Virus record (IMG/VR): IMGVR_UViG_3300035661_000009
Coordinates: 62,001-126,000 of that record
Length of the DNA stretch: 64,000 nucleotides
DNA from: a virus
Strand: one strand, 5' to 3'
Below are positions 1-64,000 of the stretch, piece after piece. How positions within the stretch are numbered: position 1 is the first letter of the stretch; every line of letters starts with the position of its first letter. A model generated the notes under the pieces. That model was not told the DNA's origin and did no database searches. It worked only from the letters and a program-made list of their open reading frames with translations. The translations under genes were made by a program, and so were the position numbers.

Positions 1-3000
1 TAAAGCTACTTGAAGTAGTACCGGTTATGGTATACGTACCAGAGATGAATCGAGTAGTGCCTGATGTATCATTATTAAGTAGAGTTATGTTATCGCCAAT
101 ACTTAAGTTATGTAGATAGGTTAACGTAGAAGGAACAAAACTTACAGTAACCGTCGTACCTACGCTATTAACTAACCCAGCAATTACTGAATAAGTTGGA
201 ATTTGAGTAACTAACCAATACTGACTACCATCTAGTCCTAATCCGGTTCTTTCTGTTCCAGAAGGTAAGGTAACATCTATTGAAGCCTTAGCATATGAAC
301 TAGTTCCGGTTCCAGATATTTGATTTTGCGTAAACGCATATGGATTGCCAGAGGTTACTGAGATCGCTTGATTGGGCGCTGTTGGGTTAACATATCTTAC
401 CTTAGCCCATTCGCCTTCTGGACCTGCTCTACCAAATCTCCATAATAGAGTTTGATTAGTAGTTAATGAATGGCTCTTGCCGCGAGCCTTCATATAAAGG
501 GCGAAGTCATTGAACAATGAAGTCGTTCCCCAGTTGGTAAATAACGAAGCTCCGGTGCCATTTTCTCTTACTTCAAATGCAGTAGCTCCGTAAGCTGCTC
601 CAGCTAGCGGAGTGATTTTTCTAAATAAGGGGATGTTATAGTTCTTGTTAAGCGGGTCGCTATCTAAAATTACATTAATTCCATCTTCAGCGCCTAATAC
701 GAAGGTATTAAGCCCTTGAATTAGGTCTCCAACTTCTGGGGTCCTTGTTCTAGCATTGGTTTCAGTTGTAGCAACACCTGATGTAATATCAGTAAGAACT
801 CGACGATCTTCACTTGCATTTCCGTATTTATTATTGGCTCCGTTCAGTGTCTTCTGAAATTGTAGAATGTTGCCGGTATTGAAGTAATTAGCGTAAAAAT
901 CGACTATAGAGGCCGTTTTAGGGGAGAAATTGACCGTATTTGACGTAGATCCGGCAATTACAGAGGTCATTAAGAACCTAGGAGTTCCGGCCTCTGAGTT
1001 ACCTGATTCTATAATAGCTAAGTGATTAGGAGAGAAAACATCTGAGCTAATAGGTAATTGTAGGTTTTGAGCAACAGTATTTGCTGTAACTAGCGTAATA
1101 TCGCCACTTAAATATGAATTTGACGATACTCGGAAATATTTAGTTCTGTATACTTCAGCTAATCCACCGACTAACTGTGTATTAAATGAAGTAGCCAATG
1201 AAGTTAATGAAGGAGCGGACCCAGCGACCACAGTAACTACTTGTGGTTGCGTAGTTGATCTAACGAACCCCAATCCTTGACTTGAAGGAAGGATTGGCCC
1301 TTCTGCGACAACGGCAGCGTTTTCTACAGTGAAGTAATCTCCAGTAACTACTTCAGTAATTCTAAATACACCAGTATTGGCGGCGTTAAATGCCGGATCC
1401 CAGATTATGGCCCAGTCACCTTTTTGAAGCTTAGTTCCAATTAATCCAGAAGCGACAGTATATCGAGCTAGTCCCGCTGCGGGGTTAGTTACAGTAACTC
1501 CAGTTGATGTAGATATATTGGGGCTTAGTAACGTAGCAGATCCATCGATAGTAAACCACCATTTAGCTGTTCCGACTAATCCAGTCGCAATTGATGAAGC
1601 GAATGCTGGAGTTTGAAGATAAGCCTTAGTATTAGGGCTGGCTACAACTAAGTTGTCGAATTGAACTAACGGATTGTTTAATTTAATTTGACCAGTATTA
1701 CGATTAAGAGTAAAATCGTTGTTTAGACCGGTAGATACGGCTCCAGCTACAAACATTGTTTTTGAAGTTAATGTCCCACCAACTATTTCGATCTTACTTC
1801 TTGAATTGCCGGTTAAGTTACTTACGATTTCTAATCTACCATTTCTGGCATATACCGTAACTCCAGCTATCTTTGAGCTAAGTACGGTAGCCCACGAAGC
1901 TAATGAGTTTTGATAACCGACGGTTGTATATCCGGTATTCAATGAAGTAAAATCTGAGTTATTTACAACAATCGTCTGTAGCGAAGTTCCGTCAACCTTA
2001 ATAGTTAATCCATCTCCATCAGCAATACCCGAATTCCAAGCATATTGATAATTACTTGGTACAAGAGCAGTTTTACCGTCTTTGTATAAGAGTACGTCGT
2101 TCTTGTATAAACGAAGAGTGTAGGCTGGATTTGTAGAGAAATTAAAAGCGGTGTTAGCGTCGCTAGCTGTTAAGCTTAAGACTTGAATATCTTCATTTAT
2201 ATCTTGTTTAGCGAACAAACTTACCTTACTTCCACCATCCGAAGTTCTTGCATTAAATAAAAGATTTGGATTTCCATTAATACTGGAAACTACTTCAAAT
2301 GCAGAAGCATTGCCAATACTATAAAAGTCGCTTGCAGCAAAAATATGAGTAGAAGTAACTCCACCAACCAAAACCGAAAGAGATGATAAATTAGAGAGCA
2401 CGAATGGCGCTGAATATCCACTTTTTACGAAAGCCTTAGCAATAGGTCGTGGGCCCGCTAGTTGGAAGATCTGCTCCCCACCAGTAGCTGAATCCATTAA
2501 GGTTTCTGTAGATACCGCACCAATAGTTTCCTCATAACCAGTACCATCGTCTATGTAGAGTTTCGCTCTATCTGATAAGGTTACTAACGAAGAACTTACT
2601 AAAGTCTTATTGTCTTGTACTGAAGTAGCGCCAAGAATAGAACTAGTTATAGATAATCCAGTGCCTTTAGTTCTTGATTGTCTTGCGTCACGCAAACGCT
2701 CACGAAAGTTATCGTCCGTTTCAGCGCCGCTTGCATTTGAGAACGGCAGAGGGTTAGTTACAGTAACTCCGGGGAATGGAGTCGATGAAATTTGTTTAAT
2801 ACTTCCAGCAGCAACGTTTCCAGTTAATCCGGGAGTTGAAGCAATTACTTCTATATTGCTTACCGAAATTTCGCCGTCAGGAATTACTGCGGTGTATAAT
2901 GTTGAAAACTTGATTGAGTCGCCTAAGGCTTGTTGAGTAGTTTGTACAATAGTTCCTAGGGGTATTTGACGAACTCCTCCTTGAGCCAAAACTATAGTTT

Positions 3001-3524
3001 CGCCAAGATCGTGGAACTTCGACGTAGCTACAGATAGAGTTAATGTCCAATACCCAGAAAGTGCGGTCTTGGCGGTATAAGCCATCGGGCCTTCAAAGTT
3101 ATCAGTACCACGGCCAATATAGATATTGCCACTAACCGGAAAAAGACTTGCATCGGTTACATTAACTGTTAGACTACCGGCTACAAGCGCTCCACCACCA
3201 ATATACAAGTTGGTTGAGATTTTAGTAAAACTGCCGTCAGTAAAATTAACTAATCCAGTGGCCGCAGAAACAGTCTTTCTTGTAAGGTTTTCGTCAGCCG
3301 CCAATCTATCTAGCGCCTGTCCATTTGCCCTATCTATAGAAAGGCTATCTAAGAGGTTAAATATGTCTTGAGTAGATCTAGCGTCGCTTTGGGCCGCCGC
3401 TTCCAAAAATGAAAGAATTGGCGAACCGACTTTTAACTGACTTATGCCATATTTTGACAAAAACGCAGAAAGCATATCGTTAAAAATTTGATTGCGCGAT
3501 CTGGGTGTTGGGATATTAGCCATT
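1..3524 (-). CDS. Baseplate J/gp47-like protein (3' end outside window)
   Basis: The minus frame stays open from ATG 3524 to the window edge, over 1170 codons. The N-terminus (MANIPTPRSRNQIFNDMLSA) is followed by the GQALDRLA...LTRK segment and a V-F-T-D-G-S-F beta region typical of the baseplate J / T4 gp6 family (PF04865-like), which joins baseplate wedges in contractile tails. The rest is beta-rich and repetitive, suggesting extra domains or a fusion. The C-terminus lies outside the window. Family assignment is by motif recognition, not search. Confidence 0.8.
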
Positions 3525-3546
3525 GCTTCCTCTAGATTTAACCTAA

Positions 3547-3981
3547 TTAACCTACTGAAATTATTTCTATATTTAAGTCTTTAGCGTAATGTGCGATTCT
3601 AGGGTTGGTTATGGGCCCATAATGACATATGCGTCTAAGACCTACAGTTACTAAGAATTTAAATGTATACCAATTTGGACAATCGGTTATGTAAATAGTT
3701 GCGTTTTCAAACTTAGCATTACCGGTTCGGATAGCTTTGCCAATGGCTACGTTTTCGGCGTTAATAGTCGCTACATATCGCTCATCGGTTTGGGGCTTAT
3801 ATTGTTCCCCACCTAAGTGAGTAGAAGTACCCGTAGACATTATCTTATTCCCTTCCGCTATAACGGCACCGCGCACCTTTCTTTTGCCTGGATTTTTTAG
3901 ATTAGTTACTGCTCCGGGATCTTGCTGACCTTGCATGGTAGCTAGCTTAAGAAAATGTAGGTCTAGTCGGGTTAAGGGCAT
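3547..3981 (-). CDS. Degenerate dCMP-deaminase-like protein
   Basis: 144 aa with the order of a cytidine/dCMP deaminase fold: a G-A-V-I-A-E-G-N strand, then T-I-N-A-E-N (74-76 replaces His-Ala-Glu by Asn-Ala-Glu), then I-T-D-C-P-N-W-Y, where Cys101 remains but the second zinc Cys is absent. The zinc site is therefore incomplete and catalysis doubtful. It may be a regulatory or structural relative. An intact family member lies at 34173-34535. It starts 65 bp from the divergent operon at 4049 and precedes the baseplate gene. Confidence 0.55.
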   Translation of the reverse strand: MPLTRLDLHFLKLATMQGQQDPGAVTNLKNPGKRKVRGAVIAEGNKIMSTGTSTHLGGEQYKPQTDERYVATINAENVAIGKAIRTGNAKFENATIYITDCPNWYTFKFLVTVGLRRICHYGPITNPRIAHYAKDLNIEIISVG

Positions 3982-4013
3982 TTTGAGACTCTAAGCAAAG
4001 ATTGCTTTCCTCG

Positions 4014-4042
4014 TTGCTTTCCATGACTGGTGGTGGTATGGT
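4014..4042 (+). promoter_or_regulatory. Sigma70-like promoter, leaderless
   Basis: TTGCTT (4014-4019), 17 bp, TATGGT (4037-4042). The ATG of the next gene begins 7 bp after the -10, so the transcript would start at or near the start codon. Geometry matches the TAGGGT promoter family found elsewhere in the window. Confidence 0.55.
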
Positions 4043-4048
4043 AGGTGT

Positions 4049-4279
4049 ATGGATAACAAGGATGCTAAACGTAGTGGGAAGCCGATTACGGAACTATGGA
4101 ATATGCTTATGCATAAACCTTGGTTTCAAGCCATGAGTTCTGGTCTTGATAAAGACGGCAATGCTGCAATAATTATTCGCGTTAATAAGATTGCTACTGC
4201 TGAAGAGTTAAAAGCTGTTCCAGATAGCATGTGGGGAATGAAAATAAGAATTATTTACCAAAAGAAAAAGGGGCTATAA
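4049..4279 (+). CDS. Small hypothetical protein
   Basis: 76 aa, basic C-terminus (IYQKKKGL). It has an amphipathic N-terminal half (KPITELWNMLMHKPW) and no motif I recognise. It is first in the plus operon, with a promoter directly against its ATG and no Shine-Dalgarno space. The next gene starts 1 bp after its stop. Confidence 0.7.
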   Translation: MDNKDAKRSGKPITELWNMLMHKPWFQAMSSGLDKDGNAAIIIRVNKIATAEELKAVPDSMWGMKIRIIYQKKKGL

Positions 4280-4280
4280 G

Positions 4281-4541
4281 ATGTTATCGACAGTAGAGAC
4301 GGTAGTTGGCATAGCAGTCACGTTGGTTTTAGGAGGAGCATTCCCGTTTGTTTTGCAATTTGCATTAAATAAGTTTAAATCAAAAGGGCAAAGTATTGTA
4401 GTAGAAGATGAAGACTTCAGCCCAAAGAAGGCAGATTTGCATTCAATCCGATCAGTAAACGATGAAAACAAAGAAATACCCATAGAAGTAAAAGAATATT
4501 ATTTAAAGGTTGTTAAAAATGAGTCGAAAACCAACAAGTGA
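4281..4541 (+). CDS. Small single-pass membrane protein
   Basis: 86 aa. Residues 5-30 (VETVVGIAVTLVLGGAFPFV) form one membrane helix, followed by a basic stretch (NKFKSKG) and an acidic soluble tail. Second gene of the operon, overlapping the next by 23 bp. Function unknown. Confidence 0.7.
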   Translation: MLSTVETVVGIAVTLVLGGAFPFVLQFALNKFKSKGQSIVVEDEDFSPKKADLHSIRSVNDENKEIPIEVKEYYLKVVKNESKTNK

Positions 4542-4797
4542 AGAAATGAGAGCAAATATCGACAGTCTTTATGAAAAAGTCGATGATTTGTGTTGGAAAA
4601 GCGAATGGACAACCATAGATCTAATGGTACGCGCATTAAATTCCGAGGTTTCATTAGAAATGAGGGTCGCGATATTGGTAATCACCCTCGCATGTAAGCA
4701 ACATCTGACAAATAGAGTAGAATTTTACGATAAAACATGGAATTTAGCAAAAGAAGCTGGCAAAAATCCGGGTAATTTGCTTTCTGGATTACTATAA
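4519..4797 (+). CDS. Small helical hypothetical protein
   Basis: 92 aa from ATG 4519 (MSRKPTSEEM), chosen because an AAGG lies about 9 bp upstream; an in-frame TTG at 4510 is less likely. Predicted helical (NIDSLYEKVDDLCWKSEW), soluble, no known motif. Overlaps the upstream membrane protein gene, which suggests translational coupling. Confidence 0.7.
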   Translation: MSRKPTSEEMRANIDSLYEKVDDLCWKSEWTTIDLMVRALNSEVSLEMRVAILVITLACKQHLTNRVEFYDKTWNLAKEAGKNPGNLLSGLL

Positions 4798-4834
4798 GTT
4801 ATTATAAACCATCATAAAGGAGATTTTTAAACAA

Positions 4835-5083
4835 ATGGCCCCCGGAATTAAATACTTTTTATTCTTTTTACTTACTTTAGCTCTAGATTGGAGCTGGGCA
4901 GCCTATATCTCAGCAGTTTCAGACAAAAAAGTAGTAAAAGCGGTCATTTTTTCAGCATTTATCTACTTAACCGGCGTCATTACGACACTCTTTACAATCG
5001 AAGACCACTGGATTATACTGCCAGCACTACTTGGAACCATCATTGGGACGTATGTTTCGGTAGAATTTTCAAAGAAAACTTAA
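4835..5083 (+). CDS. Three-helix membrane protein
   Basis: 82 aa with hydrophobic segments near 7-27, 34-52 and 58-77. A Shine-Dalgarno (AAGGAGA) sits 9 bp before ATG. Function unknown; the small size and three helices resemble phage accessory inner-membrane proteins. Confidence 0.75.
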   Translation: MAPGIKYFLFFLLTLALDWSWAAYISAVSDKKVVKAVIFSAFIYLTGVITTLFTIEDHWIILPALLGTIIGTYVSVEFSKKT

Positions 5084-5100
5084 GAAAGTTTAAATAAACT

Positions 5101-5979
5101 ATGCCTAGATATAAAAATATAAGAAAACCGAAGATTGAAACAAAGCAAGAAGCAAGCTCTAAGCCTAAGACCCTAGAAGAGACATCAAAACTAAGAAAGC
5201 AAATTGAACACGCACAAATTGAACACGCGAAGCAACAACTAGGTTCTAGATTAGATATGACCGCAGAAGAAGCTATTGAAAGCATTGTAAAAAATGAAGA
5301 ATCGCTTACTTGGGAAGATTGTGCAGACTTAGATTCGCCGGTTACTATAAGTAACCTCAAGGCCAGAAATACCTTAGGTAGAATAGACTTATTGACAGGC
5401 ATGGCAAAATCCGAAGAGTTAAGTGTAGTGCTTTCTAAACAATTTAAAGAACAAAAAGATATTAACGCCGCCTTAACGCTTCAACTAGAAGATGCTAGAG
5501 AAAACTTACGAGTTGAAGATCTAACTGTGGAAAGCTTAGAGACGGCTTTAATCGAATTTTCTGACGAAAATGTAAGATTAGAAAACATACTTCAATCAAT
5601 CGACTCCTGGCTAGATGAGCGCTCAACAGGCCTAGCTAGAATAGACGAAAATAGAACCGAAGAGCAAAAAGCAAAGCAACAGCACGATTTAATCAATACA
5701 GTTAAAGATGTGTTTAGCGAGTTAATACTGGCCCATGCCGATATTACATTATTAAAAGATCAATTAAAAACTCATCAAACTATTTGCGAAGGCGGCGATT
5801 TAATAAATGAAATGTTAAATAAAAGGATTAAAAATCTTGAAAATGATAATGAATTAATAGATGCGCAAAAACAAGCAAGAACTCTAAAAAAGGCTTTAAA
5901 AACTATTATAAAAAATAAAGGCGTTTGGCGAGTTGGCGACCTTATGGATTTAAACGATTTACTAAAAGGATTAGAATAA
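5101..5979 (+). CDS. Long coiled-coil protein
   Basis: 292 aa, highly charged (K/E/Q rich), with heptad-like stretches across about 20-50, 110-170 and 225-275. A basic N-terminus (MPRYKNIRKPK) may contact nucleic acid. No catalytic motif seen. Its stop overlaps the ATG of the ClpP-like gene (TAATGA), so the two are probably coupled. Could be scaffold-like or an adaptor, but this is only inferred from position next to a protease. Confidence 0.7.
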   Translation: MPRYKNIRKPKIETKQEASSKPKTLEETSKLRKQIEHAQIEHAKQQLGSRLDMTAEEAIESIVKNEESLTWEDCADLDSPVTISNLKARNTLGRIDLLTGMAKSEELSVVLSKQFKEQKDINAALTLQLEDARENLRVEDLTVESLETALIEFSDENVRLENILQSIDSWLDERSTGLARIDENRTEEQKAKQQHDLINTVKDVFSELILAHADITLLKDQLKTHQTICEGGDLINEMLNKRIKNLENDNELIDAQKQARTLKKALKTIIKNKGVWRVGDLMDLNDLLKGLE

Positions 5980-6539
5980 TGACCAGTTTGAAGCTACCGA
6001 AAGATAGAAACCTATTTTTTACGAGACAAGTAACCCAAGATAGCATTGCAACTTTAACTAAAGAGCTTTTAGATATAGAAACAAACGATATTGAACTAAA
6101 GAAGCAATATGCTTATCATGAACTCACCTACACACCAAAACCGATTAATTTGTTTATAGATAGTTTTGGAGGAAGTGTATACCAAGGATTTGGAGTTATT
6201 GGCGTAATGGAGAAGCTAACTACACCCATTACTACGATAGTTACGGGGTGCGCAATGTCTTGCGGCTTTCTTATGGCAATGCATGGAAACCACAGGTTAG
6301 CATACAAACACTCGACGTTAATGTTTCATCAAATCTCTTCTGGGGTTTGGGGGAAGCTAAATGATATGGAGGCCGACGTAGAAGAAGCCAAGAGACTACA
6401 AAAGATTATCTTCAAAATGACCCTTAAGAAGACTAAGATAAGCAAAGAAACTCTTGAAAAGAACTATAAACGTAAAATTGACTGGTTTATGCCAGCAGAA
6501 GAAGCGTTGAAAAATGGCGTAATAGATGGAATAATATGA
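5979..6539 (+). CDS. clpP-like: ClpP-like serine protease
   Basis: 186 aa, typical ClpP length. Shows the family pattern: INLFIDSFGGSVYQG, then GCAMSCGFLMA with nucleophile Ser94, LMFHQ with His117, and KIDWFMPAEEAL with Asp168, so the Ser-His-Asp triad is complete. Phage ClpP homologues often serve as prohead proteases or degrade host proteins; no capsid gene is beside it here. Start chosen at ATG 5979, overlapping the previous stop, rather than an in-frame upstream codon. Confidence 0.88.
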   Translation: MTSLKLPKDRNLFFTRQVTQDSIATLTKELLDIETNDIELKKQYAYHELTYTPKPINLFIDSFGGSVYQGFGVIGVMEKLTTPITTIVTGCAMSCGFLMAMHGNHRLAYKHSTLMFHQISSGVWGKLNDMEADVEEAKRLQKIIFKMTLKKTKISKETLEKNYKRKIDWFMPAEEALKNGVIDGII

Positions 6540-6778
6540 ATAATATGAATAAAATTAATGAAATTAATGACTTACAAGAAAATTACGATGAAATTCGTAA
6601 AGAATGCTATGATTTAAACCAAAAATACAGCTTGGCTCTTCGTAGCATTAAAGACCTCATCCGCACTGGACAGGGGTTCATGGATGCTGTAAGGTCAGAC
6701 ACCAAGACAGCCTATCCGTGGGCTGGCTGGGAAATAGAAGTTGATAAGGCTATGAAGCTAATTGAGGATAATAAATGA
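6536..6778 (+). CDS. Small coiled-coil hypothetical protein
   Basis: 80 aa with a coiled N-terminal half (MNKINEINDLQENYDEIRKE), a central GQGFMD, and a W-A-G-W-E segment. ATGA overlap with clpP-like and with the following 22-codon gene. Function unknown. Confidence 0.7.
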   Translation: MNNMNKINEINDLQENYDEIRKECYDLNQKYSLALRSIKDLIRTGQGFMDAVRSDTKTAYPWAGWEIEVDKAMKLIEDNK

Positions 6779-6843
6779 TAAATGATAACGAGCTTTGGCG
6801 CGACTATGAAGAATCGGTGAACGCGAAGGAAGTAGACCATTGA
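6775..6843 (+). CDS. Very small ORF bridging two genes
   Basis: 22 aa (MINDNELWRDYEESVNAKEV...). ATGA overlap with the upstream stop, and its own TGA overlaps the TTG start of the next gene. The precise overlaps at both ends suggest it is translated, at least as a coupling peptide. Confidence 0.45.
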   Translation: MINDNELWRDYEESVNAKEVDH

Positions 6844-7268
6844 TTCCCGACATAAGCGACAGCATGATTAAAGAATGCAGTCTTGGGCACAAAAGCTTTG
6901 AGCCGAAGTGCCGTTTTTGTGAAAACGAAATAAAAATAGAAGACTTTCGTGCTGAACTCGCCCGACTCAATTCCCAAAATGCCTATCTCCGGGGGTATAT
7001 ACATACCTTGGAATGCTCGTTTGGTGAAAGTCCCGATACGGTTCACTGTCCAATAGATAGTCCATGCCTAACCTGTAAAGTTTCTAAAGAAAAAGATTCT
7101 TGGCACGCTCCTAACTTTGCTTATTGGTGCTGTTCTAATGGTAAAGGCAAGAATGGGTCAGATATCTGCACTAACGACTGCCCATATGGACATTTAAGCG
7201 GCTGCGAAGCAGTCAGCGCTTTTGTCGATGATTGCAAATCCGATCCCGACCTTATTCAGCACGACTAG
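6840..7268 (+). CDS. Cysteine-rich zinc-binding-like protein
   Basis: 142 aa from a TTG start overlapping the previous TGA. It carries many Cys/His pairs: CSLGH...CRFCE near 13-28, then CPIDSPCLTCK, WCCSNG, CTNDCPYGHLSGC. Probably binds two or more zinc ions. It ends the operon core; tandem 9-bp repeats begin right after the stop. Confidence 0.65.
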   Translation: MIPDISDSMIKECSLGHKSFEPKCRFCENEIKIEDFRAELARLNSQNAYLRGYIHTLECSFGESPDTVHCPIDSPCLTCKVSKEKDSWHAPNFAYWCCSNGKGKNGSDICTNDCPYGHLSGCEAVSAFVDDCKSDPDLIQHD

Positions 7269-7269
7269 C

Positions 7270-7325
7270 ACGACTAGCCAGCCTATGAAGCCTATGAAGC
7301 CTATGAAGATTATGATAAGCCTATG
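7270..7325 (+). repeat. Short tandem repeat (cctatgaag)
   Basis: Three perfect copies of a 9-bp unit (cctatgaag) followed by diverged copies, just before the next ATG. Also a doubled cacgactag-type unit at its left edge. Part of the window-wide tandem duplication pattern. Confidence 0.8.
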
Positions 7326-7601
7326 ATGATTTTCCTTAAAATGCGCATCGGTACAGAAATGCCCGGCCCATTGTTTAATGGGTTTATAAACAATTACCCT
7401 TCTAGTAATGTCAATGGCCATTACTTAAATGAAATTGCAGAGATTAAGCACTCATTTATACATTACCAATATTTATGGTATACGCTCGTCGGGAATTGGC
7501 CCACACCCGACGACTTAGACGACTTAGACGACTTAGACGACTTAGACCCTCTTACCGATTTTTCATGGCATCTTACCGACGAGCAGCTTACCAAACCCTA
7601 G
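7323..7601 (+). CDS. Hypothetical protein with DDL repeat
   Basis: 92 aa. Mostly hydrophobic/aromatic first half (MPGPLFNGFINNYPSSN), then an in-frame expansion of a 9-bp unit giving four copies of Asp-Asp-Leu near residues 60-73. Function unknown. The repeat keeps frame, which supports the ORF being coding. Confidence 0.55.
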   Translation: MMIFLKMRIGTEMPGPLFNGFINNYPSSNVNGHYLNEIAEIKHSFIHYQYLWYTLVGNWPTPDDLDDLDDLDDLDPLTDFSWHLTDEQLTKP

Positions 7602-7646
7602 ACAGCCAACCCTAGACAGCCAACCCTTCCCGTGGTACAATATACT

Positions 7647-7805
7647 ATGCGCATTTACATAGTCACCTACAAACCCCATGCCGACCGTTTTGGTCCCGAA
7701 GACTCTGAGATTATTGGGGTCTTTACTGACCAAACGGCCATGAACACGTTTATGGCCCTAAACCATCCGACTTACGGCGACTTACAGCGACTTATCGATA
7801 ATTGA
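7647..7805 (+). CDS. Small hypothetical protein
   Basis: 52 aa (MRIYIVTYKPHADRFGPEDS...). A TACAAT sits 5 bp before the ATG, which would allow a leaderless start. It is a compact beta-like sequence of the type seen in small phage proteins. The 3' end again contains short direct repeats (cgacttacagcgacttat). Confidence 0.55.
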   Translation: MRIYIVTYKPHADRFGPEDSEIIGVFTDQTAMNTFMALNHPTYGDLQRLIDN

Positions 7806-7886
7806 ATGGGAAACTGAAGGGAATCGTCCAGCATAACCGACATAACCGACATAACCCATGATAACCGACATAACCCGACATAACCC

Positions 7887-8123
7887 ATGACATTTATGCT
7901 TAGACAGACATCCTTATTAGGCGATCTTAGGCTTAAGATCAGGCTCTCGCCCGGCACAAAGATCTCACGTAGTTTTAGTAGGATAATTAATGTGCGTAAA
8001 CATTACTTAATAAATTCAGCAATTAAAGGAATGACGACTAATACGGTTAAATTCATGAATGGATTTCTAATAAAGGGGAATCGATGGCATTATTTCGAGA
8101 GAAGTTATATAAGTGTTATATAA
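7887..8123 (+). CDS. Possible small basic protein
   Basis: 78 aa, basic, with no recognised motif. The gene end runs into repeats of gttatataagt, so its C-terminus may have been created by repeat expansion. Coding status is uncertain. Confidence 0.35.
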   Translation: MTFMLRQTSLLGDLRLKIRLSPGTKISRSFSRIINVRKHYLINSAIKGMTTNTVKFMNGFLIKGNRWHYFERSYISVI

Positions 8124-8146
8124 GTGTTATATAAGTGTTATATAAA
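8096..8146 (+). repeat. Tandem repeat, 11-bp unit
   Basis: About four copies of gttatataagt, the last diverged. AT-rich; overlaps the end of the preceding ORF and its stop. Confidence 0.8.
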
Positions 8147-8159
8147 TATTAAAGAGTAG

Positions 8160-8399
8160 ATGATAACTATTTTTATTAGACGAACAAGCCACACCTTTGT
8201 AAATGCCTATGTTAAGACAAAAATTCAGCGTTTTCAACCACTTCAAGCTTCAAGCATAAGATATTCATATTTTGTATTTATTAATAGTAATTCAGAAATC
8301 AGAATCCGTCACCGTCAAATGAGTTTTAATACTTTAGAATTGAAAGTAAACCCAACAATGAAGGTAGTTACGTTTAATGACGCCGAGATAAGCCTATGA
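8160..8399 (+). CDS. Small basic hypothetical protein
   Basis: 79 aa (MITIFIRRTSHTFVNAYVKT...), beta-rich and basic in its first half. Its TGA overlaps the ATG of the next mini-ORF (ATGA). No known family. Confidence 0.5.
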   Translation: MITIFIRRTSHTFVNAYVKTKIQRFQPLQASSIRYSYFVFINSNSEIRIRHRQMSFNTLELKVNPTMKVVTFNDAEISL

Positions 8400-8482
8400 A
8401 GCCAAGATTTATGTTTACGACGAACAATAAAGGGCAGGGAAGAAAGTACGATAAGTGGAACCGGCTACGTAAGGCGACGTAG
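8396..8482 (+). CDS. Mini-ORF, basic peptide
   Basis: 28 aa (MKPRFMFTTNNKGQGRKYDK...), strongly basic, ATGA overlap with the gene before it. Supported only by its position and coupling. Confidence 0.35.
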   Translation: MKPRFMFTTNNKGQGRKYDKWNRLRKAT

Positions 8483-8483
8483 C

Positions 8484-8594
8484 ATGATAAAGTGCTCGCC
8501 ATCATATTTCCGAAGTTATTTCTATTGTTCTTATATTGGGGCCAAAAATATCGATGGAACCCCCAGCACAGATAGATACCCGAATAACTACTAA
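8484..8594 (+). CDS. Mini-ORF, Tyr/Ser-rich
   Basis: 36 aa (MIKCSPSYFRSYFYCSYIGA...), starting 1 bp after the preceding stop. Weak evidence: the spacing fits an operon, but composition is not informative. Confidence 0.3.
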   Translation: MIKCSPSYFRSYFYCSYIGAKNIDGTPSTDRYPNNY

Positions 8595-8607
8595 ATAACC
8601 ATTATTT

Positions 8608-9003
8608 ATGATAATATTTACATCAAAACCTCATTATGCCAGGAATAAAACCCAAATTCAATACATCGGGAGCGGCAATAGTTTTGTAGAAACCGCCATG
8701 GCCCGGTCCTTTCCAAGCACCTATATTCAAGGAACCCGGCCTCTCGACATATTATGTGCGACGTGTAACCAAAAGACCGAAAAGGCGCCATATTGCTCAA
8801 ACCCATTCCATTTAACCCATAATTTATTTATCAATAACGGTTCAGGCTTCGACGCACCGAATGTACCGAATGTACCGAATGTACCGAACGCACCGAATGT
8901 ATGGACGATGAGTGTATTGAAATATGCCCCCGATTTCTTCTATACGGCCATTATAGCGACGATCGACGACTGGACCGGTAGTAGCACCGTAAGTGGGTAT
9001 TAA
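8608..9003 (+). CDS. Hypothetical protein with NVP repeat
   Basis: 131 aa. Contains a C-x-x-C...C-x5-H cluster (LCATCNQKTEKAPYCSNPFH) that could bind one metal. It also has an in-frame Asn-Val-Pro expansion (9-bp unit) around residues 85-97. Last plus-strand gene before the convergent region. Function unknown. Confidence 0.5.
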   Translation: MIIFTSKPHYARNKTQIQYIGSGNSFVETAMARSFPSTYIQGTRPLDILCATCNQKTEKAPYCSNPFHLTHNLFINNGSGFDAPNVPNVPNVPNAPNVWTMSVLKYAPDFFYTAIIATIDDWTGSSTVSGY

Positions 9004-9371
9004 GGGGTATTAAGGGGTATTAAGGGGTATTAAGGGGTACGCGGTTTATCAAATTTTATCAAATTTTTGGGAATTTTGGGATTTTTTATTAAAATTTTTT
9101 ATTTTTAGGTACCATACCGACCATACCGACCATACCGACGCCCTATATTCCCGGTTATACTTATTATAATGTGTGGGTGTGGGTGTGGGTGTGGGTGTGG
9201 GTGTAGGTGTGGGAGTAAGTGGTGATATAAAGGCTTAATTTTTGGGAAATTTTTTTGGGTTGGTGTATCTCTGGGATAAATAGACCCTTCAGTTAGATTG
9301 TATACATAGTTTACATGGTTCGCATATTGTAAGGGGTGGGTCAATATACCCCACCCCTATTGACAATTCGA
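9004..9371. repeat. Gene-free repeat-rich convergent region
   Basis: Holds tandem repeats of attaaggggt (about 9001-9040), ccataccga (about 9112-9140) and gtgggt (about 9172-9205), AT-rich stretches and a strong hairpin. Open frames here (for example one encoding His-Pro repeats) are artefacts of the repeats. It separates the plus operon from the minus GC-rich island. Confidence 0.75.
9332..9358. terminator. Bidirectional hairpin terminator
   Basis: A perfect 9-bp stem (AGGGGTGGG / CCCACCCCT) with an 8-nt loop, placed between convergent operons. No long T run on either side, so efficiency is uncertain. Confidence 0.55.
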
Positions 9372-9440
9372 TCAATCGTCAGAATTGAAAAGAGCAGGAA
9401 TGACGATTGAGGCAATACAGGCGATCACGAGGTAGATCAC
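9372..9440 (-). CDS. 22-residue membrane peptide
   Basis: GTG start overlapping the TGA of the upstream gene; encodes a hydrophobic peptide (VIYLVIACIASIVIPALF core) with an acidic end. Too short for confident calling, but the overlap and the clean transmembrane helix are suggestive. Confidence 0.4.
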   Translation of the reverse strand: MIYLVIACIASIVIPALFNSDD

Positions 9441-9643
9441 TCGTCCTCTGACGTATCGATTTCCAGAGCGCCGTCACCTGCGATCGAAATGATGCGGGTA
9501 GGCGGAATGCCCATGGCCGCACCGATCTCCGTCTTCCGCCGATCATCGCCATCCTTCAGCCACGCCGAGATCTTCCGACGCTGATCAGGGGTGAGATCCT
9601 TCATTCCTGCCTTGCCGTTGAAGTCGCCAGAGAAATCAGCCAT
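9437..9643 (-). CDS. Small acidic protein, GC-rich island
   Basis: 68 aa (MADFSGDFNGKAGMKDLTPD...). A central K-I-S-A-W-L-K-D-G-D-D-R-R-K-T-E-I-G-A-A-M-G-I looks like a small helix-turn-helix, but this is tentative. GC-ending codons differ sharply from the surrounding AT-rich genes, suggesting different ancestry. Confidence 0.6.
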   Translation of the reverse strand: MADFSGDFNGKAGMKDLTPDQRRKISAWLKDGDDRRKTEIGAAMGIPPTRIISIAGDGALEIDTSEDE

Positions 9644-9655
9644 TGGGTTCGTCCT

Positions 9656-9692
9656 TTAGTTGAGGGTTGGTTGAGGGTTGGTTGAGGGTTGG
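9656..9692. repeat. Tandem repeat, 11-bp unit
   Basis: Three copies of ggttgagggtt directly upstream (minus sense) of the preceding gene's start. Another short repeat of gattattc lies at 9753-9780. Confidence 0.8.
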
Positions 9693-9771
9693 GTCTTTCA
9701 GTGCTGCCTCTCATTTATACAGGAATGAGAGGCAGCTTTCAAGCGCCAAATCCGATTATTCGATTATTCGA

Positions 9772-10104
9772 TTATTCGACGGAAGACGGCATGAAGAGAG
9801 CCACGGCCGTTTCCAGATCCTTGACCCGTTGCGTCAGCGCTTCGACTGCAGCCATGACTGCCATGGCCTTTGCCAGCGCGTTGGAGTCGACCGGGGGCGT
9901 GGGCGCGACCCCCGTCACCGAGTGGGCGTCCTTGCCGTCGCTCGACTGTCTTGATACCCATGGTGATGGGCGCGGGTGCGCTTCACCTTCGCTGAAATGC
10001 CACGCCCCGGTTCCCCGAGCGTAGAAGATCGGATCGCCGACCTTGATTGGGGCACCAGTCTTTGCGGAAGTCGAATTCAGCTTGGAAATCATGAGCTTTG
10101 CCAT
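9772..10104 (-). CDS. Chimeric hypothetical protein
   Basis: 110 aa: a beta N-terminal part (KVGDPIFYARGTGAWHFSEG), a linker containing SSDGKDAHSVT, then a helical C-terminus (AKAMAVMAAVEALTQRVKDLE). The linker DNA matches the start codon region plus an internal segment of the gene at 10267, joined by a deletion and read in a shifted way over the former start. GC-rich. Likely translated, but shaped by recombination. Confidence 0.55.
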   Translation of the reverse strand: MAKLMISKLNSTSAKTGAPIKVGDPIFYARGTGAWHFSEGEAHPRPSPWVSRQSSDGKDAHSVTGVAPTPPVDSNALAKAMAVMAAVEALTQRVKDLETAVALFMPSSVE

Positions 10105-10183
10105 GGCGTCTATTCCTTTGCGGGTGAACTACAACTACCACTACCACTGCAACTAGACATCCTACAGAATCAGGGAGCGAATT

Positions 10184-10215
10184 GCAACCCCTAGACGTTT
10201 ATTTCTAGGGGTTGC
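10184..10215. terminator. Perfect 12-bp inverted repeat
   Basis: GCAACCCCTAGA and its complement flank an 8-nt loop. It lies between two minus-strand genes and may end or attenuate transcription from the duplicated promoters upstream. There is no strong U tract. Confidence 0.5.
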
Positions 10216-10266
10216 TTTCAACCCTTGACCCTTGCCCTTGATTGTCGTCGATTAGGCCAGCGTCGA

Positions 10267-10497
10267 TTAGGCCAGCGCATTCAGCAGAGCGGCCGTGTCG
10301 ACCGGCGCCGAACCGTCGAGGCTCGCCCGGAACTTGTCCGCTTCGGCGCCGGTCAGCAGCACGGTCACCGAGTGGGCGTCCTTGCCGTCGCTCGACTGGC
10401 CGGTGGGGGTGACCTTCAGCAGATACGACCCGCCCGCGTTCACCAGCGAAACCGAAACCTCAGCGCGGCGGTTGCCCTTCATGATCTTGATACCCAT
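10267..10497 (-). CDS. Small GC-rich hypothetical protein
   Basis: 76 aa (MGIKIMKGNRRAEVSVSLVN...), beta-rich N-terminal half and Ala-rich helical end. Clear Shine-Dalgarno (AGGAG) before ATG. It appears to be the donor of a segment found inside the downstream gene at 9772. Function unknown. Confidence 0.65.
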   Translation of the reverse strand: MGIKIMKGNRRAEVSVSLVNAGGSYLLKVTPTGQSSDGKDAHSVTVLLTGAEADKFRASLDGSAPVDTAALLNALA

Positions 10498-10541
10498 GGT
10501 GATTCTCCTGTACTTCGTTGACTGCGTTTGACTGCGTTTGA

Positions 10542-10582
10542 CTGCGTGCTGCCTGCTCAGTATCTCATGCCTTGATGCTGCC
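10542..10582 (-). promoter_or_regulatory. Promoter copy 2 within 41-bp direct repeat
   Basis: 41 bp identical to 10697-10737. On the minus strand it carries GATACT (10559-10564) with a weak TAGACG 17 bp upstream, about 60 bp before the gene at 10497. A 10-bp tandem repeat (gtttgactgc) separates it from the ribosome binding site. Confidence 0.5.
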
Positions 10583-10696
10583 GTCTACACCCCTTCGATT
10601 CTTTTTTTGGGGTCTGCGCACCGTAGGGAAACCTTCTCCCTCTCTCCCTGCCCGCCCACCTCGCCCCGGTGTTTGCTGCGTGCTGCGCGCTGCGTG

Positions 10697-10742
10697 CTGC
10701 GTGCTGCCTGCTCAGTATCTCATGCCTTGATGCTGCCTGCAA
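10697..10742 (-). promoter_or_regulatory. Promoter copy 1 within 41-bp direct repeat
   Basis: Minus-strand TTGCAG (10737-10742), 17 bp, GATACT (10714-10719). Better -35 than copy 2. The repeat is preceded by degenerate gctgcgt copies. The -10 differs from the TAGGGT class used by other genes, in line with a different origin for this island. Confidence 0.55.
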
Positions 10743-10804
10743 GCGCCGATCGTCGTTTTCGTCGTTTTCTTTCGACGCTTAATCGCCATGACCTAGGGTT
10801 GCGT

Positions 10805-10858
10805 GGCAGTATTTGGCAGTATTTGGCAGTATTTGGCAGTATTTGGCAGTATTTGGCA
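10805..10858. repeat. Tandem repeat, 10-bp unit x5
   Basis: Five near-perfect copies of ggcagtattt. Intergenic; unit length is close to one DNA turn. Confidence 0.85.
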
Positions 10859-11161
10859 ACACTTGTTACATAAGCCTACATAAGCCTTTACATAATTCCA
10901 CTAGGGAGAAAACACTAAATTGCATTTACAAATAGCTAAGTCTTTGATATCATTAGATGTGGGTAATTGACTACATCATAATTAGTACAGAAGTATGAAC
11001 ATTTTACACCTAGGAAATATGTCTTTAAAGCTTCTTGACAAATGTATAATCTTCTTACTTAGCTAAAGTATTGATTTTATTAGTTTGTATAGTTTGTATA
11101 GTTCGCAACTAGTTTGTATCTTTTGCTTACAAACAGTGCTTTATCCCTATACAAATAATTG

Positions 11162-11374
11162 TTACTTATTCTTACTCTTACTCTTATTCTTATTCTTACT
11201 TTTACTACTGTCATCAAACATTACAAATAGAACACCTATAACTAAACCTATAACTAGACCTATAAAACAACTAATAATAGATTTATTATATATACCACCT
11301 AATACTACACCTACCATTGAATACACAAGTATTGTAAATATATCTACCAAGCTATTCACCAAGCTATTCACCAA
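11162..11374 (-). CDS. Small membrane protein with Lys/Ser/Asn tail
   Basis: 70 aa. Two hydrophobic helices (about 10-28 and 34-53, IISCFIGLVIGLVIGVLF), then a basic tail of alternating Lys, Asn and Ser. The N-terminus shows a duplicated Val-Asn-Ser-Leu. It lies downstream of the array terminator. Opposite-strand open frames are composition artefacts. Confidence 0.5.
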   Translation of the reverse strand: MVNSLVNSLVDIFTILVYSMVGVVLGGIYNKSIISCFIGLVIGLVIGVLFVMFDDSSKSKNKNKSKSKNK

Positions 11375-11407
11375 CCTTTCGCACCTAATACCTAATCCTG
11401 TATACTA

Positions 11408-11432
11408 CAAAAAAGCCCTAATATTATAGGGT
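11408..11432 (-). terminator. Rho-independent terminator of the Ser-X array
   Basis: Minus strand: CCCTA - TAATAT - TAGGG stem-loop followed directly by CTTTTTTG. It sits just past the truncated last array copy, as expected for the end of the array transcript. Confidence 0.75.
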
Positions 11433-11480
11433 TGCGTTCTCCTATACGACTAATCTTCTATCCTATTAGTAACCAATCTT

Positions 11481-11513
11481 CTACCTAGTAAGTCTGGTAA
11501 GTCTAGTTTTCAT
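11481..11513 (-). pseudogene. Truncated Ser-X array copy
   Basis: The conserved start (MKTRLTRLTR) is followed at once by TAG, so only ten codons remain. The usual spacer lies upstream. It is the downstream-most array copy, apparently decayed. Confidence 0.7.
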
Positions 11514-11549
11514 GGTATTGGTTAGTTATTTATTTAGCTATTTATTTAG

Positions 11550-11720
11550 TTAATTACTCTGACTACCACTATAACTATAACTAACACTACCACTATAACT
11601 AACACTACCACTAACACTACCACTATTACTACCACTACCACTAAGACTACTACGCCAAAGCTTTATATACCAAGGTATTGGAGGGTAATATCTAGTAAGT
11701 CTCATAATTCTAGTTTTCAT
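11550..11720 (-). CDS. Ser-X array protein 1
   Basis: 56 aa, the shortest complete copy. Start MKTRIMRLTRYYPPIPWYIK; tail of about 15 Ser-X pairs ending GSQSN. Function unknown, as for all array members. Confidence 0.7.
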   Translation of the reverse strand: MKTRIMRLTRYYPPIPWYIKLWRSSLSGSGSNSGSVSGSVSYSGSVSYSYSGSQSN

Positions 11721-11744
11721 GATATTGGTTAGTTATTTATTTAG

Positions 11745-11999
11745 CTAATTACTCTTACTACCACTACCACTATTACTAACACTATTACTACCACTATTAC
11801 TAAAACTAACACTATAACTACCGCTATAACTACCGCTAAAACCATAACTACGACTACCACTACTACTATAACTAACACTACCGCTACCACTACGACTATA
11901 ACTATTACTACTACGCCAATGCTTCAAATACCAAGGTATTGAAGGATATGGTCTAGTAAGCCTAGTAAGTCTGGTATGTCTAGTTTTCATGGTTTTCAT
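11745..11999 (-). CDS. Ser-X array protein 2
   Basis: 84 aa. The start is duplicated (MKTMKTRHTRLTRLTR) by a 9-bp repeat; the first ATG directly follows the conserved spacer and is preferred. The tail includes F, R, V, N and Y at X positions and ends GSGSKSN. Confidence 0.7.
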   Translation of the reverse strand: MKTMKTRHTRLTRLTRPYPSIPWYLKHWRSSNSYSRSGSGSVSYSSSGSRSYGFSGSYSGSYSVSFSNSGSNSVSNSGSGSKSN

Positions 12000-12018
12000 G
12001 GTATTGGATAGTTATTAG

Positions 12019-12258
12019 TTATTTACTCTGACTACCACTACCACTAAGACTATCACTACCACTACCACTAAGATTACCACTACCACTAACACTATAACTA
12101 CCGCTAAAACCATAACTAAAACTACCACTATTACTATGACTACCACCAAAACTGCCACTACCACTAAGACTACCACTACTACGCCAATACTTTATATACC
12201 AAGGTATTGGAGGATAACGTCTAGTAAGCCTAGTAAGTCTGGTATGTCTAGTTTTCAT
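12019..12258 (-). CDS. Ser-X array protein 3
   Basis: 79 aa. MKTRHTRLTRLTRRYPPIPW start, core WYIKYWRSS, Gly-rich tail (GSFGGSHSNSGS) ending GSQSK. Confidence 0.7.
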   Translation of the reverse strand: MKTRHTRLTRLTRRYPPIPWYIKYWRSSGSLSGSGSFGGSHSNSGSFSYGFSGSYSVSGSGNLSGSGSDSLSGSGSQSK

Positions 12259-12278
12259 GGTTTTAATTAGTTATTTAG

Positions 12279-12497
12279 CTATTTACTCTGACTACCACTA
12301 CCACTATTACTAACGCTACCACTATTACTAACGCTACCACTACTACCACTATAACTACGACTACCACTATAACTATTACTATAACTATAATTACCACTAA
12401 CACTATAACTAACACTATTACGCCAATGCTTCAAATACCAAGGTATCGAAGGATGACATCTGGTAAGTCTAGTATATCTGGTAAGTCTAGTTTTCAT
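12279..12497 (-). CDS. Ser-X array protein 4
   Basis: 72 aa. MKTRLTRYTRLTRCHPSIPW start with a single Cys. The tail has a duplicated VSNSGS unit and ends GSQSK. Confidence 0.7.
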   Translation of the reverse strand: MKTRLTRYTRLTRCHPSIPWYLKHWRNSVSYSVSGNYSYSNSYSGSRSYSGSSGSVSNSGSVSNSGSGSQSK

Positions 12498-12528
12498 GGT
12501 ATTGGTTAGTTATTGGTTAGTTATTTAG

Positions 12529-12816
12529 CTATTTACTCTGACTACCGCTATAACTATTACTACCACTAAAACTATTACTACCACTAAAACTATAACTACC
12601 ACTACCACTAAGACTACCACTAAGACTACCACTCTGATTACCACTCTGATTACCACTACTACTATAACTAACACTACCACTAACACTACCACTATTACTA
12701 CCACTACCACTACTACTACCATGCCAAAACTTCATATACCAAGGTATTGGAGGATAATTTCTAACTACTCTGGTAATTCTAGTAAGCCTAGTATATCTGG
12801 TAAGTCTGGTTTTCAT
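12529..12816 (-). CDS. Ser-X array protein 5
   Basis: 95 aa. Three extra x-T-R units before V-V-R, the longest basic start in the array; core IPWYMKFWHGSS. Tail carries repeated GNQSGNQSG and FSGSNSFSGSN blocks. Confidence 0.7.
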   Translation of the reverse strand: MKTRLTRYTRLTRITRVVRNYPPIPWYMKFWHGSSSGSGSNSGSVSGSVSYSSSGNQSGNQSGSLSGSLSGSGSYSFSGSNSFSGSNSYSGSQSK

Positions 12817-12836
12817 GGTATTGGTTAGTTATTTAG

Positions 12837-13130
12837 CTATTTACTCTGACTACCACTATAACTACGACTACCGCTATCACTAAGACTACCACTATAACTA
12901 CCACTATAACTACGACTACCACTAAACCTATCACTACCACTACGACTACCACCAAGACTATAACTATAATTACCACTAAGACTATAACTATAATTACCGC
13001 TAACACTATAACCACCACTACCACTACCACTATAACTACTAGTACGCCAAAACTTCAAATACCAAGGTATTGGAGGATGATTTCTAACTACTCTAGTAAG
13101 TCTAGTAAGTCTGGTATGTCTAGTTTTCAT
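12837..13130 (-). CDS. Ser-X array protein 6
   Basis: 97 aa, the longest copy. Core HPPIPWYLKFWRTS. The tail contains a doubled GNYSYSL block and ends GSQSK. Confidence 0.7.
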   Translation of the reverse strand: MKTRHTRLTRLTRVVRNHPPIPWYLKFWRTSSYSGSGSGGYSVSGNYSYSLSGNYSYSLGGSRSGSDRFSGSRSYSGSYSGSLSDSGSRSYSGSQSK

Positions 13131-13153
13131 GGTTTTAATTAGTTATTAGATAG

Positions 13154-13408
13154 TTATTTACTACTACCACTACCACTACGACTATAACTATCACGACCAC
13201 TACCACTATAACTAACATTATAGCTATCACTACCACTATAACCACCACCACTATCACTATCACTATAACTATCACGACCACTACCACTACCACTAACACT
13301 AGAATTACCACTACCACTATAACTACTACTACGCCAAAGCTTCAAATACCAAGGTATCGAAGGGTAATATCTAACTACTCTAGTAAGTCTAGTTTTCATG
13401 GTTTTCAT
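13154..13408 (-). CDS. Ser-X array protein 7
   Basis: 84 aa. Duplicated start (MKTMKTRLTRVVR), core YPSIPWYLKLWRSS, tail rich in Asp and Arg at X positions, ending SGSSK. First full gene downstream of the promoter at 13571-13600. Confidence 0.7.
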   Translation of the reverse strand: MKTMKTRLTRVVRYYPSIPWYLKLWRSSSYSGSGNSSVSGSGSGRDSYSDSDSGGGYSGSDSYNVSYSGSGRDSYSRSGSGSSK

Positions 13409-13434
13409 GGTATTGGTTAGTTATTTATTTAGCT

Positions 13435-13560
13435 AATTACTCTGACTACCACTACCACCAAAACCACTTATTTTGTTCCCAATGTTTCTTGATTGGTTTC
13501 GGTTTCCATAAAATGGCCATTATAAAGGCCACAATTGGCTTATGAGAGCCATTGACCCCG
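13435..13560 (-). pseudogene. Rearranged 3' remnant of a Ser-X copy
   Basis: The stop-proximal codons of a copy (GFGGSGSQSN and stop) are joined to unrelated sequence. A 22-codon ORF (MAILWKPKPIKKHWEQNKW...) overlaps the join in another frame. Marks a recombination point between two array blocks. Confidence 0.5.
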
Positions 13561-13570
13561 ACCGCTCCCC

Positions 13571-13600
13571 ACCCTAGCACACTGGCGCGCGTGCCGTCAA
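13571..13600 (-). promoter_or_regulatory. Family promoter for array block 1
   Basis: Minus strand TTGACG, 18 bp (GC-rich), TAGGGT. Points at array proteins 7 to 1. Same family as the other TAGGGT promoters in the window. Confidence 0.75.
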
Positions 13601-13708
13601 GGGGTTAGAGAGCCTGCTAGGATTAAATTTATTGAGGTAAGGGCTTGACAAGTTATCGATTAAATGAAATAACCCACGCCCCTCACAGACATATTTTTAC
13701 ATTTCGTA

Positions 13709-13975
13709 TTAGCTACCAGCACCAAAACTAGTACCAAAACTACCACTACCCCTACGACTAGCACCAAAACTACCACTACCACTAAAACTAGCACCAAAAC
13801 TAGCACCAAAACTAGCACCAAAACTATAACTACCACTAAGACTACCAGTAAGACTACCACTACCACTATAACTAATACTACCATTACCACCGATACCACT
13901 ACCACTAAGACTACGCCAATAGCTTAAATGTCTAGGTATTGGAGGATACGGTCTAACTACTCTATTGATTTTCAT
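13709..13975 (-). CDS. Ser-X array protein 8 (divergent)
   Basis: 88 aa. Divergent start (MKINRVVRPYPPIPRHLSYW) in which the core Trp is Arg. The tail has an F-G-A-S tetrapeptide repeat instead of strict Ser-X and ends FGAGS. Confidence 0.65.
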   Translation of the reverse strand: MKINRVVRPYPPIPRHLSYWRSLSGSGIGGNGSISYSGSGSLTGSLSGSYSFGASFGASFGASFSGSGSFGASRRGSGSFGTSFGAGS

Positions 13976-14002
13976 GGTATTAATTAGTTATTAGTTATTT
14001 AG

Positions 14003-14245
14003 CTAATTACTCTTACTACCACTATAACTACGACTATTACTATTACTACGACTACCACTATAACTACGACTACCACTATTACTATTACTAAGACTACCAC
14101 TATAACTACGACTACCACTATAACTAAGACTAACACTATAACTAAGACTACCACTACTACTATAACTAGGCCAATAGCTTAAATACCAAGGTATTGAAGG
14201 ATACTGTCTGGTAAGTCTGGTAAATCTAGTAAGTCTAGTTTTCAT
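14003..14245 (-). CDS. Ser-X array protein 9
   Basis: 80 aa from ATG 14245, aligned with other copies; an upstream in-frame ATG reads through a spacer shared with protein 16. Core YPSIPWYLSYWPSYSSSGS. Confidence 0.7.
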   Translation of the reverse strand: MKTRLTRFTRLTRQYPSIPWYLSYWPSYSSSGSLSYSVSLSYSGSRSYSGSLSNSNSGSRSYSGSRSNSNSRSYSGSKSN

Positions 14246-14298
14246 GATATTGGTTAATGCTATTTTCGCTATTATTTGTGATCTTAACAACTAATAAC

Positions 14299-14550
14299 CT
14301 AATTATCACCATAACTATAACTACCACTATAACTAAGACTAACACTAAGACTAACACTAAGACTACCACTAACACTACCACTATAATTACCACTAAGACT
14401 ATAATTACCACTAAGACTATCACCAAAACTACCACTAAAACTATCACCAAAACTACCGCTACCACTACCACTATTACTACCACTATAACTACGCAAATAT
14501 CTTTTGGACCAAGGTCTTGGAGGATGATTTCTGGTAAGTCTAGTTTTCAT
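14299..14550 (-). CDS. Ser-X array protein 10
   Basis: 83 aa. Short basic start with core HPPRPWSKRYLRSYSGS, a variant shared with protein 20. Ends SYGDN like protein 17. Sits in a module duplicated at 16013-16563. Confidence 0.7.
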   Translation of the reverse strand: MKTRLTRNHPPRPWSKRYLRSYSGSNSGSGSGSFGDSFSGSFGDSLSGNYSLSGNYSGSVSGSLSVSLSVSLSYSGSYSYGDN

Positions 14551-14565
14551 GATATTAATTAGTTA

Positions 14566-14826
14566 TTAGTATTTACCCTGACTACCACTATAACTACGAC
14601 TATAACTACCACTACTACTAAAACTACCGCTACTACTAAAACTACCACTATGACTACCACTATAACTACGACTAAAACTACCGCTATCACTAAGACTACC
14701 ACTACGACTATAACTAAGACTACCACTACTACTATAACTACGCCAATAGCTTAAATACCAAGGTATTGAAGGATAATTCCTTGTAAGTCTAGTAAGTCTA
14801 GTATATCTGGTAAGTCTAGTTTTCAT
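14566..14826 (-). CDS. Ser-X array protein 11
   Basis: 86 aa. MKTRLTRYTRLTRLTRNYPS start, core IPWYLSYWRSYSSSGS, doubled FSSSGS in the tail, ends GSQGKY. Confidence 0.7.
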   Translation of the reverse strand: MKTRLTRYTRLTRLTRNYPSIPWYLSYWRSYSSSGSLSYSRSGSLSDSGSFSRSYSGSHSGSFSSSGSFSSSGSYSRSYSGSQGKY

Positions 14827-14858
14827 GGTATTGGTTAGTTATTTATTTAGTTATTTAG

Positions 14859-15095
14859 CTAATTACCCTTACTACCGCTACCGCTACCACTATAACTATA
14901 GCTACCACTAACACTACCGCTACGACTACCGCTAAGACTATAACTAAAACTATAACTACCACTAACACTATAACTACCACTATAACTACTACTATAACTA
15001 CTACTATAACTACTACCATGCCAAAACTTTTTATACCAAGGTATCGAAGGATGATTTCTAACTACTCTGGTAAGTCTAGTTTTCATGGTTTTCAT
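14859..15095 (-). CDS. Ser-X array protein 12
   Basis: 78 aa. Duplicated start (MKTMKTRLTRVVR), core HPSIPWYKKFWHGSS, then a triple YSSS unit before the Ser-X tail, ends GSKGN. Confidence 0.7.
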   Translation of the reverse strand: MKTMKTRLTRVVRNHPSIPWYKKFWHGSSYSSSYSSSYSGSYSVSGSYSFSYSLSGSRSGSVSGSYSYSGSGSGSKGN

Positions 15096-15114
15096 GATAT
15101 TGGTTAGTTATTAG

Positions 15115-15372
15115 TTAATTACCCTGACTACCACTAAGACTATAACCAGTACTACGACTAACACTATAACTAAGACTACTACTAAGACTAGTACTAAGAC
15201 TACCACTATCACTAACACTACCGCTATAACTAACACTAAAACTATCACTACCACTAAAACTATAATTACCACTATAATTATAACTAAGACTACGACTATA
15301 ACTACGCCAATAGCTTAAATACCAAGGTATCGAAGGATAATGTCTGGTAAGTCTAGTGAGTCTAGTTTTCAT
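15115..15372 (-). CDS. Ser-X array protein 13
   Basis: 85 aa. Core YPSIPWYLSYWRSYSRS. The tail includes Thr (LSTSLSSS) and ends GSQGN. Confidence 0.7.
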   Translation of the reverse strand: MKTRLTRLTRHYPSIPWYLSYWRSYSRSLSYNYSGNYSFSGSDSFSVSYSGSVSDSGSLSTSLSSSLSYSVSRSTGYSLSGSQGN

Positions 15373-15387
15373 GATATTAATTAGTTA

Positions 15388-15654
15388 TTAGTATTTACCC
15401 TGACTACCACTATTACTAAAACTACCACTATTACTAAAACTACCACTATTACTAAAACTACCACTATAACTAACACTACCGCTATGACTACCACTATAAC
15501 TAAGACTAACACTAAGACTACCACTAAGACTACCGCTACCACTATAACTAACACTATAATTATCACTATTACTACTACGCCAAAACTTTATATACCAAGG
15601 TCTTGAAGGATATGGTCTAACTACTCTAGTGAGTCTAGTAAATCTAGTTTTCAT
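15388..15654 (-). CDS. Ser-X array protein 14
   Basis: 88 aa. Core YPSRPWYIKFWRSS; the tail ends with three copies of GSFSNS, a clear 18-bp expansion, then GSQGKY. Confidence 0.7.
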   Translation of the reverse strand: MKTRFTRLTRVVRPYPSRPWYIKFWRSSNSDNYSVSYSGSGSLSGSLSVSLSYSGSHSGSVSYSGSFSNSGSFSNSGSFSNSGSQGKY

Positions 15655-15698
15655 GGTATTGGATAGTTATTTATTTAGTTATTTATTTAGTTATTTAG

Positions 15699-15980
15699 TT
15701 ATTTACTCTGACTACCACTAAAACTAAGACTAAAACTAAGACTATCACTAACACTACCGCTACCACTATTATTACGACTACCACTATTACTACCACTATT
15801 ACTACCACTATTACTACCACTATAACTAAGACTACCGCTATAACTACGATTATAACTACCACTACCACTAACACTAAACCTATAACTAAGACTACTACTA
15901 AGACTACTAGTATGCCAAAACTTCAAATACCAAGGTATTGGAGGATGATGTCTGGTAAGTCTCATAATTCTGGTTTTCAT
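15699..15980 (-). CDS. Ser-X array protein 15
   Basis: 93 aa. Start MKTRIMRLTRHHPPIPWYLK, close to protein 1. The tail holds three GSNS units and ends GSQSK. Confidence 0.7.
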   Translation of the reverse strand: MKTRIMRLTRHHPPIPWYLKFWHTSSLSSSLSYRFSVSGSGSYNRSYSGSLSYSGSNSGSNSGSNSGSRNNSGSGSVSDSLSFSLSFSGSQSK

Positions 15981-16012
15981 GGTATTGGATAGTTATTTAT
16001 TTAGCTAATTAG

Positions 16013-16231
16013 CTAATTACCCTTACTACCACTATAACTAAAACTATAATTACCAGTACCACTATAACTATAACTACCACTAACACTATGACCACCACCA
16101 CTATAACTAACACTATTACTAACACTATTACTAACACTATAACTACCGCTACCACTATAACTACTACTACGCCAAAGCTTTATATACCAAGGTATCGAAG
16201 GATAATGTCTAACAATTCTATTGGGTTTCAT
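16013..16231 (-). CDS. Ser-X array protein 16
   Basis: 72 aa from ATG 16231 (MKPNRIVRHYPSIPWYIKLW), a start variant lacking T-R units. The upstream spacer is nearly identical to that of protein 9. Tail has a triple SVSN unit. Confidence 0.7.
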   Translation of the reverse strand: MKPNRIVRHYPSIPWYIKLWRSSSYSGSGSYSVSNSVSNSVSYSGGGHSVSGSYSYSGTGNYSFSYSGSKGN

Positions 16232-16284
16232 TGTATTGGTTAATGCTATTTTCGCTATTATTTGCGATCTTAACAACTAATAAC

Positions 16285-16563
16285 CTAATTATCGCCATAA
16301 CTACCACTACCGCTACCACTACCGCTAATACTAAGACTATAACTACCGCTACCACTAAAACTACCGCTACCACTAAAACTACCGCTACCACTATCGCTAT
16401 AACTATCACTAACACTACGACTATAACTACTACTACCACTATCACTACCACTATAACTACCACTACCACTACTACTAAAACTACCGCTACCACTACTACT
16501 ACGCCAAAACTTCATATACCAAGGTATTGGAGGATAATTTCTAACTACTCTATTGGTTTTCAT
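16285..16563 (-). CDS. Ser-X array protein 17
   Basis: 92 aa. Start MKTNRVVRNYPPIPWYMKFW; GSFS/GSGS blocks; ends SYGDN like protein 10. First copy to use several TTT (Phe) and AGC (Ser) variants. Confidence 0.7.
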   Translation of the reverse strand: MKTNRVVRNYPPIPWYMKFWRSSSGSGSFSSSGSGSYSGSDSGSSSYSRSVSDSYSDSGSGSFSGSGSFSGSGSYSLSISGSGSGSGSYGDN

Positions 16564-16575
16564 GGTATTGGTTAG

Positions 16576-16800
16576 TTATTTACTCTGACTACCACTACGA
16601 CTAACACTATAACTACGACTACCACTAACACTACCACTATCACTATAACTAAGACTATAACTAGCACTAACACTACCACTAACACTAGCACTACGACTAC
16701 GACTACCACTATCACTAAGACTACTACTATGCCAAAACTTTATGGGCCAAGGTATTGAAGGATATGGTCTAACTACTCTGGCAACTTTATTGGGTTTCAT
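16576..16800 (-). CDS. Ser-X array protein 18
   Basis: 74 aa. Start MKPNKVARVVRPYPSIPWPI; the tail includes Ala at X (RSASVSGSVSASYS) and ends GSQSK. Upstream-most copy of array block 2. Confidence 0.7.
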   Translation of the reverse strand: MKPNKVARVVRPYPSIPWPIKFWHSSSLSDSGSRSRSASVSGSVSASYSLSYSDSGSVSGSRSYSVSRSGSQSK

Positions 16801-16850
16801 AGTTTCATAGTTTTATGTGTTTATGTGTTTTATGGATTTTGTAAACACAA

Positions 16851-16883
16851 ATAGCCACTACAACAATTAGCTGTAGTGGCTAT
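16851..16883 (-). terminator. Hairpin terminator
   Basis: Perfect 12-bp stem (ATAGCCACTACA) with a 9-nt loop, followed on the minus strand by TTGTGTTT. It lies just past the 16933 gene and before array block 2, so block 2 may need its own transcription or readthrough. Confidence 0.7.
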
Positions 16884-16932
16884 CAGCTTGCGACTTAATG
16901 CTTGTTACTTAATGCTTGTTACTTATTACTTA

Positions 16933-17214
16933 TTACTTCATTCGGTGAAGGACGGTGCCACCACGATCAATAATCATTTCTTCGGCGCCTTCATGCTTTT
17001 CCACGCGCTTGCCCTTGCCAGCGTAGAAATCCTTGTAATTGCCGGTTTCATAAACCGTGGCAGTATCCTTAAAAACGAAAACAGTTCCGGTCAGGGCAAC
17101 CAGCGTACCAATATACTGATACGTAGGAGTGCGGATATGATACTTCGCACCCTCAACAAAAATACCCATCTGGAGTTCACTATCAGCAACAACATCACGC
17201 ATTTCGTTGGACAT
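16933..17214 (-). CDS. Small beta-rich protein, paralogue of 39304 gene
   Basis: 93 aa. Aligns with the protein at 39304-39603 along most of its length (G-I/L-F-V-x-G-x-K/R-Y-x-I-x-T-x-T-Y-x-Y and a V-x-E-T-G motif). Higher GC than the array around it. It is inserted between array blocks and followed by its own terminator. Function unknown; the pattern suggests a small beta-barrel. Confidence 0.65.
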   Translation of the reverse strand: MSNEMRDVVADSELQMGIFVEGAKYHIRTPTYQYIGTLVALTGTVFVFKDTATVYETGNYKDFYAGKGKRVEKHEGAEEMIIDRGGTVLHRMK

Positions 17215-17257
17215 ATTTTCTTTCGGGTTAAGAGTGAAGAATTAAAGAATTAAAGGG

Positions 17258-17470
17258 TTATTTACTCTGACTACCACTACGACTATAACTAGAACTACGA
17301 CTACCACTACCGCTACTACTACCACTAAACCTATCACTACCACTAAAACTAAGACTAAAACTACTACTACCACTATCACTAACACTAAGACTACCGCTAC
17401 GCCAAAACTTCAAATACCAAGGTATCGAAGGATGATTTCTAACTACTTTGGCAACTTTATTGGGTTTCAT
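17258..17470 (-). CDS. Ser-X array protein 19
   Basis: 70 aa. Start MKPNKVAKVVRNHPSIPWYL, closest to protein 18 across the intervening gene. Tail with SSS runs, ends GSQSK. Driven by the promoter at 17596-17624. Confidence 0.7.
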   Translation of the reverse strand: MKPNKVAKVVRNHPSIPWYLKFWRSGSLSVSDSGSSSFSLSFSGSDRFSGSSSGSGSRSSSYSRSGSQSK

Positions 17471-17482
17471 GGGCTAATTTGC

Positions 17483-17539
17483 CTAATTGATGATATAATT
17501 CAATGCCTGATTTACGCTCTTTTCAAGGTCAGAACCCAT
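17483..17539 (-). CDS. Mini-ORF before array protein 19
   Basis: 18 aa (MGSDLEKSVNQALNYIIN) with GAGG about 10 bp upstream of ATG and only 12 bp to the next start. Could be a leader peptide; weak support. Confidence 0.3.
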   Translation of the reverse strand: MGSDLEKSVNQALNYIIN

Positions 17540-17595
17540 TGCTTTATTGCCTCGTTTGCGGACTACTTAGAGGGTTGGGGTGTGCGACCTGCCTC

Positions 17596-17624
17596 ACCCT
17601 ATCACGGGCGATCTGTAGCGTCAA
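17596..17624 (-). promoter_or_regulatory. Family promoter
   Basis: Minus strand TTGACG, 17 bp, TAGGGT. Just upstream, cgtcaagcgac is tandemly repeated about three times, so the -35 hexamer itself has been multiplied. Confidence 0.75.
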
Positions 17625-17674
17625 GCGACCGTCAAGCGACCGTCAAGCGACCGACGACGGTCAAGCGGTTGCGG

Positions 17675-17839
17675 TTATATACAGCGACATTGGCCAATAA
17701 TTGTTACGTTTCCCATACCCATTTCATGGCAACGCTTATTACAAATATCCTGTGAAGCGGAATAATGATAAATGCTCCAAAGAAAGGCAGACGAGAACGA
17801 AACGAGCACGGTCAAACAAATAACACCAAAAATCTTCAT
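17675..17839 (-). CDS. Small exported or membrane-anchored Cys protein
   Basis: 54 aa. N-terminal signal/anchor (MKIFGVICLTVLVSFSSAFL), then SQDICNKRCHEMG and a CRC end. AAAGG lies 8-9 bp before ATG. The C-x3-C pattern resembles that of the exported proteins at 49346 and 55097. Function unknown. Confidence 0.55.
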   Translation of the reverse strand: MKIFGVICLTVLVSFSSAFLWSIYHYSASQDICNKRCHEMGMGNVTIIGQCRCI

Positions 17840-17880
17840 ATCAAGCCTTTTCAGTTAAATTAAAGAGTTAAATTAAAGAG

Positions 17881-18102
17881 TTAATCATCCTGACTACCAC
17901 TAAGACTATTACTACCACTAAAACTACCGCTATAACTATCACTATAACTAAGACTATCACTACCACTATCGCTAACACTAAGACTATCACTACCGCTATA
18001 ACTAAGACTATCACTACGACTACCACTATAACTACGCAAATATCTTTTGGACCAAGGTATTGAAGGATAATGTCTGGTAAGTCTGGTATGTCTAGTTTTC
18101 AT
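17881..18102 (-). CDS. Ser-X array protein 20
   Basis: 73 aa. Start MKTRHTRLTRHYPSIPWSKR, core like protein 10. Tail rich in Asp and Leu at X, ends GSQDD. Confidence 0.7.
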   Translation of the reverse strand: MKTRHTRLTRHYPSIPWSKRYLRSYSGSRSDSLSYSGSDSLSVSDSGSDSLSYSDSYSGSFSGSNSLSGSQDD

Positions 18103-18123
18103 GATATTGGTTAGTTATTTACT

Positions 18124-18354
18124 CTAACTACTACGACTACCGCTACCACTAAAACCATAACTATAATTACCACTAAAACTATAATTACCGCTATCGCTAA
18201 CACTATCACTATCACTACCACTATAACTAAGACTAACACTATCACTACCACTATGACTAACAGTATAACTATCACTATCACTACTACGCCAATACTTTAT
18301 ATACCAAGGTCTTGGAGGATGATTTCTAGTAAGTCTAGTAAGTCTAGTTTTCAT
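18124..18354 (-). CDS. Ser-X array protein 21
   Basis: 76 aa. Core HPPRPWYIKYWRSS; Asp-rich tail with two GNYSF/GNYSY blocks, ends GSRSS. Confidence 0.7.
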   Translation of the reverse strand: MKTRLTRLTRNHPPRPWYIKYWRSSDSDSYTVSHSGSDSVSLSYSGSDSDSVSDSGNYSFSGNYSYGFSGSGSRSS

Positions 18355-18387
18355 GGTATTGGATAGTTATTTAGTTATTTATTTACT

Positions 18388-18630
18388 CTAACTACTACGA
18401 CTACCACTACCACTATAATTACCACTATAATTACCACTATAATTACCACCAAAACTACCACTATCACTATCACTATCACTAACACTAAGACTACCGCTAT
18501 AACTACCACTATTACTAAAACTACCGCTACCGCTACAACTACTACGCCAATACTTCAAATACCAAGGTCTTGGAGGATGATTTCTAACTACTCTGGTAAG
18601 CCTGGTAAGTCTAGTAAGTCTAGTTTTCAT
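18388..18630 (-). CDS. Ser-X array protein 22
   Basis: 80 aa. Core HPPRPWYLKYWRSSCSGSGS with a Cys; the tail ends in three SGNY units then GSRSS. Very similar to protein 23. Confidence 0.7.
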   Translation of the reverse strand: MKTRLTRLTRLTRVVRNHPPRPWYLKYWRSSCSGSGSFSNSGSYSGSLSVSDSDSDSGSFGGNYSGNYSGNYSGSGSRSS

Positions 18631-18663
18631 GGTATTGGATAGTTATTTAGTTATTTATTTACT

Positions 18664-18885
18664 CTAACTACTACGACTACCACTACCACTATAATTGCCA
18701 CTAAAACTATAATTACCACTATAACTACCACCAAAACTATCACTATCACTAACACTAAGACTATCACTACCACTAAGACTACCGCTATAACTACCACTAT
18801 TACTAAAACTACCACTACCGCTACAACTACTACGCCAATAGCTTAAATACCAAGGTATTGAAGGATGATTTCTAACAATTCTCAT
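18664..18885 (-). CDS. Ser-X array protein 23
   Basis: 73 aa. Start shortened to MRIVRNHPSIPWYLSYWRSS; tail nearly identical to protein 22, indicating recent duplication. Upstream-most member of the main array. Confidence 0.7.
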   Translation of the reverse strand: MRIVRNHPSIPWYLSYWRSSCSGSGSFSNSGSYSGSLSGSDSLSVSDSDSFGGSYSGNYSFSGNYSGSGSRSS

Positions 18886-18987
18886 AGTTTATGGATTGGC
18901 ACATCTATTCCTTAAATAGTTCGTTTACAAAGAATGCAAAGTAACTTTTCATTTGGCCCGTGTCCGCCGTTTCTTATTGTAAGAACA

Positions 18988-19077
18988 TTAGAGTTCCCAC
19001 CAAGAGTCTGAAACAGCACGTTCCGCCTCTGCCAAACATTTTTTCGCAAATATAAATTTTAATGTTAGTAGGAACAT
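18988..19077 (-). CDS. Possible 29-residue peptide
   Basis: MFLLTLKFIFAKKCLAEAER..., hydrophobic then acidic. No clear ribosome site. Together with a 15-codon ORF downstream it fills a stretch otherwise without genes between the array and 19103. Confidence 0.3.
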   Translation of the reverse strand: MFLLTLKFIFAKKCLAEAERAVSDSWWEL

Positions 19078-19102
19078 TTACGTCTTAATTTTATAAGACA
19101 TA

Positions 19103-19291
19103 TTATCCCACCCTTTTAATGCAGAGGCTTACTTCCAAGATTTCGTAATTATTCTTAAATGCTAGGAAGCTATCTAGGGTTTTTTGCGCTTGCTTTAATG
19201 TATTGAATTGAAATGGGGTTTGAAAAAACTCTTCGGTAAAATCCCCGCCCTTATAGCCCAGAATATAATAAGTTTTATTTACGTTGTCCAT
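19103..19291 (-). CDS. Small hypothetical protein
   Basis: 62 aa (MDNVNKTYYILGYKGGDFTE...). Alternating beta strands and one helix (LKQAQKTLDSFLAF). Overlaps the upstream GTG-started ORF by 17 bp. Function unknown. Confidence 0.6.
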   Translation of the reverse strand: MDNVNKTYYILGYKGGDFTEEFFQTPFQFNTLKQAQKTLDSFLAFKNNYEILEVSLCIKRVG

Positions 19292-19415
19292 TATCCACCT
19301 TCAAGTCATAAGGAATATTCAATGCAGTCAAAACACGACAGATATGCCACCTTCTAACTTCTTCAACACATACGCAAATCTTTTGATTCTTCCGAAACCA
19401 AGTAATTTCGTACAC
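19275..19415 (-). CDS. Small hypothetical protein, GTG start
   Basis: 46 aa beginning at a GTG directly after the TAA of the upstream gene (MYEITWFRKNQKICVCVEEV...). Good amino-acid composition and tight packing support it. Contains C-V-C and H-I-C. Confidence 0.5.
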   Translation of the reverse strand: MYEITWFRKNQKICVCVEEVRRWHICRVLTALNIPYDLKVDNGQRK

Positions 19416-19736
19416 TTAGCCGACCTTTCCGGGATAACCTTTAACGCCTTGGTTATGTTTGAAATAATCCACAAACATATCGACGCAAACTCGGGCAGTC
19501 ATGATATCGCAGTTATTGCGGTTCTTAAATGCAATAATAGCATCGACAACATGATTGTTGCAAACAAGCAACCTTTCGGCGGTATTGAGCGGCATTTTTG
19601 ATGCACAAGACATGATCTCATCTTTGATCATATCTCGGATAACTCCGTCAATTCTGGTAAGCGCCTTATAGCGATGCTGATCGGTTTCGCTCAAAACTTC
19701 ATCAAGAATGATGAGAATGTTTTCTTTGATTGACAT
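19416..19736 (-). CDS. Helical hypothetical protein
   Basis: 106 aa, helical, with ILIILDEVLSETD and a Met/Cys-containing middle. First gene after the promoter at 19803. No recognised family. Confidence 0.65.
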   Translation of the reverse strand: MSIKENILIILDEVLSETDQHRYKALTRIDGVIRDMIKDEIMSCASKMPLNTAERLLVCNNHVVDAIIAFKNRNNCDIMTARVCVDMFVDYFKHNQGVKGYPGKVG

Positions 19737-19802
19737 TTTTTAATCTGTTAGATAAAGTTAATGCGGGTTGAGCGCCGACCCCACCAGATGCCCGGCACCC
19801 CC

Positions 19803-19831
19803 ACCCTATCACACCCGGTTTCCGCTTGCAA
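19803..19831 (-). promoter_or_regulatory. Family promoter
   Basis: Minus strand TTGCAA, 17 bp, TAGGGT. Spacer identical to that at 24781-24809. Drives 19736 and downstream genes. Confidence 0.8.
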
Positions 19832-19876
19832 CACCCCCAAAAGTTGGAGAAATTGCAGTTATTGGGTTTAATGAGG

Positions 19877-20107
19877 CTATTGCACAGATTCAAGCCATTT
19901 ATCAACATCTACATTAATTGCATTAAGAATGTCGCTACCGTTTTTATAAATAACGCGACGTTCCAGACACTTCATTTCATCTTTACGATATTTCCAGAAT
20001 TGGTCTGAGCATTTATTAGTAATACATAAATTATAGCCGGTGACCCTCGTTAAGTATTTGGTATCTTCAATACCACATTTACGACAAATTCTAAAACTAA
20101 AACTCAT
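19877..20107 (-). CDS. Zinc-ribbon-like protein, paralogue of next gene
   Basis: 76 aa from ATG 20107 (MSFSFRICRKCGIEDTKYLT), preferred because GAAGG precedes it. C-x2-C...C-x4-C pattern similar to the neighbouring gene, so they are probably a tandem duplicate. May bind zinc. Confidence 0.65.
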   Translation of the reverse strand: MSFSFRICRKCGIEDTKYLTRVTGYNLCITNKCSDQFWKYRKDEMKCLERRVIYKNGSDILNAINVDVDKWLESVQ

Positions 20108-20337
20108 GGTGAGCCCTTCTCTAGCCATTCATCGACTACTGTAGATAGTTGACTTGTTTCGTCAATAGTCAATACTGCGTAGGGGTCGACATTATGCGCC
20201 TCGCGCTTACAATACTTATAAAACTTATAATTACATCCACCATCGTCACGAAAATTCTCTTTACAAAGACCTGAGTATTCGTGAATAGGAAAATAATCCT
20301 TGCTAATGCCGCAATTTCTGCAATGATTATTGGCCAC
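20104..20337 (-). CDS. Zinc-ribbon-like protein
   Basis: 77 aa from GTG 20337, which has GGAG 7 bp upstream (VANNHCRNCGISKDYFPIHE). Two Cys clusters and a K-F-Y-K-Y-C segment. Overlaps its downstream paralogue by 4 bp. Confidence 0.65.
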   Translation of the reverse strand: MANNHCRNCGISKDYFPIHEYSGLCKENFRDDGGCNYKFYKYCKREAHNVDPYAVLTIDETSQLSTVVDEWLEKGSP

Positions 20338-20443
20338 TAATAACTCCAATTAGATAGTAGAATAGAGCGAATAGAGCGATTAAAGGAAGGCTAACTATTA
20401 CGAATGCCAATGAAATAAGAAATAGATTCTTAATAAATCTCAT
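20327..20443 (-). CDS. Small membrane protein
   Basis: 38 aa, almost entirely one or two hydrophobic helices (LFLISLAFVIVSLPLIALFA). TAATG overlap with the upstream gene, 11-bp overlap with the next. An internal gcgaatagagcg repeat is visible. Confidence 0.6.
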   Translation of the reverse strand: MRFIKNLFLISLAFVIVSLPLIALFALFYYLIGVISGQ

Positions 20444-20703
20444 TAGCAATTCTGCTCAATCAATGCTCGACGACAAAGACCTACTTCCTTAGCATTTAGT
20501 TCATTCGAGACATCTCGAATCACCATATCATTTTCGTCAAGCAAATCAATTGTATCGATAATACACCACACAGACGACTCATTATCTGAATCATCTGGAC
20601 CATAAACGGTAATTTCTCCACGAATAGCAAGATCCATGCCATTGTAATTAATATAAGCAGTATAGCTACGTGTGTCTGACTGATTCTTCTTAATTTTGGC
20701 CAT
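20443..20703 (-). CDS. Beta-rich hypothetical protein
   Basis: 86 aa (MAKIKKNQSDTRSYTAYINY...), predicted beta sheet with an acidic loop (GPDDSDNESS). Upstream, an AT-rich palindrome (CGATAATTATCG) lies at about 20732-20743 and could be an operator. Confidence 0.6.
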   Translation of the reverse strand: MAKIKKNQSDTRSYTAYINYNGMDLAIRGEITVYGPDDSDNESSVWCIIDTIDLLDENDMVIRDVSNELNAKEVGLCRRALIEQNC

Positions 20704-20761
20704 GGTATTTTATTTAATAGTAACCCGAGCGATAATTATCGTTCAGAAGTTATATTACTAG

Positions 20762-21031
20762 TTAACGCCAGTTAGTGTAAAGAAATTCGTAAACCTTCGA
20801 AAACTTCTCGCTGAAGTTATTGACTTCGTAGTAAATATCCATACCAGTGTTATGGATCTTGCTGTAAAGCTCTTTATTTGCATGAAAAAGCTCATTCATG
20901 AGGGTTTGACCAAAACGAACGTCATTATGTCCTTGCGCATGATACTTGGCAAGTTTTTGCCCGACATGAAAGAGAAAATCATCGACAGTTTTGAAAGACT
21001 TTTCGATGGGCGCGACGCTTGTGGATGTCAT
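20762..21031 (-). CDS. Helical hypothetical protein, probably leaderless
   Basis: 89 aa (MTSTSVAPIEKSFKTVDDFL...), helical. Its ATG begins 9 bp after a TAGGGT -10 box, leaving almost no 5' leader. Confidence 0.65.
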   Translation of the reverse strand: MTSTSVAPIEKSFKTVDDFLFHVGQKLAKYHAQGHNDVRFGQTLMNELFHANKELYSKIHNTGMDIYYEVNNFSEKFSKVYEFLYTNWR

Positions 21032-21039
21032 AGTGCCCT

Positions 21040-21068
21040 ACCCTAGCGCGTCAAGGGGTGGGCGTCAA
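21040..21068 (-). promoter_or_regulatory. Family promoter
   Basis: Minus strand TTGACG, 17 bp, TAGGGT; a second TTGACG lies inside the spacer. Same arrangement as at 35815-35843. Confidence 0.8.
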
Positions 21069-21149
21069 GCGCCCTCGTAATGCCTAGCGGATACTACAAT
21101 AACGCCGTTTTTAAACATAACTGCGGCAGCTACAATACGAGGATTAACT

Positions 21150-21440
21150 CTAATGGATTGTATAGGATCCAGAACATTCGAGATACTTATCTACGTCCTT
21201 TACAACTTCCTTCTGGAATTGTAGTGCATCTTCCATTGAATTAAAACGCCATTGGCCACGGCCAGAGAAGTCTACACTATTTAGGTCGTGCGTTTTTGCA
21301 TCAAAAATCATTACTTCAGGTCCGGCATCAAAAGTATCAGCGGCGGACACTAGATAAATCTTATTGTCGGATGTGACATATACATGGTGCTTATCGGTAT
21401 CGCTCTTCACAATTTCTTCCTTAATGATTTTAGTTGTCAT
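21150..21440 (-). CDS. Hypothetical protein
   Basis: 96 aa. Beta-rich first half (HVYVTSDNKIYLVSAADTFD) and a short helix (MEDALQFQKEVVKDVDKYLE). No known motif. Confidence 0.6.
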   Translation of the reverse strand: MTTKIIKEEIVKSDTDKHHVYVTSDNKIYLVSAADTFDAGPEVMIFDAKTHDLNSVDFSGRGQWRFNSMEDALQFQKEVVKDVDKYLECSGSYTIH

Positions 21441-21474
21441 AATTAGTTATTTACCTTTTAAGTCTTCGTTATCT

Positions 21475-21762
21475 TTATTCCACACCGTCAATAGGCTGCC
21501 GAATACTATCCAAAACATCACCAATACCGCTAACATCGACCAATCTAGCGCTATCTTCTTCGTTTTTCGAAAAAATGCCGTCACTAATCCACCGATCCTT
21601 ATCTAAGACCCAACAGACTTTACAAACTGCGTAGCCATAATCATATTGGAAGCTAGCGCGAATACCACGGGTTTGGCAATTATTACATGAATCATGCTCA
21701 TTCATATAGACTAAGTTACGATCGTTGTATCCATTGTATCCATTGTATTCGTTAATTACCAT
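21475..21762 (-). CDS. Zinc-ribbon-like protein with YNG repeat
   Basis: 95 aa. N-terminal in-frame repeat of Tyr-Asn-Gly from a 9-bp unit, then C-x2-C (DSCNNCQ) and C-x2-C (AVCKVCW), a plausible four-Cys zinc site. Confidence 0.65.
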   Translation of the reverse strand: MVINEYNGYNGYNDRNLVYMNEHDSCNNCQTRGIRASFQYDYGYAVCKVCWVLDKDRWISDGIFSKNEEDSARLVDVSGIGDVLDSIRQPIDGVE

Positions 21763-21766
21763 ACGA

Positions 21767-22018
21767 TTAGTTCAAGACTTTGCTAGGGTTGTCTACAAAA
21801 ACCTCGACGGCGCGATTCTTATTTGCTTCGTTGATATAAGCTGCATTCATTTGATTAAATGCAGAAAAATAAATATCACGCTGTTCTGTAACTAGCTTCA
21901 ATAGTACACTTTGTGAATTAATAGCTGTGTGGGCGGCGCTAAGAGCTTTGGTGGAAAAATAAATATAAGCGGCAAAGCTAACAGCTACAATGCAAAGAAT
22001 AATTTCAATAGGATTCAT
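21767..22018 (-). CDS. Single-pass membrane protein
   Basis: 83 aa with an N-terminal helix (IEIILCIVAVSFAAYIYFST) followed by a soluble helical domain. Membrane topology resembles small phage inner-membrane proteins; no family recognised. Confidence 0.65.
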   Translation of the reverse strand: MNPIEIILCIVAVSFAAYIYFSTKALSAAHTAINSQSVLLKLVTEQRDIYFSAFNQMNAAYINEANKNRAVEVFVDNPSKVLN

Positions 22019-22021
22019 AGA

Positions 22022-22261
22022 TTACTCGCAGCGGTAAAGAATCGTTGGCTTAGTCGCAGCAGTATCATCATCTGGATCGTTATAATAAGCATTATCCGGG
22101 AAAGGATCGTTCATTTCCCTTTCTTGTTCTTCTTTAGATAGAGCTTCGAAAAAGCCCTTAGAGTAACATTCAGTGCAAGTTTGGCCATCAATAAAGAATT
22201 TAATATCTGCTTTAGGCAGCATCTCTTTACATGTATCGCAGTAATAAATAATAGCTGACAT
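22022..22261 (-). CDS. Zinc-ribbon-like protein
   Basis: 79 aa. Y-C-D-T-C and T-C-T-E-C pairs about 20 residues apart, then an acidic tail. Starts 2 bp from the upstream stop. Confidence 0.65.
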   Translation of the reverse strand: MSAIIYYCDTCKEMLPKADIKFFIDGQTCTECYSKGFFEALSKEEQEREMNDPFPDNAYYNDPDDDTAATKPTILYRCE

Positions 22262-22263
22262 AA

Positions 22264-22527
22264 TTAGATTAGCCCCATTGCAATAAGAACAGAGGGATTT
22301 CCGTGCTCACAATATCCGTCTGGCTCAACTTCACAGCCATATACGCACAAAGCAGGAGAAACGGAATCACATACCAAATCTTCAAGATATGAATTCCAAT
22401 CCTCTGGATCTTCCAATCCTTCTTCGCGACGAAAGTCTTTCTTTGAAAGACGAGACTTCTCATTACCATTAGTTCCTGTCGCCTTATTATTGCCGTTTAG
22501 ATTAGGATCGTCGCATGATTCGCACAT
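22264..22527 (-). CDS. Conserved phage Cys protein (DGYCEHG type)
   Basis: 87 aa. The C-terminal ALCVYGCEVEPDGYCEHGNP followed by S-V-L-I-A-M-G-L-I matches a small protein type I know from many phages, with three Cys and one His likely binding zinc. Overlaps neighbouring genes by 1 bp. Confidence 0.7.
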   Translation of the reverse strand: MCESCDDPNLNGNNKATGTNGNEKSRLSKKDFRREEGLEDPEDWNSYLEDLVCDSVSPALCVYGCEVEPDGYCEHGNPSVLIAMGLI

Positions 22528-22712
22528 TACTTATTTACCTCATCTTGAGTATTGATTTCGCCCGGATAATACGCCTTATATGTATCAGTTGCCCATGTAT
22601 TCTTAATCTTCCACATAAGCTCCCTAAACATATTCTCTTCTTTTACAAAATACTGAATAACCTCTGACTGGTTATTGTCTTTACGAACGCCATTCAAAGT
22701 ATGAATTTTCAT
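22527..22712 (-). CDS. Small hypothetical protein
   Basis: 61 aa (MKIHTLNGVRKDNNQSEVIQ...). Helical centre with W-K-I-K-N-T-W. First coding gene downstream of tRNA-Arg. Unknown function. Confidence 0.6.
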   Translation of the reverse strand: MKIHTLNGVRKDNNQSEVIQYFVKEENMFRELMWKIKNTWATDTYKAYYPGEINTQDEVNK

Positions 22713-22728
22713 ATTATTGTATTTACTG

Positions 22729-22802
22729 TGGCCACAGTTGGAATCGAACCAACGACCTACAAATTAGGAATTTGTTGCTCTATCCAACTGAGCTATGTGG
22801 CC
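22729..22802 (-). tRNA. tRNA-Arg(CCT)
   Basis: Complete cloverleaf: acceptor GGCCACA/TGTGGCC, D-arm GCTC...GAGC, anticodon loop TTCCTAA within an ACAAA/TTTGT stem, T-arm GTTGG TTCGATT CCAAC. CCA is not encoded. Confidence 0.93.
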
Positions 22803-22905
22803 GTTTATTAGCTATTACTTCTTATAAAAAAGAAAGTCTGCAGGATTCGTACCGACTTCATCATATCGATATTCAGCCTCACTTGGGATGGCTTGCTGCC
22901 TCTCA

Positions 22906-22934
22906 ACCCTACCACGGTCGTTTGCTGGCGTCAA
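22906..22934 (-). promoter_or_regulatory. Family promoter for tRNA-Arg operon
   Basis: Minus strand TTGACG, 17 bp, TAGGGT. Its transcript begins about 100 bp upstream of tRNA-Arg and continues into the small-gene operon. Confidence 0.8.
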
Positions 22935-23004
22935 GCGCCCAGCACCCCCAATCACCAATAAAAGGAGGGCATTTCCTTATGCGCTGTATAGGGGCGATTC
23001 TTAC

Positions 23005-23160
23005 TTAATTGATGAAATTGATGCGACTAATAATTTCAGTCATTATGCTTTCAATCCCATGCTCCTCTATAATTTCGGCAACCTTAATATCTAATGTAGG
23101 CCATATTATCGCAAATCCTTTACATAAATCTGCTGCTGCGGCTGCAACTTGTCTAAAATC
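23005..23160 (-). pseudogene. Orphan reading frame without a usual start
   Basis: An open frame with convincing composition (ADLCKGFAIIWPTLDIKVAE, then helical) overlaps the 3' end of the 23106 gene in another frame and has no ATG, GTG or TTG. It could use CTG, be the rest of a frameshifted gene, or be chance. Confidence 0.35.
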
Positions 23161-23354
23161 CAGTCACGTTCTCCATAACTTAGATCGTGGAATCTCTTTG
23201 TAAATGAAAAGATTTGAACCTTTACGTTATACTCACCGAGAAGGTCTGCGCCTAAATACACTACTTTCTTCTCAGCCCCTCCAAATACTCTAATACTGCC
23301 CTTGCTTGTTTCTGTATAGCCAGCGCTGTTTGCCATATTTGCCATATTTGCCAT
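23106..23354 (-). CDS. Small protein with MAN repeat start
   Basis: 82 aa. The start has three copies of Met-Ala-Asn from a 9-bp repeat, so any of three ATGs may be used. Then a beta region (KGSIRVFGGAEKKVVYLGAD) and a Gln-rich end. Confidence 0.6.
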   Translation of the reverse strand: MANMANMANSAGYTETSKGSIRVFGGAEKKVVYLGADLLGEYNVKVQIFSFTKRFHDLSYGERDWILDKLQPQQQIYVKDLR

Positions 23355-23359
23355 ATTTC

Positions 23360-23440
23360 TCCTAATTATTAGTATCCTATTAGTATCCTATTAGTATCTT
23401 ATTAGTATCTTATTAGTATCTTATTAGTATCTTATGTATA
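23360..23440. repeat. Tandem repeat, 11-bp unit
   Basis: Six to seven copies of attagtatc(t/c)t between tRNA-Thr and the 23106 gene. Intergenic. Confidence 0.85.
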
Positions 23441-23460
23441 CTATAACTCTAAGAAATTCT

Positions 23461-23532
23461 AGCCCACAGAGGGATTTGAACCCCCGACCGATAGTTTACA
23501 AAACTATAGCTCTACCCCTGAGCTATGTGGGC
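23461..23532 (-). tRNA. tRNA-Thr(TGT)
   Basis: Acceptor GCCCACA/TGTGGGC, D-arm GCTC...GAGC, anticodon loop TTTGTAA in an ATAGT/ACTAT stem, T-arm with TTCAAAT loop. Complete. Confidence 0.93.
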
Positions 23533-23546
23533 ATAATCACATAATT

Positions 23547-23777
23547 TTATTCGTTAACTTCAACATTCACAATACGGAACGTAACTTCAATCTCTTCCCA
23601 GCCAAGCGTAAAAGAGAAATACATAGGATTGTAATCAAATGGCTTCAATCCTTGACTATTTACGCCCATACGCGAGCATCTGTCCCTATATAACTTCTTA
23701 AGCGCAGTTTGTGCCAAAGTCAATGTAGCATAATAGCTATCAATACGCTCATTTATCCTAATTGCATAGATAATCAT
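23547..23777 (-). CDS. Hypothetical protein
   Basis: 76 aa (MIIYAIRINERIDSYYATLT...). One helix (AQTALKKLYRDRCSRMG) and C-terminal beta strands. TAATG overlap with the upstream membrane gene. Confidence 0.6.
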   Translation of the reverse strand: MIIYAIRINERIDSYYATLTLAQTALKKLYRDRCSRMGVNSQGLKPFDYNPMYFSFTLGWEEIEVTFRIVNVEVNE

Positions 23778-23893
23778 TAATCGACCCTATTGAAGATACT
23801 GTCGAAGACGCTGGCAATTGTCGTACAAATCATAGAACAAAGCAAGAGCGCTGTAATTGGGAAAACCTTAATGAATTCAATGATTTCGTGCAT
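23777..23893 (-). CDS. Small membrane protein
   Basis: 38 aa: MHEIIEFIKVFPITALLLCS..., one membrane helix and a short polar end. Its TAA overlaps the next ATG. Confidence 0.55.
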   Translation of the reverse strand: MHEIIEFIKVFPITALLLCSMICTTIASVFDSIFNRVD

Positions 23894-23928
23894 TATCGAT
23901 TTTCCACGAAAAGAAAGATGCTTAGCAT

Positions 23929-24111
23929 TTACCACCCTCTATCGTTATTGGGGAATTCAGGCAATACGATATCCAGTTTCTTAGCGATTTCTTTAATCGC
24001 GTTGAAAACCCATTCAATCTTAGCTTCATTAAGCCTGATAAGTCTTTCAGCTTCAATTCTATCCTGACAAGTAGGGCAGGTATAGCTATAATCGCATGTA
24101 CATTTAGACAT
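23929..24111 (-). CDS. Small CxC/CxxC phage protein
   Basis: 60 aa starting MSKCTCDYSYTCPTCQDRIE, a pattern I recognise from short phage proteins with a probable zinc site, followed by a helix. No function established. Confidence 0.65.
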   Translation of the reverse strand: MSKCTCDYSYTCPTCQDRIEAERLIRLNEAKIEWVFNAIKEIAKKLDIVLPEFPNNDRGW

Positions 24112-24294
24112 TTATGCAGCCTTCTTCCGCAAGTAGTTAATGGCCTTTTGAATATCAGTAAAACGCTTAGGAGATTTCTTCTTAGGGCGGAAGACGTAAA
24201 CGATGTTACTCTTCTCCAGATAAGAAATATAATAACCCTTTGGCTTAAGTTTTTCTGCAAAAGACTGAAGCATTCTTATCTCCTGTTTGGTCAT
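24112..24294 (-). CDS. Small basic protein
   Basis: 60 aa, strongly basic (FRPKKKSPKRFTDIQKAINY), alpha/beta. May bind nucleic acid; inference from charge only. Abuts the preceding gene. Confidence 0.6.
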   Translation of the reverse strand: MTKQEIRMLQSFAEKLKPKGYYISYLEKSNIVYVFRPKKKSPKRFTDIQKAINYLRKKAA

Positions 24295-24335
24295 TTAAAT
24301 CAGTCATTTAAATCAGTCATTTAAATCAGTCATCT
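24295..24335. repeat. Tandem repeat, 13-bp unit
   Basis: Three copies of catttaaatcagt plus a partial copy, immediately upstream of the 24294 start. Confidence 0.8.
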
Positions 24336-24340
24336 AAAAA

Positions 24341-24434
24341 CTACGGAGCCTGCTATATAAGGCAGGCCCACGCTACGGTACATAAAAGGTATCCGTAGAT
24401 TAAAACGCGGGATTTTACCACCATACCTTCCCGC
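24341..24434 (-). ncRNA. Candidate structured RNA (three hairpins)
   Basis: In a 225-bp gene-free stretch: GCCTGC/GCAGGC (24348-24367), CTACGG/CCGTAG (24373-24398) and GCGGGA/TCCCGC (24407-24434). CTACGG-type sequence recurs at 24341 and 24463. The minus strand would place it in the leader of 24294. Could be a regulatory leader or an intercistronic processing element. Confidence 0.4.
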
Positions 24435-24519
24435 TAGATAGAGCAAAAAATACATGAGACGCCCGTAGCATCAAACTAATTATCATGTATCCTAGTGGAT
24501 TTCTATTTCTTACTTCTTA

Positions 24520-24750
24520 TTACTTCTTGTTCTTGCCAACCTTCTTATTTGCCTTCAGGAATTCAGTAGCAGCAACAGAAAGCTGATACTGGTTATAATT
24601 CTTAATACGAGCCAGTGCCATCTTTTCTCCCTTTTCCTTAATAGCGGGAGTAAGGCGATGCATTTCAACAATCTTCTGTCGCTTATCTTCGATTTCTCGA
24701 AGATTCTTGCCAAAGAAAGTCGGGGTTCCGTTCGTGGTGTCGTCTTGCAT
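24520..24750 (-). CDS. Basic helical protein
   Basis: 76 aa (MQDDTTNGTPTFFGKNLREI...), charged helices and a Lys-rich end. Shine-Dalgarno AGGAG 10 bp before ATG and promoter 30 bp upstream. Function unknown. Confidence 0.65.
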   Translation of the reverse strand: MQDDTTNGTPTFFGKNLREIEDKRQKIVEMHRLTPAIKEKGEKMALARIKNYNQYQLSVAATEFLKANKKVGKNKK

Positions 24751-24780
24751 GGGTAGGCTCCTGACAGCGGGTGCCTGACA

Positions 24781-24809
24781 ACCCTATCACACCCGGTTTC
24801 CGCTTGCAA
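24781..24809 (-). promoter_or_regulatory. Family promoter
   Basis: Minus strand TTGCAA, 17 bp, TAGGGT, identical over the whole core to 19803-19831. Confidence 0.8.
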
Positions 24810-24837
24810 CACCCCAAGGGCCAAATGTTTGAGCTAT

Positions 24838-25104
24838 TTAGCTAAGCTTGGCGTCTTTTGTGCAGCAATCGCACCAAATATAATGAATTGATACTTCATT
24901 ATTCTTATATGTGCTAATTAGCGTCCATCCATCTGGAGCCCAGTCTCCAAAACAATACATATTCTCGGTATTGAAGTATTTAGTAAAGAATCGTTTAATA
25001 CGCTCTTTGCTTGGCTTTCCAGATTTATTACACTTATCACATATTGGGTATTCAATTAATACTTCTTTAGTTGTAGGAGTTATCTCAACAATGCTTTCAA
25101 TCAT
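24838..25104 (-). CDS. Zinc-binding-like protein
   Basis: 88 aa with C-D-K-C at about 22-25 and C-D-C-C near the end, which could fold into one zinc site; aromatic middle (GDWAPDGWTLISTY). Overlaps the upstream gene by 8 bp. Confidence 0.6.
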   Translation of the reverse strand: MIESIVEITPTTKEVLIEYPICDKCNKSGKPSKERIKRFFTKYFNTENMYCFGDWAPDGWTLISTYKNNEVSIHYIWCDCCTKDAKLS

Positions 25105-25357
25105 CTAGCCAATCCTCCTCACTGTAGTTGTAGTCAGAATCGTACCAGTAATCATCTACAGGATCATAGTCTTCATAAAAGAAATACTCAAACTTATCTT
25201 CCTTCCACATATCCCCGATATATTTCTTTTCATAATGACCGTCTTTATATAGGACGTGTACTTCGTCTCCAAGTAGAGGCGGGGCCAGCATAAATTTATC
25301 TTTTTTAATCCTTAATAGCCACCGCCCTTCAAATTTACCCCAAGTTGCATATAACAT
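25097..25357 (-). CDS. Acidic Tyr/Asp-rich protein
   Basis: 86 aa. Beta-like N-terminus (KKDKFMLAPPLLGDEVHVLY) and a very acidic tail (YEDYDPVDDYWYDSDYNYSE). The tail could mimic DNA charge; this is inference only. Confidence 0.6.
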   Translation of the reverse strand: MLYATWGKFEGRWLLRIKKDKFMLAPPLLGDEVHVLYKDGHYEKKYIGDMWKEDKFEYFFYEDYDPVDDYWYDSDYNYSEEDWLDD

Positions 25358-25362
25358 AGTTA

Positions 25363-26364
25363 TTACCCGTTAATGAATGTTAACCATTGTTTAATTGAGT
25401 TATTACAGTAAGCAGAGAGATATTTCTGATTCCTTGAAACTAAATTATGGTCTAAATAAACTTTATGCATTACAGCTACTATACCATCTACGCTATCTGT
25501 TGGCGCGTGACATCCATTACTTACCCAATTAACTTCACTACTAGTAACTACAGGAACGCCAGATGTTACGCAATCGGCAGTAACTACATTAAACGTTTCA
25601 GACAAAGAAACCTGCATAGCTATATCCATTTGCGGCAAGAACGTGAGGAAGGCAGCATGATCTAGCCATGGAATTTCCACTAAGATATGCTTGCCATTGT
25701 GGAATAGCGCTCGAATATTCTTTAATACAGGATCTCCACCAGTTTCAGATCTAGTTGAGTTAATGAAGAAATTAAGCGTAGCATTCTTTTGTTCAGCAAA
25801 CTTGATAGCTGCTAAGGCTTGTGTAAGCTGATTTTTCATGGGTCTAATAGCGCCGAAGCACCCGATATTTACATAATTCTTATGCTGTAGCTTGTTGCTA
25901 ATAGCCAGACCTTGGTATACATTTTGCAATAACTTAATCTGCCCAGTAGCTAATATCGCAGATAACGCCTCATAAGCTGACTCGCTATTAACTATAATAC
26001 CTACATTCTTCTTAGCATAGTTAGAAATCCATTCTATACCAATACCTTCCATTGCTAGAAATGGGGCGTTTGAATGTAAATGTACATGCCATTCGACCGA
26101 AGGGTGGAGTTTCTTTAATATATCAAACTTATCAGGTACGACCCAAAGTGCTTCTATTACTACTATATCTGGGTCAAAAGCAGTTACTTCTCTATCTATT
26201 TCGTTATTGTCAATAACCTCAACCAACTTAGCATTTGTGCTATTTTGGTTAAGCATATCTACAATGAATTTAGTAGAGTTATACAGCCCCGAACGGGAAG
26301 AATATTTCTCCCCGTAGCCATAATTCTTCTTGCATATGAATAAAACGTTTTTAATTCTTTGCAT
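25363..26364 (-). CDS. Glycosyltransferase, GT-B (GT4-like)
   Basis: 333 aa from ATG 26364 (AAAGGA upstream). Rossmann-like N-terminal half (KNVLFICKKN; PDIVVIEALWVVPDKF) and a second half with GCFGAIRPMKNQ, typical of the nucleotide-sugar binding turn, and SLSETFNVVTADCVTSGVPV, the E-x-F-x-x-V acceptor/nucleotide motif of GT4 enzymes. It likely transfers a sugar to DNA, protein or cell surface glycans; substrate unknown. Confidence 0.75.
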   Translation of the reverse strand: MQRIKNVLFICKKNYGYGEKYSSRSGLYNSTKFIVDMLNQNSTNAKLVEVIDNNEIDREVTAFDPDIVVIEALWVVPDKFDILKKLHPSVEWHVHLHSNAPFLAMEGIGIEWISNYAKKNVGIIVNSESAYEALSAILATGQIKLLQNVYQGLAISNKLQHKNYVNIGCFGAIRPMKNQLTQALAAIKFAEQKNATLNFFINSTRSETGGDPVLKNIRALFHNGKHILVEIPWLDHAAFLTFLPQMDIAMQVSLSETFNVVTADCVTSGVPVVTSSEVNWVSNGCHAPTDSVDGIVAVMHKVYLDHNLVSRNQKYLSAYCNNSIKQWLTFING

Positions 26365-26378
26365 TGATCCTTTGATTA

Positions 26379-26693
26379 TTAAATTTCTACTGTCCAATCC
26401 TTGATTCGGATTAGATTAACTGTATAGCTATATGCACAAGTCTCGCAATGCCCACCCTCGTGGATTTCACTGCCTAGATTAATATTCTTTGTGCCAAATT
26501 TTTGGCTAACATTAACTAAGTCATCGAATGATGTATCGTGACACCTAACCTCAATAACAATTGTTTTACGTTCTGGATAATTTTCCCAATTATCGAAATC
26601 AGGCAAAGAAATGTTATGGCTAAACGATAGGTCTTTGCATAATTCCTCCACCTTCTTTTTAAATACATCTTCAGTTTTATTAGTATTGCTCAC
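26379..26693 (-). CDS. Small Cys protein, paralogue of 27572 gene
   Basis: 104 aa. The C-terminal T-K-N-I-N-L-G-S...GGHCETCAY segment matches the gene at 27572 (T-I-N-I-N-L-G-S...SGCDTCGH). Two Cys in C-x2-C. Function unknown. Confidence 0.6.
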   Translation of the reverse strand: MSNTNKTEDVFKKKVEELCKDLSFSHNISLPDFDNWENYPERKTIVIEVRCHDTSFDDLVNVSQKFGTKNINLGSEIHEGGHCETCAYSYTVNLIRIKDWTVEI

Positions 26694-26962
26694 GATAGAC
26701 CCTCGATATGTTGCTCTAGATTACCACTATTGGCGTTCCAAGTCAAGACTGGCTTAGGCTCTGTATATGAATAAATCCATACAGCAGAAGGTACAAATGT
26801 CAATGTTGGCGGATTTTCATGCACAGTATTTTGATCATACAATGGCACGCAACCTGACATTGTAATCTGACCGTCCTTATATTCTTCAAACGTACCAATA
26901 ACCCAGCTATGCCCACTACCCATAGCCTGAATTTCATCACCCTTCTTAAACTTATAGACCAT
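26690..26962 (-). CDS. Beta-rich protein, SH3-like
   Basis: 90 aa from ATG 26962 (MVYKFKKGDEIQAMGSGHSW). The start resembles small SH3-like barrel proteins (F-K-K-G-D-E-I, then V-I-G-T-F-E-E-Y). 4-bp overlap with the downstream gene. Confidence 0.55.
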   Translation of the reverse strand: MVYKFKKGDEIQAMGSGHSWVIGTFEEYKDGQITMSGCVPLYDQNTVHENPPTLTFVPSAVWIYSYTEPKPVLTWNANSGNLEQHIEGLS

Positions 26963-27188
26963 TGTAGATTCCTTTGAACTTACCACTTGGCGTAAAATAC
27001 ATAAAAATATCGGCTGAACGGCTCGTACTAAGAGTTAGTAGTATATATGCTGGTAGTACGCCGCTCATTTTCTCAACAGACTTTTCATAATCTTCATGGT
27101 ACTGCGTATACGTTGCGTCAAGCATACGCTTAATATTATCTAAATCAGTTGGTTGTGGTGGTTGTGGTGGTTGGGGTGGGTTTGTCAT
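26952..27188 (-). CDS. Helical protein with Pro-Gln repeat
   Basis: 78 aa. The N-terminus has a Pro-Gln-Pro expansion from a 9-bp unit (PPQPPQPPQP), then a helix and a membrane-like LPAYILLTLS segment. Unknown. Confidence 0.55.
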   Translation of the reverse strand: MTNPPQPPQPPQPTDLDNIKRMLDATYTQYHEDYEKSVEKMSGVLPAYILLTLSTSRSADIFMYFTPSGKFKGIYNGL

Positions 27189-27192
27189 TTTT

Positions 27193-27399
27193 TTAGAATT
27201 CTTCAGTTACCCAAACTACGCATAGATCGTATTCTTTAGCAATTTTAACTACAATAGATTCACACATGCCGTGAGCCCGCTTAAAGAATTCATCTGCCTT
27301 AGCTTCATTGCCTAGCAATGCACAATAAAGGCAGTGGGTTAACTGTGAGTTATTGATATTGCTTGGGACCTTAACCAGCTTGGGTATATTAGTGTTCAT
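27193..27399 (-). CDS. Small hypothetical protein
   Basis: 68 aa (MNTNIPKLVKVPSNINNSQL...), alpha/beta, with a HCLYC pair. ATGA overlap with the upstream membrane gene. Confidence 0.6.
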   Translation of the reverse strand: MNTNIPKLVKVPSNINNSQLTHCLYCALLGNEAKADEFFKRAHGMCESIVVKIAKEYDLCVVWVTEEF

Positions 27400-27575
27400 T
27401 TCTCAGGCTTTTCAGCGAGGTAAACTGCAATTCCATATACAGAGCTAAACAAAGCAGACTTCCACAAACTATCTGTCAATTCACCTTTAAAAATCATAGC
27501 CATAAGAAAGACTGTAGTAAAAATACTACCAGCCTCTAAAATAGCAAATCTAACCGCTTCTTTATTGGTTTTCAT
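27396..27575 (-). CDS. Two-helix membrane protein
   Basis: 59 aa: MKTNKEAVRFAILEAGSIFT..., hydrophobic helices about 10-27 and 37-52, charged end. Overlaps both neighbours by 4 bp, so translation is coupled. Confidence 0.65.
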   Translation of the reverse strand: MKTNKEAVRFAILEAGSIFTTVFLMAMIFKGELTDSLWKSALFSSVYGIAVYLAEKPEK

Positions 27576-27964
27576 AGGAATTCTGGATCAATATCCTTGA
27601 TATAAATCTCAATACTATGCAAGCCATTATGGCCGCAAGTATCACAGCCACTATTCATACCTTCTGGTGAGCCGAGATTGATATTAATTGTATTGAGCAA
27701 CTCGCTCAACTTTTGAAGCTGTGCGTGACTAATTTCAACATCCCAGTCATACATTTGACGAAAGACGATGACAAGGCTAGATTTGCTATCCTTCTTAACA
27801 GCAATTCCGTATTTATTCTCCGAATAGCCCCCATTCTTCTTCTCGCCAAGAAGGATTACTTCATTAAATGTAGACCATTGGTCATCACGAAGAATGGGCC
27901 AAATGCGTCGAGCGAGATTAAGTTCTTCGTCATTCATTTGAATCATGCTAGCATTTTTGTACAT
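27572..27964 (-). CDS. Hypothetical protein, paralogue of 26379 gene
   Basis: 130 aa. The final third (TININLGSPEGMNSGCDTCG) aligns with the 26379 protein, including C-x2-C. The first two thirds differ. Function unknown. Confidence 0.6.
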   Translation of the reverse strand: MYKNASMIQMNDEELNLARRIWPILRDDQWSTFNEVILLGEKKNGGYSENKYGIAVKKDSKSSLVIVFRQMYDWDVEISHAQLQKLSELLNTININLGSPEGMNSGCDTCGHNGLHSIEIYIKDIDPEFL

Positions 27965-27996
27965 TACATAATCCTGTTCTTCGTTGTTAGGAGGCT

Positions 27997-28194
27997 TTAA
28001 TCTTGTGGGATGAGTGTAATTTCTACTTCCCTGACCTTACCACCATAAAGCCTTGCCCGTGTTGTTACATACTTCTTATCTTTGTAAAGGCTGGCGTTAG
28101 TAAGATCTGAATCATTACTGCCAATACCATATTCAGAATCATCATCGCGATATGTATTGGTTTTAGGGACGTAAATGCAATATGCCTTAGCCAT
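27997..28194 (-). CDS. Small beta-rich protein
   Basis: 65 aa (MAKAYCIYVPKTNTYRDDDS...). Single Cys, beta strands at both ends. Adjoins the upstream start. Confidence 0.6.
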   Translation of the reverse strand: MAKAYCIYVPKTNTYRDDDSEYGIGSNDSDLTNASLYKDKKYVTTRARLYGGKVREVEITLIPQD

Positions 28195-28418
28195 TAGATG
28201 TCCAAATCAAACAAAAAAGGCTTAATATCAACCGGACGGATAAAATACTTCTCTTTATTGCCAGAAATGGCTTCAAACATCTCTCTAATAGCAATAGCTT
28301 GCGGGGCTGGATAAGTAAATGCGTTATTTGGGTCATTATGCCAAATGCTGTTTTCGTCAATATACTGAATACGCGGCTTTCCAGCGTATTCAATCTTAGT
28401 GCAAATAACGTATCGCAT
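28194..28418 (-). CDS. Small hypothetical protein
   Basis: 74 aa (MRYVICTKIEYAGKPRIQYI...). First gene after the promoter at 28455. No recognised family. Confidence 0.6.
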   Translation of the reverse strand: MRYVICTKIEYAGKPRIQYIDENSIWHNDPNNAFTYPAPQAIAIREMFEAISGNKEKYFIRPVDIKPFLFDLDI

Positions 28419-28454
28419 TGTCGCCTCAGTCGTTTGGGTTGTTGCCGCTAACCA

Positions 28455-28483
28455 ACCCTACCACGGTCGGTTTCCGGTTGCAA
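28455..28483 (-). promoter_or_regulatory. Family promoter
   Basis: Minus strand TTGCAA, 17 bp, TAGGGT. The core is identical to those at 38523, 43993 and 46056. Confidence 0.8.
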
Positions 28484-28496
28484 GGGGCCGGGCAAG

Positions 28497-28649
28497 CTAG
28501 CTTTTAGGGAACCACAGCAACCAACTAATGAGAATTATAAGCAGAAGCGGCCAAATAGCCTCTATAATAGCTAAGACACCCATAATAACAACAAAGCCAA
28601 TAACAGCCAAGCCGCCCCAAAATGGATGTGTATTGCCAGAGCCGGACAT
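28497..28649 (-). CDS. Two-helix membrane protein
   Basis: 50 aa: MSGSGNTHPFWGGLAVIGFV..., two hydrophobic helices separated by a short charged turn, and a basic end. Stop lies 14 bp before the downstream promoter. Confidence 0.6.
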   Translation of the reverse strand: MSGSGNTHPFWGGLAVIGFVVIMGVLAIIEAIWPLLLIILISWLLWFPKS

Positions 28650-28656
28650 GTTTATT

Positions 28657-28932
28657 TTAATCCTTTACGATTGGTACGAAGTTAATCTCTACGGGGTAAG
28701 GTACCTCTTGTGGATTGCCCATATCTCCATTGATTGAATCAAAGTATTCGGGAACAATACCATACATACCCGGAACAATACAGGCTACATCGAAGTAAAG
28801 TTGGGAGCCATCAGTAAATGCAATACGGATTACATTAACCGCTGACATATCTACATGTTTAATGGTCTTGCCTTCAATCTTCTGTGCGATTAGTCGCCTA
28901 GCTGATTCGTGAATTTGATTATTTGAAGTCAT
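28657..28932 (-). CDS. Hypothetical protein
   Basis: 91 aa. Helical start, then beta strands (VNVIRIAFTDGSQLYFDVAC). Good Shine-Dalgarno (AGGAG). Function unknown. Confidence 0.65.
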   Translation of the reverse strand: MTSNNQIHESARRLIAQKIEGKTIKHVDMSAVNVIRIAFTDGSQLYFDVACIVPGMYGIVPEYFDSINGDMGNPQEVPYPVEINFVPIVKD

Positions 28933-29111
28933 AAAATTCTCCTGTATCTATATTAACAACAATCATTTCGCCAGTATTATTGACCAATACCAGAGCTTCT
29001 ACTTGTAAAACGTCGATATGACTACAAAAATGCTCTCGAATATGTAATTCCCGGACACTCCCACTGTATTGATTGCCAGGGTTTTGTATGAATACGACTT
29101 AAGCTATACAT
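28919..29111 (-). pseudogene. Frameshifted small gene
   Basis: Starts MYSLSRIHTK in one frame and continues convincingly one frame away (NPGNQYSGSVRELHIREHF...IVVNIDTGEFYDFK). Removing one A from an AAAA run restores a single reading frame. Either a true frameshift mutation or a sequencing indel. Confidence 0.55.
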
Positions 29112-29187
29112 AGCGGCTAATTTGTTATAATTCGGATAAAATGAGAACATTATTAATAGTTTAGTTGTTTATTGATTTAAATTTAAT

Positions 29188-29270
29188 AGTCTGGGTGGGA
29201 TTTGAACCCACAATCCCTTACGGGCCGTTTATTTTGAGTAAACGCTGTATTCCAATTCCAAGCACCAGAC
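29188..29270 (-). tRNA. tRNA-Leu(CAA)
   Basis: Anticodon loop CTCAAAA in a GTTTA/TAAAC stem; long variable arm typical of tRNA-Leu; T-arm GTGGG TTCAAAT CCCAC; acceptor GTCTGG/CCAGAC. Confidence 0.88.
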
Positions 29271-29318
29271 CTTAAATATTTATCTTATCTATTAAAGCAT
29301 AAGCTCTTTTATAATTTG

Positions 29319-29393
29319 TAGCTGGGACGGGATTCGAACCCGTACTGTAAAGATTTTAAGTCTTCTGTCTCCTGCCAGTTGGACTACCCAGCC
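29319..29393 (-). tRNA. tRNA with anticodon TAA (Leu), short variable arm
   Basis: Acceptor GGCTGGG/CCCAGCT, D-arm GTC...GAC, anticodon loop CTTAAAA in a GAAGA/TCTTT stem, T-arm ACGGG TTCGAAT CCCGT. The anticodon reads UUA (Leu), but the variable loop is about 5 nt rather than the long arm normal for tRNA-Leu, so the charging identity is uncertain. Confidence 0.75.
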
Positions 29394-29462
29394 ATATACT
29401 ATCTACTACATGCCCACCCAGAACGTCAAGTTAAAGGCTTGAGCTTAGGTGGGCAAGTCTCT

Positions 29463-29714
29463 TTATCGAAACTTCATATAATCTTCTGTCCAGTCAATTT
29501 CATATGATTCGTCTGAATTTTCTGAACATTTAACGACTGACTTACAATGTTCTTTGATTACTACAAACCATTCCTCACCCTTACAAATAGCGCAATCAAC
29601 GAAGACATTTGCATATTTATCGTTTGGATGGCCACCACCCGGTTTGGCGTAATTATAAAATGCTTCAACTGTTTTAAGTTGGGGCTCGTCTGGATTGTTT
29701 GTATTATCTACCAT
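29463..29714 (-). CDS. Small hypothetical protein
   Basis: 83 aa with Y-A-K-P-G-G-G-H-P and a C-A-I-C pair. Acidic C-terminus. No recognised family. Confidence 0.6.
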   Translation of the reverse strand: MVDNTNNPDEPQLKTVEAFYNYAKPGGGHPNDKYANVFVDCAICKGEEWFVVIKEHCKSVVKCSENSDESYEIDWTEDYMKFR

Positions 29715-29717
29715 AGA

Positions 29718-29924
29718 TTATTTAATTGTCAATTGTGGCAGTTTGTTTAAAAGTTCTATGATTTTATCAACATGAATTATCGTATTATAAAGCGCAAGAC
29801 CGGCAGCTTCATAGGACTCTTGAGTAGAATACGAGCTATTTGTCTTATGCTCGTCAAAAGCGAATTCGAGCCAACCCTTTAAATCATCAATTTTAATTTC
29901 TTTTCGCACATTTACGACTCCCAC
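29718..29924 (-). CDS. Helical hypothetical protein
   Basis: 68 aa (MGVVNVRKEIKIDDLKGWLE...), helical. Overlaps the upstream gene by 13 bp. Confidence 0.6.
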   Translation of the reverse strand: MGVVNVRKEIKIDDLKGWLEFAFDEHKTNSSYSTQESYEAAGLALYNTIIHVDKIIELLNKLPQLTIK

Positions 29925-30139
29925 CAGATTGATTCAAAATCATTCGGATCGGACTCTTCATAAGCGTCGATATTAGTGTCTTCTTCGATTTCTTCACGAA
30001 GAATCTTCTCTTCCTTAACTTCGCGCTTATCCTTATGTGCGCCAGACTTGCGCTTGCTAAGCGCGTGGGCCCATGCCACCCCCGACCGACGCTTAGGACC
30101 TTGCATAGCCCGCTTAATCTTGCTCCTGCCCTTGCCCAT
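29912..30139 (-). CDS. Basic protein with acidic tail
   Basis: 75 aa: very basic first half (MGKGRSKIKRAMQGPKRRSG) and Glu/Asp-rich second half. Likely nucleic-acid binding by charge. First gene after the promoter at 30194. Confidence 0.6.
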   Translation of the reverse strand: MGKGRSKIKRAMQGPKRRSGVAWAHALSKRKSGAHKDKREVKEEKILREEIEEDTNIDAYEESDPNDFESIWWES

Positions 30140-30193
30140 TGTCTCGCCTTGCCTTTTGGTTGCCGGTCTTGCCGGTCTTGCTGGTGTTACCCA

Positions 30194-30222
30194 ACCCTAC
30201 CACGGTCGTTTCGTAAGGGCAA
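30194..30222 (-). promoter_or_regulatory. Family promoter
   Basis: Minus strand TTGCCC, 17 bp, TAGGGT. Followed by tandem gccggtctt repeats in the leader. Confidence 0.75.
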
Positions 30223-30224
30223 GG

Positions 30225-30467
30225 TCACGGCAGAGTCTCGACGGCAGAGCCGACGGCAAGCCCGCCATAATCCCACTCATCTGCCATATATTCGATAGCG
30301 GACCAATCTCTTGGAGTCATTTCTTCTTTACTCATTCCGGGAGGAAGTAACCAATCGTACTCTGGAGTTATAGTAAATCCTCTAGATTCTAGATAGTTTA
30401 CTGCTTGGGTATCCCAAGATGTTTCGTGTTCCCAATAATCACGAAGTTCTTTGCTTGCTTGTGACAT
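30225..30467 (-). CDS. Small hypothetical protein
   Basis: 80 aa (MSQASKELRDYWEHETSWDT...). The stop lies next to the -35 of the downstream promoter. Unknown function. Confidence 0.6.
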   Translation of the reverse strand: MSQASKELRDYWEHETSWDTQAVNYLESRGFTITPEYDWLLPPGMSKEEMTPRDWSAIEYMADEWDYGGLAVGSAVETLP

Positions 30468-30473
30468 ATTTTC

Positions 30474-30872
30474 TTACCAACTAGCCATGTAAAAGAGCTT
30501 CATATCTGGATGAGCTTCGATATATTTTACCGCTCTGTCAATGATATTCAAAGTTTCATCGATATCTTCAAAATAAAAGTCGGTATAATTAGTATTTCCG
30601 AAGAAAAACCCGCTTTCAGTAGGTAGGATTTCGCTTGCCTTATCGTGATCATTCTTTACACTTAAGCAAGAGTTCCGCAAAGACAATAAACTAACTAAAC
30701 TAATCTCCGTCTCTTGGCATTCGTCAATGCCGTCTTGACAATTATCTACAAACCACTTATGAATTGCGTTGGCCTTTCGCCAATATCCTAGCTGATGTGG
30801 AGGAGAGATATGATCTCCATTTTCATCATACCCACCCTTTAGCTTTGCGTGTAGAAACATATCTAATCCCAT
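30474..30872 (-). CDS. Conserved phage protein (MGLDMFL family)
   Basis: 132 aa. Starts MGLDMFLHAKL and contains YWRKANAIHKWFVDN, GFFFGN and a C-terminal DETLNIIDRAVKYIE, a combination widespread in phage and bacterial hypothetical proteins. Role unknown. AAGGAG precedes the ATG. Confidence 0.75.
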   Translation of the reverse strand: MGLDMFLHAKLKGGYDENGDHISPPHQLGYWRKANAIHKWFVDNCQDGIDECQETEISLVSLLSLRNSCLSVKNDHDKASEILPTESGFFFGNTNYTDFYFEDIDETLNIIDRAVKYIEAHPDMKLFYMASW

Positions 30873-30888
30873 TTTATGGCTCCTTGTC

Positions 30889-30944
30889 AGTTATTTAGTT
30901 GCTTAATTATTTAGTTGCTTAATTATTTAGTTGCTTAATTATTT
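30889..30944. repeat. Tandem repeat, 17-bp unit
   Basis: Three copies of ttatttagttgcttaat upstream (minus sense) of the 30872 gene, overlapping the end of the broken gene next to it. Confidence 0.8.
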
Positions 30945-31126
30945 AAGCGGTTTAAATGCTTCGTATCTATCTTTATGGATAGCAATATCCGTAAGCAGCC
31001 CTCTTACGGTTTCTTTCAATCCTTTGCCCCATGTGTGAGAAGCATGCTTAATAGCTTATTGCTAACTGAGTCAGTTAGCTCATCTAATTCCATGTCTGCC
31101 CAAAGCTCTATTTTCTTTGTTTTCAT
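30939..31126 (-). pseudogene. Frameshifted small gene
   Basis: Frame 1 gives MKTKKIELWADMELDELTDS...; the continuation AIKHASHTWGKGLKETVRGL...YEAFKPLK is one frame off. Adding one A to an AA run restores the reading frame. It shares the attacttatttaatta spacer with the adjoining Ser-X copies. Confidence 0.55.
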
Positions 31127-31136
31127 AATTACTTAT

Positions 31137-31394
31137 TTAATTACCACTACTGCCACTAACACTATAACTGCCACTAACACTATAACTACCACTCTGACTA
31201 CTACTACTACTATAACTACTGCCACTAACACTATAACTACCACTAAAACTATAACTAACACTACCACTAACACTAAAACTATCTCTATCACTACCACTAT
31301 AACTATAATTACCACTACGCCAATGCTTCAAATACCAAGGTATTGGAGGATAATTTCTAACTACTCTAGTATGACTAGTAAGTCTAGTTTTCAT
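31137..31394 (-). CDS. Ser-X array protein 24 (satellite copy)
   Basis: 85 aa. MKTRLTSHTRVVRNYPPIPW start; tail with two SYSVSG blocks, ends SGSSGN. Lies 12 kb from the main array with its partner copy. Confidence 0.7.
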   Translation of the reverse strand: MKTRLTSHTRVVRNYPPIPWYLKHWRSGNYSYSGSDRDSFSVSGSVSYSFSGSYSVSGSSYSSSSSQSGSYSVSGSYSVSGSSGN

Positions 31395-31404
31395 AATTAC
31401 TTAT

Positions 31405-31695
31405 TTAATTACCACTACTGCCACTAACACTATAACTACCACTATAACTACTACCACCAAAACTACTACCACTATAACTACCACTATTACTAACACCATT
31501 ACTGACACTACCACTACCACTATAACTACGACTACGACTACCGCTACCACTATAACTACTACCACCAAAACTACCACTACCACTACCACTAAGACTACCA
31601 CTATAACTATTACTACTACGCCAATGCTTCAAATACCAAAGTATTGAAGGATGACATCTGGTAAGTCTGGTAAGTCTGGTAAGTCTAGTTTTCAT
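31405..31695 (-). CDS. Ser-X array protein 25 (satellite copy)
   Basis: 96 aa. MKTRLTRLTRLTRCHPSILW (core Pro replaced by Leu). Ends SGSSGN like protein 24, with the same 10-bp spacer between them. Confidence 0.7.
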   Translation of the reverse strand: MKTRLTRLTRLTRCHPSILWYLKHWRSSNSYSGSLSGSGSGSFGGSSYSGSGSRSRSYSGSGSVSNGVSNSGSYSGSSFGGSSYSGSYSVSGSSGN

Positions 31696-31708
31696 GAATT
31701 TGATTAAT

Positions 31709-31805
31709 AGACATGTAGGAATCGAACCTACCTCTCCAAAGTTTCACCAGAACTTCATAGGAATCGAACCTATCTTCTAAGATATCACCAGATTTTATAA
31801 TGTCC
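31709..31805 (-). tRNA. tRNA-like element with duplicated arms (GGT-type)
   Basis: Outer acceptor GGACAT/ATGTCT encloses two tandem units, each with a CTGGTGA loop (anticodon GGT, Thr) and a T-arm (TTCGATT). Unit 2 has a perfect AAGTT/AACTT anticodon stem. No D-arm is recognisable. Looks like a partial tandem duplication within a tRNA gene. Function uncertain. Confidence 0.5.
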
Positions 31806-31822
31806 ACCTCTTACGAGACGGC

Positions 31823-32125
31823 TTAAACAGTTTCAGTTGAATCTGTTGAATCTGTTGAATCTGTTTCTGTTTCTGAAGAAATAGCTGTAACTACAACATC
31901 TTCAGATCCCGTAGGCGTAGGATCTTCATCTAACCCTAGGTCGCGAAGTAAATTCGCACCTACATCTGAATCAGTTAATCCGGTTACATCTACTGAGATT
32001 ACACCAAGGCTCTTGCCAACTAGATAGTTGTTGGCTGGGTCTTTAAGAAAGGCCTTTAGGTTCTTGGGTGTTACAGAGATTATGCTTCCATTGTTTTCTA
32101 CAATTAAATTTTTCGGGCGAGCCAT
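31823..32125 (-). CDS. Hypothetical protein with TDS repeat
   Basis: 100 aa. Beta-rich start (MARPKNLIVENNGSIISVTP) and an acidic tail ending in a Thr-Asp-Ser expansion (9-bp unit). Unknown function. Confidence 0.6.
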   Translation of the reverse strand: MARPKNLIVENNGSIISVTPKNLKAFLKDPANNYLVGKSLGVISVDVTGLTDSDVGANLLRDLGLDEDPTPTGSEDVVVTAISSETETDSTDSTDSTETV

Positions 32126-32233
32126 TGTGTCTTCTTTCTATTGATGTTCGAGGTTACTTTATTGTACTTTACTACGTTTCGGTTTCTTATTCTTACTCTT
32201 ATTGCTAACTTACCTTACCGCTCCTACTTCCTC

Positions 32234-32262
32234 ACCCTACCACACCCCTTAACTGTTTGCAA
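32234..32262 (-). promoter_or_regulatory. Family promoter
   Basis: Minus strand TTGCAA, 17 bp, TAGGGT. The -35 overlaps the last codons of the upstream gene. Confidence 0.75.
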
Positions 32263-32608
32263 CGGCTACTGCCGGATTACCTGTTGACTCTACATAAGTA
32301 GTAGAATCAACCCCAACACCAGATAGATCAATTAATGCATTTGCTAGCGCCCGAGCGGCAGCTACGTGGCCACCACGCTTAGGATTAAACTTATCTAGTG
32401 GATTGCGCTTACTTACACCTACATAACTTCGTCCCATCTTGTTACCGATCAACACTACCATAAAATTGCCATCTCGGTGAATACTCTCTACCTTATAATC
32501 AGATAGAAGGTTGGCTGTGTGATTCATAGTATCTGAATCAAAGCCAGACTTCTTAAGGTTACGTACAACGCCCGGCAACATCGTGGATAGATCTAGTTCT
32601 AGGTTCAT
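32249..32608 (-). CDS. Hypothetical protein
   Basis: 119 aa. Helical N-terminus, central HRDGNFMVVLIGNKMGRSYV beta hairpin and an Ala-rich helix. Ends inside the next promoter. No recognised family. Confidence 0.65.
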   Translation of the reverse strand: MNLELDLSTMLPGVVRNLKKSGFDSDTMNHTANLLSDYKVESIHRDGNFMVVLIGNKMGRSYVGVSKRNPLDKFNPKRGGHVAAARALANALIDLSGVGVDSTTYVESTGNPAVAVANS

Positions 32609-32656
32609 ATGGTCTTTGTTTGTTTGGTTCTTGTTTAATGTTTAACTACTATTTAA

Positions 32657-32890
32657 CTACTGTTTAACTACCGTACATGGCCTATAATTCTCGATAATTT
32701 TGATTAATGCTAATGCTTCTCTTAATACAGTATCTCTATGTATTTCTTTTGGCCAGTATTTTAACCACGTACTCTGGTTCTTATAGAATAGGTAATACAT
32801 ATCATAGGATATGAATATTCGTGGTGTGTAAATCTTATAATCACCTTTATTAAAGATTATGTACGGACCTGATCTCGTCTGAGTGAACAT
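32657..32890 (-). CDS. M[WF]-family small protein
   Basis: 77 aa (MFTQTRSGPYIIFNKGDYKI...). Aromatic beta strands, then a C-terminal helix (REALALIKIIENYR). Member of a paralogous set of short proteins with similar layout (see 32932-34162, 44655-45610, 48657-49217). Confidence 0.6.
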   Translation of the reverse strand: MFTQTRSGPYIIFNKGDYKIYTPRIFISYDMYYLFYKNQSTWLKYWPKEIHRDTVLREALALIKIIENYRPCTVVKQ

Positions 32891-32931
32891 AGTCTTTGCT
32901 TTCCTACGCCTTCCTACGCTTTCCTTTCAAG

Positions 32932-33204
32932 CTATGCCAAACTAATAAAAATGTCGTAAGTTGGCGGCAACATTCGTCGACGAGCGAGTTTATCTGCTTT
33001 AATGACTTCATTAGCTAATCTCAGCATATCGTTTCTATTTAAAGAACACGCAAATTCAAGCACCCAGCGAGTTAAATAAGTAATCTCGCCTGAGTAATAG
33101 ATAGTATATCTTCTACCTCCCACTCCCCTTCTAGGGAGGTAGAGGATGTATTTATCTTTCTTTAATATAGGGAGCATGTTATCCCCAGATGCTTTAATCC
33201 ACAT
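32932..33204 (-). CDS. M[WF]-family small protein
   Basis: 90 aa (MWIKASGDNMLPILKKDKYI...), beta strands with a T-R-W and a C-terminal LRLANEVIKADKLARR helix. Confidence 0.6.
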   Translation of the reverse strand: MWIKASGDNMLPILKKDKYILYLPRRGVGGRRYTIYYSGEITYLTRWVLEFACSLNRNDMLRLANEVIKADKLARRRMLPPTYDIFISLA

Positions 33205-33217
33205 TATCTATCCTTAT

Positions 33218-33448
33218 CTATCCTTGAAAGGCGTCGGAACTTTTAAATAGCTTAATAACTTTGTTCGCTTTAACGAGCATTGAGTCTCTTTCGTCTATTG
33301 TGCCGTGAATATTGAATAATTCAACGATGGGCGGTTCGGTATTAATAAGCATCCAACTGGAATTATTTATGTTTGGAGCAGACAATACAAAGCATTTATC
33401 TTTAGTTAGATAGATTCTCTCATTATCTATTACATAGGCTGTCCACAT
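33218..33448 (-). CDS. M[WF]-family small protein
   Basis: 76 aa (MWTAYVIDNERIYLTKDKCF...), C-terminal KANKVIKLF helix. Overlaps the upstream copy by 1 bp. Confidence 0.6.
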   Translation of the reverse strand: MWTAYVIDNERIYLTKDKCFVLSAPNINNSSWMLINTEPPIVELFNIHGTIDERDSMLVKANKVIKLFKSSDAFQG

Positions 33449-33666
33449 TAATATCCGCCATCCTTTATAAAAAGATTTGCTTGGCTTAAAGCACCCACTC
33501 GATGTTCTTTTTTATAATACGACAAAGTTAATACTAAATTGCCGCGTCTAAATAATCTCCAATAATTGCCTGTCCATGTGGGTGGAACTAATTCCCAAAC
33601 TAGCCCATTTATAGTCTTAATGAGGACGGAGGTCTGACTATGAGGTGGTCGCTTATTAATCCACAT
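33448..33666 (-). CDS. M[WF]-family small protein
   Basis: 72 aa (MWINKRPPHSQTSVLIKTIN...), with W-E-L-V-P-P and N-Y-W-R-L-F motifs and a C-terminal QANLFIKDGGY. Confidence 0.6.
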   Translation of the reverse strand: MWINKRPPHSQTSVLIKTINGLVWELVPPTWTGNYWRLFRRGNLVLTLSYYKKEHRVGALSQANLFIKDGGY

Positions 33667-33668
33667 AA

Positions 33669-33920
33669 TTAAAATTCCGGATCTAATCGGCTTTCATAAT
33701 GTTCTTTAATGAATTTATTGGCTTGACGCAAACCATCTATACGATTTTCGCATTCCATTCTCAATACCTGATAATTATTCTTAAATAATTGCCAATGTAG
33801 ATTAAAACTGTTTGGTGGATCTAATTCCCACCGGTCTGCAAAACCGCCATGGCGGTTTAAGTATGGCTGTCTATTTGGCATAATTCTTAGCAAGAAGAAT
33901 CGACCACCGCTAATCCACAT
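33669..33920 (-). CDS. M[WF]-family small protein
   Basis: 83 aa (MWISGGRFFLLRIMPNRQPY...). W-E-L-D-P-P and H-W-Q-L-F match the neighbouring copy; QANKFIKEHY at the end. Confidence 0.6.
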   Translation of the reverse strand: MWISGGRFFLLRIMPNRQPYLNRHGGFADRWELDPPNSFNLHWQLFKNNYQVLRMECENRIDGLRQANKFIKEHYESRLDPEF

Positions 33921-34162
33921 TATCTAATCCTGTTAATGGTTTTTAATGCTTCGATGCACACGACATCTCTGTTGGTTGACGCGCCCCAAGATAGGATGTA
34001 GTTAATGTAATTATCACCAAAAATATTCGCTTCCTTGTTTACAGAATAAAGTTCATAATGATTTAAAATCCTATTTGGACAATAAATCCTATACTTCGGG
34101 TGACCTTTCTTTGGCTCAATCTCTAAGACATCATATTCGCCAACTTTTTTATGTACAAACAT
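33920..34162 (-). CDS. M[WF]-family small protein
   Basis: 80 aa from ATG 34162 (MFVHKKVGEYDVLEIEPKKG), chosen to sit 10 bp after the upstream stop rather than overlapping it. Ends with an EALKTINRIR helix. Confidence 0.6.
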   Translation of the reverse strand: MFVHKKVGEYDVLEIEPKKGHPKYRIYCPNRILNHYELYSVNKEANIFGDNYINYILSWGASTNRDVVCIEALKTINRIR

Positions 34163-34172
34163 AGTTTTGTGC

Positions 34173-34535
34173 TTAAAGCCACTCCACAGTAATTGGGTTA
34201 AATGGATCGTTAGTCGAATAAACGATCTTATCAACGCCTGCATTACGCAAAATAACCTCACAATCAGAGCACGGCCTACTCAAACCGTATGGTTGTTCCT
34301 TACGCAAACGAACAATATATACGGTAGCTCCCCTCAACTCGCCCGGATTAAGTTTATTAAAGGCGTGGATTTCAGCATGGATCCCGGTAGCATACATATT
34401 CCTACCAGTCGCAATAACCCTACCGCCCTTAATAATTACGCAACCATGGCGATGATTATCTGTAACCTTAGCGGCGAGCTTAGCAGCGAGCTTAATATAA
34501 CTTTGGTCCCGCCTGCTAGCGTTCTCGGTTCGCAT
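34173..34535 (-). CDS. Deoxycytidylate (dCMP) deaminase-like
   Basis: 120 aa. Complete zinc site: G-I-H-A-E (His53, Glu55) and R-P-C-S-D-C (Cys89, Cys92). This is the cytidine/dCMP deaminase fold; phage members make dUMP for thymidylate synthesis. Shorter than T4 Cd, so substrate is not certain. The ATG begins 6 bp after a TAGGGT box, so the mRNA is probably leaderless. Confidence 0.75.
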   Translation of the reverse strand: MRTENASRRDQSYIKLAAKLAAKVTDNHRHGCVIIKGGRVIATGRNMYATGIHAEIHAFNKLNPGELRGATVYIVRLRKEQPYGLSRPCSDCEVILRNAGVDKIVYSTNDPFNPITVEWL

Positions 34536-34540
34536 ACCTC

Positions 34541-34569
34541 ACCCTATCACGACCCGATCGGCCACGCAA
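34541..34569 (-). promoter_or_regulatory. Family promoter, leaderless
   Basis: Minus strand TTGCGT, 17 bp, TAGGGT, with the deaminase ATG 6 bp downstream. Overlaps the 3' end of the upstream gene. Confidence 0.75.
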
Positions 34570-35131
34570 GGGGCGCAGAAGAGTCAATATCGCAAGCATC
34601 TATCTCATTTGAAGTGTCTGTAGGACCTGCCAGTTTACTCAGCCTATTAGGATCTGTAAATGTCTCCCACATAGCATCAATAATAGCTGGATCAGTCTTC
34701 AGACTTGAAGAATTTACAGTATTTACAGTATTGACAGTATTGACAGTATTTACTGGCACTTGTCCGATATAACTAGGGCTAGGCTGGCCCATCAAATTCT
34801 TCTTAGCTAGCTCCGTTACGATATCATTAAGAGATTCGGAATTGTCCTCTCCCTCGATTTCAGTAATCTCATTTTCTTCAGCAATTTCTCCCAATTCTTC
34901 ATGTTCGTCTGAATAATAGGGAACTCCTGACAAAACTTCGATTAACGCGCTAGGAACGACATAAAGAACCAGATCGTTATCAAACGATACTTCAACCTCT
35001 TCTTTATCTAGCCTAATAGTCACGACTTCATTAGTGTAAGAGTTTTCCATACACCACTCAGTCTGAGACATTTCAATAAAGCCCTGCGAAATCATGAGAT
35101 CAATACACTTGTCGTACATTTGTGGGGTCAT
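34547..35131 (-). CDS. Acidic protein with NTV repeat
   Basis: 194 aa. N-terminal alpha/beta domain (MTPQMYDKCIDLMISQGFIE), acidic middle and an in-frame Asn-Thr-Val expansion (9-bp unit) near 128-140. Function unknown. Confidence 0.6.
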   Translation of the reverse strand: MTPQMYDKCIDLMISQGFIEMSQTEWCMENSYTNEVVTIRLDKEEVEVSFDNDLVLYVVPSALIEVLSGVPYYSDEHEELGEIAEENEITEIEGEDNSESLNDIVTELAKKNLMGQPSPSYIGQVPVNTVNTVNTVNTVNSSSLKTDPAIIDAMWETFTDPNRLSKLAGPTDTSNEIDACDIDSSAPLAWPIGS

Positions 35132-35208
35132 TTGGGTTATTGCCTTATTTTTCTATGTAAAGAAGGTGGTCATATACTTACTGGTCATATACTTACTGGT
35201 TTATGTAA

Positions 35209-35622
35209 TTAACTAAGGTTCGTTACAAAAAAAGACAAAAAAGACGCCGGTACTTCTTGTGTCATTTGCCAACTGCCAATTTCACTAATAGTTACTTCCA
35301 TGGCTTTCCGCCATACCAACCTTAGGATTTCGTTACGGAGCTTTCCCATATTTTGATTTAAAATCTCAATATTCTGAGAGCTTGGACGGAGATAGTTTGA
35401 TAAAGCATTTCTAAAAAGATAGCGATGTTGCTGATATTTATACTGTGGCGCAATATTTACCTTCGGATCGCGCAAAACATTTTCTACATAAATATTATAC
35501 ATAATCCCGTGAAACATCCCAAGCTCTTTAGTAAGAAGAGAGATAATTAGTGGCTCTTCAATTAACATTCCAATTTGGGAAGCGTCGCGAACCGTTAAAA
35601 CGCGTTTATAATTATTCCACAT
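35209..35622 (-). CDS. Helical hypothetical protein
   Basis: 137 aa, starts MWNNYKRVLTVRDASQIGML, largely helical with hydrophobic faces. No recognised family. A doubled 15-bp repeat lies in the gap downstream of it. Confidence 0.6.
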   Translation of the reverse strand: MWNNYKRVLTVRDASQIGMLIEEPLIISLLTKELGMFHGIMYNIYVENVLRDPKVNIAPQYKYQQHRYLFRNALSNYLRPSSQNIEILNQNMGKLRNEILRLVWRKAMEVTISEIGSWQMTQEVPASFLSFFVTNLS

Positions 35623-35655
35623 TAATGAAGGTCCTTAGATTCATTGATCAGTTAA

Positions 35656-35799
35656 TTAATCGTTATGGAGACAAAACCCGAACAAATGGCCGACTTTATC
35701 TACCAAAACAATTCCTAGCTTAAAATTATTGCTAAGGAATAGGTTATTCATAGCAATGCCGATTTTCCACACCAAAAACTTAGTCTTTGAATTGGCCAT
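35656..35799 (-). CDS. Small basic/hydrophobic protein
   Basis: 47 aa: MANSKTKFLVWKIGIAMNNL... with GAGGGG before the ATG and a promoter 15 bp upstream. Looks like a single amphipathic unit; unknown function. Confidence 0.55.
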   Translation of the reverse strand: MANSKTKFLVWKIGIAMNNLFLSNNFKLGIVLVDKVGHLFGFCLHND

Positions 35800-35814
35800 A
35801 CGCCCCTCTGCCCT

Positions 35815-35843
35815 ACCCTAGCACGTCAAGGGGTGGGCGTCAA
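35815..35843 (-). promoter_or_regulatory. Family promoter
   Basis: Minus strand TTGACG, 17 bp, TAGGGT, with a second TTGACG in the spacer, as at 21040-21068. Confidence 0.8.
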
Positions 35844-35873
35844 GGCCCACCCCTTGGATATTATCTTACTGTA

Positions 35874-37025
35874 TTACTTAACGCCCTTTACTACAATACT
35901 TTCTCCATGATCGTTATGCTTCAGCCAACCAATACCTGAGACATACTCAAGTTCTTCCAAATCGTCTAAATCAACTTCTTTTTCCTCGCCGCTTTGGAAA
36001 CTCTCCCACGCTTCCGATAGTGTTTCTACGTCTTCTGTATGACGGCGATCCGCTTCTAAAAAACCATTTACCACCTGATCGTAGGTGCGTCCCTGACCAC
36101 TACCACTACCGGTTGAAATAATTGTCCCGTCTTTTGATGTAGTTGTGATATTTGAAGCGCCTCCATTAGCTAGTGGTGGGGTGGGGCGGCCACGAAGACT
36201 TGAGTATTCAGAATTACTTGAGTCATCTTCTGACCAATTACCGCTAACGCTAAAATCATATGCCCTGTTATAGCCTCGATATTGATTCATACCACGCATA
36301 TCAGCACCACCATTACGCCAATCAGGCATATAAGTATTGTATCGGCTCTGGAATTCGAGCTTCATATCTTCCTTATACAGACAGCCGTCTTGAATGTAAT
36401 ACACTTGTCCGGTCTCGATTTTGAATTCAAAAGTATCGATACCAGCGGCTTTAATAGCCATTTCCGCATGACCATCATCGCTTGACCAAATAATACCAGT
36501 AGCTTCATCGGCATTTTCGCTTGCCTTAATCCCATGTACCGAAAGATCGCCACCACTTAGCTTACATAGATAAATACGGGTCGGATCTGACTTCCGAGTC
36601 CATACAATACTTCCATAACCCGACAAATCCGACAAATCCTTATCTTCATTTAAATGAGCGAAGATATGCATCGAATCTACTTCAAACTTACGGTTATACT
36701 TAATTTGGAGTTCCGAATGGTTCGTAATAATCCCATTATGTGCGCCAATAATATCGCCAATATCAAATGGATGGCTATTGGCGGCACAAATAGATCCTGT
36801 AGTCGCCTTTCTAGTATGGCCAATTAGCCTATCTTTGCCAATTAGAAGGCGGGCCCGTTCGGTTAGCTCCCCTACGCCGCGAGTTAGATTAGCAAAATCA
36901 TAGAACCCCCAGCTATCACCACCTCGCGAATCATTTCCAATAGCTAAAATTGCCGCTACCATTGCCTTTTGTTCATTTGATACGCCACTATTTTCAGTAT
37001 ACTCGAAGCCCAGAAGCCCACACAT
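35874..37025 (-). CDS. Class II glutamine amidotransferase domain protein
   Basis: 383 aa beginning MCGLLGFEY, so Cys2 becomes the Ntn nucleophile after Met removal. RGGDSWG (34-40), GHTRKATTG (69-77) and AHNGII (95-100) match the GlmS/PurF-type glutaminase domain, which releases ammonia from glutamine. No synthase domain is fused; the C-terminal 150 residues are low-complexity and acidic. It follows an amidoligase gene by 44 bp on the same strand. Amidoligases of this type have been described near class II amidotransferases, so joint peptide modification is plausible. Confidence 0.8.
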   Translation of the reverse strand: MCGLLGFEYTENSGVSNEQKAMVAAILAIGNDSRGGDSWGFYDFANLTRGVGELTERARLLIGKDRLIGHTRKATTGSICAANSHPFDIGDIIGAHNGIITNHSELQIKYNRKFEVDSMHIFAHLNEDKDLSDLSGYGSIVWTRKSDPTRIYLCKLSGGDLSVHGIKASENADEATGIIWSSDDGHAEMAIKAAGIDTFEFKIETGQVYYIQDGCLYKEDMKLEFQSRYNTYMPDWRNGGADMRGMNQYRGYNRAYDFSVSGNWSEDDSSNSEYSSLRGRPTPPLANGGASNITTTSKDGTIISTGSGSGQGRTYDQVVNGFLEADRRHTEDVETLSEAWESFQSGEEKEVDLDDLEELEYVSGIGWLKHNDHGESIVVKGVK

Positions 37026-37069
37026 TGATTATAGCCTTTCTTTAATTAGTTAAAAATTAATTCTAATTC

Positions 37070-38290
37070 TTACTTATCGCCAAACTTCTTCTTACGCTCA
37101 ATTAGCCAATCTTTTACGGTCTTATTGGGAGCAATGCTGTGAAGAATCATGAAACCTTCCCCCTTCATGTTCTTAATCTCCTTTTCAGACATTTCGAAAG
37201 CATAATCGATAATACTCGCCCATAGCATGGCCCAGTTAGTTATATTTTCGTAACTAACAGTACCTTCAAACAAGCGGCATTCGAAGGTTCCACGGAAAAT
37301 GTACGAATGGATATTCAAAGCGCCGTACCGAGCGTTATGATACTTCTCCCCACGTACGCTTGCAAGCGATTGGTTCTTGACACCATAGACATTTTCTACG
37401 ATCTTCTTACCATTTTCTTGCGGAACCGCGAACTTCTCTAGATCCTTAATGTACTTCTTGGCCGTTCTTGCACAATACCTAGTGTTATTGCGACGAACAT
37501 CGGGCATTAGGTCGAATAGCGTATCCTCTAGCTTATCATAAAGGAAGATTAGCTTACGTACATCGAAGAACGTGTAATCGCGAGCGTCTACGTGAATATG
37601 ATAACCGCAAGAATCGTTAGCTACTGCCCCAATTTCCTTCAATTCGTCAGTAATTTCCTTAACTTGAGTAAGGAAGGTATCGCCTTGAGCCGGAGCAGTA
37701 TTAATTTCGAATGGAGAACCTCCATGAATACTTCCATCATGGACGATACCACCCCGCCAATTAGTTACAATAGTAGCTAGGTTGGCGCCAGACTTAACTA
37801 AATCAGCTACTTCCAATTCAGCAGAAAGGAATCGTTCTGATTTATTTACCTTAAAAGTCTCGCTTGTGTGGAATTTCGGTTGACGCGGACCAGTTACATA
37901 AACCGCTAGTTCATCCCGGCAACTACAGCAATTATCACAATTGCCACAAACATTATGTGTTTGTACATCGCGAGCCCCGCAATCGGCACAGCGCACGCAG
38001 TCACAGCAATTATTGCAATTATCACATGAAGAACAAGCGTTGTCGGCAGCCGAAGAATGAGACGTATTACAATTCGGGCAATTCCAACACTCACAGCAAT
38101 TGGCACAATCGTTGCAAGTAAAACAAGTATCTTGGCTAATAGTCGTGCAACGTGAGCATTGAATACAAATGCATTCATCGTTGGGAACGCTACATACAGC
38201 GCAAGTATCTACGGGAGTTGTGGGAGTTGTGGGAGTTGTGGGAGTTGTGGGAGTTGCAGAAACTACGGGCGGATCGATATTAGAAGGCAT
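37070..38290 (-). CDS. Amidoligase (COOH-NH2 ligase) with Cys-rich N-terminus
   Basis: 406 aa. Residues 30-124 contain 27 Cys in repeated C-x2-C pairs, resembling tandem zinc ribbons. A Thr-Pro expansion precedes them. The catalytic part has A-E-L-E (157-160), HDGSIHG (184-190), FEINTAP (194-200) and CGYHIHVD (228-235), the signature order of the glutamine-synthetase-fold amidoligase_2 family. These ligate carboxyl to amine groups using ATP. Substrate unknown. Cysteine region may bind the substrate or ribosome/nucleic acid. Confidence 0.78.
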   Translation of the reverse strand: MPSNIDPPVVSATPTTPTTPTTPTTPVDTCAVCSVPNDECICIQCSRCTTISQDTCFTCNDCANCCECWNCPNCNTSHSSAADNACSSCDNCNNCCDCVRCADCGARDVQTHNVCGNCDNCCSCRDELAVYVTGPRQPKFHTSETFKVNKSERFLSAELEVADLVKSGANLATIVTNWRGGIVHDGSIHGGSPFEINTAPAQGDTFLTQVKEITDELKEIGAVANDSCGYHIHVDARDYTFFDVRKLIFLYDKLEDTLFDLMPDVRRNNTRYCARTAKKYIKDLEKFAVPQENGKKIVENVYGVKNQSLASVRGEKYHNARYGALNIHSYIFRGTFECRLFEGTVSYENITNWAMLWASIIDYAFEMSEKEIKNMKGEGFMILHSIAPNKTVKDWLIERKKKFGDK

Positions 38291-38468
38291 TTAGAGCTTC
38301 CTCTCGGTTAATGAACTTCATATTCTCTTCTTTAAGCATCTTATTAAGATACTTCGTAATGTTCCTCGTATGGGTTAGGGCATCGTGAACGTCAGTCGCA
38401 GGAGGATTATCCTGCATATCTTCTACTTCACTCTTTAGCTTCTCAATCATTTGAACTAGATCGTCCAT
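38280..38468 (-). CDS. Small helical protein
   Basis: 62 aa (MDDLVQMIEKLKSEVEDMQD...), coiled-coil-like. Its end overlaps the amidoligase start by 11 bp, so the two are translationally coupled; it could be a partner or chaperone. Confidence 0.65.
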   Translation of the reverse strand: MDDLVQMIEKLKSEVEDMQDNPPATDVHDALTHTRNITKYLNKMLKEENMKFINREEALNAF

Positions 38469-38522
38469 GACCTTTTCTTTGCTTTGGTGTAGGTGGCTTG
38501 GGTTTCGTTGCTTGCCCTCTCA

Positions 38523-38551
38523 ACCCTACCACGGTCGGTTTCCGGTTGCAA
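38523..38551 (-). promoter_or_regulatory. Family promoter for amidoligase operon
   Basis: Minus strand TTGCAA, 17 bp, TAGGGT. Leads into 38468, amidoligase and the amidotransferase. Confidence 0.8.
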
Positions 38552-38583
38552 GGGCTAGGACCCGCACAAGCGGGTATATGTAT

Positions 38584-38772
38584 CTATTGTAGTCTATTTA
38601 CTTGTATCCACGTACCGCCATAAATACCTTGCAGACTTTTGTATTTAGTATTAATAGATACGCATATAAATTCGCCCTTTACAGTGCTTATATGAAATTG
38701 ATACCGCATTTTCATCCTAGATATTGATAGTTTCTTAATCTTTACGCTACTATTCCAGATTAGGTGGATCAT
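38584..38772 (-). CDS. Small beta-rich protein
   Basis: 62 aa (MIHLIWNSSVKIKKLSISRM...). Shares an MIHL start with its upstream neighbour and the layout of other short aromatic proteins. Unknown. Confidence 0.55.
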   Translation of the reverse strand: MIHLIWNSSVKIKKLSISRMKMRYQFHISTVKGEFICVSINTKYKSLQGIYGGTWIQVNRLQ

Positions 38773-38981
38773 TGTTTTGGCTTATTAATTAATGTTTTAA
38801 TTTCGTCGCCTTGACAAGAACGTCTTTTGAACCTTAATTCAGTAAATATGTAAGATCTTAATTCTCCGTAATCGGAGTTAAAAATGCTGGAATCTGAAAA
38901 CCCATCTGTATATGCTCTGGAGTATACAATCCTATCGTCTTTTATTGAAGACTGATATGCGTATCCATATAAATGTATCAT
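38769..38981 (-). CDS. Small beta-rich protein
   Basis: 70 aa (MIHLYGYAYQSSIKDDRIVY...), basic end. 4-bp overlap with the next gene. Confidence 0.55.
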   Translation of the reverse strand: MIHLYGYAYQSSIKDDRIVYSRAYTDGFSDSSIFNSDYGELRSYIFTELRFKRRSCQGDEIKTLINKPKQ

Positions 38982-39014
38982 TAATTAATGTCGTTGTTAG
39001 CCCGTCGATATGAA

Positions 39015-39170
39015 CTAACGGATTGCGAGAAACTGCGTTTTGAATAGTAACCCCCAAGAGGGTTTGGAAGTAATTATAGTTACAAGATTGTATCCGTTTA
39101 CGCCCGTATCCAAATCTTTTTTAATCTTGCTTACAGCTTTGCCATATCTAAAGACAATTGTGGGGAACAA
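39015..39170 (-). CDS. Small basic protein, TTG start
   Basis: 51 aa from TTG 39170 (MFPTIVFRYGKAVSKIKKDL...TSKPSWGLLFKTQFLAIR). Composition is protein-like; begins just downstream of a terminator, so its promoter is unclear. Confidence 0.45.
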   Translation of the reverse strand: MFPTIVFRYGKAVSKIKKDLDTGVNGYNLVTIITSKPSWGLLFKTQFLAIR

Positions 39171-39183
39171 GAGTTCTCGTTTA

Positions 39184-39209
39184 AATAAAAATAAAGGCCC
39201 GAAGGGCCT
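39184..39209 (-). terminator. Rho-independent terminator
   Basis: Minus strand AGGCC-CTTCG-GGCCT hairpin (stable cUUCGg loop) followed by TTTATTTTTATTT. Ends the 39304-39603 transcript. Confidence 0.85.
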
Positions 39210-39303
39210 CTATATCTTACTCATTGGGGGGAGATTAAAGGATTACAACAGAAGATGAAGCAGCGCCTTCAATTACAATGAGTCTGATTCTGTTAATTCT
39301 TTA

Positions 39304-39603
39304 TCAGGCAGGAACGGGAGCTAAAGCTACCGTCGCGGTACGTTCAATAAGCAATTCACCTACAGGCATTTGAGTAACTACCGAACCTACTTTTTCGCCA
39401 CCCTTTTCTAGGTATTTATCGAATTCGCCAGTTTCGAAGACGATTTCGGCTTTCTCAAGTACGTAGTGGGTAGCAGTAACTTTCTTCATATTGCCACGAT
39501 AAGCATAGGTTGATGTTTGAATATAATACCTACCTCCAATTACAAATAATCCTTCAGCAAGCATTTGATCGGTAGCTACGGAGACTTCATTGTCAGTTTT
39601 CAT
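39304..39603 (-). CDS. Small beta-rich protein, paralogue of 16933 gene
   Basis: 99 aa. G-L-F-V-I-G-G-R-Y-Y-I-Q-T-S-T-Y-A-Y and F-E-T-G match the 16933 protein. Followed by a strong terminator and preceded by tRNA-Lys, so probably well expressed. Function unknown. Confidence 0.65.
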   Translation of the reverse strand: MKTDNEVSVATDQMLAEGLFVIGGRYYIQTSTYAYRGNMKKVTATHYVLEKAEIVFETGEFDKYLEKGGEKVGSVVTQMPVGELLIERTATVALAPVPA

Positions 39604-39659
39604 TGTTTTCTATCTTTCTTTCTTGTTTATTACATACGGCTAACTACCTACCTACACCT

Positions 39660-39733
39660 TGGGTTCGGTGGGGTACGATCCCACAGCCTATTGATTAAGA
39701 GTCAATTGCACTGTCCATTTGTGCTACGAACCC
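39660..39733 (-). tRNA. tRNA-Lys(CTT)
   Basis: Acceptor GGGTTCG/CGAACCC, anticodon loop CTCTTAA in an ATTGA/TCAAT stem, T-arm GTGGG ATCGTAC CCCAC. The T-loop is ATCGTAC rather than TTCGAxx, a slight oddity. Confidence 0.88.
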
Positions 39734-39742
39734 GCTTACTGT

Positions 39743-40264
39743 TTATTTACTGCTGTATTTAGCATAATCTGCGGCGTCTTTATCTTCCTCGTTTGCTATA
39801 TCATTTTGATAATTAGCTTGTTTTATAGCTTTATCATAATCAACTTCATACTTAGCTTTTAATTCTGCTAGTAATTTCTTTTCTTTTTCAACCTTTTTAG
39901 CTTCTATTTTTGCTGCCAAGGTCTGCTTCTTTTCTTGAGCTTTAGTCCAGTTTGATTGGAGCGTACGAAGCTCTTTATCTATCTCTTCTTCTGTCTTTTT
40001 AATTACGTAATTTGCAATTAATTCAACGTCACCATAATTATAGCGACTATCGTAAACAGAATTAGTAGATAGTGACAGTTGTTGAATTTTTCCTTCTTTT
40101 TCTTTAGCTAATAAATTAGTTAATTCTATAATAAGAATTTCTATGTCGCTATGTGACAGGTCTTCAGTAAATATCTGTATTGGCGGAACATAAAACGAAG
40201 GCATTTTAGGCGCTTTATTTTTAATCTTTGGCTTTGTGTTTGGCTTTGTGCTCGATTTTGACAT
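39743..40264 (-). CDS. Coiled-coil protein
   Basis: 173 aa. Lys/Pro-rich start (SSTKPNTKPKIKNKAPKMPS), a PPIQIFTED turn, then a long charged coiled coil from about 90 to the end. No catalytic motif. Confidence 0.65.
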   Translation of the reverse strand: MSKSSTKPNTKPKIKNKAPKMPSFYVPPIQIFTEDLSHSDIEILIIELTNLLAKEKEGKIQQLSLSTNSVYDSRYNYGDVELIANYVIKKTEEEIDKELRTLQSNWTKAQEKKQTLAAKIEAKKVEKEKKLLAELKAKYEVDYDKAIKQANYQNDIANEEDKDAADYAKYSSK

Positions 40265-40322
40265 AATTCAGCGCTCCGATAAAAGTGTTAATACGGATTC
40301 AAAAGATAATTTTATACTATGG

Positions 40323-40612
40323 TTAATTATTTCTTCTCCATAACGGTTTAGTGTACTTAACCAAATCTATATGGGGATTGAAGCCAGACACTTTATATCC
40401 GGGAAACAAGATTTCGCATGTTTTAATGGTTTGTTTAACCAACTCAAAATAGAACTTTTCTGAGATTAGGGCCCCCCATTCCTGTCTAACGGATTTAACA
40501 TCATCTTCATGTACTCCCGAAAAGAGTCGAACTTTTCCGGCAGGCTTATAAGACCCGCTTCCGCAACCGGCGACAGGAGCAAAAACCCTAATTCATCTAG
40601 GGTTAAATCCAA
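40323..40612 (-). pseudogene. Frameshifted gene
   Basis: A TTG-started frame (MDLTLDELGFLLLSPVAEAG...LNPLDRNGGP) stops at a run of six G; the adjacent frame continues well (ALISEKFYFELVKQTIKTCE...LWRRNN). One extra G joins them. The adjoining frame is also open upstream, so the true N-terminus is uncertain. Confidence 0.45.
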
Positions 40613-40638
40613 ATCTATGTAATTTGCTATCTAACTAA

Positions 40639-40863
40639 TTAGACAGCGGGGGTCTTTTCGAATTCAACAACGAAAGTAGTCTCGTCGCGGTTTAGCCGCG
40701 CAAGAACACCGCTTACTTCCGATGAGGGAGAATCAGCATAAGTTTCATCAGCCATATCGACGGTAAAACCTGCCGCCGTCAATAGTGAACTAACTAGCTC
40801 GCCAACGGCCTTCTTACCTGATTTCGCGGGACCAGCAATCGTAATAGTAACAGTCTTTGACAT
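40639..40863 (-). CDS. Small P-loop-like protein
   Basis: 74 aa from ATG 40863 (MSKTVTITIAGPAKSGKKAV). A-G-P-A-K-S-G-K-K resembles a Walker A loop, but the protein is too short for an NTPase domain and no Walker B is seen. Similar short proteins occur in phages; role unknown. Confidence 0.6.
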   Translation of the reverse strand: MSKTVTITIAGPAKSGKKAVGELVSSLLTAAGFTVDMADETYADSPSSEVSGVLARLNRDETTFVVEFEKTPAV

Positions 40864-40937
40864 ATTGTTTCTCTTTCTTACTGCGTAATACAACGTTGTA
40901 CAGCACAGCCTTACCTACCCCATGTAGATAAGACAGT

Positions 40938-41017
40938 TGAGTAGGTTGGAATCGAACCAACTGTATCCGAAGATGGCAGATTTACAGTCTGCTGACTTCC
41001 CATGAAGTCATCTACTC
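40938..41017 (-). tRNA. tRNA-Tyr(GTA)
   Basis: Anticodon loop CTGTAAA in a CAGA/TCTG stem, long variable arm, T-arm GTTGG TTCGATT CCAAC, acceptor GAGTAG/CTACTC. Confidence 0.9.
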
Positions 41018-41061
41018 AATAACAACCAAACTAACTGTAACTATTAACGAAGTCAATCCGT

Positions 41062-41167
41062 TAACCACTGCTCAACCACTGCTCAACCACTGCTCAACCA
41101 CTGCTCAACCACTGCTCAACCACTGCTCAACCACTGCTCAACCACTGCTCAACCACTGCTCAACCAA
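41062..41167. repeat. Tandem repeat, 11-bp unit, about nine copies
   Basis: Perfect copies of ctcaaccactg between promoter 41189 and tRNA-Tyr, so the transcript leader contains them. Largest simple repeat in the window outside the Ser-X genes. Confidence 0.9.
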
Positions 41168-41188
41168 CCCGTCCGCTACCGCCCGACA

Positions 41189-41217
41189 ACCCTATCACAC
41201 CCGGTTCGTACCGTCAA
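41189..41217 (-). promoter_or_regulatory. Family promoter for tRNA-Tyr
   Basis: Minus strand TTGACG, 17 bp, TAGGGT. Nearly the same as the plus-strand promoter at 48453. The 41218-41344 stretch upstream holds no convincing gene. Confidence 0.8.
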
Positions 41218-41344
41218 CACCCCGGCTTAACGCGCTGTGTTGCGGTTGCGCCGCTTATTCTTGCCTACCTGTATGCCCAACCCTAAGGCCGCAGTTAAAG
41301 CTATATTTAGTTATATAGCTTGGAAAGTGCCAAAAAAATATGTA

Positions 41345-41959
41345 TCACGGATAGATGACCTTTTCTCTGTTTAACTTACTATCTGTTACCGCAATTGCGG
41401 TGATTATGCCAGATACGCAATACATGTCCACTATCTTTCTAGCGACCTCTTCAATCGAACTAAAATAACTGCTAGGGAGGTGATAGTCAGACCACCTATA
41501 GCCAAGATCGTTTTTAATTAGACAGACATTGTGTCCATTTTGTTTACCTTTATCATCTATCCAGCAAACAGATAGCATCCGGGTAGTCAGGTCTTTTTCT
41601 TCAAAGCTCCCTTCATTTACGGCATTTTCTATAACGGTAACTTGATACAGAGCGAATTCATCACAGTCATGACTATCTACCGTATCTGTTCCGGTTCTTT
41701 CAAAATACGATGGATAAGAATAGGCATTCCATAATTCCTTAGCTCCGTCGGCTACCCAAAGCTGTTGGCGTATAAAGAAGTATATGTCTTTAAAGGTGGC
41801 ATATTTACTTACTGGCTTATCTTTCCAGTCTCTTTGATATATCCACCTATATGCCTTGCTCCATTTACAGTCTAACCCAAGACTTAGGACGGTATATAGG
41901 GTTATTTTAATAATAAAGACATAAAGCTGCATTAGTTTACGGAAGATAACTTTGTTCAT
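41345..41959 (-). CDS. Transglutaminase-like cysteine protein
   Basis: 204 aa. N-terminal hydrophobic segment (about 10-28) may anchor it. S-H-D-C-D-E-F-A gives Cys99, N-G-H-N-V-C gives His143 and R-W-S-D-Y-H gives Asp158, the order of a papain/transglutaminase catalytic triad. Activity could be proteolysis or amide cross-linking. Family is by motif only. Confidence 0.6.
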   Translation of the reverse strand: MNKVIFRKLMQLYVFIIKITLYTVLSLGLDCKWSKAYRWIYQRDWKDKPVSKYATFKDIYFFIRQQLWVADGAKELWNAYSYPSYFERTGTDTVDSHDCDEFALYQVTVIENAVNEGSFEEKDLTTRMLSVCWIDDKGKQNGHNVCLIKNDLGYRWSDYHLPSSYFSSIEEVARKIVDMYCVSGIITAIAVTDSKLNREKVIYP

Positions 41960-41982
41960 ATCCGTAAGATTGCTTATGAAGC

Positions 41983-42052
41983 GCGACCTCTGGGAATTAA
42001 ACCCACCCTACTAACCTATACCGGAATCTATGTCCTACGGAAACAAAGTCAC
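41983..42052 (-). tRNA. Degenerate tRNA-like sequence
   Basis: Acceptor GTGACTT/AGGTCGC (with G-U pairs) and a T-arm with a TTTAATT loop are recognisable, but no regular anticodon stem forms. Directly precedes the Trp-Asn-Pro tRNA cluster in the transcript order reversed; probably a decayed tRNA. Confidence 0.4.
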
Positions 42053-42195
42053 ATTGCTGTGCTATATAGTTTCCATTCAATAGTTAGCCTAATCTGGCGA
42101 TCGCTTATTTCTTTTATAGGAACCTTGACTATTACCGCGTAGTCAGATGTGAGATCTCTTTTAAATATTGTCTTTTCGTAGGCTTGTTTTGTCAT
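42049..42195 (-). CDS. Small beta-rich protein
   Basis: 48 aa from ATG 42195 (MTKQAYEKTIFKRDLTSDYA...). Longer upstream reading crosses tRNA genes and is rejected. Sits between tRNA genes. Confidence 0.5.
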   Translation of the reverse strand: MTKQAYEKTIFKRDLTSDYAVIVKVPIKEISDRQIRLTIEWKLYSTAM

Positions 42196-42203
42196 AGTTA
42201 CAC

Positions 42204-42277
42204 GGACACATAGACACATGGAGTCGAACCATGGCGAGAAGTTTTGGAGGCTTCTATGCTGCCGCAACATTTTGTCC
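42204..42277 (-). tRNA. tRNA-Trp(CCA), altered acceptor
   Basis: Anticodon loop CTCCAAA with an AGAAG/CTTCT stem, T-arm CATGG TTCGACT CCATG. The 3' acceptor strand shows a tandem TGTGTCTA-type duplication, and the D-arm is short. GGACAAA pairs only with the outer copy. May or may not be functional. Confidence 0.65.
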
Positions 42278-42282
42278 GTAAG

Positions 42283-42353
42283 AGGGCTGACACAGAATTG
42301 AACTGTGATACAAAAGTTAACAGCTTTTTGCTTTACCGTTAAGCTATCAACCC
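42283..42353 (-). tRNA. tRNA-Asn(GTT)
   Basis: Acceptor GGGTTGA/TCAGCCC, anticodon loop CTGTTAA in an AAAAG/CTTTT stem, D-arm GCTT...AAGC, T-loop TTCAATT. Confidence 0.9.
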
Positions 42354-42359
42354 ATAAAT

Positions 42360-42431
42360 CAGACATGAAAGATTCGAACTTTCGGCCTCTTGCGCCCAAG
42401 GCAAGCGCTCTACCAAACTGAGCTAATGTCT
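42360..42431 (-). tRNA. tRNA-Pro(TGG)
   Basis: Acceptor AGACATT/(C)ATGTCT, anticodon loop CTTGGGC in a CTTGC/GCAAG stem, D-arm GCTC...GAGC, T-arm GAAAG TTCGAAT CTTTC. Confidence 0.9.
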
Positions 42432-42438
42432 GAAAATA

Positions 42439-42454
42439 CCCCTATTTCTAGGGG
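42439..42454 (-). terminator. Hairpin between mRNA and tRNA cluster
   Basis: CCCCTA-GAAA-TAGGGG on the minus strand (GNRA loop) followed by TATTTTC. Could terminate the 42485 mRNA or aid processing of the downstream tRNAs. Confidence 0.6.
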
Positions 42455-42484
42455 TTTGATGCCTTTAAGATTGATACCTCCACA

Positions 42485-42928
42485 TTACTCCGATACATGA
42501 ACCATCGTGCCAACTTGGCTAAAATTGGGGATAGCGACAATTTGCTGATTGTAATCCTCAAAGGAGGCATTGCCGGTTATGGCTGTGATATTTAAATCCT
42601 CTAGCTTAAGAAAGGCGGCAAAAGCCCATGTCCTTAGTAATTTGCCTGATTCATAAAAGCAGCCAACTTGCTCATTTACATCATCGATGGCCCATACCAT
42701 GCCCCCATTGTCTGTCATAAAGGGTGAGATCCCGAATGCTTTATCGTCGCCGCAGCCGAACTTAACCATTTCTGAATGGATAATATTCGTTAACGTCGCA
42801 GTATCTCCCCAGCTACCTTTTCCACGAAGTAGCGCATTTTGAAGAATTTCAGGCAATAAATCTCCTAGCTTACGAGTATATAGCCATACTGCCCGAGCCC
42901 CATGCTTAACTACGATATTTCCACGCAT
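42485..42928 (-). CDS. Hypothetical protein
   Basis: 147 aa (MRGNIVVKHGARAVWLYTRK...). Mixed alpha/beta. Adjoins the upstream gene (1 bp overlap). Third gene of a four-gene operon after promoter 43993 if the tRNAs are counted. Confidence 0.6.
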   Translation of the reverse strand: MRGNIVVKHGARAVWLYTRKLGDLLPEILQNALLRGKGSWGDTATLTNIIHSEMVKFGCGDDKAFGISPFMTDNGGMVWAIDDVNEQVGCFYESGKLLRTWAFAAFLKLEDLNITAITGNASFEDYNQQIVAIPNFSQVGTMVHVSE

Positions 42929-43233
42929 TAGTATTCATCCATTTCTGAGAGAAAGATTCCAGCCTCTACTTCATTTACTTCATTTACTTCATTTTCATCG
43001 ATATAACCATCATTATAACTGTCATGGATAAGGTCGAATAGATTATCCCACTGTTCGGGCGATAAGTCAACTTCTTCTAGTGATAGCCATTCATTGCCCG
43101 ATCGTTCATAAACCTCAATAATCTCAGCTTCATCGTTGGCAATGTAAGCGTCTACTAGTAAATCCCTAGTATCTGCAAAGAACTCTACGCGTACATTAGC
43201 TAAATCATTTACATTAGGCAGTGCGGTAATCAT
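42928..43233 (-). CDS. Acidic protein with NEV repeat
   Basis: 101 aa, acidic; Asn-Glu-Val expansion (9-bp unit) near the end. 4-bp overlap with the upstream gene. Confidence 0.6.
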   Translation of the reverse strand: MITALPNVNDLANVRVEFFADTRDLLVDAYIANDEAEIIEVYERSGNEWLSLEEVDLSPEQWDNLFDLIHDSYNDGYIDENEVNEVNEVEAGIFLSEMDEY

Positions 43234-43922
43234 AGTTTGGCCAACCCTTCCAGTAGTTTAGTTAAATTCGCCTTACTTTCGTCTGAAGAGAGGTTAATCG
43301 GGACATCAACATAACTAACCTCCGCTGATTTACTGTTAATACCCAACGCGACTTTAACTCCGTTAGGTAGTTCTAGCCCCATATTGAATCCGGGCTTTTC
43401 ATTTACAATTTTAACCGTAGTAAAATCCTTCAACGATTCCTTAATCCGGTTAAAGATTTCAAGCCTTGCTGGAGCTTCTTCGATCCGCTTCTTTCTAATG
43501 CTATCGACCATATCGGTATCGATACGTTGATCGAATAAAAGCTGATTTTTTACAGCAACTACTTCCGTAAGAGTCTTAACCAATTCACGTAAACGACTCT
43601 TATATCGTTCCTTATCCCAGATAGAATCGGTTTCGACGATGATGTAGCTATGTTTATTTACGGCAGCTACCTTCTCACCTTCAAGGTTTACAGTAATACG
43701 AATACGACGGGCCTGAGAAGGATCTTGTACAACTCCCGAATTATTCCCACGACTGCCTGGAGATCGTTGGTTTTCAACGAAAATGTTAATAATGTTCTTC
43801 AACTCAGGATGGTCAATAGTTAGCTTACCCTCACTATTGTTTGCTCCCGTAAGCATTACCTTAAATTCTGGGTATCTAATGCCGAAGTCAATTAAAGCCT
43901 GCGTCATTTCATTAATAAGCAT
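43230..43922 (-). CDS. Hypothetical protein
   Basis: 230 aa. Helical start, a beta middle (ARRIRITVNLEGEKVAAVNK), a charged coiled region and a C-terminal beta domain. First gene of its operon; no known motif. Confidence 0.65.
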   Translation of the reverse strand: MLINEMTQALIDFGIRYPEFKVMLTGANNSEGKLTIDHPELKNIINIFVENQRSPGSRGNNSGVVQDPSQARRIRITVNLEGEKVAAVNKHSYIIVETDSIWDKERYKSRLRELVKTLTEVVAVKNQLLFDQRIDTDMVDSIRKKRIEEAPARLEIFNRIKESLKDFTTVKIVNEKPGFNMGLELPNGVKVALGINSKSAEVSYVDVPINLSSDESKANLTKLLEGLAKL

Positions 43923-43992
43923 TATGGTTTCCTGTTTAGTTTCTATTTACTGCGACAATTCCAAAGCCTTACCGCGTCCGACCGACCTCTCA

Positions 43993-44021
43993 ACCCTACC
44001 ACGGTCGGTTTCCGGTTGCAA
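43993..44021 (-). promoter_or_regulatory. Family promoter
   Basis: Minus strand TTGCAA, 17 bp, TAGGGT; core identical to 28455, 38523 and 46056. Confidence 0.8.
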
Positions 44022-44033
44022 GGGCCGAGCGGA

Positions 44034-44261
44034 TCAAGCACTTGCCATAAATAAGTAATTCCAACGCTCCCCAGCTACTTCTTTATTTACTAGGAAATCG
44101 TATGGAAGTTGATCAGCAAAATGATTTAAGCATAGATCACATGTCTTGCTGCCATCAACAAAAGCCTCTTCTATGCGAGCTTGCTGACATAAATCGCAAC
44201 AATGGGGTGGTTTAACTACTTCTAATGCCGCTAATGCTTCAATTTTTTCGATTGTATTCAT
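44034..44261 (-). CDS. Zinc-ribbon-like protein
   Basis: 75 aa with C-C-D-L-C and K-T-C-D-L-C pairs about 24 residues apart, then a helical C-terminus. Likely binds one zinc. Confidence 0.65.
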   Translation of the reverse strand: MNTIEKIEALAALEVVKPPHCCDLCQQARIEEAFVDGSKTCDLCLNHFADQLPYDFLVNKEVAGERWNYLFMASA

Positions 44262-44272
44262 AATTTCCTAGG

Positions 44273-44668
44273 TTAGTCTAATCTTCCTGATTTCATCTCT
44301 TTGATTACGGCTCTTAATATCTCAAATCCTTCATCTGAAAGCGGAAAGTCATCTTTACGGAGTTTATTTATAATACGTTTCGCTCTCTTTTTAGCTGACC
44401 TACTCGGCCTCTTTGTATAATCAAACTTCTCATATTTCTCATACTGTCCGTATTTAGAGCGCCGACCACGCAGTATATCTATTTCTAGCTCAAGCTGCTT
44501 GTCGGTCATATTCTTATACCTATCCCGAGTCTCCTTCATATCGGTAGGATTGATTGAGTTAGATGGGTTACTTGGACCCAGATCTCCGGGATCCTCATCT
44601 CCACCATATGGATCAAAATCCCTCCTAACTCCTGGTTTATTCAGGTTTTCATTTTTATATCGGCTCAT
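44273..44668 (-). CDS. Basic charged hypothetical protein
   Basis: 131 aa, charged; basic central region (RSAKKRAKRIINKLRKD) could contact nucleic acid. Overlaps the upstream gene by 14 bp. Confidence 0.6.
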   Translation of the reverse strand: MSRYKNENLNKPGVRRDFDPYGGDEDPGDLGPSNPSNSINPTDMKETRDRYKNMTDKQLELEIDILRGRRSKYGQYEKYEKFDYTKRPSRSAKKRAKRIINKLRKDDFPLSDEGFEILRAVIKEMKSGRLD

Positions 44669-44960
44669 TTACTATCGTTTCTCCACTGCAAGTGGTTGAT
44701 CTATAAACAGCAGTAAGTAGGTAGTTTATCCATTCTTTAAGCGGGACGCGGTTAAGACGGGCGGGAGAGGGCAGCCTATACTTCCTCCAAGCAATAACCT
44801 TTGGTCCAGCATGAAGTATTTCTACAATACTCATATCTCCTACGATATGGGCTGGCATACGCCAACAAGTATTTTCATTAATTGAAAAAAGATAGAACTT
44901 CTTTTTCGTTTTGTTGTAAAGGAACTTCTGACCTAAATATATCTCTTGTTTCCATGCCAT
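44655..44960 (-). CDS. M[WF]-family-like small protein
   Basis: 101 aa (MAWKQEIYLGQKFLYNKTKK...), beta strands with a W-R-M and a C-terminal helix. Starts exactly at the stop of the next upstream gene. Confidence 0.55.
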   Translation of the reverse strand: MAWKQEIYLGQKFLYNKTKKKFYLFSINENTCWRMPAHIVGDMSIVEILHAGPKVIAWRKYRLPSPARLNRVPLKEWINYLLTAVYRSTTCSGETIVNEPI

Positions 44961-45257
44961 TTAATATCTCCACAGGCTAGACAGCGTAGAATTGCTGGAA
45001 ACGGTGTTAACTGGCCGTTCAAACATACTTAGCGCGTATTTAAATAAAAAGTTTCTGTCTTTATTAAGCCCAGCATAGGTTCTATCGATATGCAAATCCC
45101 ACCAGTCACGTGGCTTATTTGCACTTAGCAGCGAAGATAAATCAGTCGTAATTGGTGGCACTCTCCACACTCTACCATCTAGGGTCACTATAAAGGTTCT
45201 TTTTTGAGTCGTCTTATAAAAAGTGTCGTTGCTGCCGCTAATATGTCTAATCCACAT
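44961..45257 (-). CDS. M[WF]-family-like small protein
   Basis: 98 aa from ATG 45257 (MWIRHISGSNDTFYKTTQKR), preferred over an upstream ATG because it gives the family start and a 1-bp overlap. Ends FLFKYALSMFERP... Confidence 0.6.
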   Translation of the reverse strand: MWIRHISGSNDTFYKTTQKRTFIVTLDGRVWRVPPITTDLSSLLSANKPRDWWDLHIDRTYAGLNKDRNFLFKYALSMFERPVNTVSSNSTLSSLWRY

Positions 45258-45610
45258 TAAGCATCTCCAAGGCAAGAGAGGGGTCGAGCTTGCGGTGATA
45301 AGGCGAATTTAAGTAATTCTTTGCGAGTATAGATAGTGGGATTAGGATCAGGATTAGGATTGAGAGGTACGTCGCTCCCGTTCCAATCTAAAGCGGCCCA
45401 TTGATTATAAAATTTATCTAAATTTGGATTCACATCTTCGTGTTTAAATTCTAATATTCCTGGGAATCTAAAGTAATCTAAGTTTTTAATTGGAAATCTA
45501 AGTTTATAGATATAGGGTTCGGTCAACTTACGGAGATCTACAATTATAAGGTATTCTTTAGTTTTAGTTATTAAAAACTTGCTACCGCAGTATTTATAAT
45601 TTATAAACAT
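45257..45610 (-). CDS. M[WF]-family-like small protein
   Basis: 117 aa (MFINYKYCGSKFLITKTKEY...). Similar layout to the previous gene (KELLKFALSPQARP near the end). Contains Asn-Pro repeats (NPNPDPNP). Confidence 0.6.
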   Translation of the reverse strand: MFINYKYCGSKFLITKTKEYLIIVDLRKLTEPYIYKLRFPIKNLDYFRFPGILEFKHEDVNPNLDKFYNQWAALDWNGSDVPLNPNPDPNPTIYTRKELLKFALSPQARPLSCLGDA

Positions 45611-45626
45611 ATTAGTTTTTATTCTT

Positions 45627-46049
45627 TTACTCCATCAATTCTTCGATTTCATAATTTGGGTAATGGTATTTAATGAGACTCTCGCCCTCAAGCGGAATAG
45701 ACTTTAAATAACACTTATTCCCATCATCTACCCATTTGACACTATCTACGGCTTCCAAGTCGTTGGTATTGACACTTAGCTTATCAATACAATACGTAAC
45801 CTTGCTAAACTCAACAATAGCGACATGACTCCCAGCAAAGAAATCTTTCTTGCATCGGCCACATTGATACATGGCTGTGTTAAAATCACGACAAGTTACT
45901 AAACCATCGCAGTCTTTATGGTAAATATCCTCAAATGGGACCATAGCGAATTCTTCGTCGATATCCATTGGCCGCTTTGCGGTAATGTGAAATAACGTCG
46001 CTTGAGCTTTTGCCTTTTGAGCCGTTGGGCTCGTCGTTCTGGTGACCAT
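45627..46049 (-). CDS. Cys-rich hypothetical protein, probably leaderless
   Basis: 140 aa. HKDCDGLVTCRDFNTAMYQC and GRCKKDFF give four or five zinc-ligand candidates. ATG begins 7 bp after the -10 box. If the true start is downstream at MDIDEEF, it would have a normal leader. Confidence 0.6.
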   Translation of the reverse strand: MVTRTTSPTAQKAKAQATLFHITAKRPMDIDEEFAMVPFEDIYHKDCDGLVTCRDFNTAMYQCGRCKKDFFAGSHVAIVEFSKVTYCIDKLSVNTNDLEAVDSVKWVDDGNKCYLKSIPLEGESLIKYHYPNYEIEELME

Positions 46050-46055
46050 GCCGCA

Positions 46056-46084
46056 ACCCTACCACGGTCGGTTTCCGGTTGCAA
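46056..46084 (-). promoter_or_regulatory. Family promoter (minus)
   Basis: Minus strand TTGCAA, 17 bp, TAGGGT. Faces away from the plus promoter at 46120; the two define the turning point of gene orientation. Confidence 0.8.
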
Positions 46085-46119
46085 GAGGCGTTGGCGGTTT
46101 GGCGTGCGGGGTGGAGCGG

Positions 46120-46149
46120 TTGACGTGCAAGGTAACGGTGTGATAGGGT
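46120..46149 (+). promoter_or_regulatory. Family promoter (plus)
   Basis: TTGACG, 18 bp, TAGGGT. About 115 bp leader before the methyltransferase gene. Confidence 0.75.
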
Positions 46150-46268
46150 CGGGCTGGCGGTTTTCAAGAAACCCGGAAGACAGTCATATTCAAGGGAAGC
46201 CCCGCGATAGTCTTATACAAAAGTATTCGTAGGTTCCGCAGCACACAAATAACCCAAAACAGCAATCC

Positions 46269-46793
46269 ATGAGATTAGAAACCAGAGCACAAAGATATGC
46301 TAAGAAAGCCCGAGACTCAAAGATTGTTAAACTACCTTTTGCATTCGCTGCCACAAATTTCACAAATGATGGTAACGTTGCTTTCCTAAGCCGAGCGTTG
46401 GCTTGCTTTGGTGGGCATACAATGCATATAATCGGACGTATGCCGTCTGAGCATGAATTGTCTCGCCTATCTGGCGGGCATAGCAGGTTAGTTAAATGGG
46501 TTAGTTATAAGAACCCGACCCACTTCCTATCTGATAATCAAGATAAAGAATTGGTCTGCGCTGAGCTAGACGACAGAAGCGTGCCATTAAATGAGGTTAA
46601 GTGGAATTATGTTCATGAAACCATTGTAATTCTTGGCAATGAAATGGATGGTATCCCTGTAGAAATTATGGCCAAGAGTAAGTTGGTGGAATTGCCAATG
46701 AAATCAAAGGGGTGGTGCCTTAATACCAGTATGACCGGTAATATCATTGGTTATGATTATATGAATAAATATCTCAATGGGTCAATGACATGA
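46269..46793 (+). CDS. SpoU/TrmH-type RNA 2'-O-methyltransferase
   Basis: 174 aa. I-V-I-L-G-N-E-M-D-G-I-P (motif 2) and V-E-L-P-M...C-L-N-T-S-M-T-G-N-I-I-G-Y (motif 3) match the SPOUT/TrmH knot that binds S-adenosylmethionine. Likely methylates tRNA or rRNA. Several tRNA genes lie nearby. First gene of the plus operon. Confidence 0.8.
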   Translation: MRLETRAQRYAKKARDSKIVKLPFAFAATNFTNDGNVAFLSRALACFGGHTMHIIGRMPSEHELSRLSGGHSRLVKWVSYKNPTHFLSDNQDKELVCAELDDRSVPLNEVKWNYVHETIVILGNEMDGIPVEIMAKSKLVELPMKSKGWCLNTSMTGNIIGYDYMNKYLNGSMT

Positions 46794-47017
46794 TCCCGTT
46801 CTTCTGGGACAGTGTGCACAATAGATTGCAAATAAGTCGAGTCGCCAGTAATCCCACCAACCCATTTAAGTTCTTTACCAAAGCATATAGATCTAATATA
46901 AGGTCCGCTCAAGGGAACGAGACGGTTGGTATTGAGCGTTGGCATTATGCCCAAATAGACGGACATACCGCTTACTTTATAAATGATGTTAATTGGTCTG
47001 TTATAGATAAGGAATAG
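46790..47017 (+). CDS. Small hypothetical protein
   Basis: 75 aa (MIPFFWDSVHNRLQISRVAS...). ATGA overlap with the methyltransferase. Basic and aromatic. Unknown. Confidence 0.6.
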   Translation: MIPFFWDSVHNRLQISRVASNPTNPFKFFTKAYRSNIRSAQGNETVGIERWHYAQIDGHTAYFINDVNWSVIDKE

Positions 47018-47025
47018 AGGCGTTT

Positions 47026-47256
47026 ATGTTTGTCGTACAAGGACAAGCCGCAGTTTTAGTTGGAAAGTATTGGTCGCCTAAAACGGGCGATTTCTATAGA
47101 ACCGGAATGGCGTACCCGGCTGATAAATTTGGCCTGTTAAGGGCTCGGTATGCTGTTATTAGACTTAACTCAGTTTTTCGCATCGAAGCCAAGTCTAAAA
47201 GTAAAATACCGGGCCATCTTGCTCAAAAACGATTAAAATATGGAGAAGAATTGTGA
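47026..47256 (+). CDS. Small basic protein
   Basis: 76 aa (MFVVQGQAAVLVGKYWSPKT...), beta-rich then basic. Overlaps the next gene's GTG. Confidence 0.6.
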   Translation: MFVVQGQAAVLVGKYWSPKTGDFYRTGMAYPADKFGLLRARYAVIRLNSVFRIEAKSKSKIPGHLAQKRLKYGEEL

Positions 47257-47423
47257 GTATAACTGTTGAAGACGCGATCGATGGAGGAAGTAGGGTTATT
47301 TGGGGTTGCGCTTGGTTCTACGGAGCGTATAATATAGACCAGACCTTTTGGCAAGCCGCCATTCCGGCGTTAACTATCATTATTTTAGCGGCTTTGTGGA
47401 TGAAAAAGGACATAGGTGAATAG
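47253..47423 (+). CDS. Single-pass membrane protein, GTG start
   Basis: 56 aa (MSITVEDAIDGGSRVIWGCA...), hydrophobic helix at about 37-51, short charged end. Start overlaps the previous TGA; stop abuts the next ATG. Confidence 0.6.
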   Translation: MSITVEDAIDGGSRVIWGCAWFYGAYNIDQTFWQAAIPALTIIILAALWMKKDIGE

Positions 47424-47681
47424 ATGAGTTACTCTAGTTTTACTAAAAAAGAAAAAGCGGCTTTATATAGACTTGCAGTACAAATAGAACATGAAGGTGG
47501 ATTGCAAGGGTTATTTAAAGGATGTGACAATTGGGCCCCTTATATGGATAGCTTGCCGTTTGAGTTCTCACAAGAGCTTTCTGAACTAATGAGCAAATTC
47601 GATAAGTTCGAGAAAAGAATTTACGAGGGCTATCTCTATGCTGAAGAATTTGATGAAGTAGAAGCGGGGCTAGATGATTAA
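47424..47681 (+). CDS. Helical acidic protein
   Basis: 85 aa (MSYSSFTKKEKAALYRLAVQ...). No known family. Overlaps the next gene by 8 bp. Confidence 0.6.
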   Translation: MSYSSFTKKEKAALYRLAVQIEHEGGLQGLFKGCDNWAPYMDSLPFEFSQELSELMSKFDKFEKRIYEGYLYAEEFDEVEAGLDD

Positions 47682-47898
47682 AATCAATGACTGGATGGAA
47701 TTATCTAAAAAAATGGGTGGTGTTAGGGCCCCGGCGGAATGTCAAGACACCGCTTTAATCGAAATAATCAACCAAGAATTAGCTGCTATGGAAGCTCGTA
47801 TTATAGAAGTATTTAAAGCTAAACTTAAAGACCAAGAGCAACAGATAATGTATCAATTTGCCGCTATGAAGCAAGCAGCAAGAAATAAAAAGGGATAA
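47674..47898 (+). CDS. Coiled-coil small protein
   Basis: 74 aa, with a long Glu/Lys/Gln helix (LAAMEARIIEVFKAKLKDQE). Unknown function. Confidence 0.6.
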   Translation: MIKINDWMELSKKMGGVRAPAECQDTALIEIINQELAAMEARIIEVFKAKLKDQEQQIMYQFAAMKQAARNKKG

Positions 47899-47976
47899 AT
47901 GAGTAAAATATCAAATCTTTCAATAGAATATCAACTTGAACATACTTACGTAGTCCCATCCAATGATTCATTTTAA
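47899..47976 (+). CDS. 25-residue ORF
   Basis: MSKISNLSIEYQLEHTYVVP..., starting directly after the previous stop and overlapping the next gene by 14 bp. Weak but fits operon spacing. Confidence 0.4.
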   Translation: MSKISNLSIEYQLEHTYVVPSNDSF

Positions 47977-48211
47977 AGGCAGAGACAGGTTGATTATTAA
48001 TACAGCCGGATCTAAAATGATGAAGCCGCATTCTTGCATAAATGGACATTGGGAATCTGGCTTTAATTTAGATCCAGAGGTAGCTGTATTGGGCTTTACC
48101 CATAGGTACAGTGAGGTTGGCCCAATTAATTATTATATTAGAGGTGTTTATATTAAGGGCCATTTATACGCAAGAAGCTCTATATTAAGAGGAACTTGGT
48201 ATGTTCATTAG
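47963..48211 (+). CDS. Small beta-rich protein
   Basis: 82 aa (MIHFKGRDRLIINTAGSKMM...). Resembles the aromatic short-protein set in size and layout. Function unknown. Confidence 0.55.
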   Translation: MIHFKGRDRLIINTAGSKMMKPHSCINGHWESGFNLDPEVAVLGFTHRYSEVGPINYYIRGVYIKGHLYARSSILRGTWYVH

Positions 48212-48431
48212 CTCAAAAACAAGCCGATGCCATATAATGAATAATTTTAGCGTTCATTTACAGCTTATTCAAAAATTTAGAGTTTATGGATACTTAGCCA
48301 TTGGAAGAAATTTATTGTTTTCTCAAACTAATCTATATACGCCATTAACGTTTTCTCGTTGTGAACTTAGAATAAATTATAGAACGAAAAGCAAAATACA
48401 TAAAATGCCCGGAATGACATTATCTTACTGA
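48201..48431 (+). CDS. Small basic beta-rich protein
   Basis: 76 aa (MFISSKTSRCHIMNNFSVHL...). Overlaps the upstream gene by 11 bp. Confidence 0.55.
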   Translation: MFISSKTSRCHIMNNFSVHLQLIQKFRVYGYLAIGRNLLFSQTNLYTPLTFSRCELRINYRTKSKIHKMPGMTLSY

Positions 48432-48452
48432 TTGGGGCTGGTTGGGCTGGTG

Positions 48453-48481
48453 TTGACGGCACGAACCGGGTGTGATAGGGT
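48453..48481 (+). promoter_or_regulatory. Family promoter for tRNA-Ala operon
   Basis: Plus strand TTGACG, 17 bp, TAGGGT, almost the same sequence as the minus promoter at 41189. About 105 bp before tRNA-Ala. Confidence 0.8.
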
Positions 48482-48586
48482 TGAGGTGGCGCGCGTGGCG
48501 CGGCGAAGAGATGGCGAACGGGAGTAAGGCAGTCAATCAAAGGGTGGTTTTGGACGTTTTATTATATTTGTAAATACGGGCAGTAA

Positions 48587-48655
48587 GGGCTAGGTGCTGG
48601 GGTACAAAGACGCTTTGCAAGCGACTTTCGATGGGTTCGATTCCCATATGGTCCA
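48587..48655 (+). tRNA. tRNA-Ala(TGC), irregular
   Basis: Acceptor GGGCTA/TGGTCC with two G-U pairs, anticodon loop TTTGCAA in a GACGC/GCGAC stem (one mismatch), T-arm ATGGG TTCGATT CCCAT. The D-arm is poor. About 69 nt. Confidence 0.6.
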
Positions 48656-48656
48656 T

Positions 48657-48938
48657 ATGTTCATAAAAATAAAGCGAGCTTATCAAAACGAGACATATTT
48701 ATATAAAGAATATAAAAATTTAGACGTTATTTTGTCGTGCCGCGTACCGTCGCGTGGGATCAACGGAACAAGAACAAAGACGATTACAATATATAAGCGG
48801 CCATACACGGGTGTTTTTAAAGACACCTCTATTGAAGTTTATAGATACGACGGATTTGTTAATTGTGGAAGCTTTACCATATCAGAGTACGGATTTGCGA
48901 AACAATTACTTCTGTTAGTTAAACAAACATTGAGATGA
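48657..48938 (+). CDS. M[WF]-family small protein
   Basis: 93 aa from ATG 48657 (MFIKIKRAYQNETYLYKEYK); an upstream alternative would read through the tRNA. C-terminal AKQLLLLVKQTLR helix. Confidence 0.6.
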   Translation: MFIKIKRAYQNETYLYKEYKNLDVILSCRVPSRGINGTRTKTITIYKRPYTGVFKDTSIEVYRYDGFVNCGSFTISEYGFAKQLLLLVKQTLR

Positions 48939-48944
48939 GGGAAC

Positions 48945-49217
48945 ATGTTCATAAGACCTGAATTACACCAAAATAACTATGTCTATCTTTATAAAGTGTC
49001 TAAAAATAGCGAATTCTTACTGCGGCGTGACAAAGGCGGTCAAAGCAGTTGGTATCTCTATAAAAGAGACTTCATTCTAGCTCCACGAGGCAAAGACAAT
49101 TTCCTTAATTATAGTTTAATAAAAAGAGGTCGTTTAGATCAGTGTGCAAATGACACAAAGATGTTCATGTCATATATAAACCTTATTGTCAAAGAAAATA
49201 GAACCCCGAGAATTTAA
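48945..49217 (+). CDS. M[WF]-family small protein
   Basis: 90 aa (MFIRPELHQNNYVYLYKVSK...). S-W-Y-L-Y-K-R and a C-terminal helix, like its neighbour. Confidence 0.6.
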   Translation: MFIRPELHQNNYVYLYKVSKNSEFLLRRDKGGQSSWYLYKRDFILAPRGKDNFLNYSLIKRGRLDQCANDTKMFMSYINLIVKENRTPRI

Positions 49218-49241
49218 TGTGAATAGTTTTACCGCATCGCT

Positions 49242-49313
49242 GCCCTATAACTCAACTGGCTAGAGTGTCACCCTTTGAAGGTGAAAGTTTACGGTTCGAA
49301 TCCGTATGGGGCT
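49242..49313 (+). tRNA. tRNA-Gln(TTG)
   Basis: Acceptor GCCCTAT/ATGGGGC, anticodon loop CTTTGAA in a TCACC/GGTGA stem, T-arm TACGG TTCGAAT CCGTA. Confidence 0.9.
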
Positions 49314-49345
49314 ATTGACTGTATTAATATTATTAAACATAATCT

Positions 49346-49612
49346 ATGAAAACAAAGCTACTGTGTCTATTTTTAATGACAAGCTGTATAACCGCCAAAG
49401 AGTTAGGTCGGTGGCAAACTACCCCAAATGCCAATAAAAGGCATGAAGTCGGCGTTTGGCTTCAAAACTGTATAAACAACTGTAATACCTTATTTTGTCA
49501 GCACGAATGTCTAGAATTGAGTCACGAATGGTGTCGTAACGAAAAGTTGGAAAGTGGTTGCGGTATTGATCAATTGTATGGTGTAAGAAACTGGCGTAGC
49601 TTTAATCAATAA
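49346..49612 (+). CDS. Small Cys-rich lipoprotein
   Basis: 88 aa. Signal with lipobox-like L-M-T-S-C14, then five more Cys near 45-56 and around 67-75. Ends with G-I-D-Q-L-Y-G, also found at the end of the 55097 lipoprotein, so the two may be distant relatives. Probably periplasmic; could act in lysis (o-spanin-like) or superinfection exclusion, unproven. Confidence 0.6.
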   Translation: MKTKLLCLFLMTSCITAKELGRWQTTPNANKRHEVGVWLQNCINNCNTLFCQHECLELSHEWCRNEKLESGCGIDQLYGVRNWRSFNQ

Positions 49613-49646
49613 AGAAATAAAATAAAGAAATAAAGAAAGAAAACAA

Positions 49647-50378
49647 ATGAACTTCAAATTTCATGACAGTAAGGGCGACGTAAAGCGGTTTCTAGGCGTT
49701 GAAATGGAAGTTTCACATATAGGCGACCGAAGTAAGGTAGCTAAGGTAGTTGAAAAATGGGGCGGCGAAGTAGGCTCAGATGGCAGTATTGATCCTGAAG
49801 ATACCGACATTGGTAATCGTTCTTGTGGAGATACTGCCGAAATTCGTACGGCCCCCGCCAGAGGAGAGTTGTTTGAACAGCAGATAAAAGAAATCTGTGA
49901 AGTATTGGTGGCTACTGGCGGCAAAGTCAATGAATCATGTGGGTTACACGTTCATGTAGACGCCCGAGACTTCAACTCAGACGACATATTCAAGACCGTT
50001 CTTGTATGGGAGAAATACGAATCGCAGATGTTCCAAAAAGTAGCTAAGCACCGTCGAGATAATGACTACTGTGAAGCCATTGGCGACACTTTTGCCAGTA
50101 TTGTAAGAGGTGACGGGTTCCCTATGGTGAAGCTAGAAAAAATTAAAAATGAGTGGCAAGATCTAGATAAGCACTGTTCGCTTAATTTAATCAATCTTGA
50201 GCACCTCGGTACGATTGAAAACCGTATGCATGAAGGTACGATAGATGCTGAGAAGATAATCGCTTGGGGTAAGCTAAACAGCAAACTCATCGACTTCTGC
50301 AAGAAGAGTGATCTAAAATCAGTAACTAATATGAAGGCGTTCTCGACTCGCAGTTTGGGAAGTTATCTACGGAAGTAA
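49647..50378 (+). CDS. Amidoligase (COOH-NH2 ligase), stand-alone
   Basis: 243 aa. V-E-M-E (18-21), SDGSID (44-49), AEIRTAP (64-70) and CGLHVHVDARD (98-108) match the amidoligase_2 signature and align with residues about 155-400 of the 37070 protein. It lacks the Cys-rich region. Likely ATP-dependent peptide or amide ligation. Confidence 0.8.
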   Translation: MNFKFHDSKGDVKRFLGVEMEVSHIGDRSKVAKVVEKWGGEVGSDGSIDPEDTDIGNRSCGDTAEIRTAPARGELFEQQIKEICEVLVATGGKVNESCGLHVHVDARDFNSDDIFKTVLVWEKYESQMFQKVAKHRRDNDYCEAIGDTFASIVRGDGFPMVKLEKIKNEWQDLDKHCSLNLINLEHLGTIENRMHEGTIDAEKIIAWGKLNSKLIDFCKKSDLKSVTNMKAFSTRSLGSYLRK

Positions 50379-50401
50379 GGAAAGTAAGGAAAGTAAGGGC
50401 G

Positions 50402-50469
50402 TTCTAGAGTGCTCAATTGGTAGAGCAAAGGGTAATCCTTGTCGTCGGTTCGACTCCGATCTCTAGAAT
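50402..50469 (+). tRNA. tRNA-like gene, shortened anticodon arm
   Basis: Acceptor TTCTAGAG/CTCTAGAA, D-arm GCTC AATTGGTA GAGC and T-arm TCGG TTCGACT CCGA are good, but the anticodon region is about 5 nt short (AAGG GTAAT CCTT). Anticodon cannot be assigned; probably a deleted tRNA gene. Confidence 0.5.
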
Positions 50470-50470
50470 T

Positions 50471-50689
50471 ATGTTAATTCATCTTTCTAATAATCTTGAA
50501 GGAGCGCATAATTGCCTCTCGATAGGTGGGAGCAATAGATCAATAATAGCTAATTATTGGATGTTCAGAAGGGCGCTCTATGCAAAACCGTTACGGTATT
50601 TTCAAACAAAGATTAATCCGTTTTTTTCTTCGGCAATAAAACGCAAAATGGCGATTTTTATTAAACGAGGCAACAAATATGGACAATAA
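50471..50689 (+). CDS. Small basic protein
   Basis: 72 aa from ATG 50471 (MLIHLSNNLEGAHNCLSIGG), starting 1-2 bp after the tRNA-like gene. Basic C-terminus (KRKMAIFIKRGNKYGQ). Confidence 0.5.
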   Translation: MLIHLSNNLEGAHNCLSIGGSNRSIIANYWMFRRALYAKPLRYFQTKINPFFSSAIKRKMAIFIKRGNKYGQ

Positions 50690-50837
50690 AATAATTACGA
50701 TTTATCATCAGCCAACAGCGGTAACACGTTATTTTCGAAGTAAAACAGAGGCTAACGGGTTTATAAAAGAGGCTTACTTAGCCGAGAAGGCTGATGGTTT
50801 ACAGTGCTGTTGCATTTTCGAAAATTCCAAGAAATAA
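50679..50837 (+). CDS. Small hypothetical protein
   Basis: 52 aa (MDNKIITIYHQPTAVTRYFR...QCCCIFENSKK), overlapping the upstream gene by 11 bp. Short alpha/beta sequence with a triple Cys. Confidence 0.55.
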   Translation: MDNKIITIYHQPTAVTRYFRSKTEANGFIKEAYLAEKADGLQCCCIFENSKK

Positions 50838-50895
50838 AAGCAGAATATGAAATAAACGAAGAGTTTTTTCATTATAAGAATGGGAGTTTATAAGC

Positions 50896-51219
50896 ATGAA
50901 AAAGATAATTAATACAGACGGAAGTATCATTTTAGAAGGCTCTGTCGAAGAAATTCTGGAATATGAGCGTAATCAAGTAGGAATTAAATCATACAACGCC
51001 TATCCTCTATGCAGGCCAGAAAAATATCAGCTCGTGGGAAAGGCGCATTTAATGCCCAATGGGAATTTGCGTAAAGACTATGAGCCCAATATAGTTAAAG
51101 ACTATAAGCCCAATATGGTAACAACTATAGCGACGGGCGTACGTGACTATGCTGGCCCACAAGGGCTAGAAATGGATTCAAACGGCAATTTCTACTGGGC
51201 TGGTACAAATAAGGCTTAA
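50896..51219 (+). CDS. Hypothetical protein
   Basis: 107 aa. A duplicated P-N-I/M-V-K/T-D-Y-x-P-N segment in the middle; otherwise unknown. Followed by the methyltransferase-like gene. Confidence 0.6.
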   Translation: MKKIINTDGSIILEGSVEEILEYERNQVGIKSYNAYPLCRPEKYQLVGKAHLMPNGNLRKDYEPNIVKDYKPNMVTTIATGVRDYAGPQGLEMDSNGNFYWAGTNKA

Positions 51220-51226
51220 TTGTTGT

Positions 51227-51760
51227 ATGAAAAATATTCTTTACGTATTCCCGGAAGCAGAGTTATGGGTAAAACCATATAAAGATCATGGATATAACAT
51301 CTTAACTCAAAATACAGTTAAACCATGGGATAATATTCACGGGCTATTGATGGTGCCCCCTTACGATTCCTTTAGTAACGCGGGCCATAAAGGCTGGAAT
51401 CACAGAGATGAAGTAGGTATAACAACTACAGCAGTAAATGAGGCCCAAAAGGCATTTAATTTAGTTCAGCTATATAGTCCTATATTTTGGGCCGTAGCGG
51501 GTCCAGTTGGGCGTATGCAAAGACTTCTAAGCATACCCGACCCAGTATTAAGGTTTAATCCAAACGATTATGGCGACGATTATAGGAGGCGTATCAATAT
51601 ATGGGGAGTTTTTAATATCCCACCCAAAACCCCAAGAAGACTACCTACTCTAAACCAAGACGCAAAAGACATTTTGAGGATAGCTGGCCAAAGCAAGAAA
51701 ATACCAAAAACGCTAATCCCTCCTAAATTTGCTGAAGAATTTATGAAAGCAAACCCGTGA
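51227..51760 (+). CDS. Methyltransferase-like phage protein
   Basis: 177 aa. W-A-V-A-G-P-V-G-R-M...F-N-P-N-D-Y-G-D-D-Y-R-R-R-I-N-I-W-G-V-F recalls phage proteins annotated as DNA cytosine methylase-like (ENPVGR...DYGDPY...WG.F). I see no intact catalytic Pro-Cys motif, so enzymatic activity is doubtful. Overlaps the next gene by 4 bp. Confidence 0.5.
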   Translation: MKNILYVFPEAELWVKPYKDHGYNILTQNTVKPWDNIHGLLMVPPYDSFSNAGHKGWNHRDEVGITTTAVNEAQKAFNLVQLYSPIFWAVAGPVGRMQRLLSIPDPVLRFNPNDYGDDYRRRINIWGVFNIPPKTPRRLPTLNQDAKDILRIAGQSKKIPKTLIPPKFAEEFMKANP

Positions 51761-52014
51761 ATAAATCAGATTATAACGTAAATATGTATTTAAATGAAAT
51801 ATTAGGCGAATTTGCTGATGCTGCTGTCGATTTAGGCGGTGGCGTCAATGACGTTTTAAGAGCAAAACCAGAAGATTTAGCTAATGTAGCTATTATTTAC
51901 ACAAAGCTGGAAAAGAACTATAACTTCTTATTTGAAGAGTTGCTTAAGGCAATTCATCTAATATCTAAGGATTTTGAGCTAGACGAAGGATATAGTATAG
52001 ATGACTCAATATGA
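51757..52014 (+). CDS. Helical acidic protein
   Basis: 85 aa (NMYLNEILGEFADAAVDLGG core). Helical; unknown. Confidence 0.6.
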   Translation: MNKSDYNVNMYLNEILGEFADAAVDLGGGVNDVLRAKPEDLANVAIIYTKLEKNYNFLFEELLKAIHLISKDFELDEGYSIDDSI

Positions 52015-52235
52015 TACATATAGTTAGAAAACTTGAAATTAAGATAGGTGACGATCGTTGGTACGTCAAAGCCACAAGGGCGACGGTCCGAGGATCTATT
52101 TTAAATAGATTATATACGTCACGAACTGAGGGTTTGTATAGAACCTTAATCGTGAGTGATTGGTTTGATATTTTCCTTGGATTAAATAGAAATGTAATTA
52201 ATGAAAGAAATCGATCAATAGTATCAAGAATATAA
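52011..52235 (+). CDS. Small basic protein
   Basis: 74 aa (MIHIVRKLEIKIGDDRWYVK...). Beta then helix; 4-bp overlap with the gene before. Confidence 0.55.
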   Translation: MIHIVRKLEIKIGDDRWYVKATRATVRGSILNRLYTSRTEGLYRTLIVSDWFDIFLGLNRNVINERNRSIVSRI

Positions 52236-52236
52236 T

Positions 52237-52803
52237 ATGAACCTAGACAATATAGAGACCCCGAAAGCAGTTTTAGATTTTATAGAGAAATACATAACCT
52301 CAACAAACCAATTATTCAATCCAAGATCAGAGAATCCTAGGGAGCTGCTCCCCACGCCGGAAGATAAGATTCCATTAATTATTTTGAAAGATTCAGATCC
52401 CACTGCTGATATAATTCTTGCGTTTAATACATATAGGGTTAAAACTGATGGGAAAGCTATAATCCTGTTACCAGCTAAAGTGGATGAAAAGCATTGGATT
52501 AGATATGTTCAGCCATTTTCGCTTTTGCAGGATTGCTACCTCTATTTCCTAGGTAAAATGAAGATAAACGAGCCCGGCCAAAAACCTAAGAAAAGTAAGG
52601 ACGGCTATGCTCTGCTCGTAGTGGGGCTTGACCTACTCGATACCGCCGTGCTAGGGTTAGCAGAGAGCGCCGGGATAGAGGCGGGAGCAGAAGTCAAGGC
52701 TAGGGCGGCCGACGACGGCGTGGCGGCAGGAAAGACCAAAGTTAAGACCAAAGTTAAGAAAACGGATAAGTCAGATAAGTCAGACACCTTAAAGGCGGTA
52801 TAA
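52237..52803 (+). CDS. Hypothetical protein with KTK tail
   Basis: 188 aa. First 140 residues alpha/beta with a long hydrophobic stretch; the last third is low complexity with repeated K-T-K-V and T-D-K-S-D units. Unknown. Confidence 0.6.
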   Translation: MNLDNIETPKAVLDFIEKYITSTNQLFNPRSENPRELLPTPEDKIPLIILKDSDPTADIILAFNTYRVKTDGKAIILLPAKVDEKHWIRYVQPFSLLQDCYLYFLGKMKINEPGQKPKKSKDGYALLVVGLDLLDTAVLGLAESAGIEAGAEVKARAADDGVAAGKTKVKTKVKKTDKSDKSDTLKAV

Positions 52804-53064
52804 ATGGATTCGGCTACATTAAAGATATTAAGTGATATAGAAAATACGCAAAAACGTACAGCTTCTCCTTCGGAAGACATGGATGAAGATGAATATGAGC
52901 CTACTCTAGAAGACGAAGTAATTGATTTGCGTAGCGAGGTTGATTCGCTGAAGAAGTTGATATTTATCTTTATAAATAAGTATAATACGCATATACATAG
53001 GCCAGACAATAAAGTATTGAGCAATAGTCTTATAAACACTAAAGAACAATTAAAGGCATTATAA
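52804..53064 (+). CDS. Acidic coiled-coil protein
   Basis: 86 aa, acidic, with IDLRSEVDSLKKLIFIFINK coiled segment. Starts directly after the upstream stop. Confidence 0.6.
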   Translation: MDSATLKILSDIENTQKRTASPSEDMDEDEYEPTLEDEVIDLRSEVDSLKKLIFIFINKYNTHIHRPDNKVLSNSLINTKEQLKAL

Positions 53065-53066
53065 CT

Positions 53067-53633
53067 ATGTTAAAAAGCTCAGATTTCGGTACTGATTTGC
53101 AGTGTAAGTCTTGTAAACAGAGATTTACACTATATAAAAACTATAGTCACGACCATATTCTAACGCCAGCTTCCAAAAACGCTACATTCCTAGTTTGCCA
53201 CTATGTTCATCCAATGCCGATCTCGGTCGGGAGTGGCTGTGTTGATTGGTTGCGATGGTTTAGCGATGGCGAATTCTTTAATGGAATAACTATAAAAGAC
53301 GCTCATTTGACACTTAGTGGCTATGCCGAACTACATCAACCACAAACTGCACAAACTGCACAAATTGCTTCTGCTCCAGCACCAATTCCACAGCCCGCGC
53401 AGGTACCTGCGCCGCGACCGATGATAGGCTTATCACAACAAATAAACACAATGAATCAAGTGACTAATAAATACGTTGGTAAAAAGATAGACCCTGTGCT
53501 AATGAAGGAACTAGAAGACGAGCTATTAAAGTATACTGAAAAAATGATTAATAAATGTGAGTGTGGTTCTGCTAAAATAGGTATTAAAAAGGGTCAAATC
53601 GGACATAGCTCTTGGTGTCCATGGGTTAAATAG
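53067..53633 (+). CDS. Two-metal-site protein with AQT repeat
   Basis: 188 aa. C-K-S-C near 12-15, a His-containing loop, a Pro/Ala/Gln linker with Ala-Gln-Thr repeats, and a C-x-C...C-P-W end (NKCECGSAKIGIKKGQIGHS) that resembles a zinc site. Function unknown. Confidence 0.6.
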   Translation: MLKSSDFGTDLQCKSCKQRFTLYKNYSHDHILTPASKNATFLVCHYVHPMPISVGSGCVDWLRWFSDGEFFNGITIKDAHLTLSGYAELHQPQTAQTAQIASAPAPIPQPAQVPAPRPMIGLSQQINTMNQVTNKYVGKKIDPVLMKELEDELLKYTEKMINKCECGSAKIGIKKGQIGHSSWCPWVK

Positions 53634-53636
53634 TTT

Positions 53637-54110
53637 ATGCGTATTCAAACGACAGACTATAATTGCGGGATTTTTGCTACATATAACGCATTAAGCGTCT
53701 TAGGTAGTCGTCCGTCGTTAAGGAAGTTAGGGAAGTTAACTAACACTACCGCTGAAACCGGAACTAATGAATTCGGGATTATGCAAGCGTTAATTGGCTA
53801 TGGATACTATCCTAGGCAATTTCATATTAAAAGTAACATTGAAATGAAGAAGCATCTCAACACATATGAGAAGTTCATTTCAGAAAGCGGCGAATCTTTC
53901 CCTATACAATGGCCCATTATAGCCTGCGTAGACAAGAATAAGCATTGGGTAGTTATAGCTGGATGTATTGAAGACCGATATCTCATACTAGATAGTAATA
54001 ATACATTAGCTAATAAAGCTAAAAACGGTATTCATTCTCTTAATTTTAGTGGGCTGGCTGAACGATGGAAGTATAATGGTGTATTCTACGGTATTACAAT
54101 AGAGCGTTAA
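53637..54110 (+). CDS. C39-like papain-fold peptidase
   Basis: 157 aa. Starts with T-T-D-Y-N-C-G (Cys10), has K-H-W-V-V-I-A-G (catalytic His) and Y-L-I-L-D-S (Asp), the pattern of peptidase C39 domains, which cut leader peptides after Gly-Gly or act as cysteine proteases. No transporter domain is fused. Function in the phage is unknown. Confidence 0.7.
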   Translation: MRIQTTDYNCGIFATYNALSVLGSRPSLRKLGKLTNTTAETGTNEFGIMQALIGYGYYPRQFHIKSNIEMKKHLNTYEKFISESGESFPIQWPIIACVDKNKHWVVIAGCIEDRYLILDSNNTLANKAKNGIHSLNFSGLAERWKYNGVFYGITIER

Positions 54111-54138
54111 GGCGTTAAGGCGTTAAGGATAGAAAACT

Positions 54139-54552
54139 ATGGGAATGTTCGACAACGTAACTCTTCATATGCTTGAAGAACCGATGGATGGCCAATATCA
54201 AACAAAAGACCTTTACAATGGGCTTTATAATCTAGGCCTTTGTGAAAAAGGGCTGTTTTACATAAAAGAGGATGGAACTTGGCTTCCTTTGACATGCACT
54301 GTACCATATTTTACTATAACTCGATGGATAGGAAATAGCTATATTACGCACTTACTTGGGCTGAAAGATGGGCAGATAACCTTCTTTATGGAAGATATTG
54401 GCAGTGAAAGGTCGTTAGCTTATCTTCAAGAAATGCAAAATGAAGACGCTTGGGCTGAAGATGGGGAAGTAACTACCAACTACCTTATAGAGCTTTATAA
54501 TAAGCGCCCTTGGTATAGTAAACTCGGTGACTGGATAAAAGGGAAGAAATAA
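54139..54552 (+). CDS. Conserved phage protein (MGMFDNV family)
   Basis: 137 aa beginning MGMFDNVTLHMLE, with the QTKDL...L..Y.I..DG.L pattern of a phage hypothetical family. Basic C-terminus. Role unknown. Confidence 0.65.
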   Translation: MGMFDNVTLHMLEEPMDGQYQTKDLYNGLYNLGLCEKGLFYIKEDGTWLPLTCTVPYFTITRWIGNSYITHLLGLKDGQITFFMEDIGSERSLAYLQEMQNEDAWAEDGEVTTNYLIELYNKRPWYSKLGDWIKGKK

Positions 54553-54620
54553 TGGAATACGCAGTTGGCCACGTTTTAGGATTGACCGTAGGAATAGGCT
54601 TTTTTATACTTTTTTGCTAA
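54552..54620 (+). CDS. 22-residue membrane peptide
   Basis: MEYAVGHVLGLTVGIGFFIL... with TAATG overlap; one hydrophobic helix. Similar in style to the next gene (AVGxxxG). Confidence 0.5.
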   Translation: MEYAVGHVLGLTVGIGFFILFC

Positions 54621-54638
54621 CATCCTCGAAGGAGGATG
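54621..54638 (+). promoter_or_regulatory. RBS-sequestering hairpin
   Basis: CATCCTC-GAAG-GAGGATG. The GGAGG Shine-Dalgarno of the next gene is in the 3' arm, so folding would hide it. Confidence 0.55.
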
Positions 54639-54639
54639 A

Positions 54640-54756
54640 ATGATAGATTTCGCTGTTGGATACTTATTTGGAACAATAATCGGATTGATAATAATTTATA
54701 TTCTACCTATGAGTATAGATTTGTATCATAAAAACAAAAGAAAGAACAAGAAATGA
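54640..54756 (+). CDS. Small membrane protein
   Basis: 38 aa (MIDFAVGYLFGTIIGLIIIY...), one helix and a basic tail of Lys/Arg/Asn. ATGA overlap with the next gene. Confidence 0.6.
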   Translation: MIDFAVGYLFGTIIGLIIIYILPMSIDLYHKNKRKNKK

Positions 54757-55088
54757 GTATAGTTCCAAATTGGAAGTTAGCGACCCAAATTATAATGGGC
54801 GTTTGCGGGGTGGCTTTAGTCGGTTGGGATATATTCGCTGATACAAATAAGACTACTGGAGATACTATATCGGAGATTATGTTCAATCTCTCCCGTTCGG
54901 CTCCTATATTGGTCGTTATTTGTGGCGTCGTTTGCGGTCATTTATTTACGTCGTTTGACACGCCCGGTACCCCTATCTCTTTGTTCGGGAGTATGGTACT
55001 GTGGTTACAGACAAGACCCATATTCGCATTTATGGCTGGAATGGCTATTGGAAGTTGTTTTTGGTATCAGCAGGCTAACTTTAAATAA
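54753..55088 (+). CDS. Membrane protein, 3-4 helices
   Basis: 111 aa with hydrophobic segments about 12-25, 48-66, 73-90 and 92-105. Placed among small membrane and lipoprotein genes; holin-like by size and topology, but this is inference. Confidence 0.65.
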   Translation: MSIVPNWKLATQIIMGVCGVALVGWDIFADTNKTTGDTISEIMFNLSRSAPILVVICGVVCGHLFTSFDTPGTPISLFGSMVLWLQTRPIFAFMAGMAIGSCFWYQQANFK

Positions 55089-55096
55089 ATTGACCA

Positions 55097-55585
55097 ATGA
55101 AAAATCTAATTCTTGCTTTATCTTTAATGTCATGTTCTGGAAGTCGTGAAATCTGTAAGACAAAGTGTGGGGTCTCGTTTTATGGTCAAATAAAGACCCA
55201 AGACACTATAGGCGACAATACCTGTGCAGAATTACAGCGTATTGAAGATCTAACCATGAGCGTTTATTCCGATATAGTAACTGATCCTCGTTTTAATGTT
55301 AAAAATATGTGCCAGTCTTTAAATGGGTATTCATTGTGGACTAATCCCGAAAGCCATTGGATTGATGGCTGGAATAGAGATATTGCTGGAATGACCGAAT
55401 GCGACACTAAGATCATAGAAATCAACAATTCTCCATTTAACCTATCTTCTATTCATCATGAATTTGCCCATGTAATTCAGAATTGTGAGGCTGTCTTGCC
55501 CATTACAGATGGCGAAGATATAGATCATGCTGACTGGACTAGAGACTTCATTAACAAAGGAATTGACCAACTCTATGGAGAGTAA
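55097..55585 (+). CDS. Lipoprotein zinc metallopeptidase-like
   Basis: 162 aa. Signal peptide with lipobox-like L-M-S-C13, then H-E-F-A-H (121-125), the HExxH zinc motif, and an acidic downstream region (DGEDIDHADW) that may supply a third ligand. Likely outer-membrane or periplasmic. Ends IDQLYGE, similar to the 49346 lipoprotein. Possible lysis or envelope role. Confidence 0.65.
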   Translation: MKNLILALSLMSCSGSREICKTKCGVSFYGQIKTQDTIGDNTCAELQRIEDLTMSVYSDIVTDPRFNVKNMCQSLNGYSLWTNPESHWIDGWNRDIAGMTECDTKIIEINNSPFNLSSIHHEFAHVIQNCEAVLPITDGEDIDHADWTRDFINKGIDQLYGE

Positions 55586-55853
55586 GCCATTTTGGGATGA
55601 AATTTACATGAAAAATAAGCCGGTCATAGAAAATAAGCCGGACGACCTTAATTACACCGGATTCAAATCTCAATGTGGTATGTGCCCTAAAATAACTGGC
55701 TATGTCTTGGATGTAGAAGGGTGTCCCGGCATCCCATGCTGTAGTTTGGAATGCTATGATAAGTTCGATAAAGGTGATTTAAAGGATTCAAAAAAATCGA
55801 AGGATGAAATCCTTGTAACTCAAATTGTACCACCGATTACGGCGGCGACTTGA
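55575..55853 (+). CDS. Small Cys-rich protein
   Basis: 92 aa from ATG 55575 (MESKPFWDEIYMKNKPVIEN), overlapping the lipoprotein gene by 11 bp. C-G-M-C-P and C-C-S-L-E-C look like a zinc site. Confidence 0.6.
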   Translation: MESKPFWDEIYMKNKPVIENKPDDLNYTGFKSQCGMCPKITGYVLDVEGCPGIPCCSLECYDKFDKGDLKDSKKSKDEILVTQIVPPITAAT

Positions 55854-56260
55854 GTGACTTAATTACCGCTTATTGTGATGGCAGTAGTACGGGTAAAAGT
55901 AATAAACCTTGGGGTTGGGGGTTTGTGGTTGTTCACAATGATATTGTAATTGGCTATGGCTATGGCGGCGGGCCTTCTGGCACTAACAATATGGGAGAGT
56001 TATCCGGCGCTATTCAAGCCATGGAGTATTGCATTGAAGCTAAAATTAAAAAAATTCTGCTTATTTCGGACAGTATGTATTGCTTAGATCTACTAAATGG
56101 TGATAAAATCGCTTCCAAGAATAGAGAATTAGTAGAATGGATGCTCTACTTAAAAAGCCAAATTGATGTAAAGACGCGATGGGTAAAAGGACATAGCGGT
56201 GATAAGTTTAATGAAATAGCAGATAGATTAGCTAAAAAGGGAAAACAAAAACATGTTTAG
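55850..56260 (+). CDS. rnhA-like: Ribonuclease HI
   Basis: 136 aa from TTG 55850, overlapping the previous stop. Asp10 (Y-C-D-G-S), Glu50 (M-G-E-L), Asp74 (S-D-S) and Asp125 (A-D-R-L-A) form the DEDD site, with His115 in G-H-S-G. Removes RNA from RNA-DNA hybrids, for example primers. Full family length. Confidence 0.88.
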   Translation: MSDLITAYCDGSSTGKSNKPWGWGFVVVHNDIVIGYGYGGGPSGTNNMGELSGAIQAMEYCIEAKIKKILLISDSMYCLDLLNGDKIASKNRELVEWMLYLKSQIDVKTRWVKGHSGDKFNEIADRLAKKGKQKHV

Positions 56261-56921
56261 AATTCACTTCAAAAAAGACAAAGCCTTAGGTTTTACAGAC
56301 GATGCTGAAATGGCTACAGAACAAGATGATTTTCTTTACGGCTTTCTACAAGCTCCTATTACACTAGATGAAGATGTAACCTTGCTAGACTTCCTTCGAT
56401 TAGTTACTAAAAGCTCCTCAACCTCTGATTTATTGACCGATATCTTCTCAACTCCATTTAGGGCCATCTTAGCTGAAATGGAGCCGGGCGGGGAAATGAT
56501 TAAAGACGAAATCCTCTCAATAGGCAAGAGGATAGAGGCGTTTGAGACAAATCACCAAAACAAGAATTGGATAGCAGAAACTACCGATATGTCTATTGTC
56601 AAAGACGGGCAGAAGTTTGCTTGTTGGGGTATGACAAATGCTGAGTTAGGTAGACTTAGGCTGGGTATTGAAGCTACTATAAACATAGCCATTTTAGATA
56701 AACAGTATAAAGACAAAGCTAATTTGGATGTAGACTTTGAACCTACATTCTATGAGTTCATGACAGTTATGGCAAATGAACTCGCTTTTGCTCCGTTAGA
56801 CAAAGACAAAGAAGACCTTACTAAAATGTTGCTAGAACGAGCAAATGATACAAAAGGCTCGGTTGAGTGGAAAGATACAAAATGGGCTAAAATAGTAGCT
56901 CAAGATATTGAGGACATGTAA
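56253..56921 (+). CDS. Hypothetical protein
   Basis: 222 aa, helical and acidic (MATEQDDFLYGFLQAPITLD). 8-bp overlap with RNase H. No recognised family. Confidence 0.6.
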   Translation: MFRIHFKKDKALGFTDDAEMATEQDDFLYGFLQAPITLDEDVTLLDFLRLVTKSSSTSDLLTDIFSTPFRAILAEMEPGGEMIKDEILSIGKRIEAFETNHQNKNWIAETTDMSIVKDGQKFACWGMTNAELGRLRLGIEATINIAILDKQYKDKANLDVDFEPTFYEFMTVMANELAFAPLDKDKEDLTKMLLERANDTKGSVEWKDTKWAKIVAQDIEDM

Positions 56922-57451
56922 TGAGAATAATTCTAGATATAGATGGCACGTTAGCTGACGCTACCCATAGGTTGCATTACATTGAACACGCTGAGTTAAA
57001 AGACCAAGATTGGAAAGGCTTCCTTAAGCCGGATGAAATCGCTAAAGATCTTCCTATTCCAGAAGCCCAAAGAGTGGTTAATGAGCTAAAAAATCTAGAT
57101 TGCGGGCCCGAAATACTCTTTTTAACTGGCAGAAACGAGTCATTAAGAGAGGTAACTACGAATTGGCTGTTATCATACTTCGTAGACACTCTTACTTCCG
57201 ATAGACTGCTTATGCGCCCTGTAGATAATGCTGAGAAGCCGACGGTCTATAAGACTGGGCATTTAAAGAAGCTTGATCCTAAGGTTGGGGAGTGGTATTC
57301 TGTTCCTCCGACGCTTTGTTTTGACGACGACCCATATATGCAGACAGTCTATATGTCTTTTGGGTTTATACCCTTCTTGGCGCCGAGGTGTTGGGAAATA
57401 ATGTTTAATGCAAATGAAGATCTATTACCAGAGACTTATTGGAGAAAATAA
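56921..57451 (+). CDS. HAD-family phosphatase (PseT-like)
   Basis: 176 aa. L-D-I-D-G-T (Asp6, Asp8), F-L-T-G-R and C-F-D-D-D give HAD motifs I, II and IV. Similar to the 3'-phosphatase domain of T4 polynucleotide kinase, without a kinase domain. Nucleic acid or nucleotide phosphatase likely. Confidence 0.78.
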   Translation: MRIILDIDGTLADATHRLHYIEHAELKDQDWKGFLKPDEIAKDLPIPEAQRVVNELKNLDCGPEILFLTGRNESLREVTTNWLLSYFVDTLTSDRLLMRPVDNAEKPTVYKTGHLKKLDPKVGEWYSVPPTLCFDDDPYMQTVYMSFGFIPFLAPRCWEIMFNANEDLLPETYWRK

Positions 57452-58908
57452 TGTCAATAAATGAAGACTACATACACTTAGAAAATGTAACAAAATGGAA
57501 AGAAAAAAATCCAACGCTAAAAAAAGTAAATGACGTTTTACAAGCGCTTTTTTACCCCATCGTCAATATAAATAATATATTTATAGGCGGGGGGTTTATT
57601 ATGAATGCTGTCGATGAAAGCCACCCTTACACAGATATTGATGTTTATGTAAGAACTACTCCAAGTGTGAGTCTTAAAAATTCAATATTATTACAGTTAA
57701 CTAAAAAGTGGGTACATGTAGCAGCCAATCCATATACAGGAGACCTAGATTACATTACCGCCAGACAAAATGGCGTTGTCACAAATAGCACGTCTAATAA
57801 TGCAATAAGAGTTGCTGGGCCACCGAATTTTTACAACACGAATGTTTACAACACGAATGTTTACAACGCGAATGTTTACACCTTACCAATAACTCCGATA
57901 GAAATTACAGATATTAAAGTCAAGGCTAGAAACGCAAGTATTGCTGAATATGAAGATAGGCTTCATATTCAAGATATTATTGAATGCAATATAGATGAGC
58001 TTAAATTCCAACTAATTGTAGTAGAAGAGTATGCAGATGCTTCATTTCAAAGACAAATTCTCCAATCGTTTGATTTTGATACCTGTAAGGTTGGAATTAC
58101 AATGGATGGGTTCAATCTTGCGTATAAAACAGATACATTAGAATTAATCTTAGAAAAAGAGCTTGTCTTAGCTGAAGATGTTGAAATAAACGAAAAAATC
58201 AAAAAGCGTATAGAGAAGTATGTAGCTAAGGGCTATAACCTAAGTTCTGGGATTCTAGCTAAGCTAGAGGCTTATAATAATACCCATAATATCCATAATA
58301 CCCATAATACTAATAGCATGGCTGTAAATCAGATAGCTAATTTATTTAGAATTGGAGTGTCTACGATGAATGGCGATAGAAATACCATATCCATGGTAAA
58401 TCCATGTGTTGAGATAGAGATTCCCCCGCCAGCAGAACGCATTGCAATGTATAGCATACCAAATACGGAATTCATTGATAGATTAGATACTTTGTCTGAC
58501 GAAATTCGTGCTAATGCAGGTAGCATGATAAATAGCTCTAACTGGAGCTATATTGACTCATACACAGACATATCCCCAGCGGCTCGTCCGTTTGCTGAAC
58601 AAGCTCCAGCAATTAACGAACAAACTGAACGATCCCCTTGGAGAGCAATTCTTAATAATAGAGCGACACCTCAAGAGGTTTTTGAAGCCTATTCTAGCCC
58701 ACCGATAGACAGGTTCTCCTCATTATGTGGATGCGAATGGTGTAATAATGGGCTGCCGCCGCCACCCGCAACGCCGTCGGGTAGGGTGGAAGACATTGGC
58801 GATGATAGCTATTTAGGGAATACGAGTAATAACTCCTTAAATAATTCTTTAAATGCTACTATGTCCAGAAGGGCCAGAAATAGATCGAGTTCAGATATAG
58901 ACGAATAA
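57451..58908 (+). CDS. Nucleotidyltransferase-fold protein
   Basis: 485 aa from ATG 57451. I-F-I-G-G-G-F (43-49) and T-D-I-D-V-Y (61-66) match the polymerase-beta nucleotidyltransferase GG...DxD site. The middle has in-frame V-Y-N-T-N and H-N-T repeats, and the C-terminus has C-G-C-E-W-C. Could transfer NMP to RNA or protein; a DNA or antiphage role is not supported. Confidence 0.65.
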   Translation: MSINEDYIHLENVTKWKEKNPTLKKVNDVLQALFYPIVNINNIFIGGGFIMNAVDESHPYTDIDVYVRTTPSVSLKNSILLQLTKKWVHVAANPYTGDLDYITARQNGVVTNSTSNNAIRVAGPPNFYNTNVYNTNVYNANVYTLPITPIEITDIKVKARNASIAEYEDRLHIQDIIECNIDELKFQLIVVEEYADASFQRQILQSFDFDTCKVGITMDGFNLAYKTDTLELILEKELVLAEDVEINEKIKKRIEKYVAKGYNLSSGILAKLEAYNNTHNIHNTHNTNSMAVNQIANLFRIGVSTMNGDRNTISMVNPCVEIEIPPPAERIAMYSIPNTEFIDRLDTLSDEIRANAGSMINSSNWSYIDSYTDISPAARPFAEQAPAINEQTERSPWRAILNNRATPQEVFEAYSSPPIDRFSSLCGCEWCNNGLPPPPATPSGRVEDIGDDSYLGNTSNNSLNNSLNATMSRRARNRSSSDIDE

Positions 58909-58918
58909 TTGGTGATAT

Positions 58919-59425
58919 GTGAAGCGAACCTTAGTATTAAATAATAATTATGCCCCACTTGGAACAGTAAATTGGCAAAGAGCGGTTATATTACTGTTCC
59001 AAAACAAGGCTGAATTAATAGAAACCTTTGAAGATGTGATTCATACCACAAATAGAACATATCCAATGCCAGCAGTAATTAAGGTTTCGACATATATTAA
59101 GGCTCGTTCCGTTGGGGTTAGATTTAATAAAGAAAACGTTTTCCTTAGAGATAAGGGTAAATGCCAGTATTGTCTTAAAAAACTAGTAAGTAAATTAGCT
59201 ACATTTGACCACGTAATACCCAAATCCAAAGGCGGAAAAACTCAGTGGAATAACATAGTAACAAGTTGTTATGACTGTAATCAGTTCAAAAGCAATAAGA
59301 TGCCGGAAGAAGCTGGAATGAAGTTGTTAACCAAGCCTATTAAACCTACTCCATCGTCTATGAACATGACATTTAAAATGACTAATAGTAGCATACCCGA
59401 AAGCTGGAAAAAGTATTTATGGTAA
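58919..59425 (+). CDS. HNH endonuclease
   Basis: 168 aa from GTG 58919. C-Q-Y-C and C-Y-D-C zinc pairs flank T-F-D-H-V-I-P-K-S-K-G-G with N in W-N-N, the HNH ββα-metal fold. Stand-alone HNH nucleases are common in phages, as homing or packaging-associated enzymes. Confidence 0.82.
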   Translation: MKRTLVLNNNYAPLGTVNWQRAVILLFQNKAELIETFEDVIHTTNRTYPMPAVIKVSTYIKARSVGVRFNKENVFLRDKGKCQYCLKKLVSKLATFDHVIPKSKGGKTQWNNIVTSCYDCNQFKSNKMPEEAGMKLLTKPIKPTPSSMNMTFKMTNSSIPESWKKYLW

Positions 59426-59739
59426 TTAAAGCAGATATTGAATTAGACGAACAAGACTTTAAAGCGGCGAAAGAAATGATGGATGAGCTTATTAATGTAG
59501 ACTATTTTGGTAAAATAAGCTATGATTGCTTCGTATTGCTGGAAAAAGTGCTACAAACCATTCGTAAAGCTGAAGAGAACCAGAAGATTAAAGAAGGAAT
59601 GAAGCGCAAGGCTGGTAGTTATGAATGGCAATCAGATAGATGTGTATGTGGACATACGGCGCACGATCATGCATTGATGGGAACTACCCTTTGTATACTT
59701 GAAGGCTGCCGATGTGAGTTATTTAAGGAGAAGAAATAA
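59419..59739 (+). CDS. Small zinc-binding-like protein
   Basis: 106 aa. C-terminal CVCGHTAHDHALMGTTLCIL and E-G-C-R-C forms a Cys/His cluster known from short phage proteins. Overlaps both neighbours. Confidence 0.65.
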   Translation: MVIKADIELDEQDFKAAKEMMDELINVDYFGKISYDCFVLLEKVLQTIRKAEENQKIKEGMKRKAGSYEWQSDRCVCGHTAHDHALMGTTLCILEGCRCELFKEKK

Positions 59740-60302
59740 TGAGTTTTGTATTAACCCCAGATAAGCAAGTGTTTATGTCGAGTTTAGTAAAGGCCGCTTT
59801 AGCGGTTCGTCCTGCAATGAGCCTAAACGCCCGTGTGCTACTAACGGCGTGGGCCTGCCATGAGTCGGGGTGGGGTCAGTCGAACCCGGCTAAACGGGCC
59901 TTCAACCTCTGGAATGTCAGCAAAGGGGCTTGGACCGGACCGACTTTGGCGGGTGGAGATACTGAATTTACCGTAGGTAGCAAAAATCCTCCAAAAGCCA
60001 TAACACAGCAATGGCGAGTTTATAGAAGTATGGAAGAGTCTGTTAAAGACATCTTCAATTTCCTTGAAAATAGCCCCGGATTCGTGAACTATCGAGAGGC
60101 CGCTGCCCAGCTAATGGCGGGTGACGCTCAATTCGCGACAACCCTAGGGGTGCTTGACAGAGGCCCCGATGGTGCTATAATCAGGGTGGATACCCGGAAG
60201 GGAACGGCAGGTTTCTACACGCTGCCCCGAAAAGATTACCAAAAGGGCGTCGATGATATCGTTAATATGATATCTGGATTTATACAAACTAATTGTACCT
60301 AA
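59739..60302 (+). CDS. Glucosaminidase/muramidase endolysin
   Basis: 187 aa. ACHESGWGQSNPAKRAFNLW with Glu42 and later W-R-V-Y-R-S-M-E-E-S match the GH73-type glucosaminidase family. It would cut peptidoglycan glycan strands. No signal peptide, so it needs a holin or tail location. Just upstream of baseplate genes on the other strand. Confidence 0.8.
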   Translation: MSFVLTPDKQVFMSSLVKAALAVRPAMSLNARVLLTAWACHESGWGQSNPAKRAFNLWNVSKGAWTGPTLAGGDTEFTVGSKNPPKAITQQWRVYRSMEESVKDIFNFLENSPGFVNYREAAAQLMAGDAQFATTLGVLDRGPDGAIIRVDTRKGTAGFYTLPRKDYQKGVDDIVNMISGFIQTNCT

Positions 60303-60305
60303 ATA

Positions 60306-60557
60306 ATGTTTAATTTACCAAACATAGAAGATTGGGAATTTGACTTTGCTGCTGATGGTGGGAAAAGTAGTTCAAAGCCAGGGAAAGAACTTATTAATAC
60401 TGCACCGGTAAAGAAAGATATAATGCTGTGGAATTGTTATATTTGTGGTAGACCCAAGGCCCTAGAAGAAGGCGCGGCTACGACATTGAACGAAAGAGAG
60501 AATTTGCTTATACATTATGAATGTAAAAAATTCAACATTGATGACAATAAGTATTGA
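60306..60557 (+). CDS. Small hypothetical protein
   Basis: 83 aa (MFNLPNIEDWEFDFAADGGK...). C-Y-I-C and a later Cys may form a zinc site. Four bp after the endolysin. Confidence 0.55.
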   Translation: MFNLPNIEDWEFDFAADGGKSSSKPGKELINTAPVKKDIMLWNCYICGRPKALEEGAATTLNERENLLIHYECKKFNIDDNKY

Positions 60558-60825
60558 ACAACTCGCTATATTAAGTTCATTATCTACCTCTCAAGAACCA
60601 AAATCGCTACTAGCGTGGGAGCTAGAGCGATTTTTTGGTCATAATTACAGTATGGCTAGTAAGGTAGTTGATGGGCTTGTAGTTATGGGGTACGCTCGAT
60701 ACGTACCAAAAATAGGTAAATACGAGATTACATCAGAAGGTATTGAGGCGATGTCAGAAGGTGCTAAGGGATTTAAGGCGTGCTATGACATTATCTACCG
60801 TGTAGCTAATATCAACAATCACTAA
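60541..60825 (+). CDS. Winged-helix-like protein
   Basis: 94 aa from ATG 60541 (MTISIEQLAILSSLSTSQEP). Helix-helix-beta-wing pattern (ASKVVDGLVVMGYARYVPKI) suggests a MarR/ArsR-type DNA-binding fold. Its stop meets the convergent baseplate gene. Confidence 0.6.
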   Translation: MTISIEQLAILSSLSTSQEPKSLLAWELERFFGHNYSMASKVVDGLVVMGYARYVPKIGKYEITSEGIEAMSEGAKGFKACYDIIYRVANINNH

Positions 60826-63230
60826 AGATTTAATCCAAAGCTTATTGGCAAGATTTGTGACGTTCCGTTTATTTCTAATACTATATTAATCATTAATACT
60901 GGGCCATTTTGCTGTATATCTAACGAAGCAACGTTTCTAAACGTCGAGTCACCCTTAAACATAGTTAATATAGCTGAAGTTAACTCTTTAATATTTACGT
61001 CAGCTATACTGTCGCCTACGTCGAAATTAATGCCATATTCAGGATGGAGTGGCAATGTTCCTTGCTTGGTAGATAAAGCTAACTTAATTCTTTGAATAAT
61101 GTTTTGCATACCATAAGCTAGCTTACAATCTCCGTCTGGTGTTATAGCTAAGTCTCCATCTGGGGTTAATAGCAAATCTACGCCGCCAACATCCAATAAA
61201 GTATCCATTTCGTCTACGTCAGGAACTTTAGATAGTTTTGGATCTTCCCTTGGTGTATTTGCGCTTGGGATATAGATAACTTGTTGTGAATTCACCGTTC
61301 CGGGTAAAAACGCCTGTAACGTGGCTGAAGCCGCGATTACGTAACTATCTAGATCTGCGTTACCAGAAAGCTCAACCTCTACAAAGCCTGTGTATATTTC
61401 TCTAATATTATTAATAGTTCTTTTGTTATTGGGCTTATTAAGAGAAGAGATCCAGACGTATTGACCAATATATAAATTAGTTTTATCTGAAACATAGCAT
61501 TTTCTGCCATCTCCGTTAACTAAGAATGGGAGTTGAAATCCAGTTTCATCTACATAAGGCGCTCGTAAGCCATTTAGGGCTGCGATCTCATGCCATCTGT
61601 CTGTATTGCCTAGATACATTTGCGAGACTTGTTCTAGTGTATGATTATAAGGAAAAGGAATGGCGAACTTACTTACTGGAGTGGTAAAAGCAATGCCGCT
61701 TCTCTGAGCCAAACCTGCAATATATTCTAAGCTAGTGAATTTAGGTGGGTTTACATCTCTTGACATGGCAAGATAATCCAATGATTGAATTAAATTGTCT
61801 AAATAAAACAACGTATTTAGCTCATCATCGGTTAAGTTAGGCTTTAATGTAGTTATTTGAATACTAATAGCATCTAGCTGATTAGCCATGTTTTCATAAT
61901 CAGTTCTTGTCTGATTAGCTACTTTATTTTGGTATTGAAATATAGCATTTTTCATTGTGCTACTTAGCTTAATATCTCTTGGATTCAAACCATCAAAGAA
62001 GTCATGTAGCTTTCCACCCATAGGTTCGTCGCCGGGCTTTGGCAATATATGACTAGGAATGCGACGACCATCTAACCCTGGATAGTTAACTGTATCGGTA
62101 GTTACATTTATTCCGTATAGATCTTGAGTAAGCTGATTCCACTTTGTCTGTAGCTGATTACCTACGTCTAAGTTGTTGTAATCGGCTATTTCAGCTTGCA
62201 TTGAAGCTACAACGTTTTGAAATAGATTATGAGGAAGGTCTAGTACAGAAAGCGGGATATTAAGTATGCTTTTGACTCCACCTGATAAATTCCTAATAGT
62301 TTCGCTTAATGCAAATCCAAGACCGTTGCCCACTGAATTTAGCAAATCGTTAATCGATTGAAACGCAGTCGAGGCGTTTTTAATTAGATTAAGTATACCA
62401 GTAGCTATATTCGGTAGTTTTGCAGAAGGAATTGCAATAGGGCTATCAAAACTACCCCCATCTATCATAGCCGGGTTTACACGTTTCCAAGCCTTTAATT
62501 TCAATGTGTATAAATATTCCATTGGAGAGTTGACCGCTCTTTTCATATCAAATGAAACACCGCTGCATATGTAGGCGGCTTCGTCTTTATTTATGATTAG
62601 AGCCAATCTCAAGTCAGTTGAATTAACTACTGATTTTGGCGTATTTACTTGGATCTTGCTCTTCTTTAATTCTAAGTATTGCTCTAAGAATTGTTGGAAT
62701 AATCGAAATTGATAATAACCAGTAGACTCTGTTGGAATTCTGTCCGGATCTAAGTCAGTGTAGCTAAGACCTTTATTTATATTGCTTTTAAATATATTCA
62801 AAGGATTGGCTGAAGATAGGTCGTTTAACGAACCACCAAGAATGTAACCCAAAACTGGCGGAAGCTGGGCTACAACACTATTCTTAATAGGCGTAAATCC
62901 AGTAGTCCCTTGTAACGTAATATCTCTAAATGGCGAGCCGTTGTGATATTCGACGATTCCATTAAGCGTGGCTTGGACGTTTGTGGCTATAGCTCCGGTT
63001 ATGGTTAGTTCTTGTGGTGGGATAGGTAAGACAAACTCCCAATGAGATAAATATTTAGAGGTTCCGTCTATTGGAGACAAAATAGCCATTTTATATGGAT
63101 AATATTTATTCCAGTTGTCTGGGAAAAAGAAGTTTTGATCCCATGAGATAGTAGACAAAGCCTTAAGGGCCTCATCCCCTTTGCTCTCGACGTATCCAAT
63201 TCCATTCTTACTGTATTGTATTAATTCCAT
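60822..63230 (-). CDS. Baseplate protein with LysM and gp25-like domains
   Basis: 802 aa. The N-terminal 500 residues resemble tail hub/DNA-circularisation-type proteins. Residues about 530-590 (TLEQVSQMYLGNTDRWHEIA) resemble a LysM fold. Residues about 690-802 (LALSTKQGTLPLHPEYGINF) match gp25/GpW lysozyme-like baseplate wedge proteins. Two baseplate components usually separate are thus fused. Confidence 0.72.
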   Translation of the reverse strand: MELIQYSKNGIGYVESKGDEALKALSTISWDQNFFFPDNWNKYYPYKMAILSPIDGTSKYLSHWEFVLPIPPQELTITGAIATNVQATLNGIVEYHNGSPFRDITLQGTTGFTPIKNSVVAQLPPVLGYILGGSLNDLSSANPLNIFKSNINKGLSYTDLDPDRIPTESTGYYQFRLFQQFLEQYLELKKSKIQVNTPKSVVNSTDLRLALIINKDEAAYICSGVSFDMKRAVNSPMEYLYTLKLKAWKRVNPAMIDGGSFDSPIAIPSAKLPNIATGILNLIKNASTAFQSINDLLNSVGNGLGFALSETIRNLSGGVKSILNIPLSVLDLPHNLFQNVVASMQAEIADYNNLDVGNQLQTKWNQLTQDLYGINVTTDTVNYPGLDGRRIPSHILPKPGDEPMGGKLHDFFDGLNPRDIKLSSTMKNAIFQYQNKVANQTRTDYENMANQLDAISIQITTLKPNLTDDELNTLFYLDNLIQSLDYLAMSRDVNPPKFTSLEYIAGLAQRSGIAFTTPVSKFAIPFPYNHTLEQVSQMYLGNTDRWHEIAALNGLRAPYVDETGFQLPFLVNGDGRKCYVSDKTNLYIGQYVWISSLNKPNNKRTINNIREIYTGFVEVELSGNADLDSYVIAASATLQAFLPGTVNSQQVIYIPSANTPREDPKLSKVPDVDEMDTLLDVGGVDLLLTPDGDLAITPDGDCKLAYGMQNIIQRIKLALSTKQGTLPLHPEYGINFDVGDSIADVNIKELTSAILTMFKGDSTFRNVASLDIQQNGPVLMINIVLEINGTSQILPISFGLNL

Positions 63231-63256
63231 ATAGTTAAGATTGTTTCCTTGTCTTG

Positions 63257-63868
63257 CTATCCAGCTATTGTCATATTAATGGAAGAATTGCCGTCTATAG
63301 TGAAGTTAGTGCCAGTTGAAGGGGAGTTGTTCTTAACCGCATACAAAGTTATGGTTGGAGTGCCTTGTAAGGTCACTACGAACGTCCCAGTTACGTGTTT
63401 TTGATTAGTATCAGTAATATATGTAAGTAATTGATTGCTTTGAGTTCCGGATACGTCAATCCAGTATTGCAGTAAATGAGCGGGAGACGCAGAAACGGCT
63501 ATATCGAATTGTACAGAAACTAACGCCTGTCTAGGTACTGATATGCTATCCGTAACAGTAAAGGCTATTAATGGCGTAGGGATGCCTCTAAAGGTAATGG
63601 TTGACGGCACTGGCGATATAGTTTGTTGAGCGAAGAATGGGGCCATGTACTTAACCGATACGGCTAATCCAGCCTTAATGCCATCTTGTGAGACATTGTA
63701 AGCATCACCGCCGCTTGGAACCAAAACGTCATAATTAGGCACCGGAATAGCTTTAGTTCCATAATCGACGCCATTAGCTTGCAAACCTTGGCGCAATACC
63801 TTATCGGTATCTAACGCCATTTGGTCTAACAATGCCTTATCTGCTATATTTACGCTAAATTTTGCCAT
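63257..63868 (-). CDS. Structural hypothetical protein
   Basis: 203 aa, beta-rich with a C-terminal half of alternating Thr/Ser/Ala. Lies between baseplate genes, so probably a tail component. No family recognised. Confidence 0.6.
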   Translation of the reverse strand: MAKFSVNIADKALLDQMALDTDKVLRQGLQANGVDYGTKAIPVPNYDVLVPSGGDAYNVSQDGIKAGLAVSVKYMAPFFAQQTISPVPSTITFRGIPTPLIAFTVTDSISVPRQALVSVQFDIAVSASPAHLLQYWIDVSGTQSNQLLTYITDTNQKHVTGTFVVTLQGTPTITLYAVKNNSPSTGTNFTIDGNSSINMTIAG

Positions 63869-63871
63869 TTA

Positions 63872-64000
63872 TTAATCCCCGTGGGTGTGTTTAGTGCTTA
63901 GATATGTAGAGGCTTGGGCTTCAAAGTTGGCTAAATCCACACCCATTTTGGTTACTGCCGTTATAGCTTGGGTTAATGAATAAGCCATAACTCCAAAACC
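63872..64000 (-). CDS. C-terminus of a structural gene (5' part outside window)
   Basis: An open frame enters from the right edge and ends at 63872 (…AYSLTQAITAVTKMGVDLAN...YLSTKHTHGD). Placement suggests a tail or baseplate gene. Confidence 0.55.
   Translation of the reverse strand, partial: GFGVMAYSLTQAITAVTKMGVDLANFEAQASTYLSTKHTHGD

What the first reader, a model, noticed from the sequence alone, without database searches (positions are those of the whole stretch)
9437..10497. GC-rich island with a recombination scar
Three small genes use GC-ending codons unlike the AT-rich genome. Gene 9772 contains the start region of gene 10267 (ATGGGTATCAAGA) joined directly to an internal segment (cagtcgagcgacggcaagga), with the part between deleted, then read in a different frame at the former start.
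Basis: seen in the sequence. Interest (0 to 1): 0.6.

Follow-up and report, generated by a model that had tools for sequence, protein, structure and literature searches.

The report
Spliced gene fragment inside phage neighbour gene
In a large bacterial virus, one small gene carries an exact 54-letter patch stitched together from two pieces of the gene next door, and it lies in a stretch of the genome unusually full of short copied segments; it is a clear trace of ordinary but rarely visible cut-and-paste gene evolution.

Summary
Gene A (9772-10104, minus strand) contains 54 nt (9967-9914) identical to two pieces of gene B (10267-10497, minus): 19 nt spanning B's start codon (10503-10485) and 35 nt from its middle (10398-10364). 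They abut with no overlap; the 86 nt between them in B are missing. Shuffles give shared words of at most 12 nt; the real ones are 35 and 19.

Direction is B to A. In B the 19 nt are a translation start behind a Shine-Dalgarno sequence; in A they are read out of frame, with 1 of 7 codons GC-ending (rest of A: 72%). The patch is 18 codons, so A stays open. A full 140-nt donor copy would break it.

The three genes are compositionally foreign (GC3 0.68-0.88; genome median 0.37). No homologue was found, so their origin is unknown.

The island lies in a 4.6-kb zone with 24 perfect short tandem arrays (about 5 per kb), against 0.1-0.2 per kb in two sampled stretches of the same genome and at most 0.05 in Mx1, T4 and phiKZ. 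Arrays inside genes all have period 9. Best reading: illegitimate recombination or template switching in a duplication-prone zone, filtered by selection for frame. Ordinary in kind, unusually legible.

The parts
10267..10497 (-). Gene B, donor: 76-aa orphan protein, predicted four strands and two helices
   Evidence: ORF; GC3 0.88; SD AGGAG before ATG; single-sequence model pLDDT 72; no significant fold match
9772..10104 (-). Gene A, recipient: 110-aa orphan protein; low-confidence N-terminal part, patch in a Pro-rich linker, C-terminal helix 74-104
   Evidence: ORF; GC3 0.71; model
9437..9643 (-). Third GC-rich small gene (68 aa), not involved in the scar
   Evidence: ORF; GC3 0.68; no relative
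9949..9967 (-). Patch block 1: 19-nt copy of the start region of gene B, out of frame in gene A
9914..9948 (-). Patch block 2: 35-nt copy of the middle of gene B, in its native frame
10485..10503 (-). Donor of block 1 (starts 6 nt before the ATG, after the SD sequence)
10364..10398 (-). Donor of block 2
10399..10484 (-). 86 nt of gene B skipped in the patch
10542..10582 (.). 41-nt perfect non-tandem duplication, copy 1, upstream of gene B
   Evidence: D2
10697..10737 (.). 41-nt perfect non-tandem duplication, copy 2
   Evidence: D2
6529..11103 (.). Zone with 24 perfect short tandem arrays (period 6-15), about 5 per kb

Best explanation
Gene A received a 54-nt templated patch from its neighbour gene B, about 450 bp away and in the same orientation. 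Either a replication or repair intermediate switched onto B, copied 19 nt, jumped 86 nt and copied 35 nt before returning; or a 140-nt copy of B's 5' part was inserted first and 86 nt were later lost. The two-step route passes through a frameshifted gene A, and the deletion would restore the frame. The patch landed in a linker, kept the frame, left B intact and so survived. It is one non-tandem product of a local zone where short duplications, mostly tandem, accumulate. Shown: the copy, its blocks, direction, frame, and the array density of the zone. Inferred: the mechanism (illegitimate recombination or template switching), the linker role, and that the patch and the arrays share a cause.
For: Exact 19 + 35 nt blocks, contiguous in A and 86 nt apart in B, far beyond chance. 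Direction: in B, block 1 is the SD-spaced start; in A it is out of frame with GC3 1/7 against 0.72 for the rest of A (binomial P 0.003), while block 2 has GC3 11/11. Frame: 54 = 18 codons; removing the patch leaves A open, inserting the whole 140 nt closes it at once. Context: 24 perfect tandem arrays in 4.6 kb, against 26 in 43.5 kb of the rest of the window (P about 3e-12, naive test) and 6 in 40 kb elsewhere in the genome; T4 and phiKZ 0.02 per kb, Mx1 0.05. The three arrays wholly inside genes all have period 9. Another 41-nt perfect non-tandem duplication lies upstream of B.
Against: No strain without the patch was found, so the event is inferred from one metagenome-derived sequence. The internal junction has no microhomology, which fits end joining better than simple slippage, so the tie to the tandem arrays is only circumstantial. 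The donor and the patch do not fold into a hairpin better than shuffles. The array zone was delimited after seeing it, so its P value is optimistic.
Confidence: 0.78

Rival explanations
1. Assembly or amplification artefact: a chimeric read or an amplification template switch put pieces of B into A in the contig only.
For: The sequence is a metagenome virus record known from one assembly, and chimeras can join pieces without homology; no independent copy of the locus was found.
Against: Gene A stays in frame through both edges; a random patch has about a 1 in 3 chance of that, times the chance of meeting no stop. Codon bias continues on both sides of the patch. The 19/35 junction has no overlap that an assembler could use, and gene B is intact 450 bp away in the same contig.
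Confidence: 0.1
2. Small mobile unit: the 54 nt (or the 140-nt donor) moves as an element, since both begin (A)TCACC and end GGTGA(C), a 5-bp inverted repeat.
For: Inverted TCACC/GGTGA at both ends of donor and copy (seen in the sequences).
Against: Five bp at free ends is weak. There is no flush target duplication (the nearest direct repeat, CGCGCCCA at 9974-9967 and 9907-9900, is not flush on the right, and removing that 67-nt span would shift the frame). No further copy exists in the record or in other IMG/VR contigs. Donor and copy differ by 86 nt.
Confidence: 0.03
3. Old paralogy: A and B are diverged duplicates and the blocks are what is left.
For: A weak collinear similarity follows the patch (PVD..NALA in both proteins).
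Against: That similarity is not significant (82 of 500 shuffles score as high) and the upstream flanks do not match (271 of 300 shuffles score as high), while the blocks are 100% identical. Block 1 is in different frames.
Confidence: 0.04
4. About the zone rather than the scar: it is not more mutable; it only tolerates duplications because its small orphan genes are under weak selection.
For: Most of the 24 arrays are intergenic or at gene ends, and those inside genes all have period 9.
Against: Other small-gene parts of the window (19-31, 33-46 and 46-64 kb) have only 0.4-0.75 arrays per kb.
Confidence: 0.45

Closest known systems
Short-range template switching (Walker et al. 2021, PMC7954356)
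   Same: A short stretch is copied from a nearby template into a new place, leaving a patch explained by one or two jumps.
   Different: That work is on ape genomes, where ancestors are known; here there is no ancestor sequence and the donor is about 450 bp away.
Composite (mosaic) genes of viruses (Jachiet et al. 2014, PMC4202312)
   Same: A gene is assembled from segments of unrelated genes.
   Different: Here the donor is the neighbour, the fragment is only 54 nt, and it is itself an internal-deletion product.
Myxococcus phage Mx1 (PMC10720576), nearest named relative of this phage
   Same: Large tailed phage; baseplate protein 38% identical over 95%; many tRNA genes.
   Different: Mx1 has 55.5% GC (window 39%), lacks recognisable copies of the three genes, and has 0.05 short arrays per kb in the part examined.

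Membership tests
Composite gene formed by illegitimate recombination or template switch | Segment identical at DNA level to another gene, with abrupt ends | tested here: met
Composite gene formed by illegitimate recombination or template switch | Donor and direction identifiable | tested here: met
   Start signal and frame in B, off-frame codons in A
Composite gene formed by illegitimate recombination or template switch | Ancestral state without the patch seen in a relative | tested here: inconclusive
   No relative carrying the locus was found
Template switching with microhomology (slippage-like) | Microhomology at the internal junction | tested here: not met
   0 nt overlap at the 19/35 junction; end joining, or a switch without homology, stays open
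Mobile element insertion | Target-site duplication flush with the insert, more than one copy | tested here: not met
Horizontally acquired (host-derived) island | Deviant composition | tested here: met
Horizontally acquired (host-derived) island | Homologues in hosts or other elements | tested here: inconclusive
   None found for the proteins tested in genome contigs, plasmids, phages or viral contigs, but the genome scans use short peptide patterns and find close relatives only; gene 9437 was not scanned against genomes

The most novel reading that the evidence does not exclude
This phage has a confined zone, roughly window 6.5-19 kb, in which short segments are duplicated at an unusually high rate. 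It makes new tandem arrays, a row of at least 16 paralogous Ser-rich genes, and spliced patches such as this one, so that new small genes are assembled locally. Some phage-encoded or structural cause would drive it.
Probability: 0.2. Interest if true: 0.65.

Novelty: new member of a known kind. Interest (0 to 1): 0.36.

Why it matters
Phage genomes are full of small orphan genes of unknown origin. Here a single step in the making of one can be read directly: donor, recipient, direction, frame effect and the missing piece are all in one kilobase. If the surrounding zone really duplicates DNA faster than the rest of the genome, it would be a place where the birth of phage genes can be measured.

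Tried and rejected
Collinear PVD..NALA similarity after the patch as a third block: not significant. Hairpin of the donor or of the patch as cause of the jump: no better than shuffles. Homologues of the proteins by tblastn in phages and plasmids, IMG/VR, GTDB contigs, Pfam, PHROGs: none. The two hits in the Mx1 stretch have E 0.2-0.4 and are noise. Fold search of gene B: best E 0.05 (viral) and 0.25 (PDB, PUR-alpha repeats), TM-scores mostly below 0.5, so a PUR/Whirly/PC4-like nucleic-acid-binding fold is only a lead. A strain without the patch by 20-mer scan: none. The hit of the Ser-rich family in L010 is an 11-residue coincidence.

Full report
The window is positions 62,001-126,000 of a 160,015-bp virus record. 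Its baseplate protein is 38% identical over 95% of its length to that of Myxococcus phage Mx1, and 38% to one in an IMG/VR contig, so it is a large tailed phage distantly related to Mx1. The window has 39% GC; the Mx1 genome has 55.5% and its host M. xanthus 68.8% (PMC10720576). The host of this phage is not known.

Observation. The three minus-strand ORFs 9437-9643, 9772-10104 and 10267-10497 are open, with AAGGA or AGGAG upstream. GC3 is 0.68, 0.71 and 0.88, against a median of 0.37 and a maximum of 0.56 in 78 other ORFs. Between genes 9772 (A) and 10267 (B) there are two long exact matches: 19 nt (9967-9949 and 10503-10485) and 35 nt (9948-9914 and 10398-10364). They are adjacent in A and 86 nt apart in B. 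Dinucleotide shuffles of the two genes share at most 12 nt (200 shuffles). Outside the paralogue arrays and plain tandem arrays, this pair and a 41-nt repeat just upstream of B (10542-10582 and 10697-10737) are the clearest local non-tandem repeats of the window.

Direction. In B the 19 nt hold the spacer and start codon behind AGGAG, and ATG GGT ATC AAG opens the protein. In A the copy starts just after the SD sequence, and the same bases are read in another frame as CCA TCA CCA TGG GTA TCA AGA: 1 of 7 codons ends in G or C, against 72% in the rest of A (P 0.003). The 35-nt block is read in its native frame, 11 of 11 GC-ending. So B is the donor. The copied ATG opens a 65-aa out-of-frame ORF (9961-9764), but its SD sequence was not copied, so it is probably silent (inference).

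Frame. The patch is 54 nt, 18 codons. Without it gene A reads ...EGEAHPRPGVAPTPPVDS... and stays open, so the site is a Pro-rich linker; with the whole 140-nt donor stretch it would stop at once. Both 140 and 86 are 2 modulo 3, so an 86-nt loss after a 140-nt insertion would restore the frame. One-step and two-step routes cannot be separated here. The single-sequence model of A places the patch in a low-confidence stretch before a confident helix (residues 74-104), and B as four strands and two helices; both models lack an alignment and are weak evidence.

Mechanism. The junction of the two blocks has no shared base, so simple slippage between repeats does not explain it. Neither donor nor patch folds better than shuffles. 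A template switch with two jumps, or joining of fragments, remains. No flush target duplication and no further copies argue against a mobile unit. An assembly or amplification chimera cannot be excluded without reads, but the preserved frame and codon bias on both sides speak against it.

Setting. From 6.5 to 11.1 kb there are 24 perfect short tandem arrays with unrelated units, about 5 per kb. The rest of the window outside the paralogue arrays has 0.4-0.75 per kb beyond 19 kb and none in the first 4 kb; two other 20-kb stretches of the genome have 0.1 and 0.2, Mx1 0.05, the IMG/VR relative 0.045, T4 and phiKZ 0.02; second-order Markov sequences give 0 to 0.03. The three arrays wholly within genes have period 9; arrays between genes or at gene ends have periods of 6 to 15. 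That is what duplication filtered by frame would leave, and the in-frame patch fits the same filter. Next to the island, 11.5-18.9 kb, lies a row of at least 16 paralogous genes. Whether the zone is more mutable or only more tolerant is open.

Origin of the island. No homologue of the proteins was found in any collection tried. The genome scans rest on short peptide patterns and reach close relatives only, and gene 9437 was not scanned against genomes, so a GC-rich host or another phage as source is plausible but not shown.

Verdict. As a kind of event it is known; its legibility and its setting in a duplication-rich zone give it moderate interest.

Noticed in passing
11550-18885 and 31137-31394, minus strand: At least 16 paralogous small genes in a row (one more at 31 kb) with head MKTRLTR..YP(P/S)IPWYLKxWR and a Ser-Gly-rich tail from ACTACC-type repeats; repeat period about 268-288 bp. 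No PHROG match for two members and no relative in IMG/VR beyond an 11-residue coincidence.
   Followed up: partly
6529-11103: 24 perfect tandem arrays of unrelated 6-15-bp units in 4.6 kb, far denser than elsewhere in this genome or in other phages examined.
   Followed up: partly
22899, 28453, 30192, 38516, 43986, 46054: Dispersed repeat around CAACCCTACCACGGTCGGTTTCCGGTTGCAAGGG, up to 40 nt identical, in at least six places; possibly a shared regulatory signal.
   Followed up: no
19803, 24781, 41189: Second dispersed repeat, ACCCTATCACACCCGGTTTCCGCTTGCAACACCCC, 35 nt identical in two places and 18-22 nt in a third.
   Followed up: no
10184-10215 and about 9703-9736: Perfect stem-loops after genes 10267 and 9772, each preceded by TTGAAAGC on the minus strand and without a T run; a possible shared 3' signal.
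   Followed up: no
41063-41166: Long perfect array of an 11-bp unit (AACCACTGCTC).
   Followed up: no
L007 10393-12800: Several 16-47-nt repeats within 2.4 kb of another part of the genome (130-150 kb), suggesting a repetitive or recently shuffled gene there.
   Followed up: no
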